Source of the DNA: Thermodesulfobacteriota bacterium
GTDB lineage: Bacteria > Desulfobacterota > DSM-4660 > Desulfatiglandales > Desulfatiglandaceae
DNA: 37,926 bases
Direction of reading: 5' to 3'
NCBI GenBank assembly: GCA_028278625.1
Contig: JANQDY010000038.1
Span: 1-37,926 of the forward strand
The notes under the pieces: model-generated
The model's input: the letters and a program-made list of their open reading frames with translations, nothing else
Told to the model about the DNA's origin: nothing
The model's database searches: none
Program-made: the position numbers and the translations under genes
Shown: positions 1 to 37,926 of the stretch, one piece after another
Position numbering within the stretch: position 1 is the stretch's first letter
How the letters are laid out: each line of letters begins with the position of its first letter

Positions 1-97
1 GATTCTTCTACTTTTATTTTCCCTGACTATTTCCGGGTAGGTAGACTATCTTGGGATTTTGGATAGGACTTAGGGGAAATTTGCGCGCTTATCTACA
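1..97. mobile_element. possible insertion-sequence end interrupting the macrodomain gene
   Basis: The macrodomain homology of the neighbouring gene stops abruptly at about base 98, and from there to the window edge no coding similarity is recognisable. Read on the minus strand, the foreign part begins TGTAGATAAGCGCGCAAATT, which starts with TGT and has a GCGCAAATT block, reminiscent of IS21-family termini. No transposase lies inside the window because the element would extend to the left of base 1. The identification as an IS end is inference. The break in homology is what the sequence shows. Confidence 0.3.
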
Positions 98-447
98 CCA
101 AGGGGAGGGATGGCAACGGATCGGATGCCCCTTCGACGTACCTCCGAAACCAGAGCCTTAAGTCCCGCCTCGATTTCCTCCATGCGGCTCTTGCCTTTCC
201 AGTGGCGTTTGGTGGGGAAATTAATGATATAACGGGGATTCAGAAAGCGGTTGAGATCATGAATGAACATTTTCCCAGGGCTTAGTTCCCTTTTGTCGCA
301 TACTGCCTTATAGCGCTTGAAATTTTCAGGAAATGCCTTCTTGAACTGAAGGGCAATTCCCCGGCCCATGACGCCGACACAATTCACGGCATTCACCAGT
401 GCCTCGACATCTGCATGAAATATGTCGCCTTGCTTCAATTCAATCAT
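70..447 (-). pseudogene. DarG-like macrodomain protein, 3'-truncated
   Basis: Macrodomain of the DarG type; family members remove ADP-ribose from DNA or protein and DarG neutralises the DNA ADP-ribosyltransferase DarT. Starting at ATG 445-447 the protein reads MIELKQGDIF, then VEALVNAVNCVGVMGRGIAL (ADP-ribose loop), INFPTKRHWKG and IPPLG, all hallmarks of DarG. The frame opens further upstream, but that extension has no macrodomain similarity. Homology ends right after PPLG, where GCGxGGLxW and the rest of the domain should follow; instead about eight unrelated residues lead to a stop. Roughly a quarter of the macrodomain and any C-terminal DarG domain are missing, so the product is probably non-functional. 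It is the last gene of the MerR-methyltransferase-MBL operon. No DarT toxin is recognisable just upstream, where it is normally found. Confidence 0.75.
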
Positions 448-575
448 GATTTGTTTTTTTCGTGGCAATAGCATACCCTTACGATTTCCATCTGGAGTTC
501 TATTCTGAATATATGCATTGCAATGGTGTCTCGTAGTTGATCTGTTCCATCGAACAGTCTGAGCATAAACATCAT
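444..575 (-). CDS. possible 43-aa small protein between MBL and macrodomain genes
   Basis: A small open frame begins at ATG 573-575 (a second ATG follows at once), and its TGA overlaps the macrodomain ATG in an ATGA arrangement, as expected for translational coupling. A GGAAGG stretch lies just before the start, partly overlapping it. The peptide starts MMFMLRLFDGTDQLRD and has no recognised domain. It fills the otherwise empty 160 bases between the MBL stop and the macrodomain start. It could equally be a decayed remnant of a longer gene, for example a lost partner of the DarG-like protein, or non-coding. Confidence 0.25.
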   Translation of the reverse strand: MMFMLRLFDGTDQLRDTIAMHIFRIELQMEIVRVCYCHEKNKS

Positions 576-608
576 CCTTCCAATCTTTCTGGAAGAACTT
601 CCTGTCAA

Positions 609-1664
609 TCAGCAACACTGTGGCGTGGAAAAAAATGTTTTGATAATTTGATCTTCATGAAATTCAATACTCGGCTGAAGAATTTCAACCGAATTCCCGA
701 GTTCGATTATAATTGTTCCCGCACATGGACACCCTTTTTGCTCGGCAAAAAATGCGTCAGTTTCACTACAGTATTGTTCATGCTGCCTGATTAAATTTTC
801 ACGTTTCAGTTCGATTTCATTTTCACATTGGTTGGTAACCTGAGTACATAGAACACGAATGTCGGGGTGATTGGTCAGAGAATCCAAAACATGCGGATTT
901 GGATGATTGTATCTTACTCCATCAGTCCCGACTGAAATAACAACCACGGACGGAGTTATAGCTTGCAATAACTCCTCGGGATCACTATCTTTCCACGCGC
1001 CGTGGTGGGGGAACTTCAACACATCGCCGGACATATCGCTTTCTGCTCTCTTCAAGCAATCCCAACCGGTGGGCTCCAAATCGCCGGTTAAAATTGCACT
1101 CGTTCCATTTCCTTTAATTTTCAGAACACCGGAAATGTCATTCAAGCTTTTCCCTATAAGCGTGGGGATATCCACTCTCCATGGATGGATAAGCTCAATG
1201 ATTCCTGGAAGAGGTAGAACTTTTTCCGGTTCTTTAGCCAAGCTTTTAAAACGATCTCGATGCAGGTCGGCAAACCTAAGCATTTCGGTAAGAAGATTCT
1301 TGGATTGCCGCTTTTTGAAAGTCTCGTTCTTCGAATCATCGGAGTGTCCGTCTGCATCATCACGAATTCGTTCCCATAATCTTGCGTTTGGGAGATAGTA
1401 AAAAATTCGTTCACAACTTAGATTGAGTTCTCTTTTGATATTGGCAATCAGCCCTGTAATTCCTTTACAATGATCACGGTGCAGATGCGTTATAATCAAT
1501 CCTCGAATATGCCGGATTTCATATTTTTCAAGATAACATATCACTGCCTCAGCGTCGAAACAATCGACGATTACCGCTTCATGGGTTTCGGAAACTGATA
1601 CGACAATGGTATCTCCTTGTCCGACATCAATAAAAGCGACTCTGACCGTTGTTTTTTTCGTCAT
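609..1664 (-). CDS. ComEC-like metallo-beta-lactamase-fold hydrolase
   Basis: Cytoplasmic MBL-fold protein of 351 aa, without signal peptide or membrane segments. The N-terminus VRVAFIDVGQGDTIVV is the ComEC/Rec2-type signature. The zinc motif HLHRDH sits at residues 60-65, and further family motifs are GDLEPTG and PHHG near residue 220. Family members are mostly nucleases or phosphodiesterases; free-standing ComEC-like MBL proteins often occur in defence islands. The start at 1664 lies 16 bases after the methyltransferase stop, so the two are cotranscribed. A cysteine-rich tail ends in TPQCC. Nuclease activity and a defence role are inferred from family and context. Confidence 0.85.
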   Translation of the reverse strand: MTKKTTVRVAFIDVGQGDTIVVSVSETHEAVIVDCFDAEAVICYLEKYEIRHIRGLIITHLHRDHCKGITGLIANIKRELNLSCERIFYYLPNARLWERIRDDADGHSDDSKNETFKKRQSKNLLTEMLRFADLHRDRFKSLAKEPEKVLPLPGIIELIHPWRVDIPTLIGKSLNDISGVLKIKGNGTSAILTGDLEPTGWDCLKRAESDMSGDVLKFPHHGAWKDSDPEELLQAITPSVVVISVGTDGVRYNHPNPHVLDSLTNHPDIRVLCTQVTNQCENEIELKRENLIRQHEQYCSETDAFFAEQKGCPCAGTIIIELGNSVEILQPSIEFHEDQIIKTFFSTPQCC

Positions 1665-1680
1665 GAATTTGATACTTCTT

Positions 1681-4452
1681 TTACGAAAGAGCCTTTTCCA
1701 GCTTCCCGAATATCTCTTTTTCGTTCAAATATGTATAATCCTGGGGTCTGAATCTTCCCAAATAGATATTCCCAAGACAACGTTTTCTAACACTTTCCCT
1801 TGGAATGCATGTTCGAAAAGCAGCGTCTGGCCGCAAAAGCCATCCCGGCATGGATGGTGAAATGGGCACGGTCTGCAACTCATCAAAATCACTTATCCAG
1901 AGAGTTATTGTACTGTTTTGGGCATCGATACTATCCACCACGCCGGTCGTTTTCCACTTCGCGTCCATGTCGGGCAATTTATCTATAGTAGTCAATGGCT
2001 TCGCGTCCCATTCATAGATAGACTTTACCCGATCATATTCTTCACCACTGAGTCCATAGGCATCCTTTAATACTTCATCTATTTTTAAGTAAGCATCGTC
2101 GGATGGTTTTCCTTTTTTTTCTATGGACTCTTCAATATTCAGAACCGTTTCAGTCAAGACCTCACAATCGCTTTTTTTCAATGTCGGGAAAGGGATACTT
2201 CTCAATGCGGGCACAGGTATCCAAGAATATTTCAGATGCTCCACAATCCAGGCATTGCTGACCTTCCAATTAAGTACAGCAGCAATTACCTCATGAGTAA
2301 TACCACTCTTTTCAACCTCTGATTTTGGAACAACAATTAAAAAGCTTGCCGAAACATAGTACCCCTTCTTTTCAATTGCCACTTTTACGCGTTTTCCCCA
2401 ACTCGGATCAGTATTGGAAGTGAGCAGTATTTTCTTTCCTTTAAAAAGATGTTCTTTATCTCTTTTCGGGTTCTTATTCTTTCGTGGCTTCTCCAAATCA
2501 TTTGGATAGATTATGGTAGATGCTGAATCATAAACAAGATGAAAAGAGTCCTTTATGACTCTTTTTGCTCCAGAAAGCCAATTCACTTCCTTCGGATGCG
2601 GATAGTCTTGCCAGCGTTTATTCTTCGGGCTTTTGCCAACTATAGCCCCAGGAGTTATTTCAGCAATATTTTCGAGCTTAGTACAACATGATTTTATTCT
2701 ATCCCAGGATGATTCCGGCAGGATGAATTTGAAATCCATTATATGTGTATTCACGGAGCCTGATGAGTTACGAGAATTTTCGTCCCAACGCGCCTGATCG
2801 AAAGCATGCACGGACCCTGTAAAAGGTCCACCTTCCTCAAACCGGTCAAGCATGTTCTTCTGTAATGTTCGAATTCTTACGGGAATAGCATCTTGAGATG
2901 CATTCAGCTTCTTTTGGGCAAAAATAACTACCGTTCTGACTGTTGCACCAGTAAATACTCCAACCGGCAATTCCCACATTTCCTGCACATGACAATTCTG
3001 CAAAAGCTGTTTGCGAAGGCTCGGAGAAGCCTGGGTAATAGTAAAGGACTGCGGCATTATCATGGCCAAATATCCACCAGGTGCAAGATATCTGATTGCG
3101 CTTTCCATGAATTTGTCTGCCTTTTGATGTCTATGCTCCTTTCCTTTTATTGTTTTTCGATCTCCTGCGAAAGGAGGATTTCCCACGATGATATCAGGGC
3201 CTGTTTGACCATATTTCTTTGCCATCCATTCTTCCGAATACCGGCTTTCTATATCCCAACTGTCTTCAGATGTTGAAATGAGCAGACCCAAACCGGCTAA
3301 CCGCGCCGTGAAATTATCCTTGTCATTTCCGGTTATTAAATCCCGAAGTGATTTGCCCTTCATGTCAATTACGCGTGATATTCGCTCGTATCCAGCAATC
3401 AGGAAACTGCCCCAACCACAAGTCATATCCGCAACCACCCTTTTTTCGGGGGGCAAAAATTCCACAGGGATGTTGTTCCAGATACGGCGGGTAAGGTGAA
3501 GCGGGGTGTCATAGCGGCCTAATTCTTTTCTGTCTTTCTTATCAGGATAAGCCTCTCTGTAGAGATTTGTAAGCATTTCCGGGGAAAAACCGGAGTAACA
3601 CAATTCCGTCAAAGTATGATAGGCTAAATCAGCCGCTGCTCTCCAGTGTCTAAGAAGTTGTGTATTGAAATAATGCGGAAACTTGTTGCTGGCTACGGCA
3701 ATAAGCTTTTCAATTTCGGGTTTTTCTTTTTGTATGTCCCCGCCCAACGTTCCGGTGTCCGCGAGAATAACAGCTCCCAATAGCTGTATGGCAATATCGG
3801 TTACATCTTTCTTGGATATGGCTCTCCCGGTGTTTGAATCCCTATACGCAGCTATGTTACTGACCGCGCGCCCAAAATGTTTCACTAATGATTCTCCGGT
3901 TACATCAATCGCCCATAGTGATAGTTGAAATGGACCGGATTCATTGAAGAACGGGTGTGTAAAGTGCTCAAAACCCTGTTTAACATCAATAATTTGTTGG
4001 CGTTTCAGATCCTCAGAATACTCCTTTAGTGCCATCGATAGATTGTCGTAGCTGACATCGGATTCGATTTTTCTCGACTTTAATTCTCTTGTTTTTCTGT
4101 CCTTGAGGTTGCTGAACCAGAACGAAAAGTTCTTCTTCTTGTCCCTATGAATAAAGTGAAAAGGTGCGGCGGAACAAGCGAGATTCCCAATAAGCGTATT
4201 TTCATCTCCTTCATCCGTGGTATTGAAAATACAAAAACCAGTATAATCAGGCGTTCGATGTGTCTCATGCGTAAAAGCTATTGCATTGGTTGTGAATTTC
4301 CGGCCGTCGATACCGAGAACTGGATATCCCTCCTTTATCATCGTGTCCGGCACAAAATCGTATTCTTTCAGGACATCAAAAACCGCCATGCGGGCATTTT
4401 GATTCAGCGGCTTAAATGAAGATTCTGGCATTTGAAAGTCGGAAAAAGACAT
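1681..4452 (-). CDS. N6-adenine DNA methyltransferase, Type I/IIG-like, 923 aa
   Basis: Large DNA methyltransferase using S-adenosylmethionine to methylate adenine N6. The motif-X-like LGRYDTPLHL lies near residue 312, SAM-binding motif I DMTCGWGSF at 342-350, and catalytic motif IV NPPF at 425-428. The region after about residue 560 is probably the target-recognition part. Residues 1-280 precede the catalytic core, and I see no convincing PD-(D/E)XK nuclease motif there, so a restriction function is not shown. A small beta-rich segment closes the protein (about 840-923). The start has an AAGGA site upstream and lies 18 bases after the MerR stop; the MBL gene follows 16 bases downstream. The methyltransferase family is certain; whether the protein also cleaves DNA or works with the MBL protein as nuclease is open. 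Confidence 0.88.
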   Translation of the reverse strand: MSFSDFQMPESSFKPLNQNARMAVFDVLKEYDFVPDTMIKEGYPVLGIDGRKFTTNAIAFTHETHRTPDYTGFCIFNTTDEGDENTLIGNLACSAAPFHFIHRDKKKNFSFWFSNLKDRKTRELKSRKIESDVSYDNLSMALKEYSEDLKRQQIIDVKQGFEHFTHPFFNESGPFQLSLWAIDVTGESLVKHFGRAVSNIAAYRDSNTGRAISKKDVTDIAIQLLGAVILADTGTLGGDIQKEKPEIEKLIAVASNKFPHYFNTQLLRHWRAAADLAYHTLTELCYSGFSPEMLTNLYREAYPDKKDRKELGRYDTPLHLTRRIWNNIPVEFLPPEKRVVADMTCGWGSFLIAGYERISRVIDMKGKSLRDLITGNDKDNFTARLAGLGLLISTSEDSWDIESRYSEEWMAKKYGQTGPDIIVGNPPFAGDRKTIKGKEHRHQKADKFMESAIRYLAPGGYLAMIMPQSFTITQASPSLRKQLLQNCHVQEMWELPVGVFTGATVRTVVIFAQKKLNASQDAIPVRIRTLQKNMLDRFEEGGPFTGSVHAFDQARWDENSRNSSGSVNTHIMDFKFILPESSWDRIKSCCTKLENIAEITPGAIVGKSPKNKRWQDYPHPKEVNWLSGAKRVIKDSFHLVYDSASTIIYPNDLEKPRKNKNPKRDKEHLFKGKKILLTSNTDPSWGKRVKVAIEKKGYYVSASFLIVVPKSEVEKSGITHEVIAAVLNWKVSNAWIVEHLKYSWIPVPALRSIPFPTLKKSDCEVLTETVLNIEESIEKKGKPSDDAYLKIDEVLKDAYGLSGEEYDRVKSIYEWDAKPLTTIDKLPDMDAKWKTTGVVDSIDAQNSTITLWISDFDELQTVPISPSMPGWLLRPDAAFRTCIPRESVRKRCLGNIYLGRFRPQDYTYLNEKEIFGKLEKALS

Positions 4453-4470
4453 TTCAGATTCCTTCTCAAT

Positions 4471-4932
4471 TCAAACTTCAAAGGACTCACGAACCTTTTT
4501 TTCCAGGTCGCCGATATTCTCACCAGTTGGATAATCGTGTCCCATTTTTTCCAGTTTGATCATTTCGGATTCGATCTTGCCGGTGTCAAACGTGAAGTAC
4601 TGCTGCCTTGTAATCGCGTTGTAATAATTGCCCTTTTCGACAACGATCATGTCAATGCCGTCTGTGTGAATCATCAAGCGTGTCATGGGATCTTCGGCAT
4701 CCGGCAGCATTCGAGACAAATTATCGATACCTTTTCTTACTTTCTGGAGGCTTAATCCATTTTGCCGTAATTGGACCAAAACCCTTAGCCTCACAATGTC
4801 CTTAAACGAATAATAATGGGTTTTCCCGATGCGTATAGGTGCAATAACACCTATTTTTACCCAATATTTCATTTGGTTCTCCGTGGCACCGGTCAGTTTG
4901 CGTACAAAGCTTGTTGAGTAACTGTTTTCCAT
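4471..4932 (-). CDS. MerR-type helix-turn-helix regulator of the defence-like operon
   Basis: Starts MENSYSTSFVRKLTGATE; the winged helix-turn-helix, including QMKYWVKIGVIAP and HYYSFKDIVRLRVL, covers about residues 8-75. The 70-80 residues after it are not a classical MerR metal- or drug-binding domain but contain a segment VVEKGNYYNAITRQQYFTFD of unknown role. The ATG at 4932 is preferred to the upstream TTG at 5025, because homology begins there and the extension is rich in basic and aromatic residues without domain similarity. It is the first gene of the operon and most likely controls it. A perfect 14-bp palindrome lies about 120 bases upstream. Confidence 0.75.
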   Translation of the reverse strand: MENSYSTSFVRKLTGATENQMKYWVKIGVIAPIRIGKTHYYSFKDIVRLRVLVQLRQNGLSLQKVRKGIDNLSRMLPDAEDPMTRLMIHTDGIDMIVVEKGNYYNAITRQQYFTFDTGKIESEMIKLEKMGHDYPTGENIGDLEKKVRESFEV

Positions 4933-5049
4933 AAATTGGTTGAAAAAAATAGAATAACGGCGTTTTTTAAACCGATATACTAAATAGACTTTCCCGTCAA
5001 CAGAAAACTGCTGAAGTCTGCACAAAAGAAGTAATTGTTTGATTTGTTT

Positions 5050-5063
5050 CTGGAGATCTCCAG
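5050..5063. promoter_or_regulatory. perfect 14-bp palindrome upstream of the MerR gene, candidate operator
   Basis: CTGGAGATCTCCAG is identical to its reverse complement and lies in the non-coding stretch between the MerR start (4932) and the end of the Nudix pseudogene (5136). MerR-type proteins bind dyads, so this could be an autoregulatory site. No clear -35/-10 pair frames it, so the operator role is inference. Confidence 0.35.
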
Positions 5064-5135
5064 GGGGTAGCTGACGAAAGGAGGCTCAACTCACGGCCAG
5101 TTTTTTGATTGATGTGAACAAAACTAGTTTTTCAT

Positions 5136-5618
5136 TCAACATAGAATAGTTCTGTCATAGCACCCTAAGCTGTGAAGCCAACCTTTTTTCAGCAGCCTCA
5201 GGGTGCTGAAACGGACTTTGTAGCAGGGGAGATGCCGGGAGGAGACCCACCTGGGACCAAGGGCGTCGCCGGCCTGCACCGTGCCTGACCGGTAATCGCC
5301 CTTAAAATCCACGATCACATAAAAAGAGCGGGTTTTCTCGTTCGCATCCGTCTCAACGAGATGAAAGATATCGAACGGTTCCCGAGACCGAACCAAGATT
5401 CCAGGTTCCTCCAGGACCTCGCACGCGACCGCCCTTTTTAAGGGTTCATCCTGCCGAACACTACCACCGAGCATGGTCCATTCCCCGAAGAAAGGCGGTT
5501 TTCACTGCTGAAACAGCAGAATTGCACTCTCCTCGAGCACCACGCACCCCACGCAGTCCCGCAACACATCAGCGTATCCATTGGAGTTCTCTTGGCTTTG
5601 AGACCGCTTTTCGCACAT
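5136..5618 (-). pseudogene. Nudix hydrolase pseudogene with in-frame TGA
   Basis: The reading frame from ATG 5616-5618 gives MCEKRSQSQE, then DCVGCVVLEESAILLFQQ, a TGA at 5502-5504, and continues in the same frame as KPPFFGEWTMLGGSVRQDE. Both halves match the Nudix fold: the strand before the Nudix box and the box itself. The box is also decayed: the expected REUxEE reads CEVLEE, so the conserved arginine is cysteine. Both changes fit single C-to-T transitions (CGA to TGA, CGC to TGC). Without the stop the protein would be about 160 aa, a normal Nudix length. It lies between the AT-rich defence-like cassette and the catabolic operon. Confidence 0.7.
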
Positions 5619-5682
5619 TTTCAGATGAATCGGTTTCAGTGGCTACGCTACTTCAAAAAAACCGGCGGGCGTACTGAACCCT

Positions 5683-6708
5683 CTATCCCTTGAAACAGTC
5701 GTCTCTCGCTTTTTTGATCTGAAGCAGGTTCTCGAGGGGGGAAAGGGGCGCAATGCCGCAGCCGGGACAGAGGAAATCGGTGCCGTTTCGAAGGGCCTGG
5801 ATTGCCTCATTGTAAACGTCTTCAGGGGTTCCGCTGAAAATGGTGGTGGCGGTTGCCACATTGCCGAAGACCTTAACGTTCTTTTTATGGGCGACCTCAA
5901 CCGCCGCTTTCATGTCCGCCTTCTCTTCAATACTGATGCCCGCCACGCCGGTATCGCACATCATGTCGATAATGCTGTCCGTATTGGCGCAGATATGGAG
6001 GACCACGGGTCCTTTTGCCCGTTCCACCACCTTTTTGAGAGCCGGCTGCGCCAGTTTTTGAAAAAATTTGGGACGGATCAAGGCCGGTCCCGCCGTGGGT
6101 TCGGCAAACACGTAATAGTCGGCGCCATTGTCAAAGGCAAAGTTCACCGCCGCCACCGCCGCCTCGGTGGTCACTTCCAGTACCTTGTTCACCATATCCG
6201 GCTTTTTGTAAATCCATTTCATGAATTGTTCGGTTCCCACCAGGTTTGCGGCACAGGTAAAGGGCCCTTCGGTTTCGCCATAAATGATCAATTCATCTCC
6301 CACCTTCTCCCTGAGCAGCCGAAAGTGCTCCCTGAAAACGGGGAACCGCCCGCGCTCCAGAAAATCGGACGGAAAGTCAATATCCTCGATACCGTCTTTG
6401 TATGGGTGGCCCTTTATAGAGTACTGGATGTCTTTCGTTGGCGTTCCCAGTCGGCACCCGAATGCTTCGCTGAGCCCCACAATATCCCAACCCATGGCCT
6501 TTACCCATTCAAAACCGGCGTATTTGTGGGCCGCGTAGGAGAGTTCGGTCATGGCCACGGGATCGGTATCGGCCAGGGGCCTTGCGTATCCGCATTGATC
6601 CATGAGCGCCACCACCCCATAGGTGGTGGTGCAGCCCGCGGGGGTCATGTCAACATCCTTTCCGTTGAACCGGTTCCAGAATCGCTCCCTTAGACTCATC
6701 GATGCCAT
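5683..6708 (-). CDS. UroD/MtaA-family cobamide-dependent methyltransferase-like protein
   Basis: A 341-aa (beta/alpha)8-barrel protein of the uroporphyrinogen decarboxylase superfamily. It has HIC at 238-240 and CPGC at 314-317, matching the HxC...C zinc site of the MtaA/MtbA/CmuA branch, where zinc activates a thiol that accepts a methyl group from a methylated corrinoid protein. True HemE decarboxylases lack this motif. AGGAGG precedes ATG 6708. It is the last gene of the Liv transporter operon, 30 bases after livF. No corrinoid protein or substrate-specific methyltransferase is present in the window, so any partner must be elsewhere. The methyl acceptor is unknown; coenzyme M is not expected in most bacteria, making another thiol or tetrahydrofolate route possible. 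Confidence 0.8.
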   Translation of the reverse strand: MASMSLRERFWNRFNGKDVDMTPAGCTTTYGVVALMDQCGYARPLADTDPVAMTELSYAAHKYAGFEWVKAMGWDIVGLSEAFGCRLGTPTKDIQYSIKGHPYKDGIEDIDFPSDFLERGRFPVFREHFRLLREKVGDELIIYGETEGPFTCAANLVGTEQFMKWIYKKPDMVNKVLEVTTEAAVAAVNFAFDNGADYYVFAEPTAGPALIRPKFFQKLAQPALKKVVERAKGPVVLHICANTDSIIDMMCDTGVAGISIEEKADMKAAVEVAHKKNVKVFGNVATATTIFSGTPEDVYNEAIQALRNGTDFLCPGCGIAPLSPLENLLQIKKARDDCFKG

Positions 6709-6738
6709 GTTACACCTCCTGTTCCATCATCTTGGTTA

Positions 6739-7467
6739 TTAGACGGAAAGATGCTGTTTGATGATTTCCCCGTCCGCCAGCAGTTCCCCTGAGGTGGCCG
6801 TCCCGCTGATCAAGCCCTTGATGCCCATGAGATAGTGCCGGGAAGCCACCTTGAGTGCCATGCGGTAGTTCTGTTCCACCAGAAGGAGTGTCAGCCCTTC
6901 TTCCACACATACCAGCAGGATGGGCTGTATAACATCGTACACCAATAGCGGTGCCAGACCCTGGCTCGGCTCATCCAGCAGCATGAGGAGTGGATTTCCC
7001 ATGAGGGCCCGGCCGATGGCCAGCATCTGCTGTTCCCCGCCGCTGAGCGTCGATCCGTCCTGCCTGCTTCTGGCCCTGAGCACCGGAAAATGCTCAAAGA
7101 CCTTTTCCATATTCCACACATCATCCTTGTCCTTTGGCTTTTCCGCCAGCCTGAGATTCTCCAGCACGCTTAGCCCCGGAAATATGTGCCGCTCCGCCGG
7201 AACATAGCCGATCCCCTGTCGAACAACCCGGTGCGGCGGCCAGCGGGTGGTCTCCCGGCCGTCAATGGTGATCTTCCCGGACCGGGCTTGCGTAAGTCCC
7301 AGAATGGAACGGAGGGTGGTGGTCTTCCCCACCCCGTTTCGTCCCAGAATGGATACCGCCTCATGGCGGTTGATATGCATGCTGAGACCCTGGATAATAT
7401 GGCTCCTTCCGTAATAGGTCTGGAGGTCCTCTATTTCAAGGATTTTTTTCGCCCTCTCATCACTCAT
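6739..7467 (-). CDS. livF: branched-chain-type ABC transporter ATP-binding protein LivF
   Basis: ATPase of a HAAT-type importer, acting with LivG on the inner face of the membrane. Walker A GRNGVGKTT, signature LSGGEQQ and Walker B LMLLDEPSQGL are intact, and the length is typical (about 242 aa). The ATG at 7467 overlaps the end of livG by 8 bases. An in-frame TTG at 7473 is better spaced from the GGAGG site and is a possible alternative start. It is followed by the MtaA-like gene. The substrate is not encoded here and would be set by the binding protein. Confidence 0.92.
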   Translation of the reverse strand: MSDERAKKILEIEDLQTYYGRSHIIQGLSMHINRHEAVSILGRNGVGKTTTLRSILGLTQARSGKITIDGRETTRWPPHRVVRQGIGYVPAERHIFPGLSVLENLRLAEKPKDKDDVWNMEKVFEHFPVLRARSRQDGSTLSGGEQQMLAIGRALMGNPLLMLLDEPSQGLAPLLVYDVIQPILLVCVEEGLTLLLVEQNYRMALKVASRHYLMGIKGLISGTATSGELLADGEIIKQHLSV

Positions 7468-8209
7468 CCCCAAGATACGCCTCCTTCACCACCTGGTTGT
7501 TTTGAATCTCTTCCGGGGGGCCTTCGGCAATGACGGTCCCCTGGTGCAGAACGCTGATGTCATCGGAAATGGTCATCACCACATCCATGTCGTGCTCCAC
7601 CAGAACCACGGAGATCTTCTCACTGAGCCCCTTGATAAGCTGCGCGATGTGCTCCGTTTCCGCCGGTGACATGCCGGCCGTCGGTTCATCCAGAAAAAGG
7701 ATTCTGGGCTCACTGGCCAAGGCCATGGCCACCTCCAGCAGCCGCTGATCGCCATGGGCCAGGTTGCTGGAAGGGACGTGGGCCTTCTCTTTGAGATCCA
7801 ACCGTTCCAGTATGTCCCAGGTTTCCGCATTCACCTTTTTGAGGTTCTTTTTCCTGGAAAAGATCTTAAGGGAACCGCCCCGTTTCATCTGTTTTGAAAT
7901 GCGGACATTTTCAAACACCGTCAACCCCATGAAGATGCTGGTAATCTGAAAAGTACGGCATATCCCCAGCCGGGCGAGTTGATGGGCCGGCAGGTCCGTA
8001 ACGTTCTTTCCCTGAAACACAATGGCCCCTGAACTGGCGGGTATGCGCCCGGTGATGACGTTGATAAGGGTGGTCTTCCCGGCACCATTGGGCCCGATGA
8101 TGGACTTGAGCCGGTTTTCCCTGAATTCAATGTTCACCTGATTGGTGGCCAGCACGCCTCCAAAACGCCGGTAAAGCTCTTCCGTGTGCAGGATCACCCC
8201 TTGATCCAT
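7460..8209 (-). CDS. livG: branched-chain-type ABC transporter ATP-binding protein LivG
   Basis: Second ATPase of the HAAT importer. Walker A GPNGAGKTT lies near residue 40, followed by a LivG-typical C-loop NLAHGDQR in place of LSGGQ and Walker B ILFLDEPTAGM. The EH(D)MDVV segment holds the switch histidine. The 249-aa length is normal. The start at 8209 follows livM by 9 bases, and the end overlaps livF, consistent with one transcript and coupled translation. Confidence 0.93.
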   Translation of the reverse strand: MDQGVILHTEELYRRFGGVLATNQVNIEFRENRLKSIIGPNGAGKTTLINVITGRIPASSGAIVFQGKNVTDLPAHQLARLGICRTFQITSIFMGLTVFENVRISKQMKRGGSLKIFSRKKNLKKVNAETWDILERLDLKEKAHVPSSNLAHGDQRLLEVAMALASEPRILFLDEPTAGMSPAETEHIAQLIKGLSEKISVVLVEHDMDVVMTISDDISVLHQGTVIAEGPPEEIQNNQVVKEAYLGDE

Positions 8210-8218
8210 GAATTCCCC

Positions 8219-9214
8219 CTATTCCTTTCTGAACCGCAACAGATGGTCGCCCAAGCCCACAAAACCCCGGGGCATGAACAGTACCAGAAGAATCACCACA
8301 AGCCCCACAAAAAGCTCCCAATGCTCCGTCATGGTACTGATATAATCCTGCATCAGGATAAAAATCCCCGCTCCCACAATGGGCCCCCACAAACTCCCCA
8401 TACCTCCCAGAAGCACCATCATCAGAACAGCGGCCCCGGCAAAGGCATGCATGGTGGTGGGTCCGATATATCCCCTGTAAAGGATGTAAAGCCCTCCGCT
8501 CAAGCTTGCCAGCAAACAGGCGAATATCCAGCCCAAGAGTTTGAATTTTCGGACATTGATTCCCACAAACGCGGCTCGGTCCTCGTTTTCCCGAATGGCT
8601 TCCAGAACCGATCCGAAAGGGGAATGGATAATCCGCCAGGTGACCAGCAGACAGATGAGGACAATGGCAAGGGTGAGCAAATACATGACCGTGGGATCAC
8701 CGGAATTCCCCAGGACCCATCCTCCCAGGTGCACATCCGGGTGAGGCACACCCATTAATCCGTCGTCGCCGCCGGTGAGATCGTACCATTTCCAGGCCAC
8801 CGTGAAGAACATCATTCCGAAAGCGAGGGTTAAGAGTGCGAATGCCAGTCCTCCGGTCCTGACCTGAACCCAGCCAACGGGCACCGCAATCAGGGTGGTT
8901 CCCATAACGCCCACCAAAAGCGCCAGCCAGATGGACGAGGGTGCCACATGGATCAGGAAGAGCCCCACAATGTAGGCGCCGATGCCCAAGTAGGCGTTAT
9001 GCATGAAGGACAGAAGCCCTGTATATCCCAGCAAAACATCGAGGCTCATGGCCAATAGTCCGTAAATCATCATTTCATTGACCAGGCTGATATAGAATCG
9101 GTTTTGCACCACAAAGGGAAAGAGCGCCAGACAAACGACGATAATCACCAGTGCCAATACCCGAATCGCCGGCCCTGCCCCACTTTTTTTATGAGCGCCA
9201 TTCATCTCTTCCAT
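8219..9214 (-). CDS. livM: branched-chain-type ABC transporter permease LivM
   Basis: Integral membrane permease of 331 aa with about eight to nine hydrophobic segments. The family hallmark GYTGLLSFMHNAYLGIGAY lies near residues 63-81, and RENEDRAAFVGINVRKFK forms the cytoplasmic coupling loop before LivG contact. The ATG starts directly after the livH stop (taaATG) with GGAAGG at suitable distance. It forms the translocation pore together with LivH. Confidence 0.93.
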   Translation of the reverse strand: MEEMNGAHKKSGAGPAIRVLALVIIVVCLALFPFVVQNRFYISLVNEMMIYGLLAMSLDVLLGYTGLLSFMHNAYLGIGAYIVGLFLIHVAPSSIWLALLVGVMGTTLIAVPVGWVQVRTGGLAFALLTLAFGMMFFTVAWKWYDLTGGDDGLMGVPHPDVHLGGWVLGNSGDPTVMYLLTLAIVLICLLVTWRIIHSPFGSVLEAIRENEDRAAFVGINVRKFKLLGWIFACLLASLSGGLYILYRGYIGPTTMHAFAGAAVLMMVLLGGMGSLWGPIVGAGIFILMQDYISTMTEHWELFVGLVVILLVLFMPRGFVGLGDHLLRFRKE

Positions 9215-10090
9215 TTATTCAAACCTTCCTTCTCCCAGAAGTCCGCGGGGCATGAATGCCAGTATCACCGCCATCATCATATAGACGATCACCATGGCCA
9301 GATCCGTCACAAAAAACTCCGCAAGGGTTTGCACGACGCCAATGAGCAACGCCGCCACAACAGCCCCCCGGAGACTCCCCAAACCGCCGATGACAATCAC
9401 CACAAAGGAACTCAGCAGCATTTCATGCCCCATGATGGGATCGATGGTATAAAGGGGCCCGGCGATCACTCCCGCGATTCCCGCGAGAATACACCCCAGG
9501 GCAAAGGCCCCAACATGCACAAAGGTCATATTGATTCCCATGCAGGAGACCATTTCGGGGATGTGACTGGCGGCCCGAAGGATCAGGCCGATCTTGGTTT
9601 TTCCCAAGAAAACCATCAACCCCCCCATGGCGGCCGCGGTGACCAGCAGGGTTACGATTCTGAAGACCGGATAGTGGGTCCCCAAAATGGGAAGGGTCTG
9701 TTTCATGAAGGCCGGCAGTTCAATAAACCGCGGCTCATTCCCCCAGAAGTACTTGATGAGACCGTCCAGGAAGAACATGAGTCCATAGGTCAGAATGAGG
9801 GTATAGATGATGGACCGTTTCCGCATGGGTGCAATCACTGCCCGTTCGATGATAAGCCCCAGAACGGCGATGATAATGGGCGCAACAATGAGGGCCACGA
9901 AAAAATTGAGCCCCACGGAAACAAGGGTATATCCGGCATAGGCACCCAAAGCATACAGGGACCCGTGGGCCAGGTTCATGACCCGGCTCAAACCGTATAT
10001 GATGTTAAGACCGATGGCGACAATCAGAAACACACCACTCAAAACAAGACTGTTCAACACGATGTCCACGGAAGTGGCAAGAACACTCAT
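9215..10090 (-). CDS. livH: branched-chain-type ABC transporter permease LivH
   Basis: Permease of 291 aa with seven to eight membrane spans. The family motif IYGLSRVMNLAHGSLYALGA lies near residues 31-50, and the late GGLGSLRGAVV segment is also typical. A GAGGGGGA ribosome site precedes ATG 10090. It is separated from the binding-protein gene by 120 bases containing a strong hairpin, while the downstream liv genes abut directly. Confidence 0.93.
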   Translation of the reverse strand: MSVLATSVDIVLNSLVLSGVFLIVAIGLNIIYGLSRVMNLAHGSLYALGAYAGYTLVSVGLNFFVALIVAPIIIAVLGLIIERAVIAPMRKRSIIYTLILTYGLMFFLDGLIKYFWGNEPRFIELPAFMKQTLPILGTHYPVFRIVTLLVTAAAMGGLMVFLGKTKIGLILRAASHIPEMVSCMGINMTFVHVGAFALGCILAGIAGVIAGPLYTIDPIMGHEMLLSSFVVIVIGGLGSLRGAVVAALLIGVVQTLAEFFVTDLAMVIVYMMMAVILAFMPRGLLGEGRFE

Positions 10091-10111
10091 GATTCCCCCT
10101 CATTGGCTCAT

Positions 10112-10155
10112 GGCTGACGGTTTTTGGGCGGTTATGGTGCGCCAAACCGTCAGCC
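10112..10155 (-). promoter_or_regulatory. intercistronic hairpin between livJ-type gene and livH
   Basis: Perfect 12-bp arms GGCTGACGGTTT (10112-10123) and AAACCGTCAGCC (10144-10155) with a GGCG/CGCC inner extension. No run of U follows on the transcribed strand, so it is not a classic terminator. Similar stems after binding-protein genes stabilise the upstream mRNA and make the binding protein more abundant than the membrane parts; that role here is inferred. Confidence 0.6.
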
Positions 10156-10212
10156 GTGATACGAAATGCGGCTGGCGGAAGTATCTTGTCCGCCTGCAAT
10201 CATTTTTGTCGT

Positions 10213-11403
10213 TTATTCAGGAGGTCCCAGTTCTTTCGCGCTGAAAGTATGGATGACCTTCATGTAGATTTTGGCTCCGTACGGGTTCCCCGGTGCGCGA
10301 GCGGTTTCGGTGAGAACTGCATCATTTCGCATGCAGTTGTCTTTGGGCGATATGCGAACCACGCCGTAGGGACCGTCAAAGCTGATCCCGCGCAACGCAT
10401 CCGCGATCTTTTGGGGATCGGTTGAACCCGCCTTTTCAATGGCATTGAACAGGTTCATGGCGCCCACATAGCTGTGGCATGCGGCATCCGAAGGAATCGT
10501 GTTGAATTTCTTCCAGAAAGCGCCCTCCCATGCATCCGACTTTGGATTGTTCACATCCCAGCACCAGTCTGATGCTCCGAAAATACCGATGCAGGCATCG
10601 CCGCCGGCTTCCAGTTCCAAGGGACCGGGTGCCGCACCGGACACGATTCGGGCGTATTTTTGAATACCGAAATCATAGGCTTGTTTGGCAAAAACCGGAA
10701 TGACATTGGTGATCAGGGCAATATAGATACCATCCGCGCCGGAAGCCTTGATCTTACTGATGTAGCTGGACCAGTCTTTTGTCTTGATGGGCGCCCGATC
10801 GAACTTCTCGTTGTAGATCTTGATGCCGTTCTCTTTGGCCAGTTTGATAAATCGCTGGGCCGCATCGTGGCCCCAGGCATAATCGTGGACCAGCACATAA
10901 TAGGTTCTTTTTTTAAGATCTGGTGTCGCGAGAATTCCTTTGACATTCCCCACCGCGGTCTGGTCGTTGGCCAGCTGGCCGCAGCGAAATACCAGGGGAT
11001 TGAGTCCGTAGAACTTGGTTGTCATGACATGGGTGGATAGGAACGGCACATTCAGTTTGTTGATGTTTTTGGCAAGCGCCAGGCCCACGCCGCTGGAAAA
11101 GACGCCGATGAGGGCCTTGCAGTCATCCTTGAATACCAGTTTTTCCGCCTTGCTCACGGCAATGGGCGGTTTTACGCGGGTGTCTTCAACAATCAGGTTG
11201 ATGGGACGGCCCAGAACGGTCTTTTTTTCGTCGGCTGCCATCTGGATGCCCATTTTCATTTCTTCACCACCCTGTGCCACAATACCCGACAGAGGAACCA
11301 GCACACCGATGTTAACCGGTTTTTCGGCCATTGCAGTCATCGGCAACACAAAGAGTATTCCTGCTAACACACAAAAGAGAGATGCTCGGTACCACGCTTT
11401 CAT
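10213..11403 (-). CDS. periplasmic branched-chain-type substrate-binding protein
   Basis: LivJ-like (type I periplasmic fold, Peripla_BP_6) binding protein of 396 aa. The signal peptide covers MKAWYRASLFCVLAGILF to about TAMA-E, followed by VNIGVLVPLSGIVAQGGEE, the usual first strand. ATG 11403 has a strong AAGGAGGAG site; the frame is open further upstream but has no function there. It delivers substrate to LivHMGF. Relatives in anaerobes bind amino acids, aromatic acids or short organic acids, and the sequence alone does not say which. It lies between the Fe-S protein gene and the permease genes. Confidence 0.92.
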   Translation of the reverse strand: MKAWYRASLFCVLAGILFVLPMTAMAEKPVNIGVLVPLSGIVAQGGEEMKMGIQMAADEKKTVLGRPINLIVEDTRVKPPIAVSKAEKLVFKDDCKALIGVFSSGVGLALAKNINKLNVPFLSTHVMTTKFYGLNPLVFRCGQLANDQTAVGNVKGILATPDLKKRTYYVLVHDYAWGHDAAQRFIKLAKENGIKIYNEKFDRAPIKTKDWSSYISKIKASGADGIYIALITNVIPVFAKQAYDFGIQKYARIVSGAAPGPLELEAGGDACIGIFGASDWCWDVNNPKSDAWEGAFWKKFNTIPSDAACHSYVGAMNLFNAIEKAGSTDPQKIADALRGISFDGPYGVVRISPKDNCMRNDAVLTETARAPGNPYGAKIYMKVIHTFSAKELGPPE

Positions 11404-11484
11404 ATTCTCCTCCTTAAAAGTTAGACCCAAAACTCCGATTCTTACCGCGTTGTTCATTGTTTCAGTTTTCGCTATCACCCCCTC

Positions 11485-12801
11485 TTATCCTTCAATCACC
11501 TGATCCAGCAATTCCACCAGATCCACCACCCGCAGATCACTGTTGATCCGTTTGGCACCTTCATTCAGGTTGTAATGGCAGAAAGGACAGATGGAAACCA
11601 TTTTTTCAGCGCCGGTCCGCATCCCCTCCTCAATTCTTCCGGAGGCATTCTTGGCGGACCAGTCACCATATCCGGTCATGACACCGCCACCGCCGCCGCA
11701 GCAATAGGAATTATCCCTGATCCGTTCCATTTCCATCAGTTCCACCCCCGGAATGGCGGTCAAAAGTTCCCTGGGAATGTCATACAGGCACTCTTCCTCG
11801 TTCATACCAACATACGCGCCCTCCCAGAGCTTGGATCCGTCCTCATCCACCTCGAACTTGTTGAGATGTCGTCCCGTATGGCAGGGATCGTGGTAGGTCA
11901 CTTTGAGCGGCAGTTCCCCGGTGAATTTCAGCTGACCCTCCTTAAAAAGACCGTAGAGAAAATCGGTGGTATGGATGACCTGAATGCCGTCCATCAGATT
12001 GTCGTAATCGGAACTCAGAATATAGTCTTTCTTGATGGCCCGGTAACAGCCAGCGCAGGATGTCACGATGGTATTGACGCCTTTTTCCTGGTGGAGTTGG
12101 TGGAATGTCTCAAGGTTGGCTTCGGCCACCCGTTTGAATTCCGCTGCATCGCCGATGCGCATGGCTGTTGAACCGCAGCAGATTTCGTTCTCCCCCAAAA
12201 TGCCGAAATCGAGGCCCAGTTTCTGGAAAATGGAGGCCGTGGCCGTGGGAACCCCTCTGGCCGGCAGGTTAAAAGCACCCGTACATCCCACGTAATAGAG
12301 GATTTCAGCAGGCTGTTTGTTAATATTTTTAATGGGTTTCTTGGCTTTTTTAAAGGGTCTTGTCCAATCGGTTCGAACCCTTCTGGGCCCCTGATAGGGA
12401 TTGTTATAAGCGCTCAAGGATTGAACGATTTTTTTCTGGCTCGGCATGGGCCCCACACCGTCTTCCACGGCTTTCCGCCGCATGGCCTCCATGATTTCCG
12501 GTATGAAGGGCTTGTGGTCCAGTTCACACTGGTTCTGGCAACCGCCGCAAATGGTGCATTTGTACATGGCGTCCAGAAAACTCTCCGTCCATTCCAACTG
12601 GCCGTCCAGAATCCCCCTGGCAAAGGCGATTTTTCCCTTTGACGCCATCATACCGTCAAAACCGAATTCCACGCCTGCCGGGCAGATCTCCCCAAACTGC
12701 GGCGGGGGACCGTACTTGTAGGCGGTCTTGCAGTTCCCGCAGGCCGTGCATCTCCAAATCTTGTCTTCCAACTCCTCAAGGGTGGATATGTCCCATTCCA
12801 T
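11485..12801 (-). CDS. GlcF/HdrD-like Fe-S oxidoreductase subunit (two CCG domains)
   Basis: A cytoplasmic protein of 438 aa. Near the N-terminus are CTACGNCKTAYKY...CPAG and CTICGGCQNQCE, which would hold two Fe-S clusters. The first set is unusual: the third cysteine is followed by a long gap before CP. Two CCG (DUF224) modules follow, with ICCGSTAMRIGD, SCAGCY, DPCHTGR, YCCGGGGG and CPFCHYN. It would accept electrons from the adjacent GlcD-like flavoprotein and pass them on, as GlcF does for glycolate oxidase. ATG 12801 is preferred because GGAGGT lies just ahead; ATG 12813 is an alternative. A second protein of this type is encoded at 22823-24283. Confidence 0.87.
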   Translation of the reverse strand: MEWDISTLEELEDKIWRCTACGNCKTAYKYGPPPQFGEICPAGVEFGFDGMMASKGKIAFARGILDGQLEWTESFLDAMYKCTICGGCQNQCELDHKPFIPEIMEAMRRKAVEDGVGPMPSQKKIVQSLSAYNNPYQGPRRVRTDWTRPFKKAKKPIKNINKQPAEILYYVGCTGAFNLPARGVPTATASIFQKLGLDFGILGENEICCGSTAMRIGDAAEFKRVAEANLETFHQLHQEKGVNTIVTSCAGCYRAIKKDYILSSDYDNLMDGIQVIHTTDFLYGLFKEGQLKFTGELPLKVTYHDPCHTGRHLNKFEVDEDGSKLWEGAYVGMNEEECLYDIPRELLTAIPGVELMEMERIRDNSYCCGGGGGVMTGYGDWSAKNASGRIEEGMRTGAEKMVSICPFCHYNLNEGAKRINSDLRVVDLVELLDQVIEG

Positions 12802-12847
12802 ACTGACCTCCATGATTCATTTCAAAAAGGACCGGCAACATTGCTTT

Positions 12848-14284
12848 TCAGAATCCCAGTTTTCCCGTATTCATGATATCATTCGGATCGAGCAACTCCT
12901 TTACCCGCTTTAGCAGCATCAGATACCCCGGGTGGGCCCGCTTGTTGATCTCCCTCGCAAAGTCCACCGGCGGTTTATAAGGAATGCCGCCGGCATCCAG
13001 ATCCACTTTCAGGCATTCGATGATCGCTTTCCGTGCATTTTCCGTTGCCTCGGCACTCTTCTTGTTAAAAGGGACCATGGCCCTCAGCATGCCGTAATGG
13101 ACGCCCCGATAATTGGTGGCCCGAACGGAGGGGGAAAGGTTGTGATCGATGAGTATCTTCTTCCACGCATTGTACACGGGCGCCCACTTGTTCACGGGGG
13201 TAAAGGTCCCCGGCCAGGAAATGCCGCCACCGGCCATTTTCGTGTAGTTCTTTGTGGATCCCACAATCTGGCTGGGAAGTTGGGTCCTTGCCCGAAGGGC
13301 TTCCTCGGGATATTCCGCATATTGAATGGAGGTTCCCTTTTTCTGCTCTTCCGTTAACACGGTCTGCCAGATCTCTTCCCGGGCTTCTTTCTCCTTTTCC
13401 GTCCAGGAAAAGGTGGTGCCGAAATTGAACCATTCGGGTGCGTCATCCGGTTTCGGAATGTAGGGGGAAGGGATGGGAACCTGCGCCAGCCACCAGGAGA
13501 CAGCCGTCAGATCGTCACAGATTTCGTAGTTGCCCAGATTGACCATGTAGGAGACCATGTCTTCGATGTTCTGGGTGGAAACGGTAAAGACCTTCAATAC
13601 CGGCGGAATGGGATGTACGCGCAGCCCTACCTTTGTCACCACCCCGCTGGTCCCGAGCCATCCCTTGAAAAGCCCGTCCAATTGGGGAAGGGGGAGCACA
13701 CTGTGCCAGGCGTGTTCCTGGATGGCACAGGAGCCGACCCTCACCAGTTCCCCGGTGGGCAACACCACCTCCATGCTGGTAATCTCTTCGCTGTTGAGAC
13801 CGTAACGCCCGCTTAAGCCCCCGATGCCGTGGTTGAGGGCGCAGGAAGAGGATGAAGCGGAAGGGGGCCCCACGGGCCAACTCCACCGCAGGTTGTGCTT
13901 GTACAGCTCCGTCGCGAGCTGTGCGTGGCTGACGCCCGGTTCGACAATGGCGTAGTGGGACTCGGTATCGATCCTGATGATCCTGTTCATGCGTTTTAAA
14001 TCCAGCAGGATGCCCCCTTCTTCAGGGATACACAGCCCGCCGATATTGCTCCCGGCCGTGTAGGGGATTACCGGAATTTTTTCCTGGTTGGCAAATTTCA
14101 TGAGCGCTTGGATCTGTTCCACGGTCGTGGCCATCACCACATAATCGGGCAATTTCGGCGCCACGAAGGTAAGGTCGTAGGAATAGGCATAGCGGATATG
14201 CTTTTCCGCGGTGGCGTTCTCCTTTCCAACAATGGATATAAGTTCTTCCAGGATTTTGTCTTCCGACTTTGTAACGGCAACCAT
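12848..14284 (-). CDS. FAD-binding oxidoreductase, GlcD/D-lactate dehydrogenase type
   Basis: VAO/PCMH-fold flavoprotein of 478 aa. The FAD-binding part includes PYTAGSNIGGLCIPEEGGIL (near 72-91) and CALNHGIGGLSGRYGL; the C-terminal LDPNDIMNTGKLGF is the standard end of the FAD-oxidase C domain. It oxidises a 2-hydroxy acid or an alcohol group to a carbonyl. GGAGG lies nine bases before ATG 14284; a GTG nine bases upstream is too close to that site. Paired with the downstream Fe-S gene it resembles GlcDF or LutA/DLD systems. The substrate pocket cannot be assigned from sequence; the neighbouring semialdehyde dehydrogenase suggests that the product is an aldehyde or oxo acid. Confidence 0.87.
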   Translation of the reverse strand: MVAVTKSEDKILEELISIVGKENATAEKHIRYAYSYDLTFVAPKLPDYVVMATTVEQIQALMKFANQEKIPVIPYTAGSNIGGLCIPEEGGILLDLKRMNRIIRIDTESHYAIVEPGVSHAQLATELYKHNLRWSWPVGPPSASSSSCALNHGIGGLSGRYGLNSEEITSMEVVLPTGELVRVGSCAIQEHAWHSVLPLPQLDGLFKGWLGTSGVVTKVGLRVHPIPPVLKVFTVSTQNIEDMVSYMVNLGNYEICDDLTAVSWWLAQVPIPSPYIPKPDDAPEWFNFGTTFSWTEKEKEAREEIWQTVLTEEQKKGTSIQYAEYPEEALRARTQLPSQIVGSTKNYTKMAGGGISWPGTFTPVNKWAPVYNAWKKILIDHNLSPSVRATNYRGVHYGMLRAMVPFNKKSAEATENARKAIIECLKVDLDAGGIPYKPPVDFAREINKRAHPGYLMLLKRVKELLDPNDIMNTGKLGF

Positions 14285-14314
14285 TTTTCTCACCCTCCGT
14301 AAATAGTGTGAAGG

Positions 14315-15853
14315 TTATTTAGAATCCGTCGGCATGGAACTGATGGTGCCATCCCATGTGTCCACCTTGCCACTTACTTCCATGTCCTCGGGGAACCAGG
14401 TGGCGGTCACATTTTTCTGTTCCGTATAGAAGCGAATCCCGTCCATGCCCATCACGTGCAGGTCACCGAAGAAAGAATCCTTGTGGCCGGTAAATCCGAA
14501 GATTCCCAGGGGTACCGGAATCCCCACATTGATCCCCACCATCCCCGCATGGGTTTTCTTGGCAAACTCCCGCGCATAATAGCCGTTTTGGGTGTAGATC
14601 ACCGAACCGTTGGCAAACCGGCTGGCGTTCATGATGGCCAGGCCCTCTTCAAAACCGTTGACCCGCTTGATGCAAAGGACCGGGCCGAAGATTTCCTCGC
14701 GTCCCACGGACATCTCCTCGGTGACCTTGTCAAAGATGGATGGCGCAAGAAAAAACCCGTTTTCATATCCCGGCACCACGGGATTCCTGCCGTCCACGAC
14801 CAATTCGGCCCCTTCGTCAATGCCCGTCTGAATCCAGTCGGTGATAAACTTTAAGTGCCCCTCGTTCATGATGGGGCCCATGCCGGTATTGGGATCGTAG
14901 GCAGGTCCCAAATTGAGTTCCCCGATGAATTTCTTTAAGAGCCCAATCAAATCGTCGGCAATGCAATCCTCCACCACAACCACCGGACAGGCCATGCACC
15001 GGGCACCGGCACACCCGCAATAGGCATTGATAATCCCCCGGGCCGTCCGTTCCAGTTTACAGTCGCGAAGGACCAATGCGTGGTTCTTGGCTTCGGTCAA
15101 CGCCTGAACCCTTTTGCCATTGGCGGCCGCGGTGGCATAAATATGACGTCCCACCTTGGTGGATCCCACAAAAGTGACCCCCTTCACATCCGGATGTCTT
15201 AGAAGTATCTCTGCTTCATTTCGGCTGGTGGTCACCAGATTCACGACGCCATCGGGCAGGCCCGCTTCCTGCCACAGCTCCAGCAGGCGCATGGAGGATT
15301 GGGGCACAAAGCTGGCGGCTTTCAGCACAATGGTATTCCCCGTGGCAATGCACAAGGGCGTCATCCACCCGTGGGGGATCATGGCCGGGAAGTTCCAGGG
15401 AGCGATGCCCGCAAAGACACCCAAGGGCTCGTTGTACATGACCGTGTCATATCCCACACTCACGTTCATGCCCGAGACCCCCTTCATGAGATGGGGAATC
15501 CCGCAGGCAAACTCCACCACCTCATTGACTTTCAGGACGTCCCCCATGGACTCGGTCCAGTTCTTCCCCTCTTCACTGCACAGAAGATGGGTCAGTTCTT
15601 CCAGATGCTCGTCCACCAATGCTTTCATTCGATACAAGACCTGAACCCGTTTGGATGCAGGGGTATCGGCCCACTCGGGGAATGCCGCTTTGGCGGCGGC
15701 AATGGCTGACTCAACCTCATCGGCGGTACAACAGGGAGCCTTTGCAATGATCTCCCCCGTGGAAGGGTTGTAGCAATCCATGTACTTATCCGTTTTGGAC
15801 TCCAGCCATTGGCCGCCAACGCAATATTTTAATTTTTTCGGTTCGTTAGACAT
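14315..15853 (-). CDS. CoA-acylating methylmalonate-semialdehyde dehydrogenase-like enzyme
   Basis: Aldehyde dehydrogenase of 512 aa in the MmsA/IolA group, which makes acyl-CoA plus NADH from a semialdehyde. FVGSTKVGRHIYATAAANGK and AKNHALV are characteristic of MmsA, and the catalytic cysteine sits in GARCMACPVV. ATG 15853 has an AAGGAG site and lies inside the last codons of the GntR gene (8-base overlap), so regulator and enzyme are translationally coupled. A longer frame runs upstream into the regulator but has no support. With the GlcD-like oxidase it could turn a hydroxylated compound into an acyl-CoA. The true substrate may differ from methylmalonate semialdehyde. Confidence 0.88.
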   Translation of the reverse strand: MSNEPKKLKYCVGGQWLESKTDKYMDCYNPSTGEIIAKAPCCTADEVESAIAAAKAAFPEWADTPASKRVQVLYRMKALVDEHLEELTHLLCSEEGKNWTESMGDVLKVNEVVEFACGIPHLMKGVSGMNVSVGYDTVMYNEPLGVFAGIAPWNFPAMIPHGWMTPLCIATGNTIVLKAASFVPQSSMRLLELWQEAGLPDGVVNLVTTSRNEAEILLRHPDVKGVTFVGSTKVGRHIYATAAANGKRVQALTEAKNHALVLRDCKLERTARGIINAYCGCAGARCMACPVVVVEDCIADDLIGLLKKFIGELNLGPAYDPNTGMGPIMNEGHLKFITDWIQTGIDEGAELVVDGRNPVVPGYENGFFLAPSIFDKVTEEMSVGREEIFGPVLCIKRVNGFEEGLAIMNASRFANGSVIYTQNGYYAREFAKKTHAGMVGINVGIPVPLGIFGFTGHKDSFFGDLHVMGMDGIRFYTEQKNVTATWFPEDMEVSGKVDTWDGTISSMPTDSK

Positions 15854-16613
15854 TTTCATCTCCTTCATGAAAAGTTGTTTGGTTAGTAAATACCAGTTCC
15901 TTGGGATCAAAGGGGACGCTCTCATCCACACTGCAGAGGGCCTTTCCAACCTCCAGCAGATCGTGGGTCATGGCAATCCCAGCCGCAAGAGAATCCTTCT
16001 CTATGAGACATTCCAGAATCTTCTCATGGGCCTGGCGCACTTCCGCGTAGAAATCGCGTCCCAGATTCAACTGTTTCTTGATGTCTTCCAGCAGATTATC
16101 CACAAAATCGATGAGCAGCGTAAGCAGGGTGTTGCCCGCCATTCTGGCCAGATACCGATGAAATCCGATCTCTTTTGAAAGTTCGCTTCTCGGGGGTTCG
16201 ATGGTTCCCCCGATAATTTTTTTCAGGTTTGATACATCCTCTGGTGTGGCTTTGGAAGCGGCAATGCGCGCAACCGACGGCTCAATGAGGTACCGCAGCA
16301 TGGTGATTTCCCGAACCGAGACCTGTTGAAAATGAACAAAATTGATGAGGCTGTGAATGGTGGTTTTCATATCCACTTCCGCAACAAAGGTGCCACCACC
16401 CGTCCCTTTTCGAATTTCGATAAGCCCCAGCACTTCCAAAACCCTCAAAGCCTCCCGCATGGTGGCTTTGCTGACTTCAAACTGCTCCATCAGTTCCTTT
16501 TCGGAAGCCAGCCTGTCGCCGGGTTTCAATTGCCCCGAAAGGATGGCATCCCTTATCTGCCCGATGATTTTGTCTGAAACCTTTTCTGATTTGGTGGCGG
16601 TTTTAAATATCAT
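15846..16613 (-). CDS. GntR-family (FadR/FCD) transcriptional regulator
   Basis: Regulator of 255 aa with an N-terminal winged helix (SEKELMEQFEVSKATMREAL near residues 37-56) and a helical FCD ligand-binding domain from about residue 100. The likely metal-site histidines lie in FHRYLA, AHEKIL and MTHDLL. Proteins of this family usually repress the operon next to them and are released by its substrate or an intermediate. It is the first gene of the minus-strand catabolic operon and faces the divergent redox operon across 215 bases, so it may control both. Confidence 0.9.
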   Translation of the reverse strand: MIFKTATKSEKVSDKIIGQIRDAILSGQLKPGDRLASEKELMEQFEVSKATMREALRVLEVLGLIEIRKGTGGGTFVAEVDMKTTIHSLINFVHFQQVSVREITMLRYLIEPSVARIAASKATPEDVSNLKKIIGGTIEPPRSELSKEIGFHRYLARMAGNTLLTLLIDFVDNLLEDIKKQLNLGRDFYAEVRQAHEKILECLIEKDSLAAGIAMTHDLLEVGKALCSVDESVPFDPKELVFTNQTTFHEGDENV

Positions 16614-16654
16614 GGAGTTTCATTTGTGAGGTTTTCATTTTTTGCATGGGTACA

Positions 16655-16683
16655 GAAATACAGAAGCAAACGGGTTGTGTCAA
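16655..16683 (-). promoter_or_regulatory. candidate sigma70-type promoter for the gntR-liv operon
   Basis: On the minus strand a perfect TTGACA (16678-16683) is followed after 17 bases by TATTTC (16655-16660), about 42 bases before the gntR start codon. The spacing is ideal and the -10 box imperfect. The AT-rich repeat block lies immediately upstream. Confidence 0.5.
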
Positions 16684-16687
16684 GGAA

Positions 16688-16721
16688 AATATTATAATAT
16701 TATAAATGTTATAAATATTAT
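16688..16721. repeat. AT-rich dyad and direct-repeat block in the divergent control region
   Basis: It contains the perfect palindrome AATATTATAATATT (16688-16701), inverted arms ATAATAT/ATATTAT (16694-16700 and 16715-16721), and TTATAAAT repeated at 16700-16707 and 16709-16716. It sits exactly between two opposed TTGACA boxes and could act as a shared UP element or as a binding site for a regulator or nucleoid protein. Confidence 0.55.
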
Positions 16722-16750
16722 TTGACATTCTCTCCACACCCATATATGAA
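16722..16750 (+). promoter_or_regulatory. candidate promoter of the redox operon, with possible FCD-GntR site
   Basis: TTGACA (16722-16727), a 17-base spacer and TATGAA (16745-16750) form a good sigma70-type promoter about 80 bases ahead of the ferredoxin gene. Directly after the -10 box, TGGTGGTACTG (16751-16761) matches the TnGTnnnACnA operator pattern known for FadR-type regulators except for the last base. Binding there would block initiation; this is inferred. Confidence 0.5.
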
Positions 16751-16828
16751 TGGTGGTACTGAGACATCCGGCTTATTCAGATAGCACAACCATCAGCAAA
16801 GAACCTTAATATCCAGGGAGGTTTTACA

Positions 16829-17182
16829 ATGGGAATAGAGATTGATGCGCTCAAATGCACCGCCTGCATGGCCTGTGAACTTGCCTGCGGATACCATCGG
16901 GACGACGCCTTTGCCCTTCTTTCATCGTGCATTGTGCCCTACCGGGGGCGCGAGAAGAAAAACTACGTCGGGGTCATTTTGAAGGAGGAAGACAGCCTGG
17001 TGGCCGCCCGCCCGGAAGGCGTTGAGATCAACCGGATCGGTGAAGAACAGGATCCGGACAAGGAAGCCGATGCCTCCGCCAAACCGATGCTGCTTCGCGA
17101 ATCCTGCGACCTGTGCGAGGATATGGACGAAGGCCCCCTCTGCCTGGCATTCTGTCCCACAGGGGCAATTTCCATGGCCTAA
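16829..17182 (+). CDS. 2x[4Fe-4S] ferredoxin-like electron carrier
   Basis: A 117-aa cytoplasmic protein. The N-terminal motif CTACMACELAC and the C-terminal CDLCEDMDEGPLCLAFCP provide eight cysteines for two [4Fe-4S] clusters, with about 70 residues between them, more than in a classical 2Fe4S ferredoxin. GGGAGG precedes the ATG. It is the first gene of the redox operon, 25 bases before the AOR-like gene. Such carriers commonly form the small subunit of AOR-type enzymes (compare BamC next to BamB), so it probably pairs with the AOR-like product. Confidence 0.85.
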   Translation: MGIEIDALKCTACMACELACGYHRDDAFALLSSCIVPYRGREKKNYVGVILKEEDSLVAARPEGVEINRIGEEQDPDKEADASAKPMLLRESCDLCEDMDEGPLCLAFCPTGAISMA

Positions 17183-17207
17183 AAAAAGATGACAAGGAGA
17201 TAACATT

Positions 17208-18509
17208 ATGGAATATCTGGCATCCGACAAAATCGCCATCGTGGACCTGGAAACCCGTGACATCACCGAAGAGGAACTGGACGAGGATCTGGTACTGGAC
17301 AAAATCGGCGGGGCCGGCATCACAAGATATCTTTATGACCAGCATGCATCCGCTCAATCCAATGACGGCGGTCCTCTGATCTTGGGTACGGGACTTCTGA
17401 CCGGCACCCTGGTCCCCGGCGCGGCTCTGGGAATCATTACCGCCAAAAGCCCGCTGACCGGAAACATCTCCCACGTACCCCTTAATCTCGACGCGGGCAT
17501 GGAGCTGAAATACTCGGGGTTCGATTACATCGTCATCAAAGGAAAGGCTGACAAGCCCGTTTATCTCTGGATTCATGACGGCATTCTGGATATCAATGAT
17601 GCGGATGATCTCTGGGGGAAAGATACATGGTTTGCCACCGATCATATCCGCGGTGAAATGGGTGACGACCTGATACAGGTGCTGGGCATCGGTGAGGCCG
17701 GTGAAAACGGTTCGGATCTGGCGCAGATCGGCATCAACTACTGGCAGAGTGGGGACCGTCTCGGCTTCGGCAAACTGCTGGGAGAAAAGAACATCAAACT
17801 GATTGCCATTCGGGGCATGGGCCTCTTGGAAATATCCGAACCCGAGGAATTTGTGGCGGACTGCGCGGAACTCATTTCCGCCATTCGCTCAAATCCCGCC
17901 ATGGAAAAGCAGGGCATTGCCGCGGCAGCCACGGCCTTAGGTGCCGAGGATCTGGGTGACTGGCTCGGCCCCCTGACCCACCGTCAGATGGCCTGTTTTA
18001 ATACCCCGGTTGCCACCAACTCATTTCTTTTTCTGGACGATGATCCGACGCTCCTAAAAGAGAGCGGTGCCGCGGAACCGGGCTTCCTGGTCACCGATAT
18101 CCTGCCGTTGATGACCTTTAAAAAGGCAGGGCTTTCCGCGGAGGAGGCAGGGCGCGCCCTCAGGGCCTGCGCCAAATACGGCATTGACGGGGCCGCCGTG
18201 GCTGAACTCACGGCAAAAGCGGGGCTTAAAAGCTCAGGGGAAATCGAGACGTCTTTTCCTGATTTAAAGGCACCGGTGGAAAGTTGCGGCGATTCTGTTT
18301 TCAGCCCTTGGGCAGCGCTTACATCCCATACCGATGCAAACTGGGAGAGGCGCCAGGCCCTCTGTTATATCCTGGGGCTTCACCCCATATGGTTACAGAT
18401 GGCCAAGGAACTGACCGAAGAAAAGCTACTGGATCTGGCCGGGCTGGGTACGGAAATGGAATTCACCGGAGATACGCTGGATGAGGTGATCGGCGACATT
18501 CTGGCGTGA
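17208..18509 (+). CDS. shortened AOR-like protein lacking a complete Fe-S site
   Basis: A 433-aa relative of aldehyde:ferredoxin oxidoreductase (usually about 600 aa). The tungstopterin-binding N domain is clear: LILGTGLLTGTLVPGAALGI, AKSPLTGN, YSGFDYIVIKGKADKPVYL, DADDLWGKDT, GIGEAGENG and the end GEKNIKLIAIRG. The glycine-rich AGRGG stretch is altered (SGDRLGFGKLLG). The CxxCxxxC cluster motif reads CFNTPVAT at 263-270, with threonine at two of three cysteine positions. The C-terminal part is condensed and stops where the last AOR segment would begin. AAGGAG precedes the ATG. It may be a non-canonical enzyme fed by the adjacent ferredoxin, or a binding or assembly protein without AOR catalysis. 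Confidence 0.82.
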   Translation: MEYLASDKIAIVDLETRDITEEELDEDLVLDKIGGAGITRYLYDQHASAQSNDGGPLILGTGLLTGTLVPGAALGIITAKSPLTGNISHVPLNLDAGMELKYSGFDYIVIKGKADKPVYLWIHDGILDINDADDLWGKDTWFATDHIRGEMGDDLIQVLGIGEAGENGSDLAQIGINYWQSGDRLGFGKLLGEKNIKLIAIRGMGLLEISEPEEFVADCAELISAIRSNPAMEKQGIAAAATALGAEDLGDWLGPLTHRQMACFNTPVATNSFLFLDDDPTLLKESGAAEPGFLVTDILPLMTFKKAGLSAEEAGRALRACAKYGIDGAAVAELTAKAGLKSSGEIETSFPDLKAPVESCGDSVFSPWAALTSHTDANWERRQALCYILGLHPIWLQMAKELTEEKLLDLAGLGTEMEFTGDTLDEVIGDILA

Positions 18510-18516
18510 TTGGCGA

Positions 18517-19731
18517 ATGGCCCAATCAGACACCAAAAATCAAAAAATCGGCATCTACACCGGAAGGGGCGCATCCCATTCCTGGCTGTGGTTCGTTGAT
18601 GTCTTTGAACGGCTCGGATTCTATCACTTGGCGTTTTTGACGGAAACGGACCTCATCCGTAACGGCCTGGGCAGTCTGGACGTTCTGGCCGTATCGGGCG
18701 GCGACACATTCGCCATTGCGGAGGCATTGGGATCAAAAGGCGCGGACCGGCTCAGCACATTCATCAACAATGGCGGCCTGTACCTGGGGTCCTGCGCCGG
18801 CGCCTATCTGCCGCTACGCTCCTCCAAAGAGCATTTGAACCATTTCAACTTCGTTTCCGCCAAGATCACCAATCTGACGAAGAGACTCCCGGAAGCGAAC
18901 CGTATGCGGGAGAAATTCTGCACCTGTTACGGCTGCTCCTTCATTTACCATCCCGTGAGAGAGGCGGTCCGGGTGACCACCCGACCCGGTTCTCTCGTAA
19001 AGGAACCCGCAACCTTTGAAGCCCCCCTTTATGGGGGTCCCCCCATGACCATGGACAACCCGGCATCGATCCTGGCCACCTACACCGGCTTCACCCGCAA
19101 AACGGTTTTTCTGGTGGATCGGTCCCTGGCTGAGAAAACCCTCATGGGGAACGCGGCGGTGATTCGGGAAAAAATGGGTCGCGGATATCTCCATCTGTAC
19201 GGTCCCCATTTCGAGCACCCCCACTTCGGGACCGCCAACAATTTCCTGATCAACCAAATGACCCATGATTTGTTGCCTAAAAAAGCATCGGATGCGGCTT
19301 TTGCGGACCATACAGAGATGCTTCGGGATTCCCACAAAAAGGGATTCATCAGAGATCTCAAACGGGAACTGAGCAATTCGAGAATCGTGGCGGCGGGCCT
19401 TGAAATGATGCCGCTCAAATGGACCATCGGCAACAAAATTTACGAAACCGGCAAGATTCGCGTATATCTGGAAGCCCTTTGGCAGCGCCTCCGCTTTTTT
19501 GAGAAGGAAGAATCCATTTTGGTGCGAAAAGGCGAGGAAGATCTGCTGGCCGAGGCATCGGTCCGGGTCACCCGAAACGTCCGCCGGATCAAGAAAGGAT
19601 GGGATCAGAAAACCGATACCCTATACGCCGCAACAACCTTATTCAGCCTTTTAAACAAGACCAGCGCACTCTTTCTGGATATCTATTTCAGAAGCAAACT
19701 CTTTCATTCCATTCGGGAAAATCGAATATGA
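18517..19731 (+). CDS. BPL_N / class I glutamine-amidotransferase-like protein
   Basis: A 404-aa protein whose N-terminal 220 residues have the flavodoxin-like GATase1 fold of the BPL_N family: KIGIYTGRGASHSW, LAVSGGDTF, and the nucleophile elbow YLGSCAGAYLPL with Cys93. Biotin ligase catalytic motifs are absent. The C-terminal 130 residues are helical, basic and of unknown function. The gene begins 7 bases after the AOR-like stop and its TGA overlaps the start of the cytochrome gene (ATGA), so it is an integral operon member. Possible roles are amidation or modification of a cofactor or a complex subunit; no function is established for this setting. Confidence 0.75.
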   Translation: MAQSDTKNQKIGIYTGRGASHSWLWFVDVFERLGFYHLAFLTETDLIRNGLGSLDVLAVSGGDTFAIAEALGSKGADRLSTFINNGGLYLGSCAGAYLPLRSSKEHLNHFNFVSAKITNLTKRLPEANRMREKFCTCYGCSFIYHPVREAVRVTTRPGSLVKEPATFEAPLYGGPPMTMDNPASILATYTGFTRKTVFLVDRSLAEKTLMGNAAVIREKMGRGYLHLYGPHFEHPHFGTANNFLINQMTHDLLPKKASDAAFADHTEMLRDSHKKGFIRDLKRELSNSRIVAAGLEMMPLKWTIGNKIYETGKIRVYLEALWQRLRFFEKEESILVRKGEEDLLAEASVRVTRNVRRIKKGWDQKTDTLYAATTLFSLLNKTSALFLDIYFRSKLFHSIRENRI

Positions 19732-20630
19732 AAGCCTCTATGCCGCCATCAAAAAAACAATCGGGCAACAATAAAATCCTACGGCAGGCCCTATCCCTCA
19801 TGCTGTTTGTCTCACTCACCGCCCTAACCTCTTTTTCAAACGCCGCCAATATTCCCGGCCCGCAATCGGGCTGGTTCATCAATATGACGCTTTTCGCCCA
19901 ATCGGCCCACGGCACCTTTACCTGCCAAAAATGTCACGGAGACATGGTTCAGGGGAACATCATGCATCCCGATTCCAATAACCCCGCCTTTCTTAGGGAA
20001 AATGCCAACCGTCAATACGACTACGGCCGATGCAGCGCCTGCCACAAGCCTTCTTACCAGCAGTATCTCAAAGGGTCACACGCAAAAGCCCTGAAAAAGC
20101 AGCTTTCGGAATCCACCACCCGGTACAATCAACTGGCCCTGGACAAGCGGGCCCCCACATGCGGCGACTGTCACTCGAGCCACTATGCAAAGGCCCATTT
20201 ATCAAGGGTGGAGATCGGCCGACACATGGTGTCTGTCTGCGGTTCCTGCCATCCGGCCCAGACCGCCACTTACCTTCGGGACTATCACGGCAAGGCCGCC
20301 GTCAATCTGGGAGACAAGAACGCGGCCTTTTGCACCGATTGCCACGGCGCCCACCAATGCCGCTCCCTGAAAGAGAAAAAAGAAGCCCTTGCCGCCTGCC
20401 GGAGATGCCACCCGGAGGCCAAGGAATCGTTTGCCCAGGTGGTCATCCATCCCACGGTTGAGGGTGTGCCCCAGGATGACAAAGAGAAAAGAGCCCGGGT
20501 TGCGCTCATCCGCGTGGTCACCGTTTTAATGAGCATCCTGGTGATCCTGGTGGTCGCTTTCTTCTACGGCCACAGTTTCGTATGGATGCTGAGGGAACTG
20601 CATGAAAAACTGAGGAAGCATAAACCATGA
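19728..20630 (+). CDS. membrane-anchored six-haem cytochrome c
   Basis: A 300-aa exported protein. It has a signal peptide with a hydrophobic run near residues 17-36 and probable cleavage after SNA. Six CxxCH haem sites lie at residues 66, 102, 145, 171, 202 and 224, and a C-terminal transmembrane helix covers about 257-280, followed by a basic cytoplasmic end. The haem part would lie in the periplasm. The start overlaps the upstream stop (ATGA), and the stop overlaps the next start in the same way, so three genes are coupled. It probably passes electrons between the cytochrome b product next door and the seven-haem protein or soluble cytochromes. Confidence 0.9.
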   Translation: MKASMPPSKKQSGNNKILRQALSLMLFVSLTALTSFSNAANIPGPQSGWFINMTLFAQSAHGTFTCQKCHGDMVQGNIMHPDSNNPAFLRENANRQYDYGRCSACHKPSYQQYLKGSHAKALKKQLSESTTRYNQLALDKRAPTCGDCHSSHYAKAHLSRVEIGRHMVSVCGSCHPAQTATYLRDYHGKAAVNLGDKNAAFCTDCHGAHQCRSLKEKKEALAACRRCHPEAKESFAQVVIHPTVEGVPQDDKEKRARVALIRVVTVLMSILVILVVAFFYGHSFVWMLRELHEKLRKHKP

Positions 20631-21313
20631 GACAACAAAAGGAACCTGAAGAGACGTTTGTCCGCTTTTCGCCCCTTCAGCGATTGATGCACCTGGCGGT
20701 GATGATCGGCTTTACGGGTCTCGCCATCACCGGCTTTTCGCTCAAATTCAGCCACCAATGGTGGGCCCAGGGGTTTGTATGGTTGGTGGGTGGCGCCCCG
20801 CATCTGGCCTGGCTGCATCGGTTTTTTGCGGTGGTGACCTACGGTTGCGTGGTGGTGCATATCCTCTGGCTGGTTTATTTCAAGCTGGTGCTGAAAGGAA
20901 GCCTTACAGGCCCTCAGTCCCTCTTCCCCAAAGTCCGGGATATCAAGGATCTGTTTCAGCACGTGGGCTATTTCTTCGGCAAAGGGCCCCTTCCCAAATT
21001 CAACCGTTTCACCTACTGGGAGAAATTCGATTATCTGGCGCTCTTTTTGGGCATGAACACCATGGGTCTGACGGGATTGTTTTTGTGGTTCCCAGGGTTT
21101 TTCACCTCTTTTCTGCCCGGCTATTTCATCAATCTGGCCCAGGTGCTCCACCTCTATGAGGCCATCATGGCGGTGGCCCTTAAATTCGTGGTTCACATTT
21201 TGACAACCCACTTAAGACCGGAGACATTTCCGGTGGACAAAAGCATCTTCAACGGCGAAACCACAAAGGAAAGGATGATGCGTGAACATCCGGGGGAATG
21301 GGAAAACCTTTGA
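20627..21313 (+). CDS. cytochrome b561-type membrane protein
   Basis: A 228-aa membrane protein with four main hydrophobic helices (about 22-40, 64-86, 138-157 and 170-192) and histidines in or next to them (RLMHLAV, LHRFFAV, VVHILW, VLHLYEA, FVVHIL) suited to ligate two haems b, as in the formate dehydrogenase/hydrogenase gamma family. The start overlaps the six-haem cytochrome stop (ATGA). It likely exchanges electrons with menaquinone and the periplasmic six-haem domain. Confidence 0.87.
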   Translation: MRQQKEPEETFVRFSPLQRLMHLAVMIGFTGLAITGFSLKFSHQWWAQGFVWLVGGAPHLAWLHRFFAVVTYGCVVVHILWLVYFKLVLKGSLTGPQSLFPKVRDIKDLFQHVGYFFGKGPLPKFNRFTYWEKFDYLALFLGMNTMGLTGLFLWFPGFFTSFLPGYFINLAQVLHLYEAIMAVALKFVVHILTTHLRPETFPVDKSIFNGETTKERMMREHPGEWENL

Positions 21314-21314
21314 T

Positions 21315-21346
21315 ATTACGGAATGGGGAACGCGGATTGCGGAATG
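21315..21346. repeat. short degenerate GGAATG repeats between cytochrome genes
   Basis: The 49-base gap holds ATTACGGAATG and ATTGCGGAATG in tandem, 21 bases apart. This repetitive style is common as intergenic filler in anaerobic deltaproteobacteria. It has no evident coding role and breaks the otherwise tight spacing of the operon. Confidence 0.4.
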
Positions 21347-21362
21347 AAAACACAGGAATAAA

Positions 21363-22826
21363 ATGGCAAAACAATTGAAGGGACGTTTCATTAAGAGGGT
21401 CTTTTTCTTAAGCATTTGCATGCTGATGTTCCTCTTCGGGATTCAGGCAAATGCCGCTCAACATAATCCGATGATGCCATCCAATTCCGATGGCAGAACC
21501 CGGGACTGCCTGGACTGCCACAGGACCCCCAATGTGGCCACCAATGCCGGGGCATTTGCTTCCCAGGCATTTTGTCTCGAATGCCACCAGAAAGATTCCT
21601 GCGTCAGGACCGTCGGAAAAGAGAAGGTTTCACTCAAAATCGATCCCGCAAAAATTCGCAAAGGGCGCCATGCCTTTGTGGGATGCATTTCCTGCCACCG
21701 GGATGTGGCCAAATCCCCCCACCAATCGAAAAGGGGGGCTGAGTGCACTTCCTGCCACCCCTTTCATAACGGCGCGGGGGACATCCATGCACCCCACCTG
21801 AGGGTCCGCTGTCAGGCCTGTCACAGCGTTTATAAATATGTTTCTCTGGACAAAGCGTCGGGCGAAGTGCGGCTGGCACACATGAATGACAAAAAAGTTC
21901 CCATCGGCCTGACCGACCATGAATTGCAGGATACGGGAAAAGAAGACTTCTGCCAACGCTGCCACACAAAGGGGAACAAAGTGGGCGCGGCCGACATGGT
22001 CCTGCCCTCCAAGAGCATCCTCTGCATTATGTGCCACGATGTCTCAATCACCATGGGCCCACCCCTCTTTTGGATTGCTTTCATCTTGTTCATCATGGGT
22101 ATTGGCGGAACCGTTTTCTTCTGGTTCCAGGGAAGCGTGGAAGGGGAGGAAAAATCGCTCCATCGCAAAATGGCCCTGGCCTCCGAAGGACTGTGGCGGA
22201 CCTTGTTTTCAAGGGAACTCTTTGCCATCATCAAAACCTTCTTGATGGATGTTATCCTTCAGCGCCGCCTCCTTCAGGAAAGCGTCAAACGATGGGCCAT
22301 TCATTCCCTTATTTTCCTCCCCATACTCTTTCGCTTTCTCTTGGCCATCTTTACTTTCTTTGTCTCCCGCATCGGTCCCGAAACCTCCCTTGCATATGCC
22401 TTAATCAATAAGAACAGCGGATTTGCCGCATTTACAAATGACCTTTGTGGCGGTCTCATCCTGTTGGGGATTTTACTTTCGGCACTTCAGCGGTTGATGA
22501 TTAAACCACCCCATGTGATTGCCGAAACCAAGGACAATCTTGCGCTGCTGCTGCTCGGTCTTCTGGTCTTTTTGGGCTTTGTGGCGGAAGGGGTGCGACT
22601 CCTGATGACGGAGATTTCACCGGAGGTGGGCCTATACGCTTTTATCGGGTATCCCCTTTCGAGGGGTTTATCGGTTATGGGATTTGATTGGACCGCTGTC
22701 TATTCATATCTCTGGTGGGCCCATGCCCTCTTGGGGGCGATCTTTATCGCCTATCTCCCTTTCGGGAAGATGCGACACATCTTTAACACGCCCCTTACAT
22801 TGCTTTTAAACTACAAGATGAAATGA
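21363..22826 (+). CDS. seven-haem cytochrome c fused to NarI-like membrane cytochrome b
   Basis: A 487-aa two-part protein. A signal peptide (about 1-31) precedes a periplasmic domain with seven CxxCH sites at residues 49, 71, 108, 128, 150, 197 and 221. From about 233 it continues into a membrane domain with some five helices, related to nitrate reductase gamma/DsrM/TmcC, with histidines inside or near the helices (AIHSLIF, WWAHALLG) for haem b. The NarI-like unit is usually a separate gene; here the periplasmic haem wire is covalently attached. The HdrD-like partner follows with an ATGA overlap, the same pairing as DsrM-DsrK and TmcC-TmcB. Confidence 0.87.
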   Translation: MAKQLKGRFIKRVFFLSICMLMFLFGIQANAAQHNPMMPSNSDGRTRDCLDCHRTPNVATNAGAFASQAFCLECHQKDSCVRTVGKEKVSLKIDPAKIRKGRHAFVGCISCHRDVAKSPHQSKRGAECTSCHPFHNGAGDIHAPHLRVRCQACHSVYKYVSLDKASGEVRLAHMNDKKVPIGLTDHELQDTGKEDFCQRCHTKGNKVGAADMVLPSKSILCIMCHDVSITMGPPLFWIAFILFIMGIGGTVFFWFQGSVEGEEKSLHRKMALASEGLWRTLFSRELFAIIKTFLMDVILQRRLLQESVKRWAIHSLIFLPILFRFLLAIFTFFVSRIGPETSLAYALINKNSGFAAFTNDLCGGLILLGILLSALQRLMIKPPHVIAETKDNLALLLLGLLVFLGFVAEGVRLLMTEISPEVGLYAFIGYPLSRGLSVMGFDWTAVYSYLWWAHALLGAIFIAYLPFGKMRHIFNTPLTLLLNYKMK

Positions 22827-24283
22827 GACGGACGGTCTCTCACGGGAAGAACATGGCGGAAAACGAAACCACAAACAGCGAAAACACACCGGAAACCAAA
22901 GAGGTTCCTGACCTGCTGGTTTCCAATCTGGACATCCGCCGCTTGATCGAACTGGAGGCCTGCACCCGCTGCGGCGAATGTCTCACATGGTGTCCGGTTT
23001 ACGATCAGGATGCCAAAGAGAGCATTATTCCAAGGGCCAAAGTGACGGATTTTCTGAACATCATCCGATCCCAACAGGGCCTCGTGGGACGCATTCTGAA
23101 GAGCGAAAAAGGGCCGCATGCCCTTAAAAAGCTGCTGGGCGCTGTTTTCGGTTACCGGGAAGTCACCGATGAACAGGTAAAGGATTTTGTGAAAAACCTC
23201 TACGAATGCTCCACCTGTGGCCAGTGCCACATCGTCTGCCCCGCCAAGATCGATACGGTCAATCTATGGGAAGATATCAGAAGACTCATTGTTCAGGCGG
23301 ATTACGGACCCCTCGAGACCCAGAAGGCGCTGGTCAAGAGCGTCAAAAGCTACGACAATCCCTGGCAGCAGCCCCGGGCCGGGCGGGCCAAATGGGCCAG
23401 GCGGGCCAAAAAGGAGGGGCTCATTAAAGACCTCCCCAAAGAGATGAAGAAAACGGGCGGTAAGGTTCTCCTATTCTTGGGGTGTACCGCTGCCTACGAT
23501 ATCAACGTCAAGCAGGTGGCGGTGAGCACCATCAACATTCTGGAAGCGCTGGGCATCGAATACGGTATTTTCGGAAAAGACGAAAAATGCTGCGGCAGCG
23601 TCATGCTCAGAATGGGAGATGCGGAATTTGAACGGATTGCCGGAGACAATATCAAAATGTTTAACGAGGCCGGCTTTGAAACCCTCATCTCCTCCTGCTC
23701 CGGCTGTTTCAAAACCATCAAGGAAGACTACCCGAAGGTGGGCCGTCTCAATTTTGAAGTCCTGCACACCGCGGAATTCCTTCGCCGTTTGATCGAAGCC
23801 GGAAACCTGAAATTCAATACCCCGGTCATAAAGAAAGTCACCTACCATGACCCCTGCCATCTGGGCAGGGCCTCCGGCGTCTACGATGATCCCCGGTTTA
23901 TCATGGCGGCCATTCCTGGTCTTGAACTGATTGAGATGCCCCGAAACCGTGAATACTCAAGGTGTTGCGGTGCGGGCGGCGGTCTCAAATCAGGATATCC
24001 GGACATTCAGAACAAAATGGCGCAGCGCCGCGTCCGGGAAGCGGAGGAAACAGGTGCCCAGGAACTGGTTTCCGCCTGCCCTTTCTGTTACCAGGGGCTT
24101 CAGGTGGGAATTACGGCGTCCAATTCCCCGCTGATAATGCGGGATATCAGCTTTCTGGTGGAAGCGAGCCTTAAGGGCCAAAAAGAGGATCAACCAAAAA
24201 AAGAACGAAAGGTCAGAAAAACGCGGAAAACACGGGAACCGAAAGCGGAAGAACCCCAAGAAAAATCCCTCGAAAGCGCTTAG
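22823..24283 (+). CDS. HdrD/DsrK/TmcB-like Fe-S protein with two CCG domains
   Basis: A 486-aa cytoplasmic protein. Two [4Fe-4S] motifs are CTRCGECLTWCP (47-58) and CSTCGQCHIVCP (129-140). Two CCG modules follow: GCTAAYD...KCCGSVMLRMGD...CSGC and DPCHLGR...RCCGAGGG...CPFC, the scaffold of the noncubane cluster in HdrB/HdrD. The last 40 residues are a Lys/Glu/Arg-rich tail absent from typical relatives. The start at 22823 overlaps the upstream stop (ATGA); ATG 22853 is an alternative closer to the homologous region. It would connect a cytoplasmic donor or thiol/disulfide pair with the membrane NarI-like domain. Confidence 0.88.
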   Translation: MRRTVSHGKNMAENETTNSENTPETKEVPDLLVSNLDIRRLIELEACTRCGECLTWCPVYDQDAKESIIPRAKVTDFLNIIRSQQGLVGRILKSEKGPHALKKLLGAVFGYREVTDEQVKDFVKNLYECSTCGQCHIVCPAKIDTVNLWEDIRRLIVQADYGPLETQKALVKSVKSYDNPWQQPRAGRAKWARRAKKEGLIKDLPKEMKKTGGKVLLFLGCTAAYDINVKQVAVSTINILEALGIEYGIFGKDEKCCGSVMLRMGDAEFERIAGDNIKMFNEAGFETLISSCSGCFKTIKEDYPKVGRLNFEVLHTAEFLRRLIEAGNLKFNTPVIKKVTYHDPCHLGRASGVYDDPRFIMAAIPGLELIEMPRNREYSRCCGAGGGLKSGYPDIQNKMAQRRVREAEETGAQELVSACPFCYQGLQVGITASNSPLIMRDISFLVEASLKGQKEDQPKKERKVRKTRKTREPKAEEPQEKSLESA

Positions 24284-24300
24284 GCTTTCAAGGGATTTTT
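24261..24300. terminator. bidirectional intrinsic terminator overlapping the hdrD-like stop
   Basis: Arms AAAAATCCCTCGAAAGC (24261-24277) and GCTTTCAAGGGATTTTT (24284-24300) pair with one mismatch around a six-base loop that contains the TAG stop. Runs of T lie at the 3' side on both strands, so it can end both the redox operon and the convergent SYLF transcript. Confidence 0.85.
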
Positions 24301-24346
24301 TCAAGGGATTTAAGGATAGTATGATTCAGAATTTCCGTTAGGCTTC

Positions 24347-25054
24347 CTATTTTCCTTTTTCAGCCTTTTTAAGGGCCTTTCGCAGATTGGCGGAGCCCGG
24401 ATTGCTCACGTCCTTTTTCACGAATATGTCCACAGGCCTCACCGCCTTACCGTAATAGTCTTTGTTATAATCGTTATTCACTTTGACCATGGAACCGTCC
24501 AGTGATATCCCCGCATACGCCCCCTGTGCCCTTGAAAAGGAGACAAGATCCGCGGTGATGCCCTTGCCCGCTGCACCGACGCCCACGGGTCCGGCGGCGA
24601 TGGAACAATCCCCACCCAGCTTAAAAGAGGTACCGTACAGAGATTCCAGTCCGCGCTGGGTTCTCACCTGCACAATCACCGATGCGGCTTCCGCACCGAT
24701 CTGCAGGCCGAAACTGACGGAGCCCAAGCTGTAAAAGCCGGGCTGGCTCCACTGGCCCGTCTTCGGGTCCCGAATCAGCACCACGCCCCTGCCGCCGGAA
24801 CCGCCAAAAATAAATCCCGCTTTCAGCAATTGCGGCACAATCAGAATACCCTTCGAATGTTCCAGGTTGTTTTTGAACCACTCCATTTCCCTTTCATTGA
24901 CAAACTCGTTTAAGGTAACCAACGCCTGATCCACCAGAATCTGTGGTTTCAGATCTTCCTGAGCCCCCGCGGGCAGCGCCATGAGAAAAAAGACAGCGAC
25001 CAACAGCAGACTCAACAACCGACACAACATTACCGATCTTTTTTTTCCATTCAT
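24347..25054 (-). CDS. SYLF-domain (YSC84-like) exported protein
   Basis: A 235-aa protein with signal peptide (hydrophobic run about 9-31, ending PAGA). The SYLF/Ysc84 lipid-binding domain fills the rest: LEHSKGILIVPQLLKAGFIF, GGSGGRGVVL, YSLGSVSFGLQIGAEAASVI and SKGITAD-like AGKGITADLVSFSRAQGAYAG. Bacterial members are periplasmic or outer-membrane-associated with largely unknown roles. AAGGAGAGG precedes the ATG. It lies 52 bases after the MltF-like gene. Confidence 0.88.
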   Translation of the reverse strand: MNGKKRSVMLCRLLSLLLVAVFFLMALPAGAQEDLKPQILVDQALVTLNEFVNEREMEWFKNNLEHSKGILIVPQLLKAGFIFGGSGGRGVVLIRDPKTGQWSQPGFYSLGSVSFGLQIGAEAASVIVQVRTQRGLESLYGTSFKLGGDCSIAAGPVGVGAAGKGITADLVSFSRAQGAYAGISLDGSMVKVNNDYNKDYYGKAVRPVDIFVKKDVSNPGSANLRKALKKAEKGK

Positions 25055-25106
25055 TTTTCGCCTCTCCTTTTCTTTACAGATTTCAATGAAAACCGACCAT
25101 TGATGC

Positions 25107-26573
25107 TCACTTTTCTTTTTCCTCTGTCAACCGGCGTCGTTGCAGATGTCTATCGTAGGCGGATTTGTAAGCCATGGTGTAGTTCATGATGTTCCTGACG
25201 TACATCACGGTTTCAAGATTTCCCGATCGTAGTGACGCCCTTTCCACATTTCCGAACCATGCGTTCGGGTCATACCCCATTTTGCGGGCCCGTTTCCGGT
25301 ATTTATTAAGCCGTCCCGGTCCGGCGTTGTATGCGGCCAGGGCAAAAAAGAACCGGTTTTCCTTACTGATGGCGGGATCTTTGGAATAGCGGTTCATCAG
25401 CCTGTTCATGTATTTTACGCCGGCATGAATATTCCCCTCCAACTCCATGTAGTTCTTTACGCCCAGCCATTCGGCAGTTGACGGCAGCACCTGCATGATC
25501 CCCACCGCACCGTGAGGGCTTTTGGCTTTCTGATTCAACGCCGACTCCTGAAACCCCTGCGCCATGATCTGGAGCCAGTCCATGCCAAAAGTTCCTGCTG
25601 CCTTTTGAAAATGGGTTGCCAGGGTAAATTTGGATCCTTTTGCAAAAGGATTTGTTATCCAATGGCTCCGTTTGAAATACTGATTAAACCGTTTCTCAAA
25701 AACCTTTCGATCTCTTTTGAGGGCCGATGCCATGGCGTCATTCATGCTTTTCAGCAGTTCCGGGTTATCCTTTCGAACCGCCCATGCGGCCTTCAACCCA
25801 GTGGCCACTGGGATATCCTTATGGACAACCAGATCGGGGAAAACCTTCTTCCACAAATCCGCAAATGCATCCGGCACCACGGCCGTGGAAATCAAACCGC
25901 CGTTGACCATTTCCATAAGGTTCTCATGGGCCACGTACGGTTCCGCCCGCATCACCGTTACCGGTTTCAATCCTTTCTTTTTGAAGCGATCATTCAGGGC
26001 GGCCATGCTTTCCTCTTGGGCGCTCCCCCTTGCCACATAGACCTCTTTTCCGGACAGGTCTTCCAGAGTGGAGATGGAAAAGCCCCCTTTTCGCGTCACA
26101 ACCACTTCGCTCACATTGTCAAAAACCGGGATGGTGTAGGCAAATTCCTTTGAACGGTTGGGTGTCACGAGGGTAATCCCCGCAATATCACCGCGGCCGC
26201 TTAAGAGTGCATCGCCCTGTTCATCGATGGTAACGGGAATGAAAATCACCGATACGGGAGGGGTCCCCTTTTTCCGGTTGCGGTTGAGGACGCGCTCATA
26301 CCCTTTAAAGAGCTCATAATCCAATCCCCGGGGTTGTCCCTTTTCATCCAGAAAATAGGTGCTTCGGTTGGGTACGACCAACACGCGGATTTTATGCATT
26401 GCCAGCATTTCCGGCAGATCACCAGTGCGATGGGTGAAGAAGGCCTCAATCAGCTTTTCCGCTGCCACTGTCTCCTGCTCGTCCGTGGCCGGAGATGTCT
26501 CTTGGGCACCGGACACGGATCCTAGGAGCAGCGCCAGAATCACTAAAAGGATAGAAATCGTTCTATTTTTCAT
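25107..26573 (-). CDS. MltF-like lytic transglycosylase with periplasmic solute-binding domain
   Basis: A 488-aa exported protein. A signal peptide (about 1-22) is followed by an SBP_bac_3-like regulatory domain (IRVLVVPNRSTYFLDEKGQP to about residue 300) and an SLT goose-lysozyme domain with catalytic glutamate in QGFQESALNQ, then GAVGIMQVLPSTAEWLGV and AAYNAGPGRLNKYRKRA. This is the MltF architecture: it cleaves peptidoglycan between MurNAc and GlcNAc. There is no lipobox, so it may be soluble in the periplasm. No clear ribosome site is seen before the ATG. Confidence 0.88.
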   Translation of the reverse strand: MKNRTISILLVILALLLGSVSGAQETSPATDEQETVAAEKLIEAFFTHRTGDLPEMLAMHKIRVLVVPNRSTYFLDEKGQPRGLDYELFKGYERVLNRNRKKGTPPVSVIFIPVTIDEQGDALLSGRGDIAGITLVTPNRSKEFAYTIPVFDNVSEVVVTRKGGFSISTLEDLSGKEVYVARGSAQEESMAALNDRFKKKGLKPVTVMRAEPYVAHENLMEMVNGGLISTAVVPDAFADLWKKVFPDLVVHKDIPVATGLKAAWAVRKDNPELLKSMNDAMASALKRDRKVFEKRFNQYFKRSHWITNPFAKGSKFTLATHFQKAAGTFGMDWLQIMAQGFQESALNQKAKSPHGAVGIMQVLPSTAEWLGVKNYMELEGNIHAGVKYMNRLMNRYSKDPAISKENRFFFALAAYNAGPGRLNKYRKRARKMGYDPNAWFGNVERASLRSGNLETVMYVRNIMNYTMAYKSAYDRHLQRRRLTEEKEK

Positions 26574-26621
26574 GGTCTTTGTCTTGCTCTTAAAGATGCG
26601 TTCTGAGCAAACCCTTCATTT

Positions 26622-26669
26622 GAAAAAGACATGGCGGCAAATACCGGTCGAGGATCTTTGGCCGCCATG
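26622..26669 (-). terminator. intrinsic terminator after the glycine-zipper lipoprotein gene
   Basis: On the minus strand, CATGGCGGC and GCCGCCATG (26661-26669 and 26630-26638) form a 9-bp GC-rich stem with a 22-base loop, followed by TCTTTTTC. It would end the Rap1a-like/glycine-zipper transcript and separate it from the MltF-like gene. Confidence 0.6.
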
Positions 26670-26712
26670 GCTTCACAAAAAGAAATGAATTCATCTCGCA
26701 GTAAGCAGAGGA

Positions 26713-26985
26713 TTACTGGCTCGCTTTTCCCGCGTTATACCCCTGCTGATAGGCGTTTTGCTCCGATTCCTTGTGCTTGCCGTAAAGATATCCGCCACCG
26801 GCACCCACGGCACCTCCGATGGCAGCGCCCAGGCCGGCGTTTCCAGCGATAGCACCGATGATGGCACCACCGGCGGCACCCATGGCACCACCGCTCAAAG
26901 TTCTTTGTTCCGTCTGGCTCATGCCCGCACAACCACCTATCGCAAGACAGGCGGCAATGATCAATGCGATTACCGTTTTTGTCAT
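26713..26985 (-). CDS. glycine-zipper lipoprotein (YMGG-like)
   Basis: A 90-aa lipoprotein. The signal ends in the lipobox LAIGGC with lipidated Cys at about 19. A glycine zipper follows (GGAMGAAGGAIIGAIAGNAG and GAAIGGAVGAGGGYLYG), then a short charged Gln-rich end. AAGGAG precedes ATG 26985; the open frame further upstream is unsupported. Such proteins insert in or bind the outer membrane; the exact role is unknown. Confidence 0.85.
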   Translation of the reverse strand: MTKTVIALIIAACLAIGGCAGMSQTEQRTLSGGAMGAAGGAIIGAIAGNAGLGAAIGGAVGAGGGYLYGKHKESEQNAYQQGYNAGKASQ

Positions 26986-27013
26986 GTCAAGCTCCTTTCT
27001 CACCTGGGATGAT

Positions 27014-27400
27014 TCACGGTTTACACGGGTAGGTCTCAATGAGGTAGCGAAACCACGTTTCAACCGCATCTTCGTCCATGTATTGGGGATGTTTTTCCAA
27101 CCAATTCATGTAGTTTTTCACTACTTTGGCACGCGGCGGTGGCGGATCGGGCGGGCAGACCAGGGGGCTTTTCGTTGGCCCGCCGTATTCCGCCGCATGA
27201 TAATGGTAGGACCCCACCAGAAAACCGAAGCAGAAACTGACCGCTTCCCTGTGAAGAGGATCGCTTTCAGGTGCCGTGCACAATGTCACCAGATCCCCGG
27301 CTGTATCAAGTTCAAAATCGTCCTCCGATACCGCCCCGGCCCATCCCGGCGCGCACAGAAGCACAGCGAGCACCAAAATCATCCATTTTCCTTTCATCAT
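27014..27400 (-). CDS. small exported protein, Rap1a/Tai immunity-like
   Basis: About 128 aa, starting at tandem ATGs (27400 and 27397) behind GGAGGAGG. The signal peptide covers MMKGKWMILVLAVLLCAP to about GAVS. The mature part has the spaced cysteines and helical pattern of the Rap1a/Tai domain: DLVTLCTAPES, FCFGFLVGSYHYH, LVCPPDP, and a final LIETYPCKP. Characterised members protect against type VI secretion amidase effectors; no effector or secretion gene is near, so here it may be an orphan or serve another periplasmic function. It lies 28 bases ahead of the lipoprotein gene. Confidence 0.7.
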   Translation of the reverse strand: MMKGKWMILVLAVLLCAPGWAGAVSEDDFELDTAGDLVTLCTAPESDPLHREAVSFCFGFLVGSYHYHAAEYGGPTKSPLVCPPDPPPPRAKVVKNYMNWLEKHPQYMDEDAVETWFRYLIETYPCKP

Positions 27401-27552
27401 ACCTCCTCCTTTCGAGTTTTGTGGGCGGCCGTATCTCCCAATCATTGGACGGACTGACCGCCCCATTAAATGATTTGCCCCTTAAACACTCAATAAGGTA
27501 AACCACCAAAAGGACGCATTCAAGGAAATAATTGCCATTTCCCTTGGAAGGC

Positions 27553-29739
27553 TCACTCACTTTCTATGATCACAATGCCCAGATGCCCGTCCACGGTGAT
27601 TGATTCGCCATTATCAATCCATCGGGTGACATCGGGTACGCCCGTAACACAGGGAAGGCCATACTCCCTCGCAATGATCGCACCGTGAATCAGCATGCCC
27701 CCGCGCCGCTCCACAATGGCCGCGCAGAGGGGCACCACATAGGTCATGGTGGGGTCCACAGCATCGCATATCAGCACCTCTCCCGCCTTGAAACGCCTCA
27801 AATCCCTTTGATTGTAGACAATCCGGGCGGTGCCTGAAGCAACGCCCGGTCCCGCCGGCTGGCCGATCAACTGTCGTGGCCTTATGGTGAACCCGGTATC
27901 ACGGTCCCCTTCCGGGGATACTTTCTTCTTGGTCTTCATTTTGCCGAAGCTCTTTTCGGCCGCAAGCAGACTCTCCTTAAGCGCCCTTCGTTCTTCACGA
28001 GCAAGTGTCAACGTCTCAAGTCTGACACGGCCCTCATTCATAACGCTGTCCAATTGGCTCTCAATTCCTGCGAGATGTATATTGTCATCATCCCGTAATT
28101 GATAGCTGGCCCGCGCCAGTTCCAGAAGCTCTTGCGCCTCCTTGCGCCTGTCACCCGCCAGAGAACCGAGAAAGGAGGCCGTCAATTCATCCACGTTTTT
28201 GCGGGGCCCTTTCTCCAGGGACAGGGTCTGCCTCGAAATTTCCAGGAGAATGGGCGCCAAATGGGTGCGGCAATCCGCTACCGAAGCGCCGGGGCAGCTA
28301 CTCTCCCCATAAGCTTCAATGAACCGATCGAGGGAATTTAGAAAATGCTTGGGCATTTGGGGCCATTGATTTGAAGCCAGATAGGCCCTTAAGTCTGAAT
28401 CGTTTCGAACAACCCCGGCCAGCTCTGCCATGGCCCTGTTCCTTTTGAGGCTCTCCATTTTCGTATCGGCCAGAAGAACCATGAATTCATGGGGATCATC
28501 GGGCTTTACCGCGTCATTGTAGAACTGACCGAAAAGGCGGGCCCCATGGGCAAAGGGAATGAACTGGTCCCAATAGGTTTTTACCCAGCGATCATATATG
28601 GCGGCGCATCTTGAGATCTCTTTTGCCAAGGCCAAAGGGTCCAGATTCTCTGTGTCAAGGCTTGAAAGCTGTTGAGCTTCCGCCCTCATTCGCGGAATCA
28701 GTCGTTCTTCTATCTCCCTTCGAAGGGATTTTAAATTCTCAAAACTCCTTCGCAGTGTCAGATACCACTCCCGTTGATCAAGACCCTTATCCTTTCTGAG
28801 GGTCGTGACCGGGCGCGATTGAAGCACATGGAGCCTGTTATTCAAAAAGGTCCATTCCACGTCCTGGGGAGCACCAAAAAGCCGTTCCACGGCCATGGCC
28901 GTATCATATACCGTTTTGACGTCTTTTGGACTCACGGGCGGCTTTGAGATCTTTTCCGGCGTCAGCGCATCTTTATGGACGCCTTTTTTCCCAGCACTCA
29001 TTTGGTATTCCCGTTTGGCGGGCGCATGGCTGATGATCTGACCACTTTTTCGCTGCAGCATCCAGCGATCCGGGTCAATGGTGCCGTCCACCATTCCCTG
29101 ATTCAATCCATAAACCGCCTCCACAACCACCTGACTTTCATCATTGGGATTGGCGCTGAAAACAACGCCGGATCGGTCACCCGGAATCATTTCCTGCACT
29201 ACCACGGCCATGGCGGCTTTTGCGGGATCCAGGCCCAGCTCTCGGCGGTAGAGGAGGGCCGCATCGGACCAAAGAGATGCCCATACCTTGACCACTGAGG
29301 CCAATATGTCATGGGTCCCATGGACATTTACGTAGGATTCATGCAACCCCGCAAATGATGTTGTGGTTCCATCCTCGCCCGGTGCCGAAGAGCGCACCGT
29401 CACCACACGGTCACCGATTTGCTTTTGGATGCCCGCTTCAAGGGCGATGGCCAGGTCCCTTGGGATGGGCGTATGAAGAAAGGCATTGCGAATGCGCAGG
29501 GCCGCATCCCACATCTCCTCCCAACGCATGCGGGCGAAGTCTTTTCGGTTCAGCTCCATCAGTATTCGCTCACGAAGTCCTGTATCTCTCACATAGTGCT
29601 CATAGGCCGCCACCGTAATGCAGATACCTTCTGGAACGGTGAAATTTCCATTGGCCAGACGGGCCAAAGCATAAAATTTCCCCCCTGTAACGGATGCTGA
29701 AAACTCCGTTATCTTATGAAATGGGATAATGATGGTCAT
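27553..29739 (-). CDS. PEP-utilising enzyme, rifampin-phosphotransferase/PEP-synthase-like
   Basis: A 728-aa protein. The N-terminal PPDK-type ATP-grasp domain (SVTGGKFYALARL, VVTVRSSAPGEDGTTTSFAG) is followed by a long helical middle region from about residue 330 to 610. The mobile swivelling domain at the C-terminus carries the phosphohistidine in GGMLIHGAIIAREYGLP (His about 685). The PEP/pyruvate TIM barrel of PpsA is missing. This ATP-grasp/middle/His order matches rifampin phosphotransferase, which phosphorylates a small molecule with ATP. ATG 29739 overlaps the upstream TGA (ATGA). The acceptor is unknown; rifampin resistance is not claimed. Confidence 0.82.
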   Translation of the reverse strand: MTIIIPFHKITEFSASVTGGKFYALARLANGNFTVPEGICITVAAYEHYVRDTGLRERILMELNRKDFARMRWEEMWDAALRIRNAFLHTPIPRDLAIALEAGIQKQIGDRVVTVRSSAPGEDGTTTSFAGLHESYVNVHGTHDILASVVKVWASLWSDAALLYRRELGLDPAKAAMAVVVQEMIPGDRSGVVFSANPNDESQVVVEAVYGLNQGMVDGTIDPDRWMLQRKSGQIISHAPAKREYQMSAGKKGVHKDALTPEKISKPPVSPKDVKTVYDTAMAVERLFGAPQDVEWTFLNNRLHVLQSRPVTTLRKDKGLDQREWYLTLRRSFENLKSLRREIEERLIPRMRAEAQQLSSLDTENLDPLALAKEISRCAAIYDRWVKTYWDQFIPFAHGARLFGQFYNDAVKPDDPHEFMVLLADTKMESLKRNRAMAELAGVVRNDSDLRAYLASNQWPQMPKHFLNSLDRFIEAYGESSCPGASVADCRTHLAPILLEISRQTLSLEKGPRKNVDELTASFLGSLAGDRRKEAQELLELARASYQLRDDDNIHLAGIESQLDSVMNEGRVRLETLTLAREERRALKESLLAAEKSFGKMKTKKKVSPEGDRDTGFTIRPRQLIGQPAGPGVASGTARIVYNQRDLRRFKAGEVLICDAVDPTMTYVVPLCAAIVERRGGMLIHGAIIAREYGLPCVTGVPDVTRWIDNGESITVDGHLGIVIIESE

Positions 29740-30188
29740 GGCGGCATATGAATTTCCGTCACCTGCTGAAACCGCTGCACCAGATAATAGGTTGAAACCC
29801 TCAATGAGAAAAACGCACAAGAAGGTGAACCCACAAATTCAGCGAGATACGGGTGCTTTTCCAGATAGATCTCCACGAGGCTCCCGGCTTCGGATCCCGC
29901 AGTCTCAGTTGCAGTGCCAACGGCGGTTACAGCCATGGCCCGGTGAATATCGGCGGCTTTGTTGGTCCGGTTGTCCACCAGCATGGACACGCGGGATTCA
30001 ACGGCAAGGTTGGCATATTTTCGGGTGGAACGGGTCGTGGCAAAAAGCAGATGTTGCAGATCCCTTGTGGCTGCAAAGGAGACCAGATTTGAATAGGGCT
30101 GACCGCCACGCTGCGTCGAGAGGACAGCCAATCGTTGCATTGAAAAAAGACTTTTCAGAACCTTCTTCAGATCCACCGGATCATTCAC
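29736..30188 (-). CDS. FMN-binding split-barrel (PNPOx-like) protein
   Basis: A 150-aa protein of the pyridoxamine-phosphate-oxidase-like fold (MQRLAVLSTQRGGQPYSNLV, LLFATTRSTRKYANL, VSMLVDN), which usually binds FMN or F420 and reduces small molecules. It starts with GTG at 30186-30188 after GGGAGAG. Its stop overlaps the start of the PEP-utilising enzyme, so the two are translationally coupled and probably act together. Confidence 0.82.
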   Translation of the reverse strand: MNDPVDLKKVLKSLFSMQRLAVLSTQRGGQPYSNLVSFAATRDLQHLLFATTRSTRKYANLAVESRVSMLVDNRTNKAADIHRAMAVTAVGTATETAGSEAGSLVEIYLEKHPYLAEFVGSPSCAFFSLRVSTYYLVQRFQQVTEIHMPP

Positions 30189-30504
30189 AACATCTCTCCC
30201 ATGCGTGCATTGATGCTCATATCAGAAACATGAGGATTATTTTAGATGCGCGTGTCCGCAATTTCAACCCAAAACAAAAGAGCAGCCGCTTTCCCTTCCT
30301 ATTTCCAACCTGTTTCAGTTTTTTATTGAAAACGGTTTTCTTTCCCTGTAATTATAAATATCAAAAGCGGTTGAAAGGAGGCGAACAGAGGGTCATACAA
30401 CATCGGGCAGTGCCCATTTTTCGCGGTTCCACGGTACCATTTCAGGGTGCAAAAGAAGGACTTTAATATAAACATTCTTTGGTTCAACTGAAAGGAGGAG
30501 CAAC
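30189..30504. other. 316-base divergent intergenic region
   Basis: It separates the minus-strand FMN-barrel gene from a plus-strand 50-aa gene. It is AT-rich at 30290-30370 and has two similar plus-strand ribosome-site-like stretches: TTGAAAGGAGGCGAAC near 30374-30389, with no usable start behind it, and AAAGGAGGAG at 30491-30500, which serves the small gene. TAATAT at 30464-30469 may be a -10 box; no convincing -35 is seen. No other gene is evident. Confidence 0.4.
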
Positions 30505-30657
30505 ATGGCGGAACAAGGATTTGTATGGGTCACCGATAAAGCGGGGAATCAGTTTGTTTGTCACGTTTCAGACCTTAAAAACCCAAAAGAGATTAGCGAA
30601 GAAGATCTCGAGAATTGCATGGATGACGCCACCATGGGGGTGAATATCGGGGATTAG
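30505..30657 (+). CDS. 50-aa small acidic protein, own transcription unit
   Basis: ATG 30505 follows a near-perfect AAAGGAGGAG ribosome site. The peptide begins MAEQGFVWVTDKAGNQFVCH, has a second part SDLKNPKEISEEDLENCMDD, and ends VNIGD before TAG. It has two cysteines, no signal or membrane segment, and an acidic C-terminal half. A perfect 12-bp terminator stands 48 bases after the stop, so it forms a complete monocistronic unit. I do not recognise the family. The WVTDKAGNQFVC segment suggests a small globular fold. Confidence 0.7.
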   Translation: MAEQGFVWVTDKAGNQFVCHVSDLKNPKEISEEDLENCMDDATMGVNIGD

Positions 30658-30705
30658 GATCGCGGCGTTCCCATGTTAAAAGACCATTAATATAGACACC
30701 AATCG

Positions 30706-30757
30706 AGCCCGAAAGCCGATACCGTCAGCGTGACTGATTGGCTTTCGGGCTTTTTTT
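30706..30757 (+). terminator. strong intrinsic terminator of the 50-aa gene
   Basis: Perfect 12-bp arms AGCCCGAAAGCC (30706-30717) and GGCTTTCGGGCT (30740-30751) are followed by a run of seven T (30751-30757). The 22-base loop is long but the stem is uninterrupted. No T-run lies on the minus-strand side. Confidence 0.88.
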
Positions 30758-30773
30758 GTTTCTCCGTGTCCGG

Positions 30774-32312
30774 CTAACGTTTAGATTCCGGATCGATACG
30801 GCAAACATGGGGAAGTCTCGGTGCAAACCGGTCAGGACCCTCTATGATACCACTCTTATCGGAGCGGGCGATCCCTCTCAGCATCCCCTTGAACACATAC
30901 TGATGAAAGGGATAAAGAAGATACCAATAGGCCAGACCGCCAATTCCTCTGGCCATGAATCGGGAGAGCTGCTGCAGTTCCGTCCCCCCTTCCGGAAGCC
31001 CATGGAGATGGAATTCAAGCACTGCCTCGCCCGGCAATTTCATTTCGGAGACAAGGGAAAGATGCGCTGACTCCCGCACATCCATGACCCTGAAAAAATC
31101 AACCGGATCACCGGGGTTCAGGTGATCGGGATGGGGCCGTCCCCGCCGCAGGCCCATACCGCCCGCCAGTCTATCCAGAAGCCCCCGAAAACCCCACAGC
31201 ATTGGGGATCCGTACCATCCGTTTTTGCCGCCGATCCGAACGACGGTCTTCCACACCTGATCAGGTGTCGCATCAACGATGACCCGGTATCCCGACTCCA
31301 AAACAGATCCCCCTGCATAGGGTGCGTCCCCGCATTGGGCCCATTCCGGATAATCGATGGGACCGGCATCGGCCCAACAGGTGTCGACGCACTGCTCCCG
31401 CACCTTTCCCAGGGCCAGGGCCATGGTTTCCCGGCAACCCAGAAGCCGCTGGGGAATAATGGACTGAATCCGGTTTTCCCGGCAGACCACCGGGTTTCGA
31501 AGTCCTTCGGCCAGGGGTCTGGCAATGTGTGAGGGGACGGGGGTTACCAGGTGGACCCAGTAGGCGCTGAGGCGGGGGGTCAGCACCGAAACGGGAATGA
31601 TCCAGCGCTTTTTGAGGCCGGCCGTTTCAGCATAAATCTCCATGAGCTGTTTATAGGTCAAGACATCCGGCCCGCCGATATCATAGGTCCCCCCGATGGT
31701 TTCATCCTGTTCCAGACACCCTTTCAGGTAGCCCAGAACATTCCTGATGGCGATGGGCTGAACAGGGTTGTACAGCCACCGGGGGGTAATCATGATAGGC
31801 AGACGCTCCACCAGGTATCGCATCATTTCAAAGGAGGCACTGCCGGATCCCAGGATCATGGCGGCCCGCAGAAAGGTGGTGGGGACCTCGCCCTCCTGAA
31901 GAATCCGGGCAACTTCGGTTCGGGAACGGAGGTGTTTGCTCAAGTCTTTGCCCTGAACACCCAACCCCCCAAGATAGACGATCCTTTCGAGGCCTCCTAA
32001 GGCGGCGGCCCGGGCCATGTTTCGGGCGGCATTTCGATCCGCCTGGGCAAAATCCTTGTGCCGGGGATTCATGGAGTGGACGAGATAGAAAGCGGCCCAG
32101 CATCCCCGGGCAGCCCTTTTAAGGGCCTCATCGTCCAAAAAGTCCGCTTCGGCCATCTCAATGTTCTCATGCCCGGCCCAGGATCGGGATCGCAGTTTGG
32201 CCAGTGAGCGGCCCAGCACGCGGACACGATAACCGGCATTTAAAAGCAGGGGAACCAGCCGCCCCCCCACATAACCCGTGGCACCACTCACCAAAACGGT
32301 TTTGTTGCGCAT
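30774..32312 (-). CDS. SDR-family NAD(P)-binding protein with C-terminal DUF2867
   Basis: A 512-aa two-domain protein. The N-terminal atypical SDR/NmrA-like Rossmann domain has VLVSGATGYVGGRLVPLLL and, instead of YxxxK, the atypical-SDR segments LVHSMN and IVYLGGLG. The C-terminal DUF2867 covers about 335-500 (SGYRVIVDATPDQVWKTVVR, GWYGSPMLWGFRGLLDRL), a START-like hydrophobic-ligand fold. The function of this common pairing is unknown. AAGGAG precedes the ATG. It is the last gene of a five-gene operon, 29 bases after the histidine kinase. Confidence 0.85.
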   Translation of the reverse strand: MRNKTVLVSGATGYVGGRLVPLLLNAGYRVRVLGRSLAKLRSRSWAGHENIEMAEADFLDDEALKRAARGCWAAFYLVHSMNPRHKDFAQADRNAARNMARAAALGGLERIVYLGGLGVQGKDLSKHLRSRTEVARILQEGEVPTTFLRAAMILGSGSASFEMMRYLVERLPIMITPRWLYNPVQPIAIRNVLGYLKGCLEQDETIGGTYDIGGPDVLTYKQLMEIYAETAGLKKRWIIPVSVLTPRLSAYWVHLVTPVPSHIARPLAEGLRNPVVCRENRIQSIIPQRLLGCRETMALALGKVREQCVDTCWADAGPIDYPEWAQCGDAPYAGGSVLESGYRVIVDATPDQVWKTVVRIGGKNGWYGSPMLWGFRGLLDRLAGGMGLRRGRPHPDHLNPGDPVDFFRVMDVRESAHLSLVSEMKLPGEAVLEFHLHGLPEGGTELQQLSRFMARGIGGLAYWYLLYPFHQYVFKGMLRGIARSDKSGIIEGPDRFAPRLPHVCRIDPESKR

Positions 32313-32341
32313 AAAAAGAGGCTCCTTGTAAAGGTGCGGGA

Positions 32342-35300
32342 TCAGCCATCCAGCACATCCCGAACGATTCTGCCCAGGGCATCCCGCTCCAGCGGCTTCA
32401 TAAGGAAACCTTCAAGCCCCAGGGCCTTTGCTTTTTCTTCATTCATGAAATCGCTGTATCCGGTGCAGATGACCACCGGAAAACCGGGCCTGATTTTTTT
32501 CACGGCCAGTGCCAGTTCATCACCGCGCATACCGGGCATGGTCATGTCCGTAATCATGAGGTCAAATCCATCCGGATCGGCCTTAAACCGGTCAAATGCT
32601 TCAAGGCTGCCCACACTGACGAGAACATTGTAACCCAATTTCTCCAGCATCTGCTTCCCCAATAGCGCAATGGGCTCTTCATCGTCCACCATGAGGATCC
32701 GTTCATCTCCCCCCTGGATCGGGCTCCCGGCCTGGGCTTTTGCGGCATCCCCGTTCTTTTCCAGTCTCGGAAAAAAGACATCAAAGGTGGCACCCGCCCC
32801 TTCCTCACTCTGAACCATGATACACCCCCCGCAATCGGCTACAATACCATGCACGACGGCGAGGCCGAGACCCGTTCCTTCCCCTTTCTTCTTGGTGGTG
32901 AAGTAAGGATCGAAAATATGCTCCAGGGTCTCGGTCGGAATGCCCTTTCCGGTATCTTTGACCGTCAGGCGCACATAAGCACCGGGCCGCAGATCAGAAC
33001 TCACATTTAGCAGGACATCCCCATGGGCCACTTGGACGTTCTTAAGGGTGATTTCCAAAGTTCCGCCGCTCTCTTGCATGGACTGATAGGCATTGGTGGA
33101 GAGGTTCATGATTACCTGATGCATCTGGGTGGGGTCGGCCATGATCATGCCGGTATCCGTAAAAACATACTGCCGAATGTCAATGGTGGTGGGAATGGTA
33201 CTCCTTAGAAGTTTGATCGCCTCTTTAACAATGAGATGGGGTTTTAAAGGAACCGGCTCTGTCTCAGCCTGACGGCTGAACATGAGAATCTGTTTTACCA
33301 GGTCCCTTGCCCGCTGGCCGGCCATAAAAATCTGTTGCAGACTCGGAAAAATCGCCGCGTCTTCCGGAAGGTCCGTCATAACTAACTGTGAATAACCCAA
33401 AATGCCCGCCAAAATGTTGTTGAAATCGTGGGCAATGCCGCCCGCCAGGGTACCGATGGCCTCCATTTTCTGGGCCTGGCGCAACTGGCTCTCCAGGCTT
33501 CGGGTTTCCGAGATGTCCTCCATGATCAACTGGACCGCTGAAACGCTTTTTTCCCCATCCAACATGGGGGCCAGATAATACCGAACAACCACCTTCCCGC
33601 CGTTTTCCGTTCCGCACGGGCGCTCATGGCTTTCCGCTCTGCCGCTTTCAAAACACGCTTCTATATCCCCCGAAATGCCCGCCCGCAACAGGAAGGGATT
33701 CGACATCAAATTATCGAACGTCGCCACCCTGGATATGCTGCTCAGGATTTCCATCCCCTTTTCATTGAAATCGCGCATTGTTCTATCTTTGTCCACCACT
33801 AAAATGCCCACGGGCGCGTTTTCAACCAGCAGCCGAAAGCGCGCCTCACTCTGACGGAGCGCCTCTCGAAAGGCTCCCTGCTTCTCCTCGATCTCGATGC
33901 TTCTAAGGGCAAAGGCGATATCATCCGCCGCTTCCCGGTAAAGGCTCTGATTCTCTTCATCGGCCGCAATGCCAAAGGCTGCTTTCAGAACCAAGACCCC
34001 GTAGAGTCGACCGTTTTGGACCAGTGGCACAACCAGTGCCCCGTCCTCCGTAAGATCTTTCCCCAGCGGGCAATCGTCACAAGAATCCGGGCCCTTTTTG
34101 ACGAGAACCGGATCCGTTCCATGAAGGGCCTTTCTCACACACCTGGGGAAATTTCCCCGGACCAGACGCTCGCGCAACGCATGGAACCGGTCACCCATGC
34201 CCTCCTGGAACACCTCCGTGACGCTCCCCTCTTGATCCAAAAGCGCTATCCAGACACCCGGAAACCGTTTGGGCGACTTGAGTATTCCGCATGCCTTCTG
34301 AATCAGGGGCCCTGGCTTTTTTTCACGGGTAATCAGTTTGTTCACGTCCCGAATGGCCTTGAGAGCTTCATTCAACACACGAATTCGCTCCTCCGCCGTT
34401 TTTCGTTCGGTCACATCCCTCAAAGATACGATATGAGCATCCTGGTCGCCCCACAGAATGGTCTGGGAGCGCATTTCAGCGGTTTTTTCGACCCCATCCG
34501 AACCTCCAACACTGATCTCGGCGAATTCCGCACCGATGGAGGGAAGACCCAGATGCAGGCCGGTGAGCGCTTCCCTTTTTCGCCCGAGCAGCTTTTCTGA
34601 AGCCGGGTTGGCGAAAAGGATCTCTCCCTTGCCATCCAGCACCAATACGGTATCGGGATTCCGTTCGATCAATCGGCGGGAACGCTCTTCGCTTTTTTCG
34701 AGGTCTGAAACGCTTTTTTCCAAATGACGTGCATGCGCCTCCAACCGGGATATTATGGGGCGCATGATTCGAATGAAGAGGAGAGTGGTCCCCAGAGAAA
34801 CCAGAAGTGTCACCAATAACGCCAGGGTCCCCGCCCTTATGAAAGGGGCGCGGATTTCCCAGAGATCGATTTTGGCCACGATGCCCAGATCCAGAATGGC
34901 CACCGGCTCGTAGGCGGCCAATACTTCCCGGCCCTGATAGTCCAGCCCCACCATGGTACCTGAATGGCCCGAAAGGGCCCGTCGCATGGGTTGTGCCAGA
35001 TTTGAATCCCACGGCACGGAAACCGGCTCCGACATTTTCCTACCGCTGTGGATCACCAGAAATTCGATATGGTCGCCTTCACGGCGGGCCAGCGTGAAGG
35101 TCCCGGTTTTGCCGAAGCCCGCATAGTTTTCATGGGCCTCGGCAATGCGGGCGACCGTGGCCCTGATGGGGCCGCCCGGAAGGTGGGGCTTGTAGGCCAT
35201 GTCGTGGCGGGCGATACTCTCAATCAAGCGGGCCTGACTTTTGACCGTTTCGGTGAGCCGCATCCGTTCTTCGCTCATGGCCGCGCGGTACAGGATCAGG

Positions 35301-35377
35301 AAAACCGTTGCACCGACTATCCCGGTGGCCAGGATCATCAGAACGATCAGTTTCAAAACGCTTCTTTTTTCCCGCAT
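32342..35377 (-). CDS. hybrid sensor histidine kinase (sensor-PAS-GAF-PAS-HK-REC)
   Basis: A 1011-aa membrane sensor. Membrane helices lie at about 10-30 and 183-203, enclosing a periplasmic sensor domain. Then follow a cytoplasmic PAS (about 230-325), a GAF-like domain (about 345-495) with the pair SCDDCP, a second PAS (about 510-625), the phosphoacceptor His650 in [20 protein letters not shown], an HATPase_c domain (N box [12 protein letters not shown] boxes DTGKGIP and GEGTGLGL) and a C-terminal receiver with DDEE and phosphoacceptor Asp944 in [11 protein letters not shown]. No DNA-binding response regulator is encoded nearby, so the output partner must be elsewhere. It lies in an operon with reductase-like genes. 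Confidence 0.92.
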
Positions 35378-35421
35378 GGCCTATTCCCCGAAAGCGTAGG
35401 GAATCAAAGATTTGATCCCCA

Positions 35422-36417
35422 TCAATCCAGACGCACAATGGTCCTTCCTTTGAGCCCTCCCTTTAAGATCCCCCGGATTTGGTCGTCCATTCCGTCAAGG
35501 GAAATTTCCCGGCAGATTCTGTGGAGCGGTTCCAATTTCCAATCACCGGCAAACTTTTTCCAGACCTCTTTTCGAATCTCCATGGGGCAGTTTTGCGAAT
35601 TGACACCGATCAAGGAGACACCTCTTAGAATAAAGGGAAAAACGGTGATGGGCAGTTCATGAGATGCCGCATTGCCACAGCAGGTGACAACCCCAAGGGG
35701 TTGTGTGGATTTGATAACGGTGGCCAGCAAACGGCCACCCACCGTGTCCACGGCGCCCGCCCAGCGGGTCTTGAGCAGAGGACGGTCCGAGTTTTCAAGA
35801 AACCCCTCCCGGTCAAGGACGTGTTTCACGCCGAGGGGTTTTAAATACGCCGCCGCATCCGCTTTTCCGGAAACCGCCGAAACCGCATATCCCAGCTTGC
35901 TCAGGATGGCAACGGCCACACTGGCAACGCCCCCGGTGCCACCCGTGACCACAATGGGTCCCTGTTCGGGCGAGACCGATGCCGTCAGCTTCAAAATGCA
36001 CAGACCGGCGGCAAAACCGGCGGTTCCGTAAATCATGCTCTCTTTTAAACTCAATCCATCAGGCAAGGGCACCACCCAGTCGCCCGGCACGCGGATGTAT
36101 TGGCCGTAACCGCCGGGCGTGTTCATTCCAAGATCATAGCTGGTAACGATAACGGAAGCCCCTTTGGGGATGCTTCGAACGCTGCTTTCTTCCACGACTC
36201 CCGCCGCGTCTATCCCCGGTGTGTGGGGGTATGTCTTTGTGACGCCCCGGTTTCCCGTTGCGGAAAGGGCATCCTTGTAATTGAGACTGGAGTATTTCAC
36301 CCGCACCGTCACCTCCCCTTCGGGGAGTTGATCCACGGTTTTTTTCACCACCTTTCCGTGAAAGGTGCCGTCATGGCCTTCTTCCACCACATAGGCATCA
36401 AATGAAGTATTTTTCAT
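35422..36417 (-). CDS. YhdH/AcuI-type quinone oxidoreductase / acrylyl-CoA reductase-like
   Basis: A 331-aa zinc-independent MDR-family oxidoreductase. Family segments are KYSSLNYKDALSATG, PHTPGIDAAGVVEES, YGTAGFAAGLCILKL and the NADPH-binding VTGGTGGVASVAVAILSKLGY. The YhdH/AcuI branch reduces acrylyl-CoA or similar enoyl compounds with NADPH. The best-known members take part in DMSP and propionate-type metabolism; whether that applies here is open. It is separated by 44 bases from the kinase gene and by 18 from the epimerase gene. Confidence 0.87.
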   Translation of the reverse strand: MKNTSFDAYVVEEGHDGTFHGKVVKKTVDQLPEGEVTVRVKYSSLNYKDALSATGNRGVTKTYPHTPGIDAAGVVEESSVRSIPKGASVIVTSYDLGMNTPGGYGQYIRVPGDWVVPLPDGLSLKESMIYGTAGFAAGLCILKLTASVSPEQGPIVVTGGTGGVASVAVAILSKLGYAVSAVSGKADAAAYLKPLGVKHVLDREGFLENSDRPLLKTRWAGAVDTVGGRLLATVIKSTQPLGVVTCCGNAASHELPITVFPFILRGVSLIGVNSQNCPMEIRKEVWKKFAGDWKLEPLHRICREISLDGMDDQIRGILKGGLKGRTIVRLD

Positions 36418-36435
36418 AACGGGTCCGTTTCTAAA

Positions 36436-37344
36436 CTAATTCAGCAGGTTTTCCAACGCATCCCCGAGCTCGGGATATCGAAATACAAAACCCGCCTCAA
36501 GAAGCTTTTTGGGAACCACTTTCTGCCCCTTCAACAGGACATTTCCGAATTCCCCCTTGACCATGCGGATCAGAAATCCCGGCACTGACGGCATGATCTT
36601 CGGCTTTTTGAGAACCTCTGCCAGAACCCGTGCCAATTCCCTGTTCTGAACCGGCGCAGGGGCCGTGCAGTTGATGGGGCCCGCAAGGTCTTCGCGCTCA
36701 AGCAGGAACAAAAAAATTCGAACCAGGTCCATCTGGTGAATCCACGAAAACCACTGTCTGCCGTTTCCCAGGGGGCTTCCCAGCCCTTTTTCAAAAATGG
36801 GCACCATTTCGTTTAAAGCGCCGCCCCCGGATCCCAGAACGATACCGAAACGGCACAACACGACCCTTGCACCGAAGGTGGGCGCCTTCGCGGCCGCCGT
36901 CTCCCAGTCCCTTGCAACGCCCGCCAGGAAATCCTCTCCCGGAGGCGCCGTCTCATCCAGGGACTCATCCCCGCGGAAACCGTAATACCCCACGGCGGAA
37001 GCACTCAAAAGCGTCCGTTTCATGCCCCCTTCTTGTCCAAGGGCATTCACCAGATGGGTGGTGGTCAGAACGCGGCTCTTGTGAATAAGACGTTTCTCGG
37101 ATTGGGTCCAGCGCCTGAAAATGGATGCGCCGGCCAGATTGATGACAACCTCGTGATTGGCCGCTTCTTCCTGCCAGGGACCCGGATTCGTGGGATCCCC
37201 TTCAACCATGGAAACCTCTTTCGGGAGGGAATGGTCCTTTCGAATCTTACGGGTCAACAGGGTCACCCGGTGCCCCTGCTCCATCAGGCGTTGTGTGAGC
37301 ACGGTCCCCACAAAACCGGTACCGCCGGTCATAAAAACACGCAT
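36436..37344 (-). CDS. TIGR01777-family epimerase-like SDR protein
   Basis: A 302-aa protein with Rossmann motif MTGGTGFVG, VINLAGASIFRRWTQSEKRL, SASAVGYYGFRGDE, FSWIHQMDLVRI and the C-terminal DUF1731 segment ending YPELGDALENLL. These place it in TIGR01777 (YfcH/SulA-type); the biochemical substrate is unknown for the family. GAGGGG precedes ATG 37344. It lies 18 bases after the upstream FMN-barrel gene and 18 bases before the reductase gene. Confidence 0.88.
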   Translation of the reverse strand: MRVFMTGGTGFVGTVLTQRLMEQGHRVTLLTRKIRKDHSLPKEVSMVEGDPTNPGPWQEEAANHEVVINLAGASIFRRWTQSEKRLIHKSRVLTTTHLVNALGQEGGMKRTLLSASAVGYYGFRGDESLDETAPPGEDFLAGVARDWETAAAKAPTFGARVVLCRFGIVLGSGGGALNEMVPIFEKGLGSPLGNGRQWFSWIHQMDLVRIFLFLLEREDLAGPINCTAPAPVQNRELARVLAEVLKKPKIMPSVPGFLIRMVKGEFGNVLLKGQKVVPKKLLEAGFVFRYPELGDALENLLN

Positions 37345-37362
37345 GGTAAACCCCTCAAAAAA

Positions 37363-37746
37363 TCAATCTTCACCGCTGCCCACAAGGGGCAGGACTTTCT
37401 CGATGTTGAAGAAAACCAGAAAACGGGGCTTTCCCTCTTCCTTTTCAGAAGCATACTTCCTGTTTCTGAGGGTGTATAGGAGCTCCGAATCCTGTTCTTC
37501 CCCCGTCTTTTTAAGGAAAAGCCGCTTCCCCTTGTACCCCGGCCCCCTTTCCAGAAACAGGTATGCGGCGCTGTCGTTGCTTTGTAGGTTATGATGGGTC
37601 AGCCGGTCCGCCATGATAAAGGCGATACTGCCGTCTTCCAGAAAATGCGGCTTGGCATAAATCGCTACGTCAACCTTGCCCTTTTTGTCCGCCGTTGCCA
37701 GAATACCTGTCCCATCGGTGCTTTCAAAATAGTGCTGTAATTCCAT
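37363..37746 (-). CDS. FMN-binding split-barrel (pyridoxamine oxidase-like) protein
   Basis: About 127 aa, beginning MELQHYFESTDGTGILATAD at ATG 37746 behind GGGGGA; a longer in-frame start at 37782 is less likely. It has the PNPOx-like split-barrel pattern (ILATADKKGKVDVAIYAKPH, IAFIMADRLTHHNLQSNDSA), suggesting FMN binding. It is distinct from the similar-sized protein at 29736-30188. It is the first gene of the right-end minus-strand operon within this window. The 180 bases to the window edge are AT-rich and hold no recognisable gene; a promoter there is likely but not identifiable. Confidence 0.82.
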   Translation of the reverse strand: MELQHYFESTDGTGILATADKKGKVDVAIYAKPHFLEDGSIAFIMADRLTHHNLQSNDSAAYLFLERGPGYKGKRLFLKKTGEEQDSELLYTLRNRKYASEKEEGKPRFLVFFNIEKVLPLVGSGED

Positions 37747-37926
37747 TTTTTCCCCCTGATCCCGGGTTTTGGGTTTCGTCATTCCAATAACCTTTTAAAA
37801 TGGGTTTTCCGTTTACGGGGCTTCAACAATGATGGTCCTGTAAAAAGTAAAACCAATTTAACCATTTGAAATACTTGCGAATAAAATCGCTTTTGCCTTG
37901 ATTTTCGACTTACATTTTGCTATAGA

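Follow-up and report, generated by a model that had tools for sequence, protein, structure and literature searches.

A conserved seven-gene redox locus with a shortened aldehyde oxidoreductase relative, probably passing pathway electrons to the membrane in sulfate-reducing and syntrophic bacteria

In this work, seven genes (F1 to F7) and the divergent operon beside them were analysed in a stretch of 37,926 nt, hereafter the window, and all seven open frames were found present and intact at the coordinates of Table 1. The initial annotation had described the genes as tightly linked, with four junctions being ATGA overlaps or gaps of at most 7 bases, and reading the junctions in the sequence bore this out: F3/F4, F4/F5, and F6/F7 are ATGA overlaps, and the gaps are 7 bases at F2/F3, 25 bases at F1/F2, and 49 bases at F5/F6. 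The start of F4 is more likely at 19728, where it overlaps F3 by ATGA and gives a protein of 300 aa like those of relatives, than at the mechanical ORF start of 19599. PADLOC gave zero matches for the F1–F7 proteins. Hits from the promoter and terminator scans did not outnumber those in shuffles, so these predictions carry no weight of their own.

Table 1. Features of the locus and of the divergent operon in the window.
Feature	Position	Strand	Evidence
F1, ferredoxin-like, 117 aa, eight Cys for two [4Fe-4S]	16829..17182	+	Fer4 matches, Cys conservation
F2, shortened AOR relative (pseudo-AOR, as it seems), 433 aa	17208..18509	+	AFOR_N; AOR cofactor residues missing
F3, class I glutaminase-fold protein, helical C-terminal part, 404 aa	18517..19731	+	BPL_N/S51
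F4, hexahaem cytochrome c, N-terminal signal-like segment, C-terminal hydrophobic anchor	19728..20630	+	6 CXXCH
F5, membrane cytochrome b (b561/FdnI type)	20627..21313	+	PF01292, 52.2 bits
F6, heptahaem c domain fused to NarI-like membrane domain	21363..22826	+	7 CXXCH
F7, HdrD-type iron-sulfur protein, two CCG motifs and eight ferredoxin-type Cys	22823..24283	+	CCG 130.6 bits, two CCG domains and 4Fe-4S
GntR/FCD regulator, divergent	15846..16613	-	profile matches
Aldehyde dehydrogenase, methylmalonate-semialdehyde (CoA-acylating) family	14315..15949	-	TIGR01722, 537.6 bits, cut-off 448.5
GlcD/VAO-type flavoprotein	12848..14293	-	family profile aligns with p-cresol methylhydroxylase over the full length, E 3.5e-35
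CCG iron-sulfur protein beside the flavoprotein	11485..12813	-	PF02754, two stretches
Branched-chain-type ABC uptake system (LivFGMHK)	6739..11478	-	seen in many relatives
MtaA-like methyltransferase (URO-D family)	5683..6708	-	PRK06252, 310 bits, cut-off 244; below MtaA equivalog cut-off 400
AATATTATAATATT, palindrome in divergent promoter region, possible operator	16688..16701	.	match counts vs shuffles

The 13 haem c sites claimed earlier were confirmed as CXXCH motifs, six in F4 (invariant in 23/23 rows) and seven in F6 (19/19 rows), the window being included in both sets, and no other window frame has at least two such motifs. F4 also has a hydrophobic segment at residues 255–289. A PDB sequence search with F4 alone gave no match, and the F4 profile and F6 found one weak cytochrome match (28pb). 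Domain searches likewise supported the proposed HdrD-type protein, NarI-type membrane part, and FdnI-type cytochrome b. F5 belongs to the general b561 family PF01292, although its 38.5 bits against the formate dehydrogenase gamma equivalog lie below the cut-off of 115.85, and its H22, H64, H175, and H190 are invariant in 20/20 rows. In F6 the c7 domain was matched and the NarI-like part scored 21.8 bits against PF02665, just below the cut-off of 22.9; only three His of the membrane part (H314, H454, and H472) are invariant in 19/19 rows, and a fourth, H384, is present in 12/19. All 18 Cys of F7 are invariant in 18/18 rows, and so are its two complete CCG motifs (C221/C256C257/C292/C295 and C345/C381C382/C419/C422), which fit an HdrDE-type protein but are not specific to it, as other CCG proteins may have two. 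GlpC- and GlcF-type dehydrogenase subunit profiles also score on F7. In its plainest form among relatives, the membrane part is a NarI protein with HdrD alone, and L023 has F5 and F6 joined in one protein. Elsewhere, a c6 + b/c7-NarI + HdrC/HdrB unit stands behind HdrA-MvhD-MetV-MetF genes (methylene-THF-reductase clusters); the unit of L137 is 44, 48, and 40% identical to F4, F5, and F6, respectively, its F5 and F6 equivalents being fused in a protein of 716 aa. A membrane part of this kind thus serves other cytoplasmic donors too. F4–F7 seem to form an Hdr-type plug-in module of the membrane, which suggests that one kind of module serves a dehydrogenase pathway as well as the MTHFR clusters.

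The eight Cys of F1 are invariant in 29/29 rows, and F1 adjoins F2 in 50/50 loci checked (L012/L013 counted twice). A second group of loci has the order GlcD-CCG-GlcD-F1-F2-CCG, complete in 4/8; the remaining four stop at, or close to, F1 or its GlcD. The domain search on F2 matched AFOR_N with 172.8 bits and left AFOR_C (PF01314) unmatched at E 0.01. The predicted model of F2 has an AOR-like fold in its N-terminal part; its pLDDT of 62.7 is middling, and missing fold matches in the C-terminal half carry no evidential weight. A profile alignment leaves about 114 AOR positions inside the protein and 88 at its C-terminal end without a counterpart in F2. Equivalents of the pterin-site residues R76, N93, and D489 (P. 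furiosus numbering) are missing in 46/46 F2-family rows, whereas that of D489 is present in 16/16 AORs compared. The [4Fe-4S] ligands, CxxCxxxC with a fourth Cys (Cys494), are kept in 0/32 rows of the window's groups A, A2, and B, and CxxCxxxC is retained in 6/14 rows of groups C and D. A 100/100 branch splits the family from 16 full-length AORs in a tree that left out L132 and L133 (repeats of L114 and L115), L037, and F2 frames of at most 380 aa. Judged by its sequence, F2 seems to be a pseudo-AOR, related to tungsten enzymes, in which the parts for holding tungsten have seemingly been lost. The 'cytoplasmic tungstopterin' centre of the initial annotation is thus not supported, as F2 lacks the AFOR_C match, the three pterin-site residues, and the cluster motif. 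F2 suggests an AOR-type protein losing its cofactors stepwise, with cluster ligands still found in some relatives and gone in the window's groups, and with the ferredoxin neighbour kept. Sources naming F2-type proteins often write 'aldehyde:ferredoxin oxidoreductase', which could mean that these bacteria are credited with too many tungsten enzymes.

Gene order was compared in 29 distinct relative loci, with protein identities of roughly 40–94% in those sharing the order. F1–F7 are all in order in 17 (among them L001, L012, and L019, where the contig ends within F7), and the order is kept up to the contig end in nine; the other three (type II) have F1–F3 with a Rieske/cytochrome b6 unit in place of the full order. 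L013, with letters identical to L012, was dropped from these counts and from the F2 tree, and loci L066–L095 were left out as repeats of other loci or as refetched with longer flanks. The order recurs in 26/29 loci as far as the contigs reach, and the Ysc84, SLT, and PPDK-like genes right of F7 in the window recur in 0/29, which is more than chance. As to scattering in relatives, raised in the initial annotation, F1–F7 stand together in the type I loci, but are partly scattered in group C genomes, where F3 is on a different contig from F1–F2. Type II loci (n = 3) have neither F4 nor F5, nor is a GntR-GlcD operon adjacent; two Syntrophaceae loci, L005 and L006, carry the Rieske/b6 form here. 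Relatives of F1–F3 are also paired with Rieske/b6-HdrD units or plain NarI-HdrD units, and in these sequence comparisons the seven genes behave as exchangeable modules. The F1–F7 gene set is conserved in sulfate-reducing and syntrophic bacteria and probably passes pathway electrons to the membrane.

The position opposite an oxidation operon had been taken to suggest an electron outlet, and conserved pairing supports this: GntR is beside F1–F7 in 22/26 informative loci, with GlcD in 21 of those 22, and L030 is without GntR. In Desulfatitalea alkaliphila M08but (L029), F1–F7 are all present in order, and GntR-GlcD-CCG lie divergently beside them. The TIGR01722 match of the aldehyde dehydrogenase begins at residue 41, and the true start is probably internal; this gene is missing from the operon in L011, L016, L017, L025, and L029, and a relative at 38–39% identity stands in L004, L014, L021, and L023. 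An MFS gene was found in five relatives (L008, L009, L015, L018, and L027). The palindrome AATATTATAATATT has one window match at ≤1 mismatch and none in shuffles, and its best match beats shuffles (p ≤ 0.05) in 17/23 regions, the motif having been chosen from the same set. The FadR-type GntR operator TNGTN(3-4)ACNA was rejected, since it matched once in the 23 intergenic regions and 7.7 times in base shuffles.

F3 has a class I glutamine amidotransferase fold with the Cys-His-Glu triad intact; Foldseek alone gave weak matches, the best being ThuA-like (E 1.1e-4), and the glutaminase match came from a second comparison. It looks like a predicted glutaminase-type enzyme rather than an electron carrier, which modifies the seven-gene electron path first proposed. 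Among 395 genomes searched, F2 is in 35, F3 in 36, and both are in 34, and strong F4 matches adjoin F2 in 12/12 genomes; at most 4–6 candidates were scored per genome, so misses are possible. A Nit1C-like radical-SAM gene is present in 29/33 F2-positive and 0/29 F2-negative genomes, the former being those of the 35 without G089 and G371, and the latter hand-picked, not random, from the other 360 among those with AOR-type matches. The radical-SAM, GNAT, and AIR-synthase-like genes of relatives have the types and order of Nit1C, whose families we take TIGR04043 and TIGR04049 to be, in agreement with their gene names. This set lies on the same contig in the close relative L002 and was not seen in the window. 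The Nit1-type nitrilase was rejected as a member, with 0/21 genomes over the cut-off of 502.6; nine of the 21 have a more distant nitrilase of 165–227 bits. The Nit1C gene order is described in the accessible part of PMC1199592 (2005), a paper describing Nit1C, which there states that no experiment on its function was then known; later work, in its accessible part, mentions Nit1C in cyanide-assimilating bacteria. The link to the radical-SAM/GNAT/AIR-synthase-like set offers a way into the study of Nit1C-like genes.

We infer the physical complex, the order and direction of electron flow, the substrate, and the chemistry of F3, and on balance lean slightly towards the locus being a pathway-specific electron outlet. 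The divergently encoded GlcD-CCG dehydrogenase would oxidise an imported organic substrate, and its electrons would go to F1, a ferredoxin with two clusters for which F2 would be the carrier, an AOR-derived scaffold that may no longer bind tungstopterin or a cluster of its own. From F1 electrons would pass to F7 on the cytoplasmic face and through the NarI-like domain of F6 into the membrane, where F5, along with the haems c in F4 and F6, may connect to menaquinone and the periplasmic cytochrome pool. F3 may serve the same pathway, probably with the radical-SAM/GNAT/AIR-synthase-like set of relatives. This outlet is proposed because the gene order (17 complete and 9 contig-limited of 29 loci) and the GntR/GlcD pairing are conserved, F1–F2 stand among GlcD/CCG genes in the second group too, the redox residues of F1, F4, F5, F6, and F7 are invariant, L023 has an F5-F6 fusion, F2 and F3 co-occur, the shared promoter holds the palindrome, and a related membrane unit serves other cytoplasmic donors. 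In Desulfococcus multivorans, pathway-specific electron-transfer proteins are encoded with their catabolic genes, according to the accessible part of PMC5109826. The proposal is weakened by the type II loci and the absence of GntR in L030, by the two CCG motifs of F7, which equally suit a disulfide reductase, by the three invariant His of the F6 membrane part, and by an aldehyde dehydrogenase that is absent or only 38–39% alike in some loci.

The CCG motifs bring in the opposite direction, in which electrons from menaquinol or a periplasmic c-type cytochrome enter via F4–F6 and are delivered by F7 to a cytoplasmic disulfide or a low-potential acceptor, like HdrDE or DsrMK(JOP). The plainest variant, built as HdrDE, agrees with this, as do the sulfonate-type ABC genes near the locus in relatives and the MtaA-like gene in the window, but the usual neighbourhood is an oxidation operon, GlpC-/GlcF-type profiles score on F7 as well, and F7 falls far below the NCBIfam cut-offs for DsrK, TmcB, and HmcF; we regard it as unlikely, while giving it some weight. 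That F4–F5 and F6–F7 are two separate enzymes merely sharing an operon with F1–F3 would suit the exchange of modules between loci, yet it is quite unlikely in view of the F5-F6 fusions (L023, and the 716-aa relative shown for L137) and of F4 adjoining F2 in 12/12 genomes with a strong match.

An outlet of the 13-haem side to extracellular acceptors or partner cells, CbcL-like, is suggested by the FdnI-type cytochrome b beside multihaem c and by several Syntrophaceae-named records carrying relatives. We hold it improbable, as only F4 and F6 are multihaem frames in the window, a Pfam search with 27 window proteins gave no porin, and L005 and L006 are of the Rieske/b6 kind. The initial view of F2 as an active tungsten aldehyde oxidoreductase, making the complex an aldehyde:quinone/cytochrome oxidoreductase, could appeal to the AFOR_N score, to the N-terminal fold, and to a small Fe-S partner of the kind reported for AorA and BamC in the accessible part of PMC6365974; with the pterin-site residues missing throughout the family, the cluster ligands missing in 32/32 rows of the window's groups, and about 114 + 88 AOR positions unmatched, it is very improbable.

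A wider and rather doubtful reading is that F1–F3, NarI-HdrD, the sulfonate-type ABC transporter, and the radical-SAM/GNAT/AIR-synthase-like set form one undescribed respiratory-biosynthetic system. F3 would feed ammonia to the AIR-synthase-like protein in PurL/PurQ style, so as to make or activate a nitrogen compound or thiol cofactor, and F2, a pseudo-AOR, would act as a docking or gating part that links this chemistry to switchable membrane electron modules.

The complex had been called apparently undescribed, and this agrees with the literature covered (titles and abstract openings, few subscription papers), in which no description was found. F7 scores 93.5 bits against the TmcB cut-off of 735, 79.7 against that of 400 for DsrK of DsrMKJOP, and 69.5 against that of 750 for HmcF of the Hmc complex, and F6 scores 17.3 against that of 240 for TmcC. 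AorAB and BamBC share the AFOR_N fold and small Fe-S partner gene with F2-F1, but F2 differs in lacking an AFOR_C match, pterin-site residues, and cluster ligands, and in the branch separating its family from AORs. The window GlcD shares FAD_binding_4 and a CCG partner with GlcD-type dehydrogenases, and its family profile matches p-cresol methylhydroxylase (PCMH) from end to end of that protein; however, the partner subunit of PCMH is a cytochrome, whereas the window flavoprotein has a CCG iron-sulfur neighbour. Nit1C shares the radical SAM/GNAT/AIR-synthase-like trio with the relatives, which differ in having an ABC transporter and redox genes and no Nit1 nitrilase over the cut-off. The MTHFR-HdrA-MvhD clusters have a c6 and fused b/c7-NarI membrane unit related to F4–F6, but with cytoplasmic MetF/MetV/HdrA/MvhD and HdrC-/HdrB-like genes and without F1–F3. 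HdrDE/DsrMK, TmcBC, and HmcEF have a cytoplasmic CCG iron-sulfur protein beside a NarI-like cytochrome b, an arrangement that F7 and F6 resemble. The composition of such units is given in part by PMC5109826 and PMC10504309, in the accessible text of each. The window differs from them in that the polypeptide of F6 itself bears seven haems c, and that a hexahaem cytochrome c and another cytochrome b are present as well.

All seven frames of the redox gene set F1–F7 are intact and tightly packed in the window sequence. F4, the c6 gene, probably starts at 19728, where it overlaps F3 by ATGA; with this start the initial annotation was exact in counting four junctions that are ATGA overlaps or gaps of at most 7 bases. 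The predicted cofactor residues are kept in every aligned row, the window counted: 8 cysteines in F1 (29/29 rows), six haem motifs in F4 (23/23), H22, H64, H175 and H190 in F5 (20/20), seven haem motifs with H314, H454 and H472 in F6 (19/19), and 18 cysteines in F7 (18/18). F5 and F6 form a single frame in the relative locus L023.

Of 8,000 candidates scored against F2, an AOR relative without the AOR cofactor residues (pseudo-AOR), 1,478 passed E ≤ 1e-10, and these probably include full AORs; among the best 120 of the 1,478, the other 119 have 426–453 aa and 58–82% identity with end-to-end coverage. Across 84,980 species genomes, the F2 alignment picked out 30 loci, of which 29 are distinct because L012 and L013 have the same letters in two bins. 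This one identical contig stands in two MAGs, named Anaerolineales and Syntrophobacterales, and its double placement is a binning error. F1–F7 are complete and in order in 17 of the 29 distinct loci, counting L001, L012 and L019, in which F7 is cut by the contig end, and the order is intact as far as the contig reaches in 9/29, two of which show F1–F2 only. In L005, L006 and L028 (3/29), the genes after F1–F3 encode a one-haem NarI protein, a Rieske protein, cytochrome b6, subunit IV (assigned by Pfam in L005, represented by a frame of the same size in L006 and uncalled in L028) and a cytochrome c–HdrD fusion. The three right-hand window genes tested are common to none of the 29 relative loci.

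Where the upstream sequence is long enough (26 loci), GntR is encoded divergently in 22, the four without it being L005, L006, L028 and L030, and GlcD accompanies it in 21 of these 22, the exception being L003, whose contig ends just past GntR. In the divergent operon of the window, the family profile of the flavoprotein aligns with p-cresol methylhydroxylase from one end to the other (E 3.5e-35), and its match to D-lactate dehydrogenases is confined to the FAD domain. The aldehyde dehydrogenase scores above the cut-off of the methylmalonate-semialdehyde family. The URO-D protein is above that of the methylcobalamin:CoM methyltransferase subfamily and does not reach the MtaA equivalog cut-off. 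In 17 of 23 regions, the best match to the promoter palindrome is better than in dinucleotide shuffles (p ≤ 0.05), the motif having been picked from the same set, and the palindrome overlaps a −10-like box.

Coordinates and assignments of the features
Feature	Location	Assignment
F1		Ferredoxin (Pfam, NCBIfam)
F2		AFOR_N only (Pfam, NCBIfam)
F3		BPL_N/S51 (Pfam, NCBIfam)
F4		Multihaem c (Pfam, NCBIfam)
F5		Cytochrome b561 (Pfam, NCBIfam)
F6		c7 and marginal NarI domain (Pfam, NCBIfam)
F7		Two-CCG iron-sulfur protein (Pfam, NCBIfam)
Palindrome AATATTATAATATT	window 16688-16701	Shared divergent promoter region; similar in most relatives
ABC transporter/FMN-reductase-like/TIGR04043/AIR-synthase-like set	L028:16582-20953	Also L041-L058, L154
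c6, fused cytochrome b/c7-NarI and HdrC/HdrB-like unit	L137:1493-13144	Directly behind HdrA-MvhD-MetV-MetF
Same membrane unit	L138:1791-12947	Putative formate dehydrogenase/Nuo-type cluster, with apparent NuoE/NuoF and formate dehydrogenase genes beside the unit
Family c13, 240-aa protein	L006:16979-17695	After F7; also nine other loci; L006 member without Pfam or NCBIfam match
N6-adenine methylase	window 1681-4452	Large, Eco57I type, possible specificity domain
755-aa protein	window 27553-29820	PPDK_N and PEP-utiliser mobile domain
NmrA/NAD-binding protein	window 30774-32312	Fused to DUF2867
Hybrid PAS/GAF histidine kinase	window 32342-35377	With receiver; adjoins the NmrA-DUF2867 gene (both within 30774-35377)

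Among 395 genomes of Desulfobacterota, the phylum of Desulfatitalea, short F2-type genes were found in 35 by manual reading of the score table, in which, fragments apart, no score falls between 246 and 178 bits. F3 occurs in 36 and both together in 34 (Fisher p 1.5e-45, without kinship correction). In all eight genomes of group C, a second F2 group, F2 and F3 lie on different contigs, yet the co-occurrence holds. The group C setting of F2 is GlcD-CCG-GlcD-F1-F2-CCG, complete in L104, L107, L108 and L109 and cut in L102, L103, L105 and L106; F3 in these eight genomes is grouped with a plain NarI protein and, as far as the contigs extend, with HdrD and mostly ABC/radical-SAM genes too. The F2 relatives of L102 and L106 still contain the AOR cluster motif. 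F4 scores 370–442 bits in 12 genomes, each time no more than a few kilobases from F2 on one contig, 318–332 bits in six others and 92–108 bits in three. In the six, it precedes a frame of 716 aa that contains seven haem motifs and in L137 is an F5–F6 fusion. By Pfam, HdrA-like, MvhD, MetV-type and MTHFR genes stand before F4 and the fusion in L137, and HdrC- and HdrB-like genes after; judged by gene size and sequence start, L134 shares this layout, as does L136 apart from the MvhD frame. The unit in these three loci is possibly a membrane outlet for methylene-THF reductase. An HdrD-like gene is present in L135 and, as far as the contig reaches, in L139.

Downstream of F7, many relatives carry genes for an SsuABC-like transporter, an FMN-reductase-like protein, a TIGR04043 radical SAM protein with a GNAT domain and an AIR-synthase-like protein. 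The nearest families to the last are methanogenesis marker 2 and sll0787, with scores below both cut-offs. TIGR04043 is above cut-off in 18 of the 21 genomes from which 21 of the 30 loci come, and in 29/33 F2-positive versus 0/29 F2-negative genomes, the negatives having been selected by hand; the gene is fragmented in two of the four misses (G289, G309). One of 14 well-known control genomes was above cut-off. Among the frames searched across the 13.6 kb downstream of F7 in the window, no member of this set was seen. L002, a close relative, has its transporter and radical SAM genes ~6–11 kb after F7, on the same contig and strand, and the L001 contig ends in F7.

What is observed for F1–F7 is the gene content, the conserved residues, the linkage and the co-occurrence; we infer a physical complex and an electron path with its direction. 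In the most likely reading, the GlcD/CCG dehydrogenase would be the electron source, F1, seated on F2, would carry the electrons to F7, and F7 would pass them to F6 and F5 and on to menaquinone and periplasmic cytochromes. The main rival is electron flow in reverse, to a disulfide. The proposed outward path from the dehydrogenase fits a report on Desulfococcus multivorans, in which pathway-specific electron-transfer proteins are encoded with catabolic genes (PMC5109826).

The radical SAM, acetyltransferase and AIR synthase order of Nit1C, as given in its description (PMC1199592), recurs in many relatives of the F1–F7 locus. However, Nit1C contains a nitrilase, whereas the set after F7 is without a Nit1-type one, none being above cut-off in the 21 genomes. 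F7 and F6 also differ from Tmc, Dsr and Hmc, scoring far below the NCBIfam cut-offs for the subunits tested. Among the papers listed by literature searches aimed at the complex, none was seen to describe F1–F7. Hdr-NarI membrane electron modules are already known as a kind; apparently new, at least to us, are the composition of F1–F7, the pseudo-AOR, and the close association with F3 and with the radical-SAM genes.
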